Positions 1 through 64,000 of a stretch of 64,000 nt of DNA are shown here, in pieces. The number at the start of each line of letters is the position of its first letter. Within the stretch, counting starts at the first letter, position 1. The notes under the pieces were generated by a model that was not told where the DNA came from, did no database searches, and saw only the letters and a list, made by a program, of their open reading frames with translations. The DNA comes from Harmothoe impar (taxonomy: Eukaryota; Annelida; Polychaeta; Phyllodocida; Polynoidae): contig OX381709.1 in assembly GCA_947462335.1 (NCBI GenBank), positions 82,336,622 through 82,400,621 of the forward strand. Direction: 5' to 3'. The position numbers were made by a program, and so were the translations under genes.

Positions 1-600
1 ATGCTATTTCTATTTGATTAGGAAATTGAACGATTTAGTTACCCATCAACCACTCAATGTCTGGTCAATATCCACTATGTGTGTATCCAGCTGCCACCAT
101 GTCAAGTGTTTATTTGATGAATTTAGTTGGCGTAAACTTAATTCACAGTAGCACACACCCTGCAGTGTGCCTCTAATGCTCCAATCCTACTGGGGACATC
201 TTTTAGGCAATAGTTATTGAACTTGATTCAAATCACAGACTCAGACTAGTAGTAGCATTATCTGACAAGAATATTTGTGTTTCTTATATCCCTAGCCCAG
301 TGGCATTTAGATTATAAAAAGTTGAATCTTACAAGTTTTAGGCAATTTGGAAGAAAGACAATTTCTTTAGTCAAAAGAAGCCAAATTTGGCAGAATCTAT
401 GCAATATATTTGTGGTTAATCCAACACCCAGCCTACAGAGCACATATTGTCTGACCATGTTAGTTGGAGCACCCTTGCTTCTGGCCATAAAGATCATCGC
501 AAATTTGTTTGTAGAGTTTGAAAGCTTCCTTCAAACCTCAGCTTATATAGAATAGAAAATGAAAATACAATATCAGGTCTTAGTCTAAGTCTCCTTGAAA
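1..600. other. Non-coding flank, nothing identified
   Basis: AT-leaning sequence before the start of the duplicated block. The only ORFs are short (92 codons or fewer), have no codon structure, and are not matched elsewhere in the window. No RNA gene, repeat boundary or promoter could be supported. Confidence 0.5.
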
Positions 601-2149
601 TAAATATTGTGCCAGGGGAGAGGCCCTTCTCTTGGTAGACTATAATCCTTAAATCACAGTCAATTCATTATGATACCCAACTATGAACCATGATAAAAAC
701 TGCCATGTAAGCAGTAATCAAACATGATGGTTATATCCACTTTGCATGACTCAGTAAGTATTTGATCTTGGCCCGAGTGAACACCATTACTCAGCCTCCT
801 TCTGAGGCTAAAGACAAGGGTCCTGGTGGATATAATAGTACACCAGGTTATGGCATGAAAAGAAAGGTGTTTTTTTTTCCAGGTAGAAATTTGGCAACAT
901 AAGTGCTATGGGGGTTTGTCAACAAGGCAGGAATATGTTTGGATAAAACGGATCAACACACCAACTTCTTTGATAGTGTTGGGCTAAACCCCTGTAGGCA
1001 CCACCACCAATGCATGTAAACCTGGGATCCATATTGATGCTCCTTGTATCATCATATTCTAATTCATTCTAAGAAGCCTCATAATTTCTAGTCATTAAAT
1101 GATTAGGTTTAATTTGGAGTTGGAAATGAGATGTAACACGAGAAGGGGTAAATAGATAAGGCATCTTTAGTTGATATATTATGGATATTATGATCTATTT
1201 GGACTAGAACAAGTAATATATGGGGGGAACACAAAATGATCCCACTGCTGCCTGGACCCTACCCCACAGGGAGCAAACACTAGTGCCCCCTGATGTCTGA
1301 ATTACCTAGTCTGTGTGTGTATCCGATAAATTGCTGCTGCTTTAAGTACCTCATTATACCCTTATTATACACCTCTTGAACAGTGAGTTATAGCTCTTGT
1401 GCTACATTGTTACCATCAGGAGGTCTATTCAGCACCATCATTTTTTGGTTCACTATTTATAGTGCATTGTTTCACATTAATCAAAGTCTACATGAAGTAG
1501 AAAGGGGTGATAGAATGATTTTCATCTGATTCAATTCCCAAAATTTAAATCAGATCCCTGAATTGAAAAGCAAAGGAGAAGTTAAAGTAATTGAAAAGGG
1601 GTTCTCAAGATTGTAGAATGATTGAAAAAGCTAAATCAATCAAGGCTAAAGTTTTCTACTGATATATCCCAAAAAGGACCAGACACCAACTTCTCTGAAC
1701 TGATGATCCCTGTAGAAAGATCTCTCAGTCTGGCTTGACCGGAGAGGCCAGACAGTCCCTCTGAATAGGCCATATTTGACAGGTTGGGACTGTTAGCTGT
1801 TGTCATGGCTCTGATAGAAATATAATTCTCCTTCCCCTTTGGGGAGCCATAGATCTGTGTGATGATGTGCTGATGCAGCCTTTCTGAACCCAGTCTCGGG
1901 CCCCGACTGTAAGTATACAGTCTGGGAGAGTCCTTATGTACTGGCTTGTACTGTATATCAGCAATCTGGACATCATGGGTTCGAGTCCCACCTTGGCACA
2001 ATTGGTAGGACTTTGGATATCTATATAATGCACCTCTATTACACTATTGTCCCTATCCAAATATGTAATATGTAATATTACTATGCCAGTATAGGGGTGT
2101 TTATGCTTCAAATAGGCCCAATAAAGAATGTAAAAAAACGAACCTATGG

Positions 2150-2256
2150 TTTGCCAAAGGTGGGATTCGAACCCATGAGGCCATACACAACACATCTATG
2201 TCATTCATGATCATGTGACCATGGCTAACCAAACAGTGGTTGAGCTATCTCATTAA
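2150..2256 (-). repeat. tRNA-derived SINE-like fragment
   Basis: On the minus strand an A-box-like TAGCTCAACC (about 2,238-2,247) is followed by a perfect B box GGTTCGAATCC (about 2,164-2,175) in tRNA-like spacing. The putative acceptor arms do not pair, so this is a tRNA-derived repeat rather than a functional tRNA. A second B-box-like GGTTCGAGTCC on the plus strand lies at about 1,978-1,988. Confidence 0.5.
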
Positions 2257-5200
2257 GAAATGATCCAGGATCCTGGATCATTTTCTAAGTAGGTCACAGT
2301 TGTTAGATACAAAATTGTCCAGGCCCATTACAGCCTGACGGCTGCAATGGTCCTGGAGGGCTCGAGGCTGTTCTGAACCCCCCTCTTTTACTCACCGCAA
2401 ACTCACTGCTGAGTGGTAGCTTGGATTGTATCATGCAATGCATCATTTAAAGTTTCATAGCTATGAAGGTAGAGAATGGCAGTTCTAGTACTCAAGTACT
2501 TGCATATCACTCAGTATAAATAACTTTTATACTTTATATAAACCCAAGGATAGTGACTTTGTTTATCCACATGAAATAAAAGATCTTCATCCCAGCGGGC
2601 ATAAAATGTGGTCCAACTTTGAATCAACTTTGACAACCATTTATTGATCAATGTTCATTTAATCTTCTGTGCCAACTTGGATATGACTGACCATCTTTTA
2701 GGTGGATAAATGGACCAAAGGGAAAAGGTCTTTTCAGGTTGAGGAGGGGTAGTGGCTGCTATGTTCAGGCACAAGGAGAGATGGCACACCACCATGAATG
2801 CGCAACTCAAGCAGAACCAGACCCGAGAGAAGCATTACTAGCTGCAAATGCAGATAGGATACAGTGATTAGTCATTTAGACCAATTGGAACACACATACA
2901 TAGATATATACAGCATTTGTATCACTTATACTATTAGTGATGAGTGGTGGTGTGTTACCAAGGTGGTACCTCTATAGCAATAGTTGAAGTGAAGCCAGGA
3001 GTCTATGTATAGGGTTGCTGGGGGTCAAGGAGAATTTAGTATTGATTAAATTAGATGCCCTCCTCCCCTTCTCCTGTGCTTCTTATTGCTGAATCCTTTC
3101 AATCCCAGTCCATTCATCTATGCTCTCTGTTATATAATATGTCAGAGACCGTATGTAGTAACACTAATGGCACATGTATTGAATAATTCAGTAGCTCGAT
3201 ATGCAACTTTGGACATAGATATATGTCACTGCATTATAACAGATTGAACATTTTATCAATTGTATGAATGGCAGTATCAGATTTTGACTATTATACTCTA
3301 GATGGGCTGTAAAAGCTGACTTAGGTTGCTAAATATAAATAGGACTGCTGAATCTAGATATAGCTGCTGCATTAGTGATAGGCACAGCCACCAAAAGCTG
3401 ATATTGATCATCGCATCACAATAGCTGTGTCCAAAATTCTAGCCACATGGCGTTGGGTCATTAAAGTTTGAAATTTGCACCTAGTCTCAATCATTTTGAT
3501 ACCATTTTCAAACAAATCATTTATTGAAGAGGACCCTTAATTAATGGCCTCTTCTTCTTAGCATAATCCTTGATTATAATCATGCCAATTACCCAGAGGG
3601 ATGGGTGAGTAAGATAGATGGGATCCACGTGAGAGGTTTTTAAACATTTACGGGAGATTTTTGCCCAAAAATCACCTCCTCTGTGTTTTACCAACTCTCA
3701 GGTGTCAGGTCCTGTCATGTTTATGAGACCGACATCTGTAGTTAAATATCCAGAGGGGCTAAAACTGTCTTGTCCTATTAGCATCAAGTGCAGAGTTTTA
3801 TGTATAGGCACTAGATGATCCTCCCAGAGGGCCTGTAACTCAGGTAAAGCTGGTTTGGCTTTGCTTTCTGTACCCTGCATCTTCATTTCCCTGACCCTTC
3901 CTTGGAGCTATTAAGTCAGTAAGTGATGTGTTTCTGGTAACCTAACGTGGCCTAGCATACCAGGCTCGACCCTAGAAATCCTTAGTTACTGTTTTCCGAT
4001 TCATCACTATCTGTAGATGTGCTTCCTGACAGACCTGTTTATAGGGACAGTAAATCTGGTTGAGTTTTGCTCAGTCACTGCACTCATTCCCACAACTCTA
4101 ATGCTCCTACAATTAATTCTGACACTCTAAAACCTTTGACCTTAATCGTGAAGAATGATAGTGCATCTATCAAATAAATAAATGACTATTGAATGGAGTT
4201 TGGATAGATACCAGTACGTAGCAACAGGCATTTAAAACATATAGATTTCCCCATCAGTTGTCTGTATAGCTCATCTCACTGGAAGTGGGAGACCTCTAAC
4301 ACATGGAACATATTCATTTCTGAAATCTGTAATATTCAAAAACACTTGTGTTTGGCAAGAATAATGACTGTGTGAGTTGTCAATACAAGCTGAAAGAGGC
4401 ATAGAGTGAGCCAACTTGGAAAGGAAACTCTGAAATATGGAAACTCTGAAATAATGAGACTTACCAGAAGGATTCAAGCAATTTAATATTGTTAACCCGA
4501 TAAGTGATGAATAATGTTTTAATGGACTATGCCCTTGGTTCATATTGCCCCCCTTGTGAGTAACTCGCCAGGGCTACATTCAGCATCATGTTGAGCCTAG
4601 GGAGTTAATGCATTCCCGTAGCATCAGCATAATGCATGAATGCAGTTGGGTCAAGTAGACTGACTGTGGTTGCATTTATGCATCATAAAGACCATGCATG
4701 CTGCATTAAAGCACTGTGTTGTATTTAAACGAATAAAGTAAAACGAGCTGCCAGACAGGATTACTATAGATGTACTACAGAGCACACATAGTGAAATGCT
4801 CCAACAATGACTCATTGTTAGTCTAGTCCCAGTGTCAGAAGGTAATACACAGGTACATAGCGGATGGAGCCACACAGGCCCATTCACTCACCTTTTAAGG
4901 GCTGCTTTAATACACTATGCCCTCTGTCATTATGATGCTTAAATGCATCTATAGTAAGTATCTCCCAAAGGGTGACCATGATGCAGGAATGCAATCCTGG
5001 TGAGTTACTTACCGTGGTTGCATTCATATGCATCGTGATATTAAAAGGAAATAGCAACTTAAGGTCCCATGCAGCCCTTAAAGAGCTATTGCAGGATAGC
5101 CCAGGTACTGCTATTCAAACAGAGCATTAGGTCAGCCTGTATTGATTCCTGGTGTATTCACAGCGTTTAGTGGGTGATGTCATCATGCAAGACATGGATC

Positions 5201-8107
5201 CATACCCTCACGTGAGAAGAGCCCATTCAGTCCTGCACCTGTCCCTCTCAATCTGCCATTGAATCGCTCAAGTACAAATCTACAGCTTTTAAGGATTTCT
5301 AGCCATCATTCCATCTGTTTATTTATTGTCTCTCCTCTCCATTAAGTTCCATTAAGTGACTCCATAAAATAACTAGGTGTTCATTTATCTATTTTTGAGG
5401 ACTTGAATAGAAGAATCCAAAATGTGTAAACTGATGACAACCATGACGTTGTGTTTATTATTCATAAAATTAAAAGGAGCTAGAGTTGGTAAAACGAGTT
5501 AGAACTGTTACACTCAGAGGCTAAAAAATGCAACCCCGAACATGGACTTTACTTTCTCTCCTTTCTGAATTTATGTTAGATTTCAAAATTTACGTTGAGG
5601 AAAATTCTTTACCCTTGTCAATAATAAATGACCATTCCCCTCTGGTGGATGGGTGCACCAAGACTCAGTTGGATCATGTGTACTCTATATGCACAATTTG
5701 ACACAGTGACAGTAATCCTCATACAGCTCCCTGGCTGGTCATATACCACATCCAACAAGGCGTCCTGACTGCAGACTGCTACCAAAAGCTGGCAGCGACT
5801 CACTAGTAAAATGTGTCCATGTGGAGATTGTCATGATGAGATGACAGCAGCAGGCAGTGACAGACATAAAAGTACTACCAGAATTACTATTATACAAGTC
5901 CCCAGAGCCTACCCTGAGTGCACTACTTGGTCTATCGGCAGGACTAACACAGTTAGGCATGTGTACTGTGATTGATGCTCGGATCTCATGGTGACTTTAC
6001 AGTATGGTGACTGACTATGACTGACTGCAGATGGGAAAGTTTAGCTCAGACATCAGACAGCACTTTCCACTAACCTTCCACTAACCTAGCCTATCTAAAG
6101 GCATGTATAAATAATGTTTTCCTCACCAGATTTCAGGTACTCCCTGAGGGCTAGTAGCTATAGAGTCTATAGCTGTACCCTGAATAGACTTTAAAAAAAA
6201 GTGTTTCCCTTTCTTGAACCTGACGATGAGAAGATAATTTCTTTACCTTGTGCTTCTGGCGGGTTCATCAATAATAAGTTCCCCAATACCCTACCCTGCC
6301 ATGCTATGTGTGTGTTGTCTCATCATCTTCATGTATGATCAAGTGCAGATCAGTCAGAAGCTGATCTCCCTGCCAGTCTGTAACTCTGATACATCTGGCT
6401 GAGTTCCCCCTCCTTCAAAACCTGCTGCTGACTGATCCTCCCTGGGGGAGGAGCTATAAAACAGAGCAGAAGCCAACTGTCTCGAGAACCTGGAAGAGGC
6501 TTATAGTAGGAGAAGCAAAGTCTGAGTTGTACAGCAGGCAGATTAAGACTATGACCTCCTGTCAGCTTAGACGCCAATTGTTCTCTACTGAGCTCAAAAC
6601 ATCATGACTATGACTGTTTTTCTCATATATTACAGCCATCCTGCCAACCATACTAGAAAGGTTATGTCCATTTAACATGCTGTTAGTTCCTATCTTTAAA
6701 ATGAAGTATATGTAGTCCAGAATTCTGATGAAGGATATCTTGCTGATATCTTCATACAGTATCTTCTGTAGGGAAGGATTGTGAGCATGGGATGTGTATA
6801 GACCCCACATTTTGTACTAGGAGGCACCCTACCATCAGTACACCTGTACCATTAACCTTGTAAGAGCCGCTCAGTGCTTTAATCAAGTGCTTTGTCAGGA
6901 TGATGCATGGATGTGGCCCTGGCAAATCTACTCACGAGAGCTTCATTCATACATCATGCGGACCCTTTAGGAATGTATGATGCATCAACCCTGTAGGGTC
7001 AGCATGATGGCTTAATGCCAGTAACTAATCAGGACTGCATCATGACAAAAAAGGTAATAATGGATTAAAGCATTATGTGGTCCTTTAAGGGTTAAACCAT
7101 GCCGTATGAGATCTGATCCAGAGGTCCGTGTTACCATCTGTGTTTCTCCGGCCATAATAAGTGAGGTGTGTGAAAGCTAAAGTTCATTTTACTTAGGCCT
7201 CAAACTACCTAAACATAAACTGGCAAACTGTGATGCCAGCTCATAGACCATTGAATCAGCTCTAAAACGGCCTACATTTTTAAAATATCAAATTTGATAA
7301 ACATGTCTAGGCTTTGTTTTGTTAGGTAAGGTACATTGCAAACCAACACTGACTTGCACTATTGTCCTTAGGCACTGACAAAAGATAAAGATTCTTAAGA
7401 TAAGAACTTATTACACCATCAGCTATGAGTGAACTCCTTGTGCTAAAGCCGTACCTTAACTTTGGTGTTTGATCATTACCAATACAGCACAACTGGCCCC
7501 AGATGCCACAGCTGTCTTGCACCCAGACAAGATGAAATATGTACAGTGGTACCACACTAGCTGTGCTCCCAGTTTGCCACATAGACACTGAGGTTGGAAC
7601 TGTGTTGGAACCCAAGGAGGTTGGCACTTGGTATATTTAGTATACACAGGTTGGGGACTAGTAAGGGTACCTTTTGACCCGGTTTTTGACCCGGCTTGTA
7701 TTAAAGTGGGGACCCAAGAAATGGCTAAATACTCAATAGTGTGGACCCATGCAGCACTGATGCTACCATATCCACTTTAGCTAGAACCCTGCATAAAAGG
7801 CCAGAACAGAAATACCAGATATGCCACAGACAAAGTCCCCCAGGTTATGCAAAACCTATCCCATTGGCCGCATTGGATGTTTGCTGTCTGGTGAACTCAG
7901 CCAATAAACTGTGGCCTGGAGGAAAAGGGCCTTTAGACTCCACTATCCACACAGCATATGGGAATATTGCTACTCAACTTGTGCTTCATTTACTCACAAC
8001 ATTTGCTAGACTGTCTTTTATGTCCTGTATTGCACTGCCGCATACTTACATTTAATCATCTTTTTTAGATAAAAGCTCATATGCTGTATAATGGATTTAT
8101 AAAGCAA

Positions 8108-8206
8108 CCAAGGTAACAAGAAACGTTTGGTCAACGTTGATCAACGTTCAGTTTTGGTTAATTGGACTGACATTTATTAGTTTGCATCATTTCAACTTGA
8201 CAAAAA
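8108..8206 (+). mobile_element. Truncated AACGTT-family MITE in copy 1
   Basis: The stretch beginning GGTAACAAGAAACGTTTGG closely resembles the start of the 873-bp element at 26,326, including GTTGATCAACGTTCA. It breaks off after about 100 bp into an A-run. The corresponding place in duplication copy 2 (about 31,262-31,290) lacks it, so it arrived after the duplication or was lost from copy 2. Confidence 0.55.
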
Positions 8207-10598
8207 AAAAATCTATTTTCACTGGTAATCTGTGCTATATCAATGTCTTGAATGGTGAATATATTGTGTCGAGCCATTTTTATCACAATATTGCCTCAGA
8301 TCTCAGGGGTCTGCTACTCCTAGATTTAGATACAATAATGTTCATTTTTAATGACCATAGAGTGCCTCTCAGAGTCTCAGCCTGGTCCATTTTAAACATT
8401 CTAATATGCTTGGAGTAACTTTGCAGTGGCGGTAGAGGCCAGACACTCTGGTATCCTCCTGAGTAAGCCATAATGATTTAGGTTGTATTGATTGGTTGGG
8501 CTGCCAGCTAGATAAATCTTTTGACCTGAGAGCAACACCCCAGGAAATTGGGAGGGTTCAATCTACTGTGGAAGAAGATAATGTCATAGTGTGAGACAAA
8601 TAGATCTTTACAATTAAAAAACTGAAGTACTGGAGTACTAGAGACAAAAATGCTTTCACTATCCTCATAGTAGTTTATAATGCTATCCTTGCACTCATTT
8701 ATTGATAAACCTTCTCTCCTAGAGACAACAATCAGTAGTCCACAGCTTGTTCATATAGACTCATATCAGCAGTATAATACAAGGCAAACATTGCTGACTG
8801 CACTGGGTGTCATTGTGTACATTCATTTATCATTCATGAGCCATGTGTGAGGCATATATATATGTGCCTGTATAGAGTCAGATAAATATCTGTCCCATGT
8901 ACAAATATAAAATGCAGGTAAATATATAAGCAAGAAAAAGATCATTTCTGTTAACAAAAAAATATGATGAATAGGCTGAGATGATAAACTGAGATCAATG
9001 TATGATAATGCACATCTCTTCATGCAACCCCCAATTGATGAAACACTGTACAGTCAAATTTGGTTTAATTATATTTGCTGACCTGATAAAGTTTGTAGAA
9101 TTTATTACAAGATTAAATGTTGAACATGAACTGAAAATACATCAATTGTCAATTGAGCTCTTTAGTTCTGCAGTGGATATAAGAGAATTAACCCCAATGT
9201 ACCAGTTTGGTATGGTGTGAAATCTACTGCTATCGACAGTGTTTCCAGTCCTAATCAGACAGTTTTTTGAATAGTGTATGAGCAGCAGAGCCCACAGGGC
9301 AAGTGTAATTGGAACAAATATTACAGTGGATGTATCATTGTATGGATGTGAAATAACTGCCTTTTGGAGTTTGGACTGCACTGTACTATATCTGTCTACT
9401 GTATCAAACTTGCCAAAGTCAGTCCTTTCCTGTTATCTTTAGCTCCCTTAGATACTGAGGATATCCACCTGATAGAGAGGTGCTGCTACTGCCTATGCTA
9501 TAGGCCTCCTGCAGCCATGGTGAAAACTAATTAACTGTACTCATAACATGGCCTATGATCCCAGGCTAATACCACCCTCCATATTCACCCATCATGGAGT
9601 TAGTCAGGACCAGCAATGTGACCGGTGTTACTGGTGATATTACAATATACTTATCTAGCCCTTCCTCCATACCAATTCATCACGGAGGCAATTAGGGCAA
9701 GCCCTGACCTGTTACCGATGATACTACAACATCCTTATCTAACTCTGGACTCAGGGGTAGTATAATTAATGTCCCTGGACACACATAATAAAGGAACAGT
9801 CTAATTCTCCTACTCCCAGGTGTGTGCCAGGGGGCTTCCATAAAGTACTCAGGCTGTGGTAGGGGACAAGTTGGCTGCTGGGCTCTCTGGTGCTATTGAC
9901 CACTGGCTGGCATCAATAGGCCCCTTGGGACTATAAGGGGTGGGGGTAGTATAGAGAGCCTTAGAGGTGGAGTCTGGTTAGGGTCGAGGATCAAGGTCTA
10001 GCAGTACTATGGGAAGAGCCATGACTAATTGAATGGAATGGAATTATGAGCCACATTTCTCAGAAGTACACTGTGCCACATTGGACCGATTTGGCAGATA
10101 TTTGAGTAAATATATAATCATAATGCATTTTTTTTGTGGCAACAGTACATGCAACAATCATGTGCATATATAACTAAACAGTGTTTTTCTGCTCCATCTA
10201 AGTGGGACCCTCAACTTTTATTCACCTTTCTGGTTAGAAAGCTCTACCTGAGTGAGTAGATCATGCCTGCCTCTAGACTGTCACTGATGCTGCTAATAAA
10301 GTCATGTTCTGTGTCCGGTGTATCTGGTGTGTTGGGCTAGTCCAGCAGGAACGCACATTGCTACAGTACAAAGTTAATGTATGAGATACATGTACTACTC
10401 AGTAATTGAGATGGCTGTGATATAGTACTACATGTATCGTAAACAGCCAGAAGTAAATTATGACCAAGAAGGTATAAACAAGGTATTTGCAAATTCACGA
10501 GCAGCAGGAGTAGCCTGTCCAATGTATTCAAGGAAATAATAGTATTTAAATCAGATGGCAAAGCCCATCTAAGGTTCAGATTTATCTTTTAACCTTTT

Positions 10599-10652
10599 GC
10601 CACAATAAGGAGCCATAGAGAAATGTTGTATAACATTTTTTTGTTTACTGGG
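10599..10652. repeat. Old AACGTT-family MITE remnant shared by both copies
   Basis: GCCACAATAAGGAGCC followed by TTTGTTTACTGGG matches the right half of the CCCAG-ended MITEs at 17,356 and 31,758, with decayed core motifs. The same remnant is in copy 2 at about 44,628-44,681, so this insertion predates the segmental duplication. Confidence 0.5.
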
Positions 10653-11790
10653 AGGCAATATCTGACCATCCTCTGCAGCAAACCAGCAATGTCCAAAACC
10701 AAAAAGGAACTGTCTGGTTTGCATTAAGATGGTATGAAGCTAGATATCAGCTATTTGCTGTTTAGAACAGCTTTACAACAGTTCTAGATCAACTATAGGA
10801 ACTAGACTTGGCTAGCGATTGCAATTAGATGATCTAGGTCCCTTATAGCATGCCTCAACTGGCCAGGGAGAAAGGGTGAATGAGGACTGGGTCCCAGGTT
10901 GAGTTGCAAACCACTGACTTGAATAACTAACCACTTGCACATTACAATCCAAACCAAACCCAGGCCAAACCAATTCCGGTAAAACTTGCCTTGTGGAAAT
11001 TGAGCAATACAGCTACCACTATAAAGAGAGGGTTCAAGGAAAACCATTTGTATTTGATATTCTGTCCAGATGTGCTCATTCCCTTGAGTTACACTTTTTG
11101 GTCAGTGCTGAAATAAAAAGGTTTGCACACAGAAATAGTTACAGGAGGTTGCAGACACATTGCAGGCAACTGTAAGAATATTGTCACATTTCCTATCAGA
11201 ATCTGATTAGCTACTCTAATTCAGGATGGCCAAATCAATATCTTGTTAAGTGTTTAAAAAGGGATTTAGTGCCAAGAAGTACTTATAGGTTATAATGGAT
11301 GGGGAGAGCTGATTGAGCAGACCATGAGTTGCACTATATAGGACTTGGTTTGTGTGCAGTCACAGTGTTCTGGAGATCACATAATTGTTTATACATGTAG
11401 ACAGAAAGGCTACTCAGCCATATCAGCATCCCAAAAATGATTTAACTATTAGTAACTGATTGGGAATGCCCCACCTCCATAGCTGAGTCATAGGTCTGAA
11501 GGACACAGCTTTAAATCAAAATGGAAAATCCCAATAGGCCTAGAGACAGATCAGTGGTTGGGTGTCCATAGATTAGTGGTCTGCCAAATTTATGGAACCG
11601 AAAGGTCCTTGGTTAAAATTGCTCGGGTCTGGTCCCGCACCCTGGGTAGACAGAAATGATTGGTGTCGGAAATGGTTCATCTGTTTATTCTGGCCACCCC
11701 ACACTATTATATTGATGGATAAGAAAAAGGAGCATCCCCACACTGTGAGTCTCGTCACCAGGTACTCCATGTTCTAATGAAATGCCAGGA

Positions 11791-11861
<71 letters not shown>

Positions 11862-11907
11862 GTATGTATGTATGTATGTATGTATGTATCTATCTATCTA
11901 TCTATCG

Positions 11908-11946
<39 letters not shown>

Positions 11947-11959
11947 CATCCATCTATCG

Positions 11960-11994
<35 letters not shown>

Positions 11995-12035
11995 CATCTA
12001 TCCATCTATCCGTCTATCTTTCTATATATCTATCT
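11791..12035 (+). repeat. (TATC)n microsatellite
   Basis: About 245 bp of TATC tetranucleotides with an internal TATG block. The overlapping Ser/Ile/Tyr ORFs are translations of the repeat, not genes. The duplicated position near 45.85 kb carries a (TA)n tract instead. Confidence 0.95.
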
Positions 12036-12929
12036 ATATAAATATGTATACACTTCTAAATATTGCAATGCTCTTACAACATACAAGACCAAGACTAGGA
12101 AAGGTTACTCAGAATGTAGTATGCATCTATATCATGTTTATATGTAATAATATATTGTTTGGAAAGCTATATAAATATATGGGCCTTAAAAAGGATTAAT
12201 TAAGATAATGTGATGCATCATTCATAGCCAAACAGAGCCTGTCGTTTTATAGAGGTTTAATCAGTAGAAATACCAGCCTCCTGCCATACTGTTCAATGAC
12301 AAATGTAACAATACCCAGTTTCAGATAGACACTCTGAATTAAAAAAACTATGTGTTTCATTCAAAAAGAGGACAAACAAATAGTTTACTGTGTATGCTCG
12401 GCCACCGGCTGTTCTATTATGGTGCAGAAGCCTCAAGCATTGATCTTTCTGTCTAGTCCAGCTTTTAACTGATGAATAAAATGGAAATTGGAAAATGGAT
12501 ATCATATGAGATAGGAACAACAGTAATATAGATAGATTCATTTATAATTCAATACTTTTAACTAATGAAATTGGAACTGCCTGCATCTGCACCACCTGAA
12601 GTTAATAACAGAAAGTGAAATGAAATATAAACATGTACCCCCATCATTTTTTCATTACCTATATGAAATGCTTTTGTTCTTCTATGACTGGCCTAGCAAA
12701 AACATTTGCAATGGCCGGGGGCACTGTCTCCCCACCACCATTGATGCAGTGCACATACCAGTGTTTCTTTATGTAGATGTGTGTTATTGTAGGGACAACA
12801 CATGGGTGTGTGTCTATCATGTCAGTTGTCTCTGCCCATCACATCGTGGCTACATATAGGGCCTTAGCTAGATGATCAACTGGTCAGCGCCATTCCCACT
12901 GGTACTAGATCTATTCCCAGTACTCACAG

Positions 12930-13362
12930 CAACCAGCTCAGCCAAATCTCGTGGCCGAGATTAGGGTACAAGCAGGGTGCAGGTATTGTGAATAGGTTGT
13001 AACTGGACACTACCCATATCACATAGTCCAGGATAGGGTAGTGGTTTGCACTGTGGACTCATGATGCAGAGTACAATTCTCTTCCAGGTAATGCATGGTA
13101 ATCAAATTCATAAGTAAAGTCATTTTGGAAACAGAATACATTATTCACAATACCAAATAAAATCTTATATATATTTAAAGGTCATATTAGTTGGCCTGGT
13201 AGGGATTTGAACTTGGGCTCCAAGCATTGTGAGGGCACAGTGCTAACCACTACACTATCCTGGACTAGGTGACATGAGTATTGTCCAGTTACAACCTATT
13301 CACAATACCTGCACCCTGTTTGTACCCTAATCTCGGCCACGAGATTTGGCTGAGCTGGTCCT
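12930..13362. repeat. Fold-back repeat with two inverted tRNA-like segments
   Basis: The stretch around 12,935-13,012 (AGCTCAGCCAAATCTCGTGG...) returns as its reverse complement at about 13,278-13,357, giving arms of about 75 bp. Inside are two tRNA-like segments in opposite orientation: plus strand about 13,022-13,088 (GGATAGGGTAGTGGTTTGCAC) and minus strand about 13,190-13,260, with an A-box-like TAGTGTAGTGG and B-box-like GTTCAAATCCC. This looks like a head-to-head tRNA-SINE pair. The corresponding stretch of copy 2 is not homologous. Confidence 0.6.
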
Positions 13363-14221
13363 TGCAGAGCAAAGGTTTATGATTGGTACCAGTGGTCCAT
13401 AAGGTGGAGCCACTGTATCTCACTAATGCGGAATACAGAGGGCCCTGTATTGAAACAGATACCTGATCACCAATTTCCACCGGGCAAGAATCTGCCTCCA
13501 TGTCTATGATTTATCTATGAAATCTATGTCTTAATCAGCCATTTAGAGGCCAATTGCTCAACTTATCCCATCAGTGTATCAAAAATGTGTGGTTTCTAAA
13601 CACTGACATTTTATGCATTCTGGGTAGCTAACCACTAGCGGTTAATGATATGCATAGATCCTTGGGCCAACCCCTTTCCGAAATTCCAACTTGCCCTCCC
13701 ACTTATTCCAAATACCTGACACATGTACAGGTTGTGAATAGCCACTCCACCGTACCCCACCCCTCAGCTATTTCACTGGGCTGTATCACTACTGAGTACT
13801 ACTCTGAAACTGAAGGCTTTTACTCTGTCAGGCTTCATTGCCTGCTGCTAGATACACTCTCGCTCCTCTCAGATCCAATTAAAATTCCAGAGCTACTTTC
13901 AGGTGTAGTATACCCATGATGCATGGAGTGAATTGTCAGTAATGGTCACATGGTAGTGTGTTGCACAAGTGTGATAATCTCCACTCAGTTGTGCATGGCC
14001 AAATTTTTTCAGGAGATAAGGCTCAATCGTTGTAAAATGCCGAGGGGATGGCTGACATAATTGAGCTATGGAGACATGTCAAACGAGTCGATAAGACCCG
14101 AATCATTTCTGATCCTCATTTCTGATCCTCATTTCTGCAGCTCTGACAGATTCTAATCTTCAGCCGCCACCATTTGATAAGTGGCTCTATCAATCCTAAT
14201 AGTCAAAAGCTCTCAGGACGT

Positions 14222-15480
14222 GCCATATTGATTCATGGATGAGCTGACACAGATGATTTCCTACTCCTCATAGCTCACTGTAATGACTCGTCATGTTGAA
14301 CATATCTATTTGATAGACTGTCATTGATCCCAGAGTTGTACCATACCCTCATTTCTGCTTTTATTTAGTTTGTAATGTCTGCCTGGGCTGTGACTCAATG
14401 GTCTGCTGATCAATCCTTTGTGTCAACATACAGTACAGGTCAACAGACGCCATCACAGTCTGCGCCCCCCCCCCCCCCCCCCCCCCACTGATCGTCCCAT
14501 ACTCTAACCATACTCCTCCATATCTGATACGTACCACCAATGTGTCTCTGTGTATAAACATGCAGTACGGGTCAACAGATGCCCCTAAAGTCTGCATCAA
14601 CCTCTGCCCATCCCATACCATACACTCCCCCTATGTGCTACTTATTGATTCATGGATGGCTGACACAAATGATTTTCTACTCATAGCTCACTGTGATGAC
14701 TTGTCGTGTTGAACACATATCTATTTGAAGGCCTGTCATTAACCACATGGTAGTGCCGTACCCTCATGTCTGCCTTTATGTAATTTGTAGTGTCTGCCTG
14801 GTTTGTGACTCAATGGTCTGCTGATCAATCCTTTGTGTCAACATACAGTACAGGTCAACAGACGCCATCACAGTCTGCGCCCACCCCACTGATCGTCCCA
14901 TACTCTGAACATACTCCTCCATATCTGATACGTACCACCAATGTGTCTCTGTTTATCAACATGCAGTACGGGTCAACAGATGCCTCTAAAGTCTGCATCA
15001 ACCTCTGCCCATCCCATACCAGACACTCCCTCTATGTGCTACTTATTGATTCATGGATGGCTGACACAAATGATTTCCTACTCGACAAGTACTTGTCATG
15101 TTGAACACATATCTATTTGAAGGCCTCTCATTAACCACATGGTTGGGCCCGTACCCTCATGTATACCTTTATATAATTTGTAGTGTTTTGCCCGGGCTGT
15201 GACTCCATGCTCTGCTGATCAATCCTTTGTGTCAACATACAGTACAGGTCAACAGACGCCATCACAGTCTGCGCCCACCCCACTGACCCTCCTATACTCT
15301 AACCATACTCCTCCATATCTGATATGTACCACCAATGTGTCTCTGTGTATCAACATGCAGTATGGGTCAACAGACACCTCCACAGTCTGCATCCACCTCT
15401 GCCCATCCCATGCCATACACTCCCCCTATGTGCTACTTACCACCCTATCAATTCTAGAGCTTGGCGATTATATATATGTC
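14222..15480 (+). repeat. Three tandem repeats of about 400 bp, with a poly(C) tract
   Basis: A unit containing GGTCTGCTGATCAATCCTTT and CAGTACAGGTCAACAGACGC recurs at about 14,400, 14,815 and 15,210. The first unit is interrupted by a run of about 22 C (14,465-14,486). The copy-2 counterpart (about 48,250-48,780) has fewer units, so the array changed after duplication. ORFs here have no independent support. Confidence 0.8.
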
Positions 15481-16512
15481 TAGCAAAGTCTACATCAATG
15501 ACCCTCCATCTCTGTCTGTGCGCATCCTTCCCTCCTTCACTTCCGCTTTCCGAACCCCGAACCGACCTCTTATCTCTTTTTGCCTTCACCTTTCTACCAT
15601 TTACATTGCCCCCATCACCTCCTTACCTCCTACACCTCCTCTCTGACTCTGTCCCCACCCTCTGCCGCCTTGGGTCCTATTTGTATAAACCCCTGGCTAA
15701 TGGCATCATACAGCTTGATAACAGAACGAACCCCAATCAGAGCCTGAGTACTTGCTCAAACCTCTCAGGCACACATCTAGGAGTACAAGACTTAGACTGG
15801 TCCTGCATAATGGGTGTCTAGGGACATTTTGTGTCCAGATTACCCATAGCAGGCTAGGCCTTAATACTGATATCTATCTTCAGTATCTACTGTCTGCATG
15901 GCTCTGATCAGCCAAATCTTAACCACAGAGTTATGCCTCAATGTGCTTTATTGAGCAATGCGGATGGTAGACAGGTGAACAGGTCATAGAGCTGCCTCCA
16001 AACTACCATCATAATGTGTGAATATATTGACAGTGGTTATCCGGGCATCATGGTCACTGTTAAGGTTAATTGGTTTCCACAGTATTCGCAGTGGTGTACA
16101 AGTACACTCTAGGGAAACTGATGTCCATAAACCTTTGGAGCCTCCTATACATATGTTGGCACTGATGTACCATGAAATGAAAGGCCCTCTCTCTACTGAC
16201 TATAAACCCCATAATGAGAAGTATGCATCACATCCCCAGCACCTCTTGGAGGTAAACGAGAGTGAATGGGGGAAGATAGAGTACAGTCAAAAGCAATGTA
16301 ATGTATAATGGATGAACGAGGCTGGTACATCTATTATGACACTTTTGTATCATCACAATCACAGCAGCAGTTGCTCAAGTTCTCATGACAGTAACATAGA
16401 GATAGCTGTAGTCTGCTGCGAATCACAGAGACAAAAAGCTTTATTCTACAATAAAGGCAGATTTGTCCACAAGAAAAGAGAAAAGTAGAAGGATGCATGT
16501 TAGATACCATCA

Positions 16513-16518
16513 CAGAAT
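16513..16518 (+). other. Unoccupied (empty) site matching the insertion point of element B
   Basis: GATACCATCACAGAATGCC continues directly into sequence that in copy 2 is split: GATACTATCACAGAAT ends at 54,553 and CAGAATGCTATC begins at 63,616. A single CAGAAT occurs here against two around element B. This is the pattern expected when a 6-bp target is duplicated on integration. Confidence 0.9.
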
Positions 16519-17355
16519 GCCATCACCCAGTACATCCTGTCTATCAATGACTCCCATGTGTCTGGGTTGTCCTGGCCTTATAAGGACCTTTATCTCCTCT
16601 TTTATGTCCCCTCTTTTCTCTGAGGACACAGACACATGTATTTCATCTGTAAATGTGATCTCTATATTCTCAATGAATATGCCAACGCTGGAATGGCAAC
16701 CATTATTCACTCTCATGTGTTTAGAAACAGGGATATTAGTCTGTATTGCCCCTATCAAAACATTTTTTTTTTTTTTTTTTAAACTGATGTTTTTTTAGGA
16801 GGTAAGAGTAAGGTTCCTGAGGATCCTGTTTGCATTGGGCTGCTGACTGTGCTGCTACTGAATCTTTGGTGATTACATATATCTGGGCGTACAAAGGCAT
16901 CACACCACTAATATTCAAACATTATCTTTTCACTTGTGCACTGCAGAATAAGATAGGTGGCGGCATGACAAGGGTTTGCAAAAACAAAAAAATGTAGATG
17001 TATTCATGACATGCATTTATATGACAGCAATGTATTGCCTATTCCAGACCATACATATCTCTGACTTTGCTCTACACTGTACCTTTTTCACTTTACCCTT
17101 TAAGAAATAACACTATGCGTCATGCATAATTTGCTGCAATAATGTTTGATTGGTTCATCATTGCAATCTCTAGGGAATGTATCAAGCATTTAAGGTTAGC
17201 CTGATGTACAAATGCAGAACTGACATTCATGGATACATCATGATAACAAAAGAGCATTGTACCCTAACTTTGAGCAAAGTAGTATCTACAGCACAAGTGC
17301 TACATATCAACAAAAATAATATGTTGTGTTTTGATTCCAAACTTCACACTTACAC

Positions 17356-17503
17356 CCCAGCTAACAAAAAGCATTATTTTACGTCAAAATAACTTTCTAA
17401 AACTGTACATAACGTTATGCCACAGTGAGGAGCCTTAGAGAAACGTTATATAAAGTTAAATAATGTTACAAAATGTTGTATAACGTTTTTTGTTTTCTGA
17501 GAC
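17356..17503. mobile_element. AACGTT-type MITE (CCCAGCTAACA end)
   Basis: About 148 bp opening with CCCAGCTAACAAAAA and ending TTTTGTTTTCTGAG. It contains TTTTACGTCAAAATAA, ACATAACGTTATG and ATAACGTT steps and is collinear with the elements at 25,708, 26,177 and 31,758. It has no coding capacity. Confidence 0.7.
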
Positions 17504-17504
17504 C

Positions 17505-20500
17505 CCTGTTACAAACCCCACTTTAAAGGGTTATGAAACAATAAACTCAGAAGAAGGCCATTAGTGGTGCCTAACCCTGAAGTGCGCAGACCCCTGGGTA
17601 CTGTGGTAGTTTATCATATTAAGTCCGTGACATGAGTGGGTTTTATTTTTTAGCGGACTCAATAAATTGGCTGTTGTGTCCTGCACCAGACAAAAACAGC
17701 ACACAAATTACCGGTGAGAAGTCTTTGTGGGATGTCATGTCTGCTCATTTTATCCATCATACAGCTTTTTACTGAGGAAGGTTTTTTGTTTAGGACAGGA
17801 TTATTTCATTTACTCAAGTCTGGCTCATGCTAGTCCACAGGAGGTAATGTCATAAAGTGGTGGCTGGTGTTTTTCACATCTCGACCTCAGTGTTTTTCTG
17901 TGTTCGAGTTGCAAATAATGTTGTATTGAAAACAGATATTTGGTCAGGCAGGAGGAAAGCTAGATACGAAACTCCATCTAATATATCTAAACAGATAAAT
18001 GATAAGTGACAGATATCTAAACACATAGGTAATGACACAAATTCAGGAGTGACAGCTACATCTTCTTTGAAAACAAAACACATTTCTTTGTGAGTGCTTA
18101 ATAGAGGTTTAAATCTTTGTGACTCTGTGGTGACCGTCAATGTTCCAACTCAAGTGCAATTGCTCTATTATCAAGCTAAAGAGAGGCTGCTGGGCAAAAA
18201 CAGTTAATCAGAGACTCATTTCCACTCATTCAGAGGACTCTCCCAGATTCTAGTCGTCAGTCTCCACTGGGGAAATTCACCTTTCAATATGGTACTCTGG
18301 CACTTCTAATAGCCAGACACTCACTGCACACAGGCAAGGGCCACGAACAGACAAAGATTGGTTGCCCTTTCAGTATTCCTTACAAACCTATGATGTGGGA
18401 TTGATTAGTGTCTTTCATGCATAGAAGTGTCTCATGGTAACATATGCTCAGCCAATCAGGCTCTCCTAGATCTATATGTATGATGTATACAAGTGCAGCC
18501 AATTTTATATTTGACTCATGCAATATGTGGACAGTGCACTGCTATCTAGTTTATATTTCATCAAAATCGCTCTGACAAAATTCAATATCTTTCTTTCAGA
18601 TTTTGGAGGACCTTGCAGGACGTACATCAAGATACTGGGAGTACTGCAGCACACAGGATATATATATTCAAGCCTCAGTCTTTGAGGAGGTGGCCAACAC
18701 TGGTTGACCTGACATTAACCTTGGAGTATTAAGCTGCTTGCCCCATGACCCCCTAAGGTGAGTGAACTTATGTTAGGTGATATACTTCTGCTTGAAAAAT
18801 GATGTAGTGCAGTGGTGTAGTGCAGCATATGGCCACTGTAGCCACTGTTGGCTAAACTATGTTATTTAATGCAGTAGGGATTGAGTAAAGACCAAACATC
18901 TGCCAATGAGTAATGCATCTGCTAGAGTTCTGAACCCAGCAGAGAGGAGTAAAGCCTGGTTGTGGTTGTATTTACACTATGTCTTAAATATGGTCAATTA
19001 GGCCATTACAGGGCTCTACATTTTGTGTAAATCGCCAAGCTCATGCAGTCTGCAGCTCCCCCTGTCTTCAGTATCAGGAACCTGATCAGGTGCAGACAGC
19101 TCTGAGGGTGGGGCCTGCTGAAAGGCTGATAACGCTATTGCATCTCATACCCCTATCTACCGTGTACATCTATCACCTTCAACACCTCCCTCTGCTATCC
19201 CCTGCATAGCATTGAAGAACATCTAACTGACATTTCCCATAGACGGACTTTCCAGATTTCCTTCTTGATTTTCTTTAAAATGTATTTTATTGCAAAAAAG
19301 TAATTTTCATAAGACATCGTTCAGCTATTTCCTCCCAATAAGCTCTCAGCTACTTCAACTTATTCATACGTGTATGTGCTCATCTCAGAGGCCTTAATTG
19401 GCAGAATTAATGGGTGCTTTATGAGACATCTTAGATTTCACTTTCTCATCATTAAGCCTTTTGACATGAGGGCACAAATCCTCATAATAGCCTGACATAT
19501 TTCTTTTAACCAATTATAAGCTGCGCTTTCAGGCTGTAAACAATCTAATTTGCACATGGGCCCACACCGCAGTGCTCAACTTTGTAACATTAATGCTTGT
19601 GACGTATAGTGAAGTAAGCTATTTCCGAGGGGTTGTTTCCCAAAGCTTTTCCCTATATTTCCTATTTTCAAAACTACATTTGAAAAAGCCTCCACATCAA
19701 ATGACTGGTAAGCTATTCATCACTAGTAAACTCTCCTGTACATTCCGTGACATCACCTCACCTCTTGTAGGACCTCCTGGCTGTAGGAGAGATAGATTGC
19801 ATCGCTGATGATTCACCAACCACATCAGTGTCTGACAACACCTGCATTCCCTGACAACACTCTGCCTCCCGCCCTGTGAGTTGTCTGTCTGGGGGCATGT
19901 GAGGAATGGTGTGTGGAGCGTAGTATATCAGGCAAAAAAAAAACCTGCTTTGGGAAGTCCTCATGGAACTTTCCCACACAAATTCCCTCACTATTGTGTT
20001 TGGATTCTGTACATTCCTCACCACAGAAGATGTAGTTGAGGGTGTGCTGATGCAGCTATAGAGGTGCCGACAGGTGTGCAGGTGGAGGAGGCGTTTTTCA
20101 TGGTTGCAGCCTGGGGAGTTGATATATAAATTTGCGAGTGTAAATGAAGTCCAGGTGACGTGGAGGCAGCTCGGAGCGGTGTGAGAGGCCTGAGCTCCGG
20201 GCGCCGAGTGTTATATACCCCTGCAGACTGGTCACCTGTCCCAATCCTCAGTGGAGTGGGGCTGGGCACCTGGCCCCGCTCAGGCGTCAGGGACAGGTAG
20301 GCATAGTCATTTATACTGCGCTTTACACGCATAATACTGATGTATTATACTTCCTATAACACCTCGTATAACCCTAGCCCCTACACCTACTAAGCTGAGA
20401 GGAGGAAAAAGTGACTCTGTACTTTGACTGGTGATGATCTTTCCTACACTACATTCTGAAATGGTCCCGGTTGAGTCTCTATATTGCTTTTTGACTCCTG

Positions 20501-21985
20501 ACTGGGCCTTATTACTCAGAAGGCTGGAGTGTGGGGTGCAGTGTATCATTGTTTATCTATGAGTGCTGACACAAATGGCGTATCTTAAAGCCAAAACAGT
20601 TTAGAGTCTTCTGAAGAAGTTGCTAGATATCAGTCTCCATGACAAATTTTACACCACATTTTTAGGTGTGAAGTTTCCTCTGATCTGAGAGTATCACCTT
20701 GGTGACCTAAGTGTTTATGAAGTAATGCCATCTGATAGTGTGAGGCCAAATCCGACAACCATGAACAGCCACGTTAAGAAGCTTGACATGGCATAAGGAC
20801 CAGCAGTTTCAGCATAGCTGTCACCTTTCACTTCGAATTGCCTCCTCAGATACCAAATCCTCTCTGATCCAGAGAGATCACCTGGGTGACCACAGAGGAG
20901 GTAATGCATCTTGTAGAGGTAAAAGGTTGACAGGTATCCATGCCTGAAAGAAACTCAGAGGGCAGGAGGACTACAGTACAGTGAAATAAAGAAAGATTTC
21001 TAGAGGCATTACTAGAAGGCAGGAGAGACAGGCAATGCTGCACTCTCCTACTAGATTCTAGCACTATTATACTTGGGAGAGAGTCCAGTTCTGCTAGACT
21101 ATTGGTGCCTTGGGAGAGAGTCCAGCTTTGCCAGACTCTTTTGCAAGTCTGGAAGAGTATAGCAGTCCTAAGCAGAGTCCAGCATTCCTAACCTTCTTTG
21201 AAATGTCTGACCCTGAAAACAGAGTGGTTCTATTGAGATTGCTGTAATCAGACTGACAATCACTTTTCTCTCTGTGCAGTTGGAAGATGTAGCACTTCTA
21301 ATGTGACCCTGCTCTGTAGCACATGAGCTGTTTGGCAGCAGGGTGTGATCTGTAGAGAAAGAGAATCCCATCCACACACCAATAAGGTTTCCGCTGTACA
21401 CAGATGCTGAGATCAATTCTGACGGTTGGAGCCTCCCAGAGCAGGGATTCCTATTCAAGTCAGGGCTGGTTACAGATCCAGAGGACCTTAGCAACCATAG
21501 TTTAACAGCAAGAAGAGACGATGATCAGATGTTTCTGAAGTCTGCTGGTATCCTAGGTAACACCCAATCACCACCTAGGGGGATGATAGTAGATGCTCAC
21601 CTGTTTTTTAGTTCTTGTTTTCGTACCTTGAAACTAGAGACTGCACTAAATTACTATATAGAATCTTACTTTGGGGATTGTTGCAATCACCCTATGATTG
21701 GATAACCTAAAATAATTCACATCATCGTTTATTTTCATTTAAGAAATTATCAAAGAGACAGATATTTAATATAATTTTAATTTCATAGAATACATTTCAT
21801 TTACAGTGTTTGTGAAGCAAGCATTTGCCAATCAAAAGCAGCTGAAAACATGATGAAATAATTCAGTTTATCAGTATTATAAATAACTTAAAACATTGTC
21901 TATATGTTCATCTAGTATAACACCTTGTCTAGACCTGGTGGGGCAGTGGGTATATGGAAGAACCGTGTCCAGGTGTAGTCTATCT
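17505..21985. other. Single-copy spacer between duplication copies
   Basis: No counterpart was seen in copy 2. It holds a possible exon (18,600-18,757) and direct repeats around 20,650-20,910 (CTGATC-GAGA-TCACC-GGTGACC variants). A stretch near 21,070-21,190 has GAGAGAGTCCAG and CAGACTCTTTTGCAAGTCTGG, which resembles the inverted-repeat element inside element B at 55,843-56,169. No convincing protein gene was found. Confidence 0.5.
18600..18757 (+). other. Possible exon of a host transcript (non-coding, UTR or terminal)
   Basis: A good 3' splice site (ATCTTTCTTTCAG, ending at 18,599) precedes 158 bp that end at a strong 5' splice site (AAG/GTGAGTG, 18,755-18,764). All three frames contain a stop, and the longest open stretches are about 35-43 codons. 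If real, it is a terminal coding or UTR exon or a long non-coding RNA exon. Chance pairing of splice-like motifs is a serious alternative. Confidence 0.22.
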
Positions 21986-23654
21986 AACACATAAACATTG
22001 TGCCAGCTTAGAGGCCCTTCTCTTGGTAGACTACAATGCCTAAATCACAGCCAATTCATTATGAATCCCAAGCTGTGAACCATGACAAAAACTGCCGTGT
22101 AAGCAGTAATTAAGTGTGATGGTTATATCTACTTTGCATGACTAAGTAAGGATATGATGTAGGGGTAGAGTGAGCACCATTACTCCTTATCAGCCTCCTT
22201 CTGTAGCTATAGACAAGGGTCCTGGTGGATGTAAGCGCTATGGGGGGTTTGTCAATAAGGCGAGTAAAAAAAAAAAAAAAAAAAAGTAAAGGGCCCATTA
22301 TATTCTAATTCATTCTAGTAAGTCTAATAGTTTCTAGCCATCAATTGATTAGGTTTGATTTGTAGTTGGAATGAGTTGTTATACCAGAGTGGGTAAATCA
22401 ATAAGGCGTCTTCAATTGACTGGATATCATGATCTATTGGGGCTAGAATAAGTAATATAAAGGGGCACACAAAATGGTTCCAGTGCGGCATGGACCCTAC
22501 CCCACAGGAAGAACATACTAGTGCCTCCTCAGGTCTGAATTACCTAGTCTGTGTGAGTATCAGATAAATTGCTGGTGTTTTAAGTACCTTATTATACCCT
22601 TATCATACAGCTCTTGAACAGCAATTTATAGCTCCTCTGTTACATTGTTACCATCAGGAGGTCTAATCACCAAGCACAATGCTCTGCCATACACAGTTAT
22701 AAGTAATTGTAGCTGAACAGTAGAATTTACTGCAGTTCCACAATATATACTATGGTATTAGTGCACATGGGGAGTAGAATCAACTGTTAGTTTAGCGTAT
22801 AAAAGAACTTCACTATTTAGAAATGCATGGTTTGTTTCACATTAATCCAATTCTACATGAATTCTACATTCCAACAATTTAATCAGACCACTGAATTGGA
22901 AGACAAAGAAGAAATTAAGATATTGTGTAGGGGTACTCATAGTTATGTAGAAAGGGTAAAACAGCTAAATCCAGATGGCACATGAATCTAAGCATAAACT
23001 AACATAGAACAAAAGTCTTTTGAACAAAGTTTTGACCTTTTCTATTGATGTTTCCCAAAACAGACCAGACACTGCTCTGAACTGATGATCCCTGTAGAGA
23101 AATCTCTCAGTCTGGCTTGACCTGAGAGGCCACAGTGTTCCTCCTAATAGGACATAATCGATTTAGGTTACAGTTGCTGGTTGGGACTGTCAGCAGTGGT
23201 AGAAATGTATTTGTCTGTCCCCTTCCAGGAGCCATAGATCAGTGTGCTGATGTGCTGATACAGCCCCCCTGCTTACTCATTGCCAACCCACTGTTTCGTC
23301 ATGAGTGGTAGCTTGGATTGTATCTTACAATGCATCATTTAATGTCTCATAGCTATGAAGGTGGAGTACGGTCTGTCAAGTACTCAAGTACTTGTAATTC
23401 ACTCAGTGGGCATAAACTGCAGTTCAACTTTGAATCAACATTGACAACCAGTCATCAACATTTATTTAATGTCCGGTGCCCGCTTGGATTTTACTGGTTG
23501 ATCTTTATGGTAGACGAATGGTCCATAAGAGAAAGCTCTTTTCAGGTTGAGGAGGGGCAATGGGTGCTATAGTACTGTACAGGAGGAATCGTGTGTACAG
23601 CCAAACCAAATTACTCATTTTAACGATTGTGCGCACAAATATATATATACATAT

Positions 23655-24178
23655 TGTAACGGGTTGACTATAAGTCTAACTGTTATCGTTGTATATCTAT
23701 TGTATGTTGTATGATGTAAAACAACACGGTTCTATTGTGTAAAATAACTGTTTTATTCATCTAAGTAGTGTCGTCGGTTCGTTACATACACCGACTCCTC
23801 TAGTTCTGTTATATACGGTAGTGTACCGGTACCACCTTCGGTTACCGTCGGTAGTTGTTACATAATCATTTTACATAACTAAACCTAACAGGTGGCGCTG
23901 CTAGTACGGTCACGTGGCCTACGCAGCGCTGTATATAAGACGGCTGCTTCCCCATTGGAAGTCAGTCAGGTTTGGGACTGTCGTGACATGACCACCCTGT
24001 GCTCACGGGCTTAACTCTATGCTGTAGGGTTGCCCACTGTATTAAATATTATCTGTTTTGATCTTGTATATCCGCTGGTTATACTTGTACTATAATACAC
24101 AAGAGTTTCCTTTATAATAAAGTCGCCGTATATTAAAGTCTAATTTACCTTGTCTGGTTTTTGTACTCAAGTGTTACA
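23655..24178 (+). mobile_element. Solo LTR (524 bp)
   Basis: Begins TGTAACGGGTTGACTATAAG and ends CTCAAGTGTTACA, giving TG...CA termini with a short TGTAAC/GTTACA inverted repeat. It contains a TATA box (CTGTATATAAGACGG, about 23,929-23,943) and a late AATAAA (about 24,117), the promoter and poly(A) layout of an LTR. No internal retroviral sequence or second LTR is present, so it is a solo LTR, probably Ty3-like. A clear target-site duplication was not visible next to the AT-rich flanks. Copy 1 lacks it. Confidence 0.72.
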
Positions 24179-24200
24179 ACCGTAGTAAGAGACCAACTAC

Positions 24201-24201
<1 letters not shown>

Positions 24202-24260
<59 letters not shown>
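24202..24260. repeat. (TA)n microsatellite
   Basis: Uninterrupted TA dinucleotides just downstream of the solo LTR. The Ile/Tyr ORF over it is an artefact. Confidence 0.95.
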
Positions 24261-24262
<2 letters not shown>

Positions 24263-25707
24263 GATAATGCAGTTGCATCACTGATAGTATGAGGTATGAC
24301 CTGGTGGTGTGTTCAAGGCCAACAAGTGGGTACTCATACAGCAGTCGGAGGCAAGCTGGGACAGATATACTCAACCTTATGTATAGAGTTGGCGGGGTTT
24401 AAGCAGATTTTAGCATAGAGTAGATGCCCCCCTCCCCTGTCTCTCTGTTACTGAACTGAATCCTTTCAATCCATTCACCTATGCTCTCTGTTATATAATA
24501 TGTCAGAGACCTTATGTAGTAACACTAATGGCACTGGTATTAAATAATTCAGTAGATAGATATACAACTTTGGACATGGATATATGTCACTGCATTAGGA
24601 GAGATGAAACATTTATATCAATTGACTATTATACTCTAGATAGGCTGTAAAAGCTAACCTTAGTTGCTAAATATGAACAGGGCTGCTGAATCTCGATATG
24701 GCTGCTGCATTAGTGATAGTAACAGCCACCAAAAGCTGATTTTGATCATTGCCGCACAATAGCCAGAAATCGTGAATACTGTTTAAAAGCCTGGCTCTTG
24801 GGTTATTAAAGATTAGAGATGACATCTAGGCTTAATCATTTTGATACCATTTTCAAACAAGTCATTTATTGAAGAGAACCCTTAACTAATAGCCTCTTCT
24901 TTGTAGCCTAATCCTTTTTTATAATTATACTGATTACCAAGAGTATGGTTGAGTAAGATTTATGGGATCCATGTGAGAGGTTTTTAAACATTTAAGGCAG
25001 ATTTTTGCCCAGAAATCACCTCCTCTGTGTTTTACTACCTCTCAGGTGTCAGGTCCTATCACGAATATATGAGACCTACATCTATAGTTAAATACCCAGA
25101 GGGGCTAAAACTGTCTAGGCGCATTAGTGCAATGTGCAGTGTTTTATCTATAGGCGCTAGATGATCCTCCCAGAGGGCCTGTAACTCAAGTAAATCTGGC
25201 TTGGCTTTCCTCTCTATACCCTGCATCTTCACTTTCCAACCCTTCTTGAGCGCTGTAAAGCCCGTCTGAAGGCAGGAACAAAATGATGTGTTTCAGGTAA
25301 CCTATCCAGGCCTAACATACCAGGCCTGACCTAGGTATGTTTACCGGTAATTAATGTTTTCAGGTCCATCACTATCTGTAGATGTGCTTCCTGACAGACC
25401 TGTATATCAGGAAGGAAAATCTGGTTGAGTTTTGCTTGGTCACTGCATTGTTTCCCACTTCCCTAATGCTCCCACAATTGATACTCCAAAAGCTTTGATT
25501 TTTAATCGTGAAGAATGATAATGGATCTATCAAATTAATAAATGGCTGTTGAATGGAGTTTGGATAGATACCAGTACGTAGCAACAGGCATTTAAAACAT
25601 ATAGATTTCCCCATCAGTTGTCTGTATAGCTCATTCCACTGGAAGTGGGAGACCTCTAACTCATGGAACATATTCATTTCTGAAATCTGTAATATTCAAA
25701 AACACAT

Positions 25708-25856
25708 CCCAGTAAACAAATAACGTTATACACCATTTTATAACGTTATATAACGTTATATGTCAACGTTTTTTTAAGGCTCTTTAGTATGACATAACGT
25801 TATGTAAAGTTTAAAACCTTATTTTGACGTAAAATAACGTTTTCTTGTTAGCTGGG
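25708..25856. mobile_element. AACGTT-type MITE, 149 bp
   Basis: CCCAGTAAACAAATAACG at the left and CGTTTTCTTGTTAGCTGGG at the right form imperfect terminal inverted repeats, and ATAACGTTATA palindromes fill the interior. The same spot in copy 1 (about 4,340, CAAAAACACTTGTG) is uninterrupted, which identifies it as a post-duplication insertion. It is non-coding. Confidence 0.8.
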
Positions 25857-26176
25857 ATGTGTTTGGCAAGAATAATGACTGTGTGAGTTGTTGATACAAG
25901 CTGAAAGAAGCATAGAGCGAGCCAACTTGGAAAGGCTCTATGGAAACTCTGAAATAAAGAGACTTGCCAGCAGGATTCAAGCAATTCAATATTGTTAACC
26001 CGATAAGGGGTGAATAATGTTTTAATGCACTATGCCCTTGGTTCATATTGCACCCCTGGTGAGTACCCTGCCAGGGCTACACTCATGCATCATGTTGAGC
26101 CTAGAAAGATATTGCATTCCCCAAGTATCAGCATAATGCATGAATGCAGCTGTGTCAAGTAGACTGACTGTGGCAT

Positions 26177-26321
26177 CCCAGCTAACAAAAAAAACGTTAT
26201 TTTACGTCAAAATAATGTTTTAAATTTTACATAACCTTATGTCATACTAAACAGCATTAGAAAAACGTTGACATATAACGTTATATAACGTTATAAAATG
26301 GTGTGTTATTTGTTTACTGGG
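26177..26321. mobile_element. AACGTT-type MITE, 145 bp, opposite orientation
   Basis: CCCAGCTAACAAAAAAAACG opens and TTTGTTTACTGGG closes the element. It is the reverse complement of the neighbour at 25,708 in layout (ACGTCAAAATAA near the left here). A second, larger element starts only 4 bp later (CCCAGG at 26,326), so the two form one compound insertion relative to copy 1. Confidence 0.8.
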
Positions 26322-26325
26322 TCAT

Positions 26326-27198
26326 CCCAGGTAACAAGAAACGTTAAGTGAACGTTGATCAACGTTCACTTTTAGTTAATTGGGCTAACGTTTTTTCATT
26401 TGCATTCTTTCAACGTTGCCTTAACGTTTTTGTGAATAACATTCTTTTAGACACGTTGGTTTGATGTTAGAAAACAGTTTGCAAACTAACGTTTTCCAGG
26501 TAACCTATATCTAACATTACTCAACGTTTTTTTGTGGACTCAAATCAACGTTTTTTTAACCAATTGGCTCAACGTTGATCCAACGTTTTTTTGTAACTCC
26601 AGTCCAACTTAACAGGTGGCAGTTCAGTATGTAATTGAAAGCAACCGATGATTGCACAGCAGTATCTGTCTAAGATAAGCTACAATAATGATACTTTATG
26701 AATATTTTCATCAATATTAATGACAAAATTGAATGTTTAGATATATCTAGGCTAAATATGTTGGACAAATTATGATATGATGTGTTTATTTTGATGGGCA
26801 TTATGTTAAACACCCATTTTGTAGCATTGTGAGAATCATATATAAAAAAATGCCTATACATGCCTGTGAATAAATACACTGCTCATAGAAAAGTAAAGGA
26901 TCTATGCAACTCTGTAAAGACTATGTAGCATACATGTACATCTACGGATGTATGGAAGACATAAGAACCAAAATAAGATAAAAGTAAATACTAAAAAGCT
27001 GTACATGGACCTATCTTTGCATTATGATGTGTGCATTAACTCAACGTTTTTTCACTCATAGCTCAACGTTTATTCAATGTTAATTCAACGTTGAATTGAG
27101 TCCACGAAATGGAGTTAGGCTAGATGCAAAATAAACGTTTTCTCACTCTGTAAATGGCGTTAAAATAACGTTTAAACAACCTCAGTTTGTTACCTGGG
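26326..27198. mobile_element. Non-autonomous 873-bp element, CCCAGGTAACAA ends
   Basis: Terminal inverted repeats CCCAGGTAACAAGAAACG and CAGTTTGTTACCTGGG (imperfect). The ends are rich in TCAACGTT motifs and the AT-rich middle has no meaningful ORF. It is a longer relative of the 145-150-bp MITEs and shares its first 100 bp with the fragment at 8,108. It is absent from copy 1. Confidence 0.75.
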
Positions 27199-27199
27199 A

Positions 27200-30100
27200 T
27201 GACGACCAAGGCATGCTGCATTAAAGCACTCTGTTGTATTTAAACGGTTAAAGTAAAACGAGCTGCCAGACAGGATTACTAAAGATGTACTCCAGAGCAC
27301 ACATAGTGAACTGCTCTAACAATGACTCATTGTTAGTCTAGTCTCAGTGTTAGCAGGTACATTGCAGGTGCTAACCTTTTGAGGACAGCACTATGCCCTC
27401 TGTCATTATGATGCTTAAATCCATCTATAGTGAGTATCTCCCAAAGGGTAACCATGATGTCGGAATGCAACCCTTGTGAGTTACTTACTGTGGTTGCATT
27501 CATATATATGCATCATGATATTAAAAGGAAATAGCAATTTAAGGTCCCATGCAGCCCTTAAAGAACTATTCCAGGATAGCCCAGGTAATTTGTGCTATTC
27601 AAACAGAGCATTAGGTCAGCATGTATTGATTCCTGGTGTATTCATAGTGTTTAGTAGTCATTGTCATCATGCAAGACATCCATACCCTGACATGAGAACG
27701 GCCCATTCAGTCCTGCATCTGTCCCCCTCAATATGTTATTGAATCGCTTAAGTACACATTTGCCGCTTGAAATGAATCCTATACCCTAACGTCCTTCCGT
27801 TTATTCTCTCTCATGAAATGGCATTTGCATCATTAAAACTTTGTATTAATTTATATAAGTTTAAGGATTTGAATTAAAGACTCTGAAATGTGTAAACTGA
27901 TGACAACCAAGAGGTTGTGTTATGATCCATCATGATCATTCTTCACTAAGACCTAGTTTATGAAATTGAAAAGAGCATGGACTTTCCTTACTCTTTAATT
28001 CCTGTTGCACTTCACAACATACTCTGAGGATAATGCTGTACCCATGTAAATAATGAATGACAGCTCCTTCCAGTTAGACGGGTGCTCCCAGACTCCCAGA
28101 CACAGTTGGATGATGTGTCATCTATATGCACAATTTGGCACAGTGCCAGTAATCCTCATACAGGTCCCTGCCTGGTCGTACACCACATCCAACAATGGGT
28201 TCCGACTGCAGACTACTACCAAAAGCTGACAGCAACTCACTAGTACAATGTGTCTATGTGGAGATTGTCATGATGAGATGACTGCAGCAGGCAGTGACAG
28301 ACATAAAAGTACTACCAGAAGTACTATTATACCAGTCCCCAGAGCCTGCCCTGAGTGTACTACCTGCTCTATCTGCAGGACTAACACAGTTAGGGTGGTG
28401 TACTGTGATTGATGCTGGAATCTCATGGCGATGTTAGCATAGTGACTTTACAGTATGTTGGATGACTATGACTGACTGTAGATGGGAAAGTTTAGCTCAG
28501 ACAGCATTTTTCACTATCCAAGTTATCTCAAGGCATGTCTACAAAGTGTTTTCCTCACAAAATTCCGGTGCTATATTTCTAAAATATTTCTAAAATCATA
28601 CATCTAAAGCATGTACCTATTTGTAAACAATGTAGATTATGCTCTAAGGAAATAGCCTGTTGAGAGGTCTCAGAGCTATGCTATTGGTCAAGAATTCTAA
28701 TGAAGGATATTTTGCTGATATCTTGTGTGGGGAAGGATTGTGAGGATGGGATGTGTATAGACTACACTTTGTACTAAGAGGCTCCCTACCATCAGTCTGC
28801 CTGCACCATTAACCTTGTAATAGCCTCTCAGTGCTTTAATCAAGTGCTTTGTCAGGATGATGCATGAATGTGGCCCTAGTGAATCTACTCAGCAGAGCTC
28901 CATTCATACATCATGAGGAGTGTATATCACATCAACCCTGTAGGGTTAGAATAATGTCTGAGTGCACGCAACCTTCCAGGGCTGCCTCATGACAATGAGG
29001 GGAATAAAGGATTAAATCACTATGCGACCAATAAAGGGTTAACAACATCTAAACTATGCAGTGGAAAAGCTGAACCAGGAGCTGTGTTACCACCTTGGTT
29101 ACTATGGCCAAAAACAGTAGATGTAGAAACAGTGACTGTTTTAGGTCAGGTATGGAATCCCAGGGTAGGTATGTAGAATTAAGCCTCAAAAGTACCATAG
29201 TTATCCATCAATGACTTGACCAAACAGGTTTTGTCTTTAGACACTTTCAAAAGATATTGATTCATCTTAAAGCAAGAACAAAAATAGATAAGTAACTGAT
29301 ACAGCCATAAGTTAACTGCCTTTTACTAGAGCCACACTTTAACTTTGGTGTTTGATCATTACCAATATAACACAACTGGCCCCAGATGCCGCAGCTGGCT
29401 GGTACCCACACAACATGAAATATGTACAGTGGTTACACACCAGCTGTGTGGCTGAGTGCTCCCAGTTTGCCCCATGGACACTTACATGCTTCCTATCCTA
29501 GCGGCGTATGAGCTGCAGGGGGTTGGCATTTAGTATATTTTGTATATACAGCTGTGGGCTGGTAAAGGTACGTTTTGAGAAGAATTCCCTCTACCAATTA
29601 TCACTTTTCACCATCAAAGGTGTGTGGGTCATGACTTACTGCATATAGCATAAGTATAGCATAGGGCCTGATGGTCAAACATTGTCAACATGACCTAAAT
29701 GTCATGTAGCTTCCTGATTCATATAAATGTGGGACTTGTCTAGGATTAATATTCCGGGCTCACACATTTCAAAAGCTGTGTTTCTAGTCGCCCTGACCCA
29801 CAAAATGTGGACTCCTTATTCAGTGGTTCCAGTTCTAGTAGGGAGTACACCTAGATGTTGCATGTGATAGGATAAGATGGACAACCATTCAGGAAATTAT
29901 ACCATGAGGTGCACTGTTGCCAATTTGCCATGCCACAGAACAGAGTCAATTACAACCTCTTATTACATATTGCCAACTCCCCGCAATGTAGCTCCAATAT
30001 CAGCTGAGACATTCTCAGCTGCTAATTGCCAACCTGATTCCCTGAGGGTGTCCATTGACTGGCAGCCTACCATCATGATATCATGGAGTATGAAAGCTTC
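27200..30100 (+). other. Duplicated host DNA, no gene seen
   Basis: Aligns with about 4,700-7,650 of copy 1 with many substitutions. ORFs up to 88 codons are not preserved in the other copy. Nothing functional could be supported. Confidence 0.5.
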
Positions 30101-30108
30101 ATCATATC

Positions 30109-30214
30109 GTGCAATAATGTCGTTGAAAACAAAATTAGAGAACAAAATGATGATAATTGTTCATAAACAATTATCATTTTGTTCTCTAATTTGTTTTCAA
30201 CGACATTATTGCAC
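30109..30214. repeat. Long near-perfect hairpin (fold-back), 106 nt
   Basis: GTGCAATAATGTCGTTGAAA at the left is mirrored by TTTTCAACGACATTATTGCAC at the right. Arms of about 50 nt are separated by about 5 nt (CATAA). It lies in a stretch (about 29,580-30,940) missing from copy 1. It is probably a palindromic MITE remnant. A miRNA-like precursor is possible but unsupported. Confidence 0.8.
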
Positions 30215-31757
30215 CGTGTTTCCCGTTTCATGTAGATTGTCAGATGTCAATAATAAATTTTTCAAGCTAAGAAAAACATTCCTTTTAATACACATTGCAG
30301 AAAACAAAATGGATGCAGAAAACAAAATGGCCCGGCTAGGTTATATAACATCCTAGTACTTTTAATGCATGGCCCATTAATTATTTAAGGATGATATATA
30401 GAGATGGTGATACAGATATATATAAGTGTTAGTATGCCAGATGAAATATTCATACTAATGGTGTACATACAAAAAGCAGACTTTACAACAACAGCAAAAC
30501 TGGATAGTGAAAATGCACAATACAACAGCTAGTTTTAATACCTAATGCTAGAATCTACAATGACTGCATATCAGTCAGCTGTCAGGTGCAAATTGTCCAT
30601 TGTTTATATGCAGTTTCAGCCATGCAGTAAAGATGCATAATTTCTATACTAGGTTGTATTTGATGACACGAAGCAGGCCAGACACAACTATGGCAACATA
30701 CTTCAAACACTGCAGTTGGAATCGGTCTTTTTCTGGGTTATTTAACACAATGCTTTATTTCCAAAAAAAGATTAATAATGAACTCAAAAGTCTCAATCTC
30801 TATAATTTGGTGTGCCTCTTTGCATCATAATATAGTTCACATTTGCTTACTATCATATAATGTGAATCAGAAATGCTCAGCTAACTGACTGACCTTCAGA
30901 ACAACAAGCAGTGTTTTCTGCCAGAGATAGAAGGTCCTGGCATAAGAAATGTGGGATATGGCTAAATACTATGTCTCAATAGTGTGGACGCATGCAGCAC
31001 TGATGCTATCATGTCCACCTTAGCCAGAACTGTGTAAAAAGGCCAGTACAGATATACCAGATATGCCGTAGACAAATGCCCCCAGCTGGGACCCTGAAGC
31101 CCCCTAGACTCCACTCTCCACACAAAGTGCGGGAATGTTGCTACTCAACTTGTGCTTCATTTACTCACAACATTAGCTAGACTAGCTATCATGTCCTGTA
31201 TTGCACCACAGCATACTTACAGCTTTATTCATCTTTTTTAGATAATATGCTGTGTGATGGATAAAGCAAGCAGGCTTGACATCCCACAAAAGGTCAATTT
31301 TCACTGGTAATCTGTGCAATGTCTTTGTCTTGAACAGTCATTGTATTGTCTCCATAACACTATTGCCTCTGATCTCAGGGGTGTGCTACTCCTTCAGTTA
31401 AATACAATAATGCTCATTTTTATAACCATAGAGTGTCTCTCAGAGTCTCAGGCTGGTCCATTTAAGGAGATATTTAAATAAAAACATTCTGATATGCTTG
31501 GAGTAACTTTGCAGTAGCGGTGGAGGCCAGACACTCTGGAAGCCTCCTGAGTAAACCATCAGGATTTAGGTTGTATTAACTGGTTTGGCTGCCAGATGAA
31601 TGCATCTTTTGGCCAGAGAGCAATACCCCAGGAAATTGGGAAGATTCACTTCACTGTAGAGTAAGATAATGAAGTGATGTGAAACAAATAGATCTTTACA
31701 AATGAAAAACTGAAATTAAATGAGTACTAGAGATAAAAGTCTTTCACTATCCCTAGA

Positions 31758-31904
31758 CCCAGTTAACAAAAAAATGTTATTTCACGTCAAAATAACGTTT
31801 AAAAACTTTATATAATATTATGCCATGGTAAAGAGCCCTAGAGAAACGTTATATAACGTTATACAACATTATAAAATGTTGTATAACGTTTTTTGTTTAC
31901 TGGG
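31758..31904. mobile_element. AACGTT-type MITE, 147 bp
   Basis: CCCAGTTAACAAAAAAATG to TTTTTTGTTTACTGGG, with internal TTTCACGTCAAAATAACG and ATAACGTTATA motifs. The same point in copy 1 (about 8,660, ACTATCCTCATAGTAG) is empty. Confidence 0.8.
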
Positions 31905-33471
31905 TAGTGGTTTATAATGCAGCAATCCTTGCACTCATTTATTGATAAACCTACTCCCCTACAATCAACAATCAGAAGTCCACAGCTTGTTCATATAGGC
32001 TCATATCAGTAGCATAATACATAGCAAACATCACTTACTGCACTGGGCGTGATTGTGTACATTCAGTTATTATCCATGAGCCATGTGTGAGGCATATGGT
32101 CCTGTGTAGATTCAGATAAATTTCTGTCCCATGTACAAATATAAAATACAGGTAGGTAAATATATGAGTATGCAAAACAGATGATGAATAAGCTGAGAAT
32201 AGGCTGAAATAATAAACTAACATCAATTTTTTATACCTACAATAACACCCATCGCTTAATGCAGCCCAAATTGACCAAATGCTGCAAAGTCAAATTGGGA
32301 TTATTTGCTGACCCGAAATAGCTTGATGAATTCATTACAAGGTTAAGCCTTGAACCCTTCAGTCTCAGTGTTGATAAAGGAAAATTAACCCCAATATACT
32401 AGTTTGGTATGCTGTGAATTTTAATGTTATCAACAGTATTACCAGTTCTATACAGCACTTTAACAGTAACAAATACACTTATTTCTATCAGACGGGTTTA
32501 TGAATGGTGTATGAGCAGCAGAGCCTACAGGGCAAGTGGATTTATCATTGTGTGAATGTGATATAACTGTCATTTTGACCAAAAGGATAAACAAAAATGT
32601 CAACAAACTGCACAGGGTAAACAAAAATATCAAAAAATGTTATTACCACAGTGTACAGTATTTGCTCTGTCTACTGTATCAAACTTGCCAAAAGTAGTTC
32701 TCTCTCATCCCATGAGGTACTCAGAATACCCACCTGATAAAAAGGTGTTCCCTGTGCCATAGACCTCTTGCAGCCATGGTGAAAACCCATTCTCAGCTAG
32801 CAAAACTCGTAGTAAATCACGTCATCTCTACATCTTTTCTCAATAGATATTTACTACATTTTGTTACTTCATATTCTTAGCCTCATGACGTCCTATATGC
32901 AAATGGTTAAGACATCATTCTGCAGACATCTTTTCAATGTAACATAATGATATTGATATGACTTGCTTTGAAAGACATCAGGAAGATGCGATATAAAGAT
33001 GTGGTATAAATTTATTTCATAAATAAGATGCCAGATGCAAAGACATTTTAGACATCATGAGAAGACATGTATCTAACGTCTACCCTACACCTAGTGTAGG
33101 ACTTCTCCTTCAGAAGTAGGTAACATCGAAGGCAATTGATTTAATCAGGTATTTTGCCTGTAGACATCACCAATATTCCTCGAGAGACTTTGCACATTGT
33201 TCCTAGCACAGTGGCCAAGATGTGATGTCAGCTCATGGTCAGTCTATGTAATTTGAATAGATTTAGCGACCACAGAAAAGGTGTGCTTGTGTTAATTGCC
33301 TGGTTCTCCCTTAAATAACTATTCTCTAGAAACAAAAATAACAGATCATGCATGGCGGGCAAAAAGTTATTCAAGTTTCATATTCTATGTAAATTCATTG
33401 CGTTGAATAGATACTAATTTATGGTCAAACTCCTGCCATTGTAGATTGTATTCTATTGATATTGGCAGAGG

Positions 33472-33477
33472 GAGACA
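33472..33477 (+). repeat. Target-site duplication of element A, left (GAGACA)
   Basis: GAGACA directly precedes the AGTAGTAT terminus and is repeated at 42,911-42,916 directly after the opposite terminus. Confidence 0.9.
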
Positions 33478-33535
33478 AGTAGTATAGTATGTATCGGAAC
33501 GGGACTATAGTTAAGTACTGTTTATTACTCAATCG

Positions 33536-33905
33536 ACCTGCAGCCAATCAGAGGCCTCCATTTGGTCACGTGACCGGAAGTGACCTACTTAGGGGATTAG
33601 TGGTGACGTCACGTGACCTAGTTAGCCAATCAGAGGCCGCCATTTGGTCACGTGACCGGAAGTGAGGTCATATGACCTACTTATGGACCGGAAGTGACGT
33701 CATATGACCTACTTAGGGGACCGGAAGTGAGGTCATATGACCTACTTTAGGATCACGTGACCGGAAGTGACCTGATGAGTCACGTGACCGGAAGTGACGT
33801 CACATGACCTAATGGCCAACCGGAAGTGAGTGACCTGATTGAGGATCACGTGACCGGAAGTGACCTGATTGATCACGTGACCGGAAGAAGAAGAAGAAGT
33901 GACGT
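33536..33905. promoter_or_regulatory. Array of CCAAT, E-box, ETS and CRE-like motifs (element A left)
   Basis: About nine copies of ACCGGAAGTGA, many extended to GACCGGAAGTGACGTCA and preceded by TCACGTG, plus two AGCCAATCAGAGGCC boxes near the tip. These match well-known binding sites: CCGGAAGT (ETS/GABP), TGACGTCA (CREB/ATF), CACGTG (USF/MYC class) and CCAAT (NF-Y). Spacing is irregular, 25-80 bp. The mirrored array is at 42,460-42,850. A regulatory role is inferred from motif identity and density only. Confidence 0.7.
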
Positions 33906-33976
33906 CACGCGACTTAATGAAGAGATGAGCGTCTTTAAGGGGTCACGCGCTTTAAAATGTGATATCTTTTTTTTTG

Positions 33977-34018
33977 GAGGAGGAGGAGGAGGAGGAGGAG
34001 GAGGAGGAGGAGGAGAAG
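33977..34018 (+). repeat. (GGA)n trinucleotide repeat
   Basis: About 14 GGA units after a T-run. The same repeat appears inverted in element B at about 63,080-63,124. ORFs of poly-Gly or poly-Pro across it are translations of the repeat. Confidence 0.95.
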
Positions 34019-34160
34019 GAGGCGAGTCTCTTATTTTTTTCGGTAAACTAATAAAAAACACTACGATATAAGTTTTTGTTTTTTTTTCATTTTTTATTGT
34101 TTTACGAGCGACTGGAAGTGACTTATTGAACTAGGTAGAAGCGTTCTTTAGAGTGTATAA

Positions 34161-34325
34161 AGGGGGGGGGGGGAGGGGAGGGGAGGGGAGGGAAGGGGAG
34201 GGGGGCCCCTTTAAGATGCATGGGGAGGGGGGCGCTTTTAGGATGTATGGGGCGAGTGGTGGGGGGGGGAGGGGGGGAGGGGGGAGGGGGGCACTCTAGG
34301 GGGGTGGGGGGGCACTCTAAGGGGC
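34161..34325 (+). repeat. G-rich tract with G-quadruplex potential
   Basis: Many runs of 4-9 G within about 165 bp, interspersed with GGGGAGGGGA and short CACTCTA spacers. It is present in inverse orientation in element B (about 62,790-62,940) and missing from the opposite ends of both elements. The ORFs across it (34,123-34,476 minus; 34,220-34,498 plus) are compositional artefacts. Confidence 0.8.
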
Positions 34326-34370
34326 GTTTGTCTCTTTTAAGAAAAAAAGAAAAGAAAAAGATTTCAATAG

Positions 34371-34412
34371 AGAGACACGCTTCTTCCTCTCGAGAGGAAG
34401 AAGCGTGTCTCT
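34371..34412. repeat. Perfect 42-bp palindrome
   Basis: AGAGACACGCTTCTTCCTCTC (34,371-34,391) is followed without spacer by its exact reverse complement, with an XhoI-type CTCGAG at the centre. Element B keeps the same palindrome with one mismatched pair at 62,690-62,731. Conservation in both elements points to a function, such as a replication or hairpin signal or a dimeric protein site. Confidence 0.9.
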
Positions 34413-34511
34413 TCGTTTTTTTTTGTTTATCACGTGCTTCGATGAGGCGATCAGCTGCGACTGGAGGAAGTGACACTTTAAGAGGGCGCGCGTCTTAATT
34501 GTTATGATATT

Positions 34512-34521
34512 TTTATTTATT
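34512..34521 (-). terminator. Poly(A) signal of the Death-domain gene
   Basis: Two overlapping AATAAA hexamers on the minus strand, about 55 nt past the stop codon at 34,574, in an A-rich stretch. Confidence 0.6.
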
Positions 34522-34573
34522 TTTTTTTTTTACTTACTAATAAAGAAGACGTATGAAAATAAAACACAACAAT

Positions 34574-35314
34574 TCACATGTCCGTCGTTCTCGTTGTTTC
34601 TTGCTTGATAAAGTCAAGTAATATCGCGATGCCGAGGTCAAACTTTCCCATGTCCTCAGTCAACACTCGAAGGAGTTCAAAAGGTGTACCGCCGGCACCG
34701 TCAGCTTCATCTTGCCACATTTTCAACACTCGGAAGGCCCACTCAGCGGGACTTCCTCCGTATTCGCATTCTTCAGCGATCTTATCTAACCTCTCAGGCG
34801 ACAATTTTAAATGGTCCCCCACCTCTTTCCACCTGCTACCTAGACGTCTGCCGAGGGTGCCCAAGTGCTTATGCATTGCGCGCGAGTCGGGGTTTTCGAA
34901 ATCCAACCCCTGTCTGTGGAGAAGGGACATCCACTGAGCCAACAGTTCCACGCGTCTAATGCGGGTGAAGACGCGACCGAGCTCTCCCCATCTATGACGA
35001 TGCGGGGTTTCACCCCACCAGACTCGGAACATCGCCGTACACAGCTCCTCCGGTGTCTTGACACTGCGCTCTACTAGAGCATCCATACGGGCGGCGGTAA
35101 CTTTTAAGCTACTGCCCAACTCTCTCCAACAGCCGCTCAACTCTTTACCTAGTTGACGAAGCAAAGCGTCGCTATAGGCTAACCGCCGCTGTCCTACCTC
35201 TCTGTTCTCCCCATCGGTCTGCCTCGCGCGTCTCACGTCGTCAAGCCGCATTAACTTTTTTTCAGGTGGACAAGGCGGTGAAGGCGAGCTTGAAAGTGGA
35301 ATAGCTTGAGCCAT
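34574..35314 (-). CDS. Tandem Death-domain protein (246 aa)
   Basis: An adaptor-like intracellular protein made almost entirely of two Death-fold segments. DD1 spans about residues 48-130, with W63 in CWRELGSSLKV and MFRVWWGE at 95-102. DD2 spans about 148-235, with W162 in RWKEVGDHLKLS, VLKMWQDE at 196-203 and LLRVLTEDMG at 214-223. The pattern of a Trp before a conserved L-x-L, a later L-x-x-W, and a final leucine-rich helix ending in an MG-type turn follows the Death domain family (Pfam Death). The N-terminal 45 residues are Pro/Ser-rich and basic. The start is the first ATG after a TATA box at 35,450-35,457 and has purine at -3 and G at +4. There is no signal peptide, membrane segment or catalytic domain. 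In animals such domains link death receptors, FADD/MyD88-type adaptors and kinases, so interference with host apoptosis or innate signalling is inferred. CARD- or DED-like assignment is a less likely alternative. Element B carries a homologous pair fused to another protein. Confidence 0.8.
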   Translation of the reverse strand: MAQAIPLSSSPSPPCPPEKKLMRLDDVRRARQTDGENREVGQRRLAYSDALLRQLGKELSGCWRELGSSLKVTAARMDALVERSVKTPEELCTAMFRVWWGETPHRHRWGELGRVFTRIRRVELLAQWMSLLHRQGLDFENPDSRAMHKHLGTLGRRLGSRWKEVGDHLKLSPERLDKIAEECEYGGSPAEWAFRVLKMWQDEADGAGGTPFELLRVLTEDMGKFDLGIAILLDFIKQETTRTTDM

Positions 35315-35329
35315 CTCGTCTCGTCTTGG

Positions 35330-35332
35330 CGG

Positions 35333-35386
<54 letters not shown>

Positions 35387-35395
35387 TGGTGGTAG
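35330..35395. repeat. (GGC)n repeat in the 5' UTR of the Death-domain gene
   Basis: Nearly uninterrupted GGC triplets with GGT variants, between the TATA box and the start codon. On the transcript this is a CCG-rich leader without an upstream ATG. A shorter version persists behind the orphan promoter in element B (about 62,521-62,570). Confidence 0.85.
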
Positions 35396-35449
35396 TAGAC
35401 GTTTCTGTGGTCAGAGGCGATATGGTTTTTTTCCAACAGAAATCAGAGC

Positions 35450-35457
35450 TTTTTATA
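35450..35457 (-). promoter_or_regulatory. TATA box of the Death-domain gene
   Basis: TATAAAAA on the minus strand, about 136 bp upstream of the start codon at 35,314, predicting transcription start near 35,425. The block CTGTATAAAAAGCTCTGATTT is conserved in element B at 62,456-62,476 although the gene behind it is gone there. Confidence 0.65.
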
Positions 35458-35519
35458 CAGAGGGAGTTTAATCCCATTTCCAACAGCACTCCAGCTGTGT
35501 AGCGACCTGTCCGCATAAC

Positions 35520-36330
35520 GCTTTTTCAACCGCTCCGCTCCTTAAGAGCTTAGATGACGAGGGGTGTGTCATCGCTATCCGTGGAGACCAGCTGAAAACG
35601 GTGTTTCTTCCTCATCCATAGCCTTACCTCCTACCCCCTACCTGAGGACGTCTCCCTCCCTCTGACATTCATTGTAACAAACGTCAGAGGTCAGGTGAAA
35701 ATCGGATTTTTTTCATGCACAGCCTTAGTCAGCTGTCACCCCTCCCTATTGAACTAGCCGGCCGCCGCCTGGCCGGCCCGGTCTACTCACCACGGCAGGA
35801 GGTGGTGATTTTTTTTTTGTCTTACACTTAAGTCGCTCACCACATGCACACGCCTCTACTCACAGACAGACATGTTCGTCTTAGGGGGGTCCTGCTTCAC
35901 GCCACACGCCTCCTGTAGTTTTTTTTGTATACACACTCTAAGCTCATCACCGTTAATCCTTTATACAGCTAACGCGCGCTGAATGGCTGAACAGGGTGGT
36001 AAGTGGCTTAGCTCATGACAGTGGACCCCTCAAAAAAAAAGAGGGGAAAGGGATCCAGCTGAAAACGTCATACCTTATGTCTTTGTGAATGGCCGCCGGT
36101 CAGTCGACGGCAGCAACCGCTTAATCCTTTATACAGCTAATGCGCGTTGAATTGCTGAACAGGGTGGTAAGCGGCTTAGCTCATGACAGTCGATCTCTCA
36201 AAAGGGGGGAAAGGGATCCAGCTGAAAACGTCATGCCTTATGTCTTTTGTTTCTCTTTGTGAACGGCCGCCGGCCAGCCGGCGGCAGCTGAACAGGGTCA
36301 GTAAGTAGCTTAGCTCTAGAAGCGAGAAGG
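35520..36330. promoter_or_regulatory. Divergent intergenic region with repeats of about 160 bp
   Basis: About 0.8 kb between two outward-facing genes with no ORF of note. It contains about 2.5 copies of a 160-bp unit (starting near 35,959, 36,123 and 36,285) carrying CTTTATACAGCTAA, GAACAGGGTGGTAAG, GGATCCAGCTGAAAACGTCA and GCCGCCGG motifs. The same non-coding architecture is conserved in element B (about 61,620-62,450). Its conservation next to decayed coding sequence in B suggests a role as bidirectional promoter, enhancer or replication region. Confidence 0.6.
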
Positions 36331-36332
36331 TG

Positions 36333-36340
36333 TATATAAG
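36333..36340 (+). promoter_or_regulatory. TATA box of the PC4-like gene
   Basis: TATATAAG 66 bp upstream of the chosen ATG (36,399). Transcription start is expected near the CATTCACTCACTC stretch at about 36,356-36,368. Conserved in element B at 61,599-61,606 (minus strand). An in-frame upstream start at 36,330 would lie across this box, so it was rejected. Confidence 0.75.
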
Positions 36341-36398
36341 GGGTCTGGAAACCTCCATTCACTCACTCATTCTTTTGCTGCTCTCTACAGTCACCACC

Positions 36399-37973
36399 AT
36401 GAGCAAAAGACAACACCTAGCGCCGTCCAAGAACAAGAAGACTACGCGGAACAGCGCTCGTTTAGCGTCAGTGCCTCCTCTTGCTACTGAAAATGAGACT
36501 ACCGCCGCAGCCGCTTGGTCTTATCACCCTCCCGCTGTAGCGAGCGCTCGCGGCAGTAGTAGTAGTAGTAGCAGTAGTAGTAGCAGTAGTAGTACTAGTA
36601 GTAGTAGTAGTAGTAGTAGTACTACTGGTAGTAGTCGTCGTGCTAGCGACGTTGTTACACTCGCGACGGTACACGTTGCTGCTAAGCGCGCTGCCGCTGC
36701 TACTGCCGCCCCGCCTGCTGCGGCTGCTGCTGCTGCTGCACCTGCTACCGCTGAGCCTGCTACTGCTGCGCCTGCTGAGGCTGCTGCGCCTGCTACTGTT
36801 GCGTCTGCTGCTGCTGCTGCTGCTGCTGCTTCTGCTGCACCTGCTGCTACCGCTACTACTACTGACGACAACGCTCCTGGCACAGCGCAGTACTGGCAAC
36901 CGGGTTTTTACCTCCCCACTACTGTTGATGACTTTGATGACCTGCCGCACGTTGCACAGCCCCTCTCCTCCACCACTACATCGACCGACGCCCTCGACGC
37001 CGCTCGCGCTGAGAGTGACAGCTATTCTGACACTCAGCCCCTAAACCGAGAAGAAGAGGAGGAGGAGGAGGAGCAGCAGCAACAGGGTGAGACAGAGAAC
37101 GACGCTGACGACGAGGCGTACGAACAACCCGAAGGGAAAGGGGTGGGCGGTACGTTTTTCGGCTTCCCTCTTCGACCTTTCGACCTCACTTCCTCCACTA
37201 GTAGCGTCCCGTCCGGTCCGTGGCGACTGCCCTCACCGCCACCTTACGAGGGCGGCGGCGCTTCATCTTCTACCGCTACACTCAGCACCGACGGCGTGTG
37301 GCTGCGCTGTTCCAACAACGAGGCCTCGGATACCACCAGCGCTGACGCTGCTCCTGCTATCGGTTCTGCTGCTGATTCAGCTCACGCTGATGGTGTTACT
37401 CATCCTGCGGGTGTGAAACGTTCTAAGGTGAGTTCCAGAACAACAAGGCCTAGTAAGAAGAGAAAAATACAAGAAAAAGAACGAGATGGACGAGAAGAAG
37501 CAGAGAAAACCTTCTCCCGTCTTCTCGGGTTAGAGTTCTGCTTAGACGGAGCTTTGACGCTGGAGATCTGGGAGGACGTGGCTAGACTGTCTAGGAGGCC
37601 GCGCTACACAAAAGACGGCCAGGTGAAAGAGGCGTCTCTGACCAGAAGCAAGCGAGTGCACTTCACGGCCGACGCGCTGCGCGAGCTAATAGCACGCATC
37701 GCCGATATCCGCGCAGTGGTGCGCATACGCGACACAGCGGCCGCGCAAGGAAAACCTAATCACACCCCCTGGTTCGCAGTGCTGGATGAGGAGGGCGAAG
37801 TGTACGCAGCTGTGAGCTACTACAGCGGTAAGAACCTCGTCCACGTGCGCAAGTACGAAGGTCCTGACAAAAAACCCACACAGCAGGGAGTGACGCTGTC
37901 CGCCAGAGCGCTCAAAGAGTTGGATGACAAAACAGAGATCATTCTGAAATATCTCGGCATAGATTCGGAATGA
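36399..37973 (+). CDS. Low-complexity protein with C-terminal PC4/p15-like domain (524 aa)
   Basis: Probable nuclear single-strand-DNA-binding or transcription/replication cofactor. The start has an excellent Kozak context (CACCACCATGAG). The order is a basic N-terminus, Ser tract (about 52-78), Ala-rich tract (about 94-154), acidic Glu/Gln run (about 218-232), a PPPY tetrapeptide (about 280), a basic nuclear-localisation-like cluster SKKRKIQ (about 350), then the folded part. Residues about 460-515 (AAVSYYSGKNLVHVRKYE, then QQGVTLSARALKEL) follow the PC4/p15 pattern of a Gly-Lys hairpin, an IRKY-like strand and a final helix. Residues about 375-440 (ALTLEIWEDV, then KRVHFTADALRELI) look like a degenerate second copy. 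There is no AATAAA in the short spacer before the polymerase gene. Element B has the same N-terminal half but a Death-domain C-terminus. The domain call is by eye. The triplet-repeat-rich reading frame is intact. Confidence 0.75.
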   Translation: MSKRQHLAPSKNKKTTRNSARLASVPPLATENETTAAAAWSYHPPAVASARGSSSSSSSSSSSSSTSSSSSSSSTTGSSRRASDVVTLATVHVAAKRAAAATAAPPAAAAAAAAPATAEPATAAPAEAAAPATVASAAAAAAAASAAPAATATTTDDNAPGTAQYWQPGFYLPTTVDDFDDLPHVAQPLSSTTTSTDALDAARAESDSYSDTQPLNREEEEEEEEQQQQGETENDADDEAYEQPEGKGVGGTFFGFPLRPFDLTSSTSSVPSGPWRLPSPPPYEGGGASSSTATLSTDGVWLRCSNNEASDTTSADAAPAIGSAADSAHADGVTHPAGVKRSKVSSRTTRPSKKRKIQEKERDGREEAEKTFSRLLGLEFCLDGALTLEIWEDVARLSRRPRYTKDGQVKEASLTRSKRVHFTADALRELIARIADIRAVVRIRDTAAAQGKPNHTPWFAVLDEEGEVYAAVSYYSGKNLVHVRKYEGPDKKPTQQGVTLSARALKELDDKTEIILKYLGIDSE

Positions 37974-37990
37974 GAGACGCTCAACGCTCA

Positions 37991-37992
37991 CG

Positions 37993-38023
<31 letters not shown>

Positions 38024-38130
38024 AGCGTTTGACGTACGCTGTATGAGACAGACAGACGGATACACAGACAGCAGACAGAAAGATAAATAGATAGATAGAT
38101 AGACAGATAGATTGATAGATAGATAGATAG
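37991..38130 (+). repeat. (CA)n and (GATA)n microsatellites between PC4-like and polymerase genes
   Basis: CG/CA dinucleotides (about 37,991-38,023) followed by ACAGACAG and GATA-type tetranucleotides up to 38,130, filling most of the 196-bp intergenic gap. No TATA box is evident for the downstream gene. Confidence 0.85.
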
Positions 38131-38169
38131 TTAGACGGCTAAGTAGTTGGTAACTGAGTGAAAAAAAAC

Positions 38170-41100
38170 ATGACACAGTACGTATGTGAAAAGTGTTTCA
38201 AAATGTTTAAAAGACCGTACAACCACGAGAGACACGTAGAAAATTGTAGAGTAGTACCTAAGTTTTGCCCTCTATGCGGCGAAGGCGATTGCCGAAAGAT
38301 CGCCTGTCGACGCGAATCTCTGGACGGAGTGACCGTCCCTCCGCGCATATGTGCTGTACCGAACGGGGAGGAAACGTTCACGGCGAATTGGCCTGCGATA
38401 CAAACGGGCGTCAGGATGCACGGGACTCGCGTGAGTGTAACAAACTTCAGGCTACCAACCGGCGAGTTGAGTGACGCTGTAGATACTATGCGTCGCATTC
38501 ACTTGACACAAAGATTCAAGATACAAAGTGGGTTTCTCGGTAGGCTTACTCTTACAACACAGAGAAGACAAGAGCAAACTGCGCTACTTTCACGCCTCCC
38601 AGAACAACGCAACTCTCATACAACCGCTCCCTACTATAACTAATTCAGAAACTTTGGAAGAGCTCCTCTCAAAGATGGAAAACACCGTCGCTTGCGAGGA
38701 AGTACGGAAACTTTGCGACGCTGACACCAAGTGGCACGTTCTTTTTCCTACCAATTTGAACATTTGCGTTTACATGGGACCGGGGGAATTCCCCATAGGC
38801 GGTAGGATCACTCAGGCCGGTCGAGTTGGAAAGAGAAGCGGCGTGTTAGATTTTCCCAACAAGGACAACCTCTGCATCTTCCGCTGCATTTCCTTTCACT
38901 TATACAACACCAGCAAGCGCGCTTCAGATTTGTTACGTCAGTTCTGTCCCGCTGCCACACCTGAATCCTTTCCGGGTCTGAACATCCGCGACTTACCCGC
39001 GTTAGAGAACTTGTTTGACGTACAGATAGCGGTTTACACCGCGTCGCGTCAAGTGCCGGGGCGGAAGTTGAGAAGACGCGTTACTCTGATCAGACCGCCT
39101 TCCAGAACTCTGGCTGCCCGAGGTAAAGTCAACCTACAACTGACGGCGAAAGGCGGTTTGCACGTCTCTCTCGTCACGGACTTCAACGCGTACGCGGGCA
39201 TATACGAATGTTGCAAGTGTAAGGCGGCGTTCACCACCGAGTTCTTGCTGAAGAGACACAGGAACCAGCTTTCCTCTTGCCGACAAGTCAAGTTGCGCTA
39301 CGTAGGTGGCATCTACCAAAATTCGAGAACGATTTTCGAAGCGCTAGCAGACTTCTCCATTTTTCCCCCCGACGGACATTCCGGAATCTACCCTTACAAG
39401 GTCGCCTTCGATTTCGAGGCTTTCTTCAGACCGTGCAAAGAACCGTCGACGGAACACGTGTCCCTGCTGTGGGATCACGTCCCTTTGTCGGCTAGCGTCG
39501 CATCCGACTTTCCGGGGTGGGAGGGGCCCGTCTGCTTCGTCAGAGAATCCGACGCAGATTCCGACCCCTTGTTGGACCGAGTTTTAAATCACATAAACGA
39601 GAACGCCAAAGTCATCGGGGAAGCTGTGCTAGAACTTTACCGACCGACCTTAGCGAAGTTAGATGCGGCGATAGGTGAAGCTCTCCTGCTGGAGGAGGCA
39701 ACGCTCACCCCTTCTCCAGGCGGCTTCGCTGCGGCTCAGACCAGACACCCGTTAGTTCAACTGAAGAAGCGTCTTCTGAGATACATCCGGCAAGCTCCAG
39801 TCGTGGGCTTCAACTCGGGGCGTTACGACTTGAACCTGATCAAAATACGCCTTCACTCGTTCTTCGCCTCCGGAGACCGAAGAAACCAAGAATTCAGCGT
39901 CATAAAGAGAAGCAATCAATACTTGGCGGTTTACACACAGCACACGGTTTTCTTGGACGTAGTCAACTATTTGGCACCCGGTTACAACTACGCGACCTAT
40001 TTGCGAGCTTTCACCAGGAACGAAGAGAAAGGTCACTTTCCTTACGAATGGATGACGTCTACCAGGATACTGGCAAACAGAACGCTGCCACCGAGATCGG
40101 CTTTCGACAGCGAGCTGACGGGCGTCAAAATGTCCGAATCCGACTACGCCGCATGTCAGAAAGTTTGGTCCGACGAGAAGATGCAAACTATGGAAGACTA
40201 CTTGATCCACTACAACAACAAAGACGTCAAACCTTTCATAGAAGCTCTGAAAAATCACGCTAAATTTTTCCAAGATCGCGGCATTGACATGTTGAAAGAC
40301 GGAGTTTCTCTCGCCGGTTTGACTTTACGGTTCCTCTTCCAAAACCTAGAAGACGCGTTCACAACGTTCCCCCAGTTCGACGCCGTCCTCCACGCTCTGA
40401 TCAAAGAAAATCTAGTCGGCGGTCCTTCCATCATCTTCCATAGATTTCACGAGAAGGGCACCACGCGGATAAGGGAGCACAAGTACGGCGAAGAAGCGAG
40501 ACCGTGCCAACACATCCTAGGACTAGACGCTAACTCTCTGTACTTGCGCTGCATGAGCGAAGCGCACTGCACGGGCTATTACGCGGTGAGACAGCCCGAG
40601 ACCGAGTTCAAGCCCGAAATTAGGCAAAGAAACTCTCACAGCGCTTTGGAGTGGTTACGCTTCGTAGAGCACGACCGCGACGTGAAACTGCGCCACGCTT
40701 TGAACGACGGCAAGATGGTTGTAGGCTGTCGGAGAATTCGCGTGGACGGGTTTCACGCGGCCTCTAATACGGTTTTCCAGTTTCACGGGTGTTGGTTCCA
40801 CGCTCACGAGTGCATACCGTCGCACCGATATCAGTGCGCTTCACTGAGAGAGGAGAGACGCGACAGAACGACCAGAGTAAGCGCTTACTTGAAAGCGCTA
40901 GGTCACAAGCTGGTCGTCGTGTGGGAGTGCGAATGGCGAGAGATGAAGCGTCGAGATGAGCGGGTCAAGGCCTCCCAACAACGCTGGAAGGTTGACGCTT
41001 TGAAAGTGTCTCGAAACGCGATGAGCGAGAGCGACATCCTTTCCGCTGTGAAAGAGGAGAAAATGTTCGGTTTAGTTCAAGTGGACATCACTACGCCGCC

Positions 41101-42280
41101 TCACCTACGAGACTACTTCGAAGAAATGACCCCCGTTTTCAAGAACGCGACCGTTTCAAAATCGGACATAGGACCTCACATGTCAGACTTTGCGCAGGAA
41201 GAAAAGCTGTTGAACACGCCTCAGAGATGTCTGATAGGGAGTTACCACGGAAAAAATATTCTCTTGGGAACGCCGCTTCTCAAGTGGTATTTAGAGCACG
41301 GTTTGATAGTCACCAAAGTGCAGCTGGTGGTAGAATACCTACCTAAACGCTCCTTTGCCGGTTTCGCGGACGAAGTAACGGCGGCGCGAAGACGTGGCGA
41401 CGTGAACGAGAACGAGAAAATTCTGTCAGACTGTTACAAGTTAATGGGAAACGCTACGTACGGTAAAACAATCTGCAACAAAGAAAAACACACGGCGGTG
41501 AGATACACTGACAGTCGGAGGTTCGAACTATTGGCCAATTCGTGGCGCTTCAAAAAGGCGTCCGAGTTGAGTTCCGATCTGTTTGAAGTCGAACTACAAC
41601 CGAAAACAGTCAACAACAACCTCCCTATTCAAATAGGGTTCATGGTATACCAGTACGCGAAGTTGAAAATGTTAGAGTTCACATACGACTTCTTGGATAG
41701 ATTCGTCGATCGGCGCGATTATGCCCTTTGTCAAATGGACACCGACAGTCTTTACATGGCTCTCAGCGGTGACACGTTGGATGACCTAGTCAAACCTCGC
41801 CTGAGAGAGACGTACTTCAGAGAGAAACGAAAGTGGCTTCCGACAGCGGTGTGCGACGATCACTTAGAGCTTTTCGTGAAGACAAAAACGGAAAGAGTGC
41901 GAGAATGGTGTCCGCCGCCCGGCGGATGTTGTGAGAGACGGTACCTTCACGATCTGAGAACTTCGGGGCTTATGAAAGCGGAGTGGGAAGGTGACGGGAT
42001 CCTAAGTCTCATTTGCTACGATCGAGTCAGCGACACCGGTGAAAGAAAATCCAAAAAATGGAGTGCAAAAGGCGTACAGAAGAAACAAAACCCTCAGGAA
42101 CCAGACGACTTCTTGGATGTTCTTCGCCAACGAAAAACTCTCATTGCTGTAAATAGAAACTTCAAAGTGGTGCGAAACAAAATGGTCACCTACACCATAG
42201 AGAAAGACGGCGTGCGCTACTTGTATTATAAGCGTCGCGTGCATTCTGACGGTGTGACAACGAGTCCTTTAGAGATATGA
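38170..42280 (+). CDS. polB: Family B DNA polymerase of the protein-primed (DNA_pol_B_2) type, two-exon model
   Basis: Replicative DNA polymerase expected to copy the element. In order: a C2HC/C2H2-like zinc finger (CEKCFKMF...HERHVENC, about 38,190-38,250), an OTU-like or uncharacterised NLCIFRCISFHLY segment (about 38,868), a second zinc finger (ECCKCKAAF, about 39,206), Exo I (FDFEAF, about 39,406), Exo II (GFNSGRYDLN, about 39,805), Exo III (YLIHYNNKD, about 40,199), motif A (GLDANSLYL, about 40,520), a Vsr-like nuclease segment (FHGCWFHAHEC to VVVWECEW, about 40,779-40,935), motif B (KLMGNATYGK, about 41,438) and motif C (QMDTDSLYM, about 41,731). The catalytic aspartates of motifs A and C and the exonuclease acids are present. 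The frame shifts between the N-terminal ORF (ends 38,643) and the main ORF. The preferred explanation is a short intron, 38,540-38,648 or 38,528-38,648, giving a product of about 1,330 residues. No separate terminal protein was recognised. Confidence 0.88.
38540..38648 (+). other. Candidate short intron in the polymerase gene
   Basis: The N-terminal ORF and the main ORF are in different frames. An intron ending at the AG of ACTAATTCAG (38,648), with a branch-like ATAACTAAT just upstream, restores frame if it starts at GTAGGC (38,540; 109 nt) or GTGGGT (38,528; 121 nt). Element B has the same frame discontinuity and the same acceptor, and differs by a 1-nt indel within the interval, as expected for non-coding sequence. 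Its counterpart of GTGGGT reads GCGAGT, which favours the 38,540 donor. Programmed frameshifting or an ancestral frameshift remain possible. Confidence 0.55.
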
Positions 42281-42350
42281 AAAAAAAAAAAAATAAGCGT
42301 GTGCATCTTTTCAAAAATAGAGTGTTTATCAAGATTGAAAAAAAAAAAAA

Positions 42351-42368
42351 AATAAAAAATAAAATAAA
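42351..42368 (+). terminator. Poly(A) signals of the polymerase gene
   Basis: AATAAA hexamers at 42,351 and 42,363 in an A-rich run 70-90 nt after the stop codon. They sit at the inner edge of the right inverted repeat, just before GTTGTGTTTTTATTTTCATA. Confidence 0.65.
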
Positions 42369-42371
42369 ATA

Positions 42372-42910
42372 TTGTTGTGTTTTTATTTTCATACGTCTTC
42401 TTTTACTAGTAAGTCGCGCAGTCTCTTAAAGCGTCACTCATGTGACGACGTCGCTTCCAGTCACGTGATCCTAAAGACCCTCACTTCCTAAACAAAAAAC
42501 TTCTTCTTCCGCTCACGTGATCAATCAAGTCACTTCCGGTCACGTGATCCTCAATGAGGTCACTCACTTCCGGTCGGCCATTAGGTCATGTGACGTCACT
42601 TCCGCTCACGTGACTCATCAGGTCACTTCCGGTCACGTGATCCTAAATTAAGTCATATGACGTCACTTCCGGTCCCCTAAGTAGGTCAGTAGGTTACCCA
42701 GAATGCACCACTAATCCCCTAAGTAGGTCACTTCCGGTCACGTGACCAAATGGTGGCCTCTGATTGGCTGCAGGGTTACCCAGAATGCACCACTAATCCC
42801 CTAAGTAGGTCACTTCCGGTCACGTGACCAAATGGAGGCCTCTGATTGGCTGCATGTCGATTGAGTAATAAACAGTACTTAACTATAGTCCCGTTCCGAT
42901 ACATACTACT
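42372..42910 (-). repeat. Element A right terminal inverted repeat
   Basis: Inverse of the left end with the G-rich and palindrome block missing. It ends CCGTTCCGATACATACTACT. It includes AATGCACCACTAATCCCC direct repeats (about 42,703 and 42,785) and inverse copies of the ETS/CRE/E-box array at 42,460-42,850. Confidence 0.88.
42460..42850. promoter_or_regulatory. Array of E-box/ETS/CRE-like motifs (element A right)
   Basis: At least six CACTTCCGGT sites plus near matches, most followed by CACGTGA. GACGTCA sites and two CTGATTGGCTGCA (inverse CCAAT) boxes lie toward the tip. It mirrors the array at 33,536-33,905. Confidence 0.7.
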
Positions 42911-42916
42911 GAGACA
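42911..42916 (+). repeat. Target-site duplication of element A, right (GAGACA)
   Basis: GAGACA immediately after the terminal TACTACT, identical to 33,472-33,477. Confidence 0.9.
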
Positions 42917-43358
42917 TCTTGTGTCAAAAGTGTGAACTATTTGAGAGCTAAAGAACAGATGTCTCATAGACGTCATAATCTGACAAGATAAAGATGTACT
43001 ACACATGTAAAGTATGCGTAATGTTGATGTCAAATCTATTATGTCATTTTAACATGCACCTTAAGGCATGAATTTGACATAAATGTTTTATGTGTATAAT
43101 TTCACGAAAAAAGATGTGATATTCTGATCCAGATTTAATCACTTGTTACATCAAATAATGACCACATAGATATGTATGGATGCTATCAAATGGTTATATC
43201 TCTTTCTGATTGCCATTTAGATGTAAACAGTACATTAGTTTCCTGTCAAACTGCTATGTACAAGGATTTCCTCCCTTGAGACGTCATGATCAGGTCATTT
43301 TGATGTATCAACGTGAATATGACCAGTAAAAGACATGCTTTTTACATAAGGTGCTAGC

Positions 43359-45856
43359 TTGGTTAACTCTACTCATAACATGGCCCATGATCCCTGGCTA
43401 ATACCACCCTCCATATTCACCCATCATGGAGGTAGTTATGGCCAGCAATGTGACCGGTGTTACTGCTGATATTACAACATACTTATCTAACCCTTCCTCC
43501 ATACCAACTCATGACACACAGCCATGTCACGCTATCGGTAATACAGCAAAATGCCAAAAGGGTAACTGGACTCAGGGGCAGTATAACTAATGTCCCTGGA
43601 CACACATTATACAGGAACAGTCTAATTCTCCTACTCCCAGGTGTGTGCAGGGCATCTATAAAGCATACAGCCACCGTTGAAAGCAATTACCTGAACTCGT
43701 AATATGTCCCATGATCCCCGGCTAATACCATTCTCCCTTCACATAGGTAGTTAGGGCCAGCCATGTGACCTGCTCCTGGTGATACTACAACATGCTTATC
43801 TAACCCTCAACCCAGAGGTAATATAATTGATGTCTCTGGACACACATTTTAGAGGAACAGTCTAATTTTCATACCCCCAGGTGTGTGCCAGGGGGCTTCC
43901 ATAAAGCACTCAGACTGCAGGAGGGGATCAGGCTCTCTGGTGCTATTGACCACTGGCTATAGCTAGCATCAATAGGCACCACCGGACTATAAGGGGTCCG
44001 GGTTAGGTATAGTGAACCTCAGAGGTGGAGTCTGGTTAGGGGCAGGATCAAGGTCTAGCAGTACTTTGGGAACAGCCATGACTAATTGGATTGGGGTGGG
44101 GCCTACAAGTATCTCAGAAGGAGACTTTGGCCACATTTGAGGGATGATATTTAGTTGCAGTGGCTTCTGTGGATACAATAATTTATAATATAGTCTAATC
44201 TATGTATTTTCTGCTCCACCTAAGTGTGACCGTTACCTTTTAATCACCTTTCTGATTAGAAAGCTATACCTGATTGAATAGATCATGCCTGCCTCTAAAC
44301 TGTCACTGATGCTGCTAATTAAGTCATGTTCTGTGTCTGGTGTATCCGGTGTGTTAGGCTGGTTCAGCAGGAACACACATTGCTACAGTACAAAGTTGAT
44401 GTAAGAGATACATGTGCTACTCAGTAATTTAGATGGCTGTGATATAGTACTACATGTATCGTAAACAGCCAGAAGTAAATTATGGTCAAGAAGGTATCAA
44501 CAAGGTATTGGCAAATTCAGGAGCAGCAGGAGTAGCCTGTCCAGTATATTTAAGGAAATAATAATATTTAAGTCAGATGGCAAAGTCCATCTGAGGTTAA
44601 GATTTATAGTTATGTCTTTTAACCTTTTGCCACTATAAGGAGCCGTAGAGAATTATTGTATAGCATTTCTTGTTTACTGAGAGGCAATATCTGACCATCT
44701 TCTGCAGCAAACCAGCAATGTTCAAAGCCAAAATGGAAGCTGTCTGGTTTTGATTAAGGTGGTATGAAGCTAGATATCACTTCTTTGCTGTTTAGAACAG
44801 CTTCACAAAAGTTCTAGATCAACTATAGGAACTAGAGTTAGCTAGCTATGGTAATTGGATGATCTAGGTCCCTTATAGCATGCCCCAGCTAGACAGTGAG
44901 AAAGGGTAAATGAGGACTGGGTCCCAGGTTGAGTTGCAAACCACTGACTTGAATAACTAACCAGTTGCACATTACAATCCAAACCAAAACCAGGCCAAAC
45001 CGATTCCGGTAAAACTTGCCTAGTGGGAATTGAGCAACAGAGCTCCCACCATAGAGAGAGGGTTTGAGGAAAACCATTTGTATTTGGTATTCTGTCCAGA
45101 TGTGTTCATTCCCTCAAGTTACACATTTTTTTCAGTGTTGAAATAAAATAGATTGCACACAGAAATAGGAGGTTGACACATTGTATGCAACTGGAAGAAT
45201 ATTCTCACATTTCCTCTCAGAATCCAATTAGCTACTCTAACTCAGGATGGCCAAATCAATATTTTGTGAAGTGTTTGACAGTGGATTTAGTGCCAAGAAG
45301 GATTTATAGGTTATAATGGATGGGGAGAGCTGATTGAGCAGACCTTGAGTGGCACTATATAGGACTTGGTTTGTGTGCAGTCACAGTGTTCTGGAGATCA
45401 CATAGTTGTCTATACAGGTCGACAGAAAGGCCACCCAGCCATATCAGCATCCCAAAAATGTTTTAACTATTAGTAACTGATTGGGAATGCCCCACCTCCA
45501 TAGCTGAGTCATAGGTCTGAAGGACCCAGCTTCAGAGTGGAAAATCCCAATAGGCCTAAAGACTAGTTTCACAGATCAGTGGTTTGGTGTCCATAGATTG
45601 GTGGTTTGCCAAGTTTATGGAACCAAAAGGTCCTAGGTGCAAATTGCTCTGGTCTGGTCTCGCACCCTGAGCAGACAGAGAAGATTGGTGTTGGTAATGG
45701 TTCATCTGTTCATTCTGGATAAGGCAAATGAAAAGGAATACAAAGGTCCCCATACACTACTATATTAATGAATCAGAAAAAGGAGCATCCTAGCTTTTGG
45801 AGGGCCCTTTTTACTACCCACATTGGTATACTCTGGCAGTGCTATGTATATATATA

Positions 45857-45939
<83 letters not shown>

Positions 45940-46500
45940 CTTCGAAATATTGCAATGCTCTTACAACATACAAGACCAAGACTAGGAAAGGTTACTCAGA
46001 ATGTAGTATGCATCTATATCATGTTTATATGTAATAATATATTGATTGGAAAGCTATATAAATATATGGGCCTTAAAAAGGATTTATCAAAATGATGTGA
46101 TGCATCATTCATAGCCAAACAGAGCCTGTCGTTTTATGGAGGTTTGATCAGTAGAAATACAAGCCTCCTTCCATACTGTTCAATGACAAACGTAACAATA
46201 CCCAGCATCAGATAGATACTCTGAATTAAAAAACAATACTTTTATTCAAATGGAGGACAAACAAATGGTTTACTATGTATGCTCGGCCACCGGCTGTTCT
46301 ATGGTGCACAAGCCTCTGCCATTGATCTCTCTGTCTGGTCTAGCTTTTAACTGATGAATAAAATGGAAATTGTAAAATGCATATCGAACAAAATAGGAAT
46401 AATAGTAATAAAGATAGATTCATTTACAATTCAATACTTTTAACTAATGAAATTGGAACTGCCTGCATCTGTACCACCTGAAGTTAATAACAGAAAGTGA
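43359..46500 (+). other. Duplicated host DNA, no gene seen
   Basis: Collinear with about 9,530-12,600 of copy 1. A 62-81-codon ORF pair (10,802-11,047 and 44,889-45,077, minus strand) is partly shared but ends differently in each copy and has no recognisable domain, so it was not called. Confidence 0.5.
45849..45935. repeat. (TA)n microsatellite with TG interruptions
   Basis: Alternating TA with occasional TATG, at the position corresponding to the (TATC)n tract of copy 1. Overlapping Tyr/Ile ORFs are artefacts. Confidence 0.95.
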
Positions 46501-46502
46501 AA

Positions 46503-46786
46503 TGTGAAAGCGAAATTAAGGGATACTATATTGCATTAAGGAGCATATGGAATTTCCAATGCCCTATATACATTCTGTGTCATACCAAAACATATTCATC
46601 AGAAATCCCAGTGCATATCTGCCACTCAAGCCTGGTCATTCGATATACCTGTTGCTGCCATACTCCCATTCTAATATCAGACCTTTTCATATGGGCCCAG
46701 GTGGCAGAACGGCCAGCCGAACCTGGTGAATATTTTGTAACTCTGTACAAACTAGCCCAAATAAAACCTTGTTAAAAAAAAAATTA
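46503..46786 (+). mobile_element. Poly(A)-tailed retroposon fragment
   Basis: Copy 1 reads AAAGTGAAATGAAATATAAAC without interruption (about 12,613). Copy 2 has about 285 bp inserted, ending CAAATAAAACCTTGTT plus a run of A. An AATAAA-type signal followed by an A tail suggests a LINE 3' end or SINE retroposed after the duplication. No reverse transcriptase sequence is included. Confidence 0.6.
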
Positions 46787-46984
46787 TAAACATGTACCCC
46801 CATCATTTTTTCAGTACCTATATGAAATGCTTTTTTTTCTTCTGTGACTGGCATAGCAAAGACATTTGTAATGGCCCCAGGCACCCTTTCCCCTATCACC
46901 ATTGACACAGTGCATATACCAGTGTTTCTTTATGTAGACGTGTGTTATTGTAGGTACAACACTTGGATGTGTGTCTCTCATCTC

Positions 46985-48255
46985 TGATATCTCTGCCCGT
47001 CATGCAAAGGCTGCAATGTCAGAGGGCCATGTATTTACTTGGGTATCTGATGACCAACGTCCGCTGGGAAAGAATGTACCTCCATGTAAATAATTTATAG
47101 GAGATGTATGGCTTGTATAGAGCCCAGTGAATGGAGGGATCATAAACACATGTCGGAACCATTTATGCTCATTCACAGGTAGGGTTATGATATATTTGTC
47201 ATCTAAATGTATCAAATAGGAGATATAGCTTACATCTCCTATATACATTGTACATAAAATGGCTGATTAAAACTGTGGACTGTGGTCACAATGGCTATCT
47301 TCAACTGAGCTCTTATTGGCATAAGTTATATAGGAAATATATGAACTTGATTAATGGAAGTTCCTCACCGGAGAGTGGCAATCATAGTAGCCATTGTCTG
47401 GTAATGATCCGATCAATGGAAAGTTCACAGGGCATCTGAGAATATTTGCACAGAACCTTTTCAGCTTTGTTCTAGGTCTTAAAGTTTAAATACAAAGCCT
47501 TCAGATATTTTCTATAATTATCCATTGAGAATCTTATTTGCCTTGACCAAATAAATCTAATGCACATATGCATAGTTGTCTTTATGATATGTTCATCTAC
47601 AAGGTGTCACTGTTATAGAAAATACCATCAGATAGAAGTTAGTATGCACACAGGCTATTACACCAAATATGTTTCTTCAGCCCTCTGGCTTCTCCCGCCT
47701 ATGTCACAAGCCCCTTTCATATCAGAGCTTGGTGCTCAATCTACCGTATTGATTTATAAATAGGCTGAGGGTGATGATTTCCTGGCGATTGCAGCTCACA
47801 GAAATGGCCTGCCATGTTCAGCATATATAGGCTATGTCATGTCATAGTGAAAGACCTTCATCAGTTCTTGAGTCATTGTATGGAAATTCTGTCAGTAAGG
47901 ATGCTATCTACTTCATGCTATGAGGATATTCTCCTTCCTAATTGTAGGTGTGCTGATATTTCCATACTCTTCCATGGACTGGAGACCTTTTAGATCCTCA
48001 AATTGATGATACCAAAATTTACAGCTTTAATGCTATCATTTACTTGACTCTATAAGCTGATTAAACCTTATATTTCCCATATAAATTAGGAGAATTAGAG
48101 GCCTGTGGATATAAGGTTGTCACTGTTGTTGAGACAGGTTATAATAATCAATGTGATTCATGTTAGAATTGCGAAAGATGTTATCAAATATATAAGAATA
48201 CATAAATAGTACCATATCCAATGGGTTTCCAAAGGCAACATCAGAGCTTGCGACT
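46985..48255. other. Region of copy 2 without a clear counterpart, no gene seen
   Basis: Not alignable by eye to copy 1 (which has the tRNA-like fold-back at about 12,850-14,210 here). AT-rich, short ORFs only. Confidence 0.4.
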
Positions 48256-49960
48256 CAATCTACCATATTGATTCATGGATGGGCTGATACAAATGATTTC
48301 CTATTCATCATAGCTCACTGTAATGACTTGTCATGTTGAACACATATCTATTTGAAGGCTTTCCATTTATCCCATAGTTAGGCCATACCCTCATTTACCA
48401 GCATGTCTGCCTATATTTAGTCTGTAGCATCTGTCCAGGCTGTGAATCTATGGTCTGCTGATCCATCCTTTGTGTCAACATGCAGTACAGGTCAACAGAC
48501 GCCTTCACAGTCTGTGCCCACCCCACTGAAACTTCCATACTCTGACCATACTTTCTCCATATCTGCCACATACCTCATAGTCCGCCCTGACCTCTACATA
48601 TTCTAACCGTAATCTCTCACAGTCAGCACTCCCACTGCCTGTCCTATGCTCTAACCATCCTCTCCATTGAGACTCCTGATGATTGGAATGATGGTATGAC
48701 AATGTGTCTCTATGTATCAAATACAGTACGGGTCAACAGACACCCTCACAGTCTGCGCCTTCACCTGACCCTCCCATACCTTAGCCATACACCCTCCCTA
48801 TGTGCTATTTACCACCCAATTAATCATACAACTTGGCACTTCCATTGTATGCAAACAGTCTAGCAGAGACTGCATCAATGACCCTCCATCGCTCTGTGTG
48901 CACATCATTCAGTCCCCCACTGGCGGCTTTAGAACTCTTATCCTTTATCCCTCTCACCTTTATACCACTTCCATCGCCTACATCTCCTCCTTACCTCCCA
49001 GGCCCACCCCCCTTCTATTCTGCACCCTTGGGTCCTATTGGTACAAGCCCCTGGCTAATGGCATCACACAACTTAATAGCAATCCCCAATTAGAGCCCGA
49101 ATACCGCAGGCACACATCTAGGGGACTTACACTGGTCCAGAATTATGGGTGTCTAGGGACATCTTGTGTCCAGATTTACCCATAGAAGGTTAGGCCTTAA
49201 AATTAGTATCTATCCTTCCCAGTGAGCAAAAGACGTTTTTTAACGTTTTGAAACGTTATAATGTATAACGTTATTTTACGCATATGTAAAACGTTATTTT
49301 GCATTCTTATAAGGTTCACAAAAGAACGTTATATAAATATTTACAATGTTATATAACGTTATTTAACGTTTTTATATAGTTATGGTTTATCAGAAACAAA
49401 AGTTGAAGATAGTAGGGTGAACTGGTGAAGAGCTCTAGTGAATATTTCAAATGACCTAAATATAAACGTAGACGTACCCTATGCCTTAAGCGCTTCTACG
49501 TCTGCGTTTTATGAGCTTTTACGCTGTTGATAAAGTCCCTAATTAGGATTCTTATTTCCACACTGTGTAGGGTCAGAATAGAAGCTGTTTATTGGCACAC
49601 TTAGTTTTAGGCATATACATGTATATCAAAAATATAATTCTGTGTTGGGACACACCAGTGCCTCGTCCTCCAAACCCTGATAAGGAGATGGAGTTTAGCC
49701 CCCGACTACGTGAGGTACCAGGATGTGCTAGTGCCGTATAATAAGGCTACTCCAAATAATATCCTTGTTTCTCATCACTCTGAGCAAACTTTACATTCAC
49801 ATTTTCATTATTAAGAAATTAATCAGCTACAAACGTTTTGAATAGGTATATTTCCTATTTCCTTCATCCCAACTGTAAGCTTCAATTTGATACCAAATAT
49901 GCCCATATTTGTCTATTATTATCAAATTTTCCCTTGAAATTTGCAAAAAAGACAAATAAA

Positions 49961-50033
49961 CAAGAATTGCGGTTGTTGCCGCGTAAAAAAATGCCTCAGG
50001 CATTTTTATACGCGGCAACAACCGCAATTCTTG
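49961..50033. repeat. Near-perfect hairpin, left
   Basis: CAAGAATTGCGGTTGTTGCC is mirrored by GGCAACAACCGCAATTCTTG with a TGCCTCAGGCA centre, 73 nt. It is almost the same as 53,359-53,430, and about 100 bp inward of each hairpin (CATGGTTGGTAT, CCATTCAAGACACCA) also match in inverse orientation. Confidence 0.9.
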
Positions 50034-50205
50034 CATTTGAAGGAACATAATGTCTACATGGTTGGTATATTGGTAGGGGACCCATTCAAGACACCATATA
50101 AACAGGGCGGGAGGATGATATAACTGACAGATGTGACACAACAGGGGAAAACGTGCCATTACAGGGATTTAGTGCAATATACAGCCACTAGGTGGCCACC
50201 AGTGC

Positions 50206-51310
50206 AGTCTTAGCAACAAACCAATAGAACCATTGAATTCCTTGGGTCCATGTTAGGGGGGTAGGTACGATTCTAATCAACCTCAGGAGCATGGAAATGG
50301 GTGTTGCTAGGCAGATAAACAATTAGAATAGCTGTTGCTAGGCAACCAGCTGTCTTATAAACAAACCAATAGAACCATTGAATTCCTTGGGTCCATGTTA
50401 GGGGGTAGGTATGCGTATAATCAACCTCAGGAGCATGGAAATGGGTGTTGCTAGGCAGATAAACAATTAGAATAGCTGTTGCTAGGCAGCCAGCTGTCTT
50501 AGCAACAAACCAATAGAACCATTGAATTCCTTGGGTCCATGGTAGGGGGTAGGTATGCTTATAATCAACCTCAGGAGCATGGAAAGGGGAGTTGCTAGGC
50601 AGATAAACAATTAGAATAGCTGTTGCTAGGCAACCAGCTGTCTTAGCAACAAACCAATAGAACCATTGAATTCCTTGGGTCCATGTTAGGGGGTAGGTAC
50701 GATTCTAATCAACCTCAGGAGCATGGAAATGGGTGTTGCTAGGCAGATAAACAATTAGAATAGCTGTTGCTAGGCAACCAGCTGTCTTAGCAACAAACCA
50801 ATAGAACCATTGAATTCCTTGGGTCCATGTTAGGGGGGGTAGGTACGATTATAATCAACCTCAGGAGCATGGAAATGGGTGTTGCTAGGCAGATAAACAA
50901 TTAGAATAGCTGTTGCTAAGCAACCAGCTGTCTTATAAACAAACCAATAGAACCATTGAATTCCTTGGGTCCATGTTAGGGGGTATAGGTATGATTATAA
51001 TCAACCTCAGGAGCATGGAAATGGGTGTTGCTAGGCAGATAAACAATTAGAATAGCTGTTGCTAGGCAACCAGCTGTTTTAGTAACAAACCAATAGAACC
51101 ATTGAATTCCTTGGGTCCATGTTAGGGGGGGTAGGTACGATTCTAATCAACCTCAGGAACATGGAAATGGGTGTTGCTAGGCAGATAAACAATTAGAATA
51201 GCTGTTGCTAGGCAACCAGCTGTCTTAGTAACAAACCAATAGAACCATTGAATTCCTTGGGTCCATGTTAGGGGGTATGGGTATGCTTATGATCAACCTC
51301 AGGATCGAAG
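50206..51310 (+). repeat. Satellite array, about 8 units of about 145 bp, with RFX X-box-like motif
   Basis: The unit begins near ACCAATAGAACCATTGAATT and repeats every 144-147 bp. Each unit has GTTGCTAGGCAACCAGCTG, a near-palindromic match to the RFX X-box (GTTGCC-GGCAAC class), plus a second CTAGGCAG. Units are highly similar, so the array is recent or homogenised. Confidence 0.9.
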
Positions 51311-51334
51311 GTTGATTAATATTAATTTTATAAT

Positions 51335-51695
51335 CATAAGCATAAATTTGTGTTGTGACACCTTAAAACAAAATGGCGGCACTCCTTAAAACAAAATGGC
51401 GGCACCCGTACTGACTTCCTGTCAAGTGAAAACAATATAATGCCTCAACCTGGTAGTTCGCAAGCTCACCACCAGGGCCCCTCCGGGGCCTTTCGGCCTT
51501 AAAAAAAAGAAGCAAAACGCTTTTTTTATGCCGAAGTGGTGGCGTAGCCACCTGGTGGTGCCGCCAGGCACCACCAAAACGAGGTATATGATGTTTGCAC
51601 TTTGCCAGAAGTCAGAACGGGTGCCGCCATCTTGGATTGTGCCGCCATCTTGGATTAAGGTGTCGCAACACAAATTTATGCTATGTGATAACAAT
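51335..51695. repeat. Central inverted repeat with paired ATGGCGGC motifs
   Basis: CATAAATTTGTGTTGTGACA at the left and its inverse near 51,660-51,682 at the right form terminal repeats. Inside each are two copies of AAAATGGCGGCAC (left) or GTGCCGCCATCTTGGATT (right). AAGATGGCGGC is the classical YY1 site. It is probably a non-autonomous element at the axis of the larger palindrome. Confidence 0.7.
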
Positions 51696-51714
51696 AATAT
51701 AAATCAACCTTTGA

Positions 51715-53235
51715 TAGTTCCTGAGGTTGAGTATAATCTTACCTACCCCCCCTAATATGGACCCAAGAAATTCAATGGTTCTATTGGTTTGTTGCTAATA
51801 CAGCTGGTTGCCTAGCAACGGCTATTCTAATTGTTTATCTGCCTAGCAACACACACTTCCATGGTCCTAAGGTTGATTATAATCATACCTACCCCCCCTA
51901 ATATGGACCCAAGGAATTCAATGGTTCTATCCATTTGTTGCTAATACAGCTGGTTGCCTAGCAACGGCTATTCTAATTGTTTATCTGCCTAGCAACACAC
52001 ATTTCCATGGTCCTGAAGCTGATTATAATCATACCTACCCCCCCTAATATGGACCCAAGGAATTCAATGGCTCTATCCGTTTGTTGCTAATACAGCTGGT
52101 TGCCTAGCAACGGCTATTCTAATTGTTTATCTGCCTAGCAACACACATTTCCATGGTCCTGAAGCTGATTATAATCATACTCACCCCCCCTAATATGGAC
52201 CCAAGGAATTCAATGGTTCTATTGGTTTGTTGCTAATACAGCTGGTTGCCTAGCAACGGCTATTCTAATTGTGTATCTGCCTAGCAACACACATTTCCAT
52301 GGTCCTAAGGTTGATTATAATCATACCTAACCCCCTAATATGGACCCAAGAAATTTAATGGTTCTATTTGTTTGTTGCTTATACCGCCGGTTGCCTAGCA
52401 ACGGCTATTCTAATTGTTTATCTGCCTAGCAACACACATTTCCATGGTCCTGAGGTTGATTATAATCATACTTACCCCCCCTAACATTGACCCAAGGAAT
52501 TCAATGGTTCTATCCATTTGTTGCTTATACAGCTGATTACCTAGCAACGGCTATTCTAATTGTTTATCTGCCTAGCAACACACATTTCCATGGTCCTGAA
52601 GCTTATTATAATCATACCTACCCCCCCTAATATGGACCCAAGGAATTCAATGGTTCTATTGGTTTGTTGCTAATACAGCTGGTTGCCTAGCAACGGCTAT
52701 TCTAAATGTTTATCTGCCTAGCAACACACATTTCTATGGTCCTAAAGTTGACTATAATAATACCTACCCCCCCTAATATGGACCCAAGGAATTCAATGGT
52801 TCTATTGGTTTGTTGCTAATACAGCTGGTTGCCTAGCAACGGCTATTCTAATTGTTTATCTGCCTAGCAACACATATTTCCATGGTCCTAAGGTTCATTA
52901 TAATCATACCTACCCCCCTAATATGGACACAAGGAATTCAATGGTTCTTTCGGTTTGTTGCTAATACAGCTGGTTGCCTAGCAATGGCTATTTTAATTGT
53001 TTATCTGCCTAGCAACACACATTTCCATGGTCCTAAGGTTGATTATAATCAAACCTACCCCCTAATATGTACCCAAGGAATTCAGTGGTTCTATTGGTTT
53101 GTTGCTAATACAGCTGGTTGCCTAGCAATGGCTATTTCAATTGTTTATCATCCTAGCAACGTACATTTCAATGGTCCTAAGGTTGATTATAATCAAACCT
53201 ACCCCCTAACATGGACCCAAGGAATTCATAGGAAA
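51715..53235 (-). repeat. Satellite array, about 10 units, inverted relative to 50,206-51,310
   Basis: Reverse-complement form of the same unit: GGACCCAAGGAATTCAATGG, then GGTTGCCTAGCAACGGC, then TAGCAACACACATTTCC, every about 145 bp. It diverges more between units than the left array. The 131-codon ORF across the last units is a repeat translation. Confidence 0.9.
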
Positions 53236-53358
53236 TGCCATATTTGAAGTAATATCATTCTTCCCCCTGATAACCCCTTTCCTGGCCCTGCTTTTTGGTG
53301 TCTTGAATGGGTTCCTTTCAAACATACCAACCATGTAGATATTATGTTTCTTCGAATT

Positions 53359-53430
53359 CAAGAATTGCGGTTGTTGCCGCGTATAAAAATGCCTGAGGCA
53401 TTTTTTACGTGGCAACAACCGCAATTCTTG
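53359..53430. repeat. Near-perfect hairpin, right
   Basis: CAAGAATTGCGGTTGTTGCC to GGCAACAACCGCAATTCTTG with TGCCTGAGGCA at the centre. Counterpart of 49,961-50,033. Confidence 0.9.
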
Positions 53431-53615
53431 TTGGTGATGTGCGCAATGATGAGAAGACAAGGATTTTATTGGAGTGGCCTCTGACCCCCCCCCCTAAACA
53501 AACATGTACGTTTTAGCCGAGGAAAAAGGTAGGCCCTCTAGGGGAATCGAACCCAGGCCAAACAAAACGTAGTCATTTTGTAAGTATATTACATTTCAGC
53601 CAGCCCTGGTAGGAG

Positions 53616-53702
53616 AGATGCCATGGCGGAGTGGTTAGGGTCTTGGACTGAATGATAAATGTGGTGCTCACCCTCTTGGGTTCGAATCCCTATAAGGACA
53701 GC
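53616..53702 (+). repeat. tRNA-Ser/Leu-like pseudogene or SINE head
   Basis: TGGCGGAGTGGTTAGGGTC (D-arm, A box) and TTGGGTTCGAATCCC (T-arm, B box), with a long-variable-arm layout between them. The anticodon stem and the acceptor arms do not pair, so it is not a working tRNA. Another B box (GGGTTCGATTCCCC, minus strand) lies at about 53,545-53,558. Confidence 0.6.
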
Positions 53703-54547
53703 CTTTTCTATACCCCAAATACTACAGCTCTGCAGAGGTTTTCCGTTACAATTTTACGACGTAAAATACATTTTTATAACGTTATTATAAGTCAAAATCC
53801 ATTCTAAAAAAACTTAAAATAACGTTATTAAACGGTTGTACATTCAAACGTTTTGCTATAACGTTAATATACATTAATTGGAGTCAACGAATTTGCGTTA
53901 AATAACGTTATATTTCCGTTTTTTCAAACGTTTTCCACACCCTTAGGAAACGTTTTCCCAACGTTATATAACGTTATATAAAGGTGAACAGGTCATACAG
54001 CTGAAACTAACTATGTCCATGATTGGCAAATACATGGATGGTGGTCATCCAGGGATCATGGTCAATGTCAATTGGTTTCCCCAGTATTGGCTATACCTTA
54101 CAGGGACAGTCTGGGGAAAACAATGTCCATAAAGTGTTTCAGGGTCATTGCCAAGGTTGACCACCCTTGGGGCTCCTAAACATTTGCATTGGCACCAACA
54201 TACCATAACGCTTTTCACTGATGTACCATGAAATGAAAGGCTCTCTTTTTTCTGCCTATAAACCCCATAGCGAGCAGTATGCACCACATCCCCAGCAGCT
54301 CTTGGGGGTGAATGGGAGTGAATGGGGGAGGATAGAGTACAGTCAAGAGCAATGTAATGTATAATGGATGAAAGAGGCTGGTAGGTCTATCATGAGACTG
54401 TTGAATCATCACAATCACAGCAGCAGTTACTCATGTTCTCATAACAATGACACTGAGGTAGCTAGGCTTCAGCAGCTCACAGACACAAAAAGCACAATAA
54501 AAGCAGAGAAAAGAGAAAAATACAAGGATGCATGATAGATACTATCA

Positions 54548-54553
54548 CAGAAT
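54548..54553 (+). repeat. Target-site duplication of element B, left (CAGAAT)
   Basis: CAGAAT directly before AGTAGTATAGTATG, identical to 63,616-63,621. A single copy is at the empty site 16,513-16,518. Confidence 0.93.
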
Positions 54554-55195
54554 AGTAGTATAGTATGTATCGGAACGGGACAATAGTTAACTACTGTTTA
54601 TTACTCAATCGACCTGCAGCCAATCAGAAGCCTCCATTTGACCGGAAGTGACGTCACATGCCCATATAAGGGCATACCGGAAGTGACGTCACGTGACCTT
54701 GACCTAGTTAGAGGTCAAGGTCATGACGCAGCCAATCAGAGGCTTCCATTTGACCGGAAGTGACGTCACACGTCCATATAAGGGCATACCGGAAGTGACG
54801 TCATGCGACCTTCACATGTCCATATAAGGGCATACCGGAAGTGACGTCACGTGACCTTGACTTAGTAAGAGGCTTCTGATTGGCTGGTACACCGGAAGTG
54901 ACCCATTATGCAAATGAGGGGACTACTTCCGGTCAAATGGAGACCCCTGATTGGTTGGGTCATGAAGAAATATGTCTCTTAATTTTTTTTTGTTTAGGAA
55001 GTGATCGACTTAGGATCACGTGACCGGAAGTGACCTGATGAGTCACGTGACTAGAAGTGACGACGACACATGCTTTAATTAGGCGATCAGCAGCGACTGG
55101 AGGAAGTGTCACTTTAAGAGGACACGCTAGTTAATTGTTATAATTTTTTTACTTACTAATAAAAGAAGACGTATGAAAATAAAACACAACAATAA
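54554..55195 (+). repeat. Element B left terminal inverted repeat with ETS/CRE and CArG-like motifs
   Basis: Corresponds to the right end of element A. It has about eight CCGGAAGT sites, mostly within ACCGGAAGTGACGTCA. Specific to this end are three copies of CCATATAAGG (54,662, 54,774, 54,820), a perfect CArG box of the SRF type (CC-A/T6-GG) that could also serve as a TATA element, and direct repeats of GGGCATACCGGAAGTGACG. Confidence 0.8.
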
Positions 55196-55288
55196 TTTTA
55201 TTTATTTTTTTATTTTCTTTTTTTCAATTCTAATAAACACGCTATTTTTGAATAGATGCGCTCAATCAATCAATAACACACTTTTTTT

Positions 55289-55804
55289 TCATATTTTTAA
55301 AGGACTTGTTGTCACACCGTTAGAATGCACGCGACGCTTATAATACAAGTAGCGCACGTCATCTTTCTCTATGGTGTAAGTGTCCATTTTTGGTTCGTAC
55401 CACTTTGAAATTTTTATTTACCGCAAGGAGAGTTTTTCGTTTGCGAAAACATCTAAGATGACGACTGGTTCTTTAGGGTTTTGTTACTTCTGTACACTTT
55501 TTGCACGCCATCTCTTTTTTTGGGATTTTCTTTCACTGGTGCTGCTGACTCGATCGTAGCAAATGTAAGTCTTAGGGTTGAGACTTAGGATCCCGTCACC
55601 TTCCCACGCCGTTTACATAAGCTCTGAAGTTCTCAGATCGTGAAGGTAACGTCTCTCACAACATCCGCCGGGCGGCGGACACCATTTTCGCACTTTTTTC
55701 CGTTTTATCTTCACGAAAAGCTCTAAGTGATCGTCACACACCGATGTCGGAATCTGCTTTCGTTTCTTTCTGAAGTATGTCTCTCTCAGGCGAGGTTTGA
55801 CTAC
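55289..55804 (-). pseudogene. polB: Polymerase C-terminal remnant
   Basis: Reverse-strand homologue of element A 41,790-42,280 (PPPGGCCERRYLHDLRTS is shared). The natural stop is at 55,289. A nonsense codon at about 55,613 replaces the Lys codon of A, and further frame breaks follow toward the C-terminus. Homology stops abruptly at about 55,804, before motif C is reached. Confidence 0.88.
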
Positions 55805-55842
55805 ACAGAGGCAAATATCAGAGGCACCCAATAGCGCTAATT

Positions 55843-56169
55843 CTACTCTCAGACAAGGGTCAGGCACTGCTGGACTATAATAGATGGGTCAAGGGCTATT
55901 CTAGTGAGGGTCAGGCTACGCCTGACATTCAATAACAAGCTGGACTTTGGCAAACTTGCTTGAAAGTCTGACCATGCGGGATCCTCATGCCATAGTCTGG
56001 CAATGCTGAACTCTTGGGAGAGTATGCTGGACTCTTGCTGACCAGACTTTCAAGCAAATTTGCCAAAGTCCAGCTTGTTATTGAATGTCCGGCGTAGCCT
56101 GACCCTCAGTAGAATAGTCCTTGACCCATCTATTATAGTCCAGCAGCGCCTGACCCTTGTATGAGAGTA
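55843..56169. mobile_element. Inverted-repeat element (about 327 bp, arms of about 130 bp)
   Basis: CTACTCTCAGACAAGGGTCA at the left is mirrored by TGACCCTTGTATGAGAGTAG at the right, and the similarity runs about 130 bp inward (GGACTTTGGCAAACTTGC and its inverse). The centre is about 65 bp with GCTGGACTCTTGCTG. Similar GAGAGTCCAG sequence occurs in host DNA at about 21,070-21,190, so this is probably a host-resident MITE that entered element B. Confidence 0.8.
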
Positions 56170-56471
56170 GTATTGGCGACATTTACCCGTGTGTACGGTG
56201 GGAGGAGGGGGTTCACAGCCACAGCTTGCGCTTATAGAGCGCTACTAGCGGAGGTCTGGATGAGGAGACTACGGCGATTGTCTTAAAAAAAAATAGCCAT
56301 GGCACATGTCGATGTCGCTTAATTATGCTCATATCTCATGGCGATTTTAAGAATTGCTCATGTCACCTGTCACTATGTTTTTCAAGCTTCATGTCAAATG
56401 TCACTAGGTCTCATGTCGAATGTCGATGCTAAGAAACAGACATGACGTCATCTCGAATTTAGCGGTCTACA

Positions 56472-56825
56472 CTACCGCTGCTGCTGCTGCTGCTGCTTGT
56501 GCAGCTCGTGCAGCTGTTGCAGCTGCTGACAGCTGCAGCTGCTGTAGTTGCTGACGCTGTCACGGATGCTGTTGACAGATGCTGCTGCTTGTGCTGCGCG
56601 TGCAGCCGCTGCTGCGGCTGCTGACGTTGTCACGGATTCTGCTGACAGATGCTACTGCTTGGGCTGCTTGCGCTGCTCGTGCAGCTGCTGCAGCTGCTGA
56701 CGATGTCACGGATACTGTTGACAGATGTGGCTGCTTGTGCTGCTTGTGCAGCTGCTGCTGCTGCTGACGATGTCACGGATGCTGCTGACAGATGCTGCTG
56801 CTTGTGCTGCACGAGACTGAGTAGC
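56472..56825. repeat. Degenerate tandem repeat of about 80-95 bp built from GCT/GCA triplets
   Basis: Units contain GACAGATGCTGCTGCTTGTG, GCAGCTGCTGCAGCTGCTGAC and GATGTCACGGAT(A/G)CTG, repeated about four times. It may once have coded an Ala-rich tract like those in the neighbouring genes, but the frames are interrupted. The small ORFs here are not supported. Confidence 0.75.
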
Positions 56826-56871
56826 CGCTATTACTAATGCTACTAATACTAGTATGAGAAAATACATTTAG

Positions 56872-57723
56872 TCAGTTGATTAAATCAAGGAGGTTTTCTG
56901 ACTTCAGTGGATCGTTTAGCCATCGGCCACGGGCAAAACTTGAAACCATTTTATACATGGGACAATTGGCAGAGTCGAAACGTGTTGGTACGATGGGGTC
57001 GATCATGTTCATCATCAGTTCAGGCAAAGGAAGTGTGTCGACAGCACGCGAAAACTTCATGTCTGAATGTTTCAACACAAGACTTTTTATCACACTCACA
57101 CAGCTGCTTTGAAGAGTGAATCCTTGACCAAACTTGTGCTTTTCCAACACAGCTTTGGCCTCTTTCTGTGCAGTAAGGGATCTCTCTTTCGGGTTCATCT
57201 CAGTGCTGTCTAGCATGTCCTCAAAGTCTTTAACATAATGTTCCAACGGGCTACAAATGATGGACTCCACATCATCGTCTGCATATGTCGTCTCCTCGCA
57301 CCATATTGTGTCTTCGTCTGTTTCGAATTCCGTCATTTTCTTGACAATCTCCTCCTGAGTGCCTTGCATATATCGAAGCTCCTTCAAGGAGTTGATAACT
57401 TGTATGGCGAAGACTGACAAACTTGAAGGAATTTCACCACAGTCAGGCCAAGTATACGGAGCTAAGAAAAATAGCTCTAACAAAATCTTCTCCCTCTGTC
57501 CAAATGAAACTACTGTTCCGATGAAGTTGAAGCATGCTTCTATCCATTGCTCCTTGGTGACGTCCTTCCAATGTTTCTTTACCTCACATGCATCATAGGG
57601 CACTGTTTCTCTTCTTGCTTCAAGTGGGAGTTGCTTTTTCTTTCTTGGACTCATTTCGAGAGGGTTTCGATGCTCTGTAGCGTCAACACTTTCATAAATA
57701 AAGAAAATAGCAGAACTAACCAT
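56872..57723 (-). CDS. Unrecognised 283-aa protein (cargo of element B)
   Basis: Intact ORF that I do not recognise. The N-terminus is MVSSAIFFIYESVDA, with a second possible start MSPRKKKQLP about 23 codons in. The body is soluble-looking and predominantly helical in composition: an aromatic-rich segment around residues 55-95 (HWKDVTKEQWIEACFNF, LLELFFLAPYTWPDC), a strongly acidic middle (about 135-180, EFETDEDTIWCEETTYADDD), and a mixed C-terminus with FARGRWLNDPL near 265. There is no transmembrane segment, zinc-binding cluster or catalytic motif that I can name. Upstream on the same strand are GTACATAAGGAGTG (about 57,806-57,819) and GAGAAGGAGTGTATAGG (about 57,994-58,010), the latter resembling the GAGAAGGAGTATATAAGG promoter of the fusion gene. 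No AATAAA follows. It occupies the gap left by the lost polymerase palm. It may be a captured host gene or a less common gene of this element family. Confidence 0.6.
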   Translation of the reverse strand: MVSSAIFFIYESVDATEHRNPLEMSPRKKKQLPLEARRETVPYDACEVKKHWKDVTKEQWIEACFNFIGTVVSFGQREKILLELFFLAPYTWPDCGEIPSSLSVFAIQVINSLKELRYMQGTQEEIVKKMTEFETDEDTIWCEETTYADDDVESIICSPLEHYVKDFEDMLDSTEMNPKERSLTAQKEAKAVLEKHKFGQGFTLQSSCVSVIKSLVLKHSDMKFSRAVDTLPLPELMMNMIDPIVPTRFDSANCPMYKMVSSFARGRWLNDPLKSENLLDLIN

Positions 57724-58010
57724 CGTAACGTGCTGAGCGAGTGTAGAGTGGACGATGCTACGAAGATGAAGGGCGGGTGGAGAAAGTGTGACTGGTGAGA
57801 GCGGCGTTTCACTCCTTATGTACCCTGTCCTAGATAAGCCTCTTAAACGGCTGAAAAGACTCTCTCAGTACAGAGCTTCTACCGCAGGTGGGTTTAGACT
57901 TAAGCAGCTTAGTTCACACACGTGTCTGTTAGAAAAGCTACTTGCACACCGGCCTTCCCTTTTCACTAGTATTCACCCTCTGCCGACTTATAAGACACCT
58001 ATACACTCCT

Positions 58011-59895
58011 TCTCGTGAAATCTATGGAAGATGATGGAAGGACCACCGACTAGATTTTCTTTGATCAGAGCGTGGAGGACGGCGTCGAAGGGAGGGAGCG
58101 TTGTGAACACAGCTTATAGGTTTTGGAAGAGGACCTGTAAAGTCAAACTGGCGAGAGAGATCTCGTCTTTCAACATGACAATGCTGCGATCTTGGAAAAA
58201 ATTAGCGTGATTTTTTCAAAAGCTTAATGAAAAGTTTGACGTCTTCGTTGTTGTAGTGGATCAAGTAATCTCTCATAGTTTGCATCTTCTTGTCGTACTA
58301 AACTTTCTGACATGTGGCGTAGTCGGATTTCGGCCATTTTGACGCCCGTCAGTTCGCTGTCAAAAGCCGATCTCGGTGGCAGGGTTCTGTTTACCAGTTT
58401 CTTGGTATACGTCATCCATTCGTAAGGAAAGCGACTTTTCTCTTCGTTTCTGGTGAAAGCTCACAAATAATTCGCGTAGCTGTAACCAAGTGCCAAATAG
58501 TTGACTACTATGTCCAAGAAAACTATGTGTAAACCGTCAAGTATTGATTGCTTCTCTTTATGACGCTGAATTGTTGGTTTCTTCGGTCTCCGGAGGCAAA
58601 GAACGAGTGAAGGCGTATTTTTGATCAGGTTCAAGTCGTAACGCTCCGTGTTGAAGCTCACGACTGGAGCTTGACGGATGTATCTCAGAAGCTGCTTCTT
58701 CAGTTGAACTAACGGTTGTCTAGTGTGAGCTGCAGCGAAGCCGCCTGGAGAAGGGGTGAATGTCGCTTCTTCTAGCAGGAGAGCTTCACCTATCGCCACA
58801 TGTAACTTCGCTAACGTTGGTCGGTAAAGTTCTAGCACAGCTTTCTCGATGACTTTGGCGTTCTCGTTTATGTGATTTTAAACTCGGTCTAACAAGGGGT
58901 CGGAATCTGCGTCGGATTCTCTGAGGTACACCGTCCCCTCTTACCCCGGAAAGTCGGATGTGACGCTAGCCGACAAAGGGACGTGATCCCACAGCAGGGA
59001 CACGTGTTCAGTCGACGGTTCTCTGCACGGTCTGAAGAAAGCCTCGAAATCGAAGGTAATGTTGTAAGGGTAGATTCTGGAATGTCCGTCGGGAGGAAAA
59101 GTTTCACGTGTGGCAGCGGGACAGAACTGACGTAACAAATTTGAAGCGCGCTTGCTGGTGTTGTATAAGTGAAAGGAAATGTGGCGGAAGACGCAGAGGT
59201 TGTCCTTGTTGGGAAAATCTAACACAAGGCTTCTGTTTCCAACTCGACCGTCCTGCCTGTTCCTACCGCCTATGGGAAAACCTCCAGGTCCCATGTAAAC
59301 GCAAATGTTCAAAATTAGTAGGAAAAAGAGCGCACCGCTTGGTGTCAGCGTCGCAAAGTTTCCGTACTTCTTCGCAAGCGACGGTGTTTTCCATCTTTGA
59401 GAGGAGCTCTTCCAAAGTTTCTGAATTAGTTATAGTAGGGAGCGGTTGTAATGAGAGTTGCGTTGTTCTGGGAGACGTGAAAGTAGCGCAGTATGTTCTT
59501 GTCTTCTCTGTGTTGTAACAGTAAGCCTACCGAGAAACTCGCTTTTTATCATTGTGTGAAGCGGATTGCGACGCATAGTATCTACAGCGTCACTCAACTC
59601 GCCGGTTGGTAGTTTGACGTTTGTTACACTCACGCGAGTCCCGTGCATCCTGACACTTGTTCGTATTGCAGGCCAATTCGCCGTGAACGTTTCCTCACCG
59701 TTCGGTACAGCGCATGTACGTGGAGGGATAGTCACCTCGTCCAGAGATTCGCGTCGACAGGTGATCTTTTCAGCAATCGACATCGCCGCATAGAGAGCAA
59801 AACTTAGGTATTGTTCTTCATTTTTCTACGGGTCACTCGTGATTGTACGGTCTTTTAAAAATTTTGAAACACTTTTCGCAAACGTCCTGCGTCAT
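58011..59895 (-). pseudogene. polB: Polymerase N-terminal and exonuclease remnant
   Basis: Homologous to element A 38,170-40,456 on the reverse strand, from the first zinc finger (ATG at 59,895) through Exo I (FDFEAFF, about 59,040), Exo II (SFNTERYDLN) and the LIKENLVGGPS stretch. Defects relative to A are a nonsense codon inside the first zinc finger (about 59,834), an in-frame loss of about 400 bp joining the OTU-like segment directly to the Exo I lead-in (removing the second zinc finger), and several frameshifts between 58,400 and 58,900. Homology ends at about 58,011. The intron-like frame change seen in A is also present at about 59,410-59,535. Confidence 0.9.
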
Positions 59896-60064
59896 GTTTT
59901 TCTTTTTTTTTGTTTTTTCACTTATTTACCAATTATTAAAAAAAATAAAACATTATTTATCACTTCGAATACTAGACACCTCTTACCACACGATACTATT
60001 AGCATTGTGAAAGGTGACTGTAGTCTAGGATCGAATTCAACAGATGACCATCTTACTGCAGGGA

Positions 60065-61213
60065 TCAGACAAGAGTGGTCAACACTGGAGTGTCACAGCT
60101 CACTTTTATGTCTTTGGGTACAGCTGCATACAACCCTTGAACATACATTGCGACGTCGCTGCGACCCATGTCGTCTTGCAACACTTTCATCAGAGCCATA
60201 GGCTCAGACGTCTCGTTGTACTTCCAAGCTCTCAGCACTTCATAGACAGGGTTCTTCACAGTCCTGTCAGAAGGCACAGGTTGAGAGATGAAAGCTATTT
60301 CATGAGAAGTCAACCCTAAGTAGATCCCTATGGTCTTCCAGTCTCTAGAGCAGAGCTCAGCTAAAAGAGAGAAATATTTCTGCACTTTCCACTCCATGTC
60401 TCCACTCTCTAAGCCATCCCACATGTCATGTTTGTCCATGTACTCACGTGAGAATTTGATGAGGTCCATACGGTAAGATTCTTCCAAGGCGGCGGCTAGG
60501 TCCTTCCACTTAGTAGTACAACTTTTCTGGTACCAAGTAGTGAACATTTCTCTAGCTTGAGTTATGACACTTGTCTCACAACTGAGATATCCCATATCCT
60601 TCAAGTTCACTTCAAGGTATGAACCTAACCGTATGTAATCTGATGTCGGCAACTTACTACTTATTTTCAGTAGCATAGCGTCTGACAAGTATCCTAACGG
60701 CTCTGCTTTGAAGTATGATGATACAGGTACTACTGCAGCACAACCAATAACAGGAGCAGCGTCTGCGCTGGTATCCGACGACTCGTTGTCGGAACAGGGC
60801 AACCACACGACTTCGTAAGGTATTGGTGAGGGCAGTCGCCACGGACCGGACGCGCTACCAGTGGAAATGAGGTCGAAAAACGGACTGTGCGCCTCGTCGT
60901 CAGCGTCATTCTCTGTCTCACCCTGTTGCTTTAGGGCATGTATGTCTACTACGCGCTGCTGGGGCTGAGTGTCCAAATAGCTGTAAGTCTCAGCGCGAGC
61001 GGCGTTGATGGCGTCGGTTGATGTAGCGGTGGAGAGGTTCTGTGCAACGTGCTGCGTGTCAGTACTAGTAGCGGCAGTCGCAGCAAGAGGTGTAGCAGCA
61101 GCAGCAGCAGCAGGTGCAGCAGTAGCAGGCGCAGCAGTAGCAGGCACAGCAGCAGCAGGCGCAGCAGTCTCAGCAGGCGCAGCAGTAGCAGGCGCAGCAG
61201 TAGCAGGCGCAGC

Positions 61214-61244
<31 letters not shown>

Positions 61245-61540
61245 CGAAGATCACCAGCAGCCGCAGCAGGCGCAGCAGTAGCAGCAGCAGCAGCGTGCTT
61301 AGCAGTAACAACCGTCGCGAGTGTAACAACGTCGCTACCACGACGACTACTACTACCACTACTACTGCTGCGTGCGCTCGCTACAGCGGGAGGGTGATAA
61401 GACCAAGCGGTTGCGGCGGTAGTCTCAATTTCTGTAGCAAGAGGAGACGCTGACGCTAAACGATCACCGTTCTGCGTACTCTTCTTGTTCTTGAACTCGA
61501 TTAGATCCTTGGACGACACTAGTTGTTGTGTTTTGCTCAT
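60065..61540 (-). CDS. Ala-rich N-terminus fused to tandem Death domains (491 aa)
   Basis: The N-terminal third is the same protein as the PC4-like gene of element A (shared start context CACCACCATGAG and shared ATAWSYHPPAVASAR, then Ser and Ala tracts, GETENDADDEA and SGPWRLPSP), but the C-terminal part is different. DD1 spans about residues 288-365 (YIRLGSYLEVNLKDMGYLS, REMFTTWYQK, WKDLAAALEE). DD2 spans about 388-475 (CSRDWKTIGIYLGLTSHEI, VYEVLRAWKYN, LMKVLQDDMGRSD). The spacing and the DMG-x-x-D ending parallel the stand-alone 246-residue protein of element A. There is no PC4 domain. Transcription should start from the TATA at 61,599-61,606. The ORF is intact although the neighbouring polymerase is ruined. 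Role inferred: modulation of host Death-domain signalling. Confidence 0.8.
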
Positions 61541-61598
61541 GGTGGTGACTGTAGAGAGCAGCAAAAGACTGAGTGAGTGAATGAGTGTTTCCAGCCCC

Positions 61599-61606
61599 CT
61601 TATATA
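61599..61606 (-). promoter_or_regulatory. TATA box of the fusion gene
   Basis: TATATAAG on the minus strand within GAGAAGGAGTATATAAGGGG, 59 bp upstream of the start codon. Homologous to 36,333-36,340 in element A. Confidence 0.75.
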
Positions 61607-61619
61607 CTCCTTCTCGCTT

Positions 61620-62450
61620 CTAGAGCTAAGCTACTTACAGCTCTGTTCAGCTGCCGCCGGCTGACCAGCGGCCATTCACAAAGAGAAACAAAAAGACTTA
61701 AGGTATGACGTTTTCAGCTGGATCCCTTTCCCCCTCCCCTTTGAGAGATCGACTGACATGAGCTAAGCTACTTACTGCCTTGTTCAGCAATTCAACGTGC
61801 GTTAGCTGTATAAAGGATTAAGCAGTTGCTGCCGCCGGCTGACCGGCGGACATTCACAAAGAGAAACAAAAGACATAAGTCATGACGTTTTCAGCTGGAT
61901 CTCTTTCCCCCCTTTTTTGAGAGATCGACTGCCATGAGCGGGCGGTGTACCGACTGTGCTAATTCAACGCGCATTAGCTGTATAAAGGATCAAGCAGTCA
62001 TGAGCTTAGAGTGTGTATACAAAAAAACTACAGGAGGCGTGTGGTGTGAAGCAGGACCCCCTAAGACGGGTGTGTCTGTCTGTGAGTAGAGTCGTGTGCA
62101 TGTGGTGAGCGACTTAAGTGTAAAACAAAAAAATCACCGCCTCCTGCCGTGGTGAGTAGACTGGCCGGCGGCGGCTGGCTAGTTCAATAGGGGTGACAGC
62201 TGACTAAGGCTGTGCATGAAAATCTGATTTTCACCTGACCTCTGACGTTTGTTACAATGAATGCCAAAGGGGGAGAGAGTCGTCCTCAGGTAGGGGGTAG
62301 GAGGTAAAGCTATGGATAAGGAAAAAACACCATTTTCAGCTGGCTTCCACAGATGGTGATGACATACCCCTCGTCATCTAAGCTCTTAAGAAGCTCTTAA
62401 GGAGCGGAGCAGCTGCTAGACAGCTGAGGTGCTGTTGGAAATAGGATTAA
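61620..62450. promoter_or_regulatory. Conserved divergent intergenic region of element B
   Basis: Inverse counterpart of 35,520-36,330, with repeated GTTTTCAGCTGGATC and ATTCACAAAGAGAAACAAA, GCCGCCGGCTGACC and TGTATAAAGGAT blocks. No ORF. Better preserved between elements than the polymerase gene. Confidence 0.6.
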
Positions 62451-62460
62451 ACTCCCTCTG

Positions 62461-62468
62461 TATAAAAA
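62461..62468 (+). promoter_or_regulatory. Orphan TATA box and leader of the lost Death-domain gene
   Basis: TATAAAAA within CTGTATAAAAAGCTCTGATTT, identical to the element A promoter, followed by an ACC/GCC-rich leader (62,521-62,570). The leader runs straight into GTCACAGCTGATCGCCTCAT of the terminal repeat. The coding sequence found at 34,574-35,314 in A is absent. Confidence 0.75.
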
Positions 62469-62574
62469 GCTCTGATTTCTGTTAGAAAAAAACCATATCA
62501 ACTCTGACCACAGTAACGTATACTACCACCACCACCAGCACCACCGCCGCCGCTACTGCTGCCGCCGCCAGTCA

Positions 62575-63615
62575 CAGCTGATCGCCTCATTAAAGCATGT
62601 GACGTCGTCACTTCTAGTCACATGCTTCATCAAGTCGCTTCCAGTCGCGTGATCTTAAAGACCCTCACTTCCTAAACAAACAAAAACGAAGAGACGCGCT
62701 TCTTCCTCTCGAGAGGAAGAAGCGTGTCTCTCGATTGAAATCTTTTTCTTTTCTTTTTTTCTTAAAAGAGACAAACGCCCCTTAGAGTGCCCCCCCACCC
62801 CCCTAGAGTGCCCCCCTCCCCCCTCCCCCCCTCCCCCCCCACCACTCGCCCCATGCATCCTAAAAGCGCCCCCCTCCCCATGCATCTTAAAGGGGCCCCC
62901 CTCCCCTTCCCTCCCCTCCCCTCCCCTCCCCCCCCCCCCTTTATACACTCTAAAGAACGCTTCTACCTAGTTCAATAAGTCACTTCCAGTCGCTCGTAAA
63001 ACAATAAAAAATGAAAAAAAAACAACAAACTTATATCGTAGTGTTTTTTATTAGTTTACCGAAAAAAATAAGAGACTCGCCTCCTTCTCCTCCTCCTCCT
63101 CCTCCTCCTCCTCCTCCTCCTCCAAAAAAAAAAAAGATATCACATTTTAAAGCGCGTGACCCCTTAAAGACGCTCATCTCTTCATTAAGTCGCGTGACGT
63201 CACTTCTTCTTCTTCTTCTTCCGGTCACGTGATCAATCAGGTCACTTCCGGTCACGTGATCCTCAATCAGGTCACTCACTTCCGGTTGGCCATTAGGTCA
63301 TGTGACGTCACTTCCGGTCACGTGACTCATCAGGTCACTTCCGGTCACGTGATCCTAAAGTAGGTCACTTCCGGTCCCCTAAGTAGGTCATATGACGTCA
63401 CTTCCGGTCCATAAGTAGGTCATATGACCTCACTTCCGGTCACGTGACCAAATGGCGGCCTCTGATTGGCTAACTAGGTCACGTGACCTCACCACTAATC
63501 CCCTAAGTAGGTCACTTCCGGTCACGTGACCAAATGGAGGCCTCGGAGGCTGCAGGTCGATTGAGTAATAAACAGTACTTAACTATAGTCCCGTTCCGAT
63601 ACATACAATACTACT
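62575..63615 (-). repeat. Element B right terminal inverted repeat
   Basis: Matches the left end of element A over its whole length: palindrome (62,690-62,731, one mismatched pair), C-rich tract (about 62,790-62,940), (CCT)n (about 63,080-63,124), ETS/CRE/E-box array (63,215-63,540) with about nine CACTTCCGGT sites, and terminal CCGATACATACAATACTACT. Confidence 0.9.
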
Positions 63616-63621
63616 CAGAAT
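63616..63621 (+). repeat. Target-site duplication of element B, right (CAGAAT)
   Basis: CAGAAT right after the terminal TACTACT, followed by host sequence matching 16,519 onward in copy 1. Confidence 0.93.
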
Positions 63622-64000
63622 GCTATCTCCCATTACATCCTATTTATCAATGACTCTCGTGTGTGTCTGGGCTTCCCTTGCTTAACTTAAAAGGGCCGTT
63701 ATCTCCTCTTTTATGTCCCCTCTTTTGTTAATGCCCATTTCCTCAGACACAGGCACAGTTGCTATTCTAATTTTCTCAGCAGGAATATGACTTATGCCGT
63801 GGGAATGCAAACATTACTTACTCTCATGTGTCTAGAGGCAGGGATATTGATCTGTATTTCCTCTATCAAAACATCATATCTACATCTACATACTGCAGAA
63901 TGAGATAAATCATTAAGATAGGTGGGGGCATGACAAGGGTTTGCAAAAACAATAATATTCAGATGCATTCATGACATACATTTATATTGACAGCAATGTA
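63622..64000 (+). other. Duplicated host DNA to window end
   Basis: Collinear with about 16,519-17,035 of copy 1, minus a T-run insertion there. No gene seen. The duplication continues past the window. Confidence 0.6.

Follow-up and report, generated by a model that had tools for sequence, protein, structure and literature searches.

Fusion of an Ala-rich gene with a tandem Death-domain gene in a small Maverick-type element of Harmothoe impar

In the window, that is the whole 64,000-nucleotide stretch of DNA analysed here, one of two Maverick-ended elements (element B) carries an open reading frame in which the Ala-rich N-terminus of an element protein continues in frame into a pair of Death domains. 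The junction is directly visible in the DNA of B, while the event behind it would be the joining of two genes by deletion or recombination, which suffices to explain the exchange. On balance, we favour an explanation in which both elements are mini-Mavericks with a tandem-Death accessory gene, and in which the fusion in B arose by such gene joining and is young and weakly constrained. The features on which this is based are collected in Table 1.

Table 1. Elements A and B and their parts (positions of the window)
Feature	Positions	Strand	Remarks
Element A	33478..42910	+	9,433 bp, Maverick-ended, AGTAGT...ACTACT, TSD GAGACA
Stand-alone tandem Death gene of A	34574..35314	-	246 aa; Pfam Death in two stretches, 31.1 bits
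Ala-rich protein of A with C-terminal PC4-like domain	36399..37973	+	PC4 21.9 bits
Maverick-type PolB gene of A	38170..42280	+	frame broken near 5' end; long ORF from 38528
Element B	54554..63615	- (reversed)	9,062 bp, Maverick-ended, AGTAGT...ACTACT, TSD CAGAAT
Polymerase of B, 3' part	55289..55803	-	decayed; stops, frameshifts
Insert in polymerase of B	55804..58007	.	2.2 kb replacing 1.3 kb of polymerase; contains 283-aa ORF
Polymerase of B, 5' and middle part	58008..59904	-	decayed; stops, frameshifts
Fusion ORF	60065..61540	-	ATG start, 491 codons, open
Fusion residues 270-491	60068..60733	-	tandem Death domains, 94% identical to stand-alone P0125
Fusion residues 1-269	60734..61540	-	homologous to Ala-rich N-terminus of A's PC4-like protein
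TATATAAG box and leader to CACCATG	61541..61650	-	common to A's Ala-rich/PC4-like gene (alignment)
Upstream region of the lost left-hand Death gene	62430..62569	+	kept without the gene
Right end of B	62625..63615	-	97.4% identical to A's left end

The 6-bp duplications that flank A and B are perfect. When the two flanks were compared over 961 shifted positions, 6-mers agreed 1 and 2 times, the real duplications counted in. Both the end motif and the length of the duplication match those of vertebrate Mavericks, as reported in PMC8097293. Additionally, each element carries a gene for a Maverick-type DNA polymerase (PolB; in A matched by DNA_pol_B_2 of Pfam), which is broken in both and badly decayed in B. 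A relative of this polymerase (36% identity in tblastn) is encoded in L001, an 11.8-kb contig, where it adjoins an rve/chromo integrase, an A32/IVa2-like ATPase and an adenain-like protease. The polymerase search found 386 proteins; the 120 of them that were listed include family members named from lancelets, gastropods and a sea urchin. The Maverick genes of L001 (1-11769) and of a second contig, L002 (1-3607), come from the MAG of a tubeworm's bacterial symbiont and are probably contamination from the host.

The genes that accompany the polymerase in L001 served as queries for their counterparts. No match to the rve integrase was obtained across the window at E 1 (with this single query), and the ATPase and the protease had no match inside A or B. 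Of the nine other L001 ORFs compared with the window at E 1, the protease ORF alone had a match, which had E 0.64 and lay neither in A nor in B. Capsid genes had no match in A or B either; this is a weak test because Pfam named no capsid gene in L001, so that its capsid ORFs were guessed from size and order. Distant versions of the ATPase, protease or capsid genes could escape a search of this kind. In IMG/VR, no relatives were found with the polymerase, the polymerase alignment, both Death types, the Death alignment or the PC4-like protein as the query. A and B are thus small, polymerase-bearing Maverick/Polinton derivatives with no recognisable integrase, ATPase or protease, and for this reason they were probably integrated by the integrase of a full Maverick.

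The earlier note on this DNA had described element B as an Ala-rich N-terminus fused to tandem Death domains, and the description holds. Pfam recognises Death in two stretches, with 47.7 bits for the whole ORF and 51.3 bits for residues 268-491 (cut-off 22.6), and the N-terminal part is homologous to A. The alignment of A and B that the note had proposed locates the exchange point. At the DNA level the homology ends at A 37372 / B 60735 and restarts at A 38161 / B 59904; at the protein level the exchange falls after Ala269 of the fusion, which corresponds to codon 7 of the stand-alone Death gene. The protein nearest to B's Death part, P0125 (228 aa, encoded on a 9,818-bp contig), begins with MADFNL followed by VVPVSS, and the fusion has an identical VVPVSS directly after Ala269, which places the junction at that codon. 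The promoter of the fusion, the TATA box of the Ala-rich gene, and its start are intact in B. A deletion or an inter-element recombination in B would have joined codon 269 of the Ala-rich/PC4-type gene in frame to codon 7 of a Death gene of the B type; the PC4 half would thereby have been lost and the Death domains placed under the promoter of the Ala-rich gene.

Element A was said to carry an Ala-rich/PC4 protein and a separate Death gene. The separate gene is present, but it is itself tandem, and the PC4 profile stays under the Pfam cut-off of 25 bits, so that we name the domain PC4-like only. This domain had no PDB match at E 1. As for the claim that B has no PC4 domain, it is sound at the DNA level, where the window holds nothing else that matches A's PC4 half at E 1e-3; the comparison of proteins gives a single weak match, in B at 59631-59762 (E 0.24).

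At E 1e-3, no other DNA of the window matches the coding sequence of A's Death gene either. Its protein matches the fusion distantly but genuinely (blastp E 6e-10), and the Death parts of A and B are collinear tandem proteins with 23-26% identity. A profile of both parts matched 14 database proteins, 10 of the B type and 4 of the A type; the relatives of A's gene are P0124, P0126, P0130 and P0137. All 14 stand alone, with 126-247 aa and no Ala-rich part, in a search that was unable to return proteins of 491 aa and in which scoring was confined to the 8000 candidates with most words in common. When the Death region of the fusion was the query, no hit at E 0.01 emerged from 532 candidates, and at this limited sensitivity no second fusion appeared among proteins between about 270 and 859 aa long. 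Because the stand-alone form is the usual one among the relatives found, the fusion looks derived. In nine of the ten B-type proteins a Met-Ala start stands shortly before the shared Death region, and the remaining one, P0127, starts inside it.

In the tree, the fusion and P0125 group together (98/99) within the B-type proteins, and the A-type proteins form a separate clade (100/100); P0137 was found but omitted from the underlying alignment A3. When P0125 is aligned with seven relatives of the B type that share 45-71% identity with it, 58 columns are invariant, and seven of these eight proteins measure 225-228 aa. The Death gene therefore looks conserved in the family, at the protein level only. 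Judged by their sequences, the A-type and B-type proteins appear to be two old lineages of one accessory gene of about 225-250 aa. Thus, of the module swap proposed earlier, the exchange itself is real and the PC4 half was replaced, but the Death part belongs to the other lineage. A relocation of the A-type gene into B is rejected on the low identity and the separate clades. Capture of a single-Death host gene by B is not favoured, as both types are collinear tandem proteins. A B-type Death gene may truly have been relocated from the left-hand place.

That place is empty in B, as had been claimed. The segment of A that holds its Death gene is missing from B, where it would lie between 62569 and 62625. 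The block upstream of the gene (A 35349-36398) is retained in B with 89% identity, in agreement with the orphan promoter that the earlier note had ascribed to B. In general, the identity of B to A is uneven. It reaches 97.4% over the right 990 bp, 84% in the N-terminal part of the ORF and 90-91% in the polymerase blocks, and the left end of B is more diverged, with 61-80% in most 100-column windows. The outer ends at 33478-34470 (A) and 62625-63615 (B) are about 97% identical, other aligned blocks 84-91%. Recombination or conversion between inverted copies is a likely source of these near-identical ends. Since the loss of the left-hand Death gene sits at the divergence boundary, an exchange of this kind between the ends is suggested for it as well; the gene would have been lost at the edge of the 990-bp block.

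The polymerase gene of A is 98% identical to P0004. In B, the segments A 38974-39360 and A 40458-41786 have no counterpart in the polymerase, and the 2,377 aligned bases hold 10 in-place stops and 11 non-triplet indels, at least one of which is A's own because P0004 is open there. The contrast drawn earlier between a decaying polymerase and an open frame of 491 codons beside it is therefore confirmed, at 10 stops and about 10 frameshifts.

Several other features of this region were recorded. An intact ORF of 283 aa (56872-57723, minus strand) lies inside the broken polymerase of B; it had no Pfam match and a single PDB match at E 0.42. The segment that replaces part of the polymerase also contains a palindrome of about 344 nt (55835-56178, 85% self-complementary), near which lies a CTG-rich tandem repeat (about 56470-56810). 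Between A and B, at 50257-53228, there are two mutually inverted arrays of a 146-bp satellite.

How long the fusion has existed bears on how its open frame should be read. Over a decay time equal to that of the polymerase, it should have collected 11.9 disablements, and the probability of an open frame would be 7e-6 (6.5 disablements and P = 0.0015 for the Death part). If it formed in the last quarter of the polymerase decay, this probability rises to 0.20 (Death part) and 0.05 (entire ORF). The branch of the fusion's Death part is five times longer than that of P0125 (0.054 vs 0.011). Private changes stand at 9:2 with P0128 as the outgroup (exact p = 0.065) and at 7:1, 7:2, 4:3, 4:3 and 4:3 with five others, the three more distant outgroups reducing the excess to 4 vs 3. 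The Death part differs from P0125 at 12 of 222 residues, and 3 of the 12 lie at sites invariant in the other relatives, which, in small numbers, is what chance alone would give (56 of 222). The corresponding share was 0-10% in nine control pairs, which overlap one another, and Fisher tests of the fusion against them gave p from 0.003 to 0.33, below 0.05 in two of the nine; the invariant-site test omits the first two residues of the Death alignment and columns with few rows.

Because of this long branch, the changes at invariant sites and a probability of staying open that rises with youth, we hold the fusion to be probably young and weakly constrained. A young, relaxed fusion fits somewhat better than a selected gene. 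The selection for the Death product that had been read from the open frame is thus not established: the small distance to P0125 permits a young fusion, and the changes look relaxed, small as their number is.

Youth could also have come about in another way. A less probable but serious possibility is that an already dead element B received the fusion block at a late stage from an active sister, through recombination or gene conversion, and that the frame is open simply because the block is recent. The mosaic structure of B, with a right end much closer to A than the other aligned blocks and a left end farther away, would agree with this, as would the probabilities given for the last quarter of the decay. 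Likewise, the distance to P0125 would be a fraction of the neutral distance of the polymerase if the Death part is neutral. However, divergence from A in the blocks on either side of the fusion is about that of the polymerase (0.12 upstream; polymerase dS 0.15), so that no young block boundary is visible there.

It is rather unlikely that the fusion is a selected gene, in which an Ala-rich/Death protein useful to the element or the host was retained after the replication gene was lost. The frame is open next to about 20 polymerase disablements, the promoter and start are conserved, and all 11 A/B indels in the N-terminal part have lengths divisible by three, compared with 10 of 36 elsewhere (p = 2e-5); several of these 11 fall in trinucleotide repeats (judged by eye) and may be older than the fusion. 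Purifying selection would follow from the small number of replacements if the split from P0125 dated back as far as the polymerase decay. However, omega of the N-terminal part is 0.74 (0.52-1.08) in the protein alignment, 0.89 (0.64-1.33) in the DNA alignment and 1.03 (0.69-1.67) once Ala-Ala columns are left out, compared with 0.52 (0.40-0.68) for the polymerase, and no clear constraint is seen in it. The Death branch and the chance share of invariant-site changes also speak against selection, and the fusion is seen in one copy only.

An assembly chimera of two element copies, which the earlier note had raised against its own proposal, is highly improbable: the window does hold similar copies (84-97% in aligned blocks) at a short distance from each other, but the identical 6-bp duplications that flank B argue that its two ends belong to one insertion, the junction is in frame, and the 12 differences from P0125 mean that the Death part is not a collapsed copy of that gene.

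Among the papers listed in searches of the open-licence literature, none dealt with Death domains in Polintons/Mavericks, and the words 'death' and 'PC4' are absent from the main text of PMC11071296 in the part available. Among natural proteins of solved structure, the family profile is nearest to RIPK1 and FADD. The single-sequence structure prediction for the Death part had a low confidence (pLDDT 39), and the better Death model gave 38 Foldseek matches in the PDB at E 10 and none at E 0.001. Death domains bind other Death domains, an established behaviour of the fold. With two of them and no other recognised domain, the stand-alone protein would act by such binding, and its architecture suggests a decoy or adaptor that blocks or diverts host cell-death or immune signalling. 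In the fusion, the Death module sits behind a long low-complexity segment, and its localisation and valency would be expected to change. We regard it as doubtful that an integrase-less mini-Maverick family turns this protein on host signalling and that the fusion gene of B outlives the replication machinery. Maverick-ended elements with a tandem Death adaptor and no recognisable integrase would tie DNA transposons directly to host cell-death signalling. The fusion as such illustrates the mixing of modules in these elements, and the B locus allows a test of whether a transposon Death gene is retained after the death of its element.

Compared with known systems, A and B share with Mavericks/Polintons the (AGT)2//(ACT)2 ends, the 6-bp TSD, the terminal inverted repeats and a PolB of the family found with integrase, ATPase and protease in L001. 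They differ in their size of 9.1-9.4 kb, in the unrecognised integrase, ATPase and protease, and in the additional Ala-rich/PC4-like and tandem Death genes. Unlike the Death-domain adaptors represented by PDB chains (FADD, the Death domain of RIPK1), the element protein combines two Death domains, lacks a kinase or DED part and is the product of a mobile element. Viral death-fold decoys such as vFLIPs also consist of tandem death-fold (DED) domains with no catalytic part and are parasite-borne. The element protein has Death instead of DED domains, and it would resemble the vFLIPs in the architecture predicted from its sequence.
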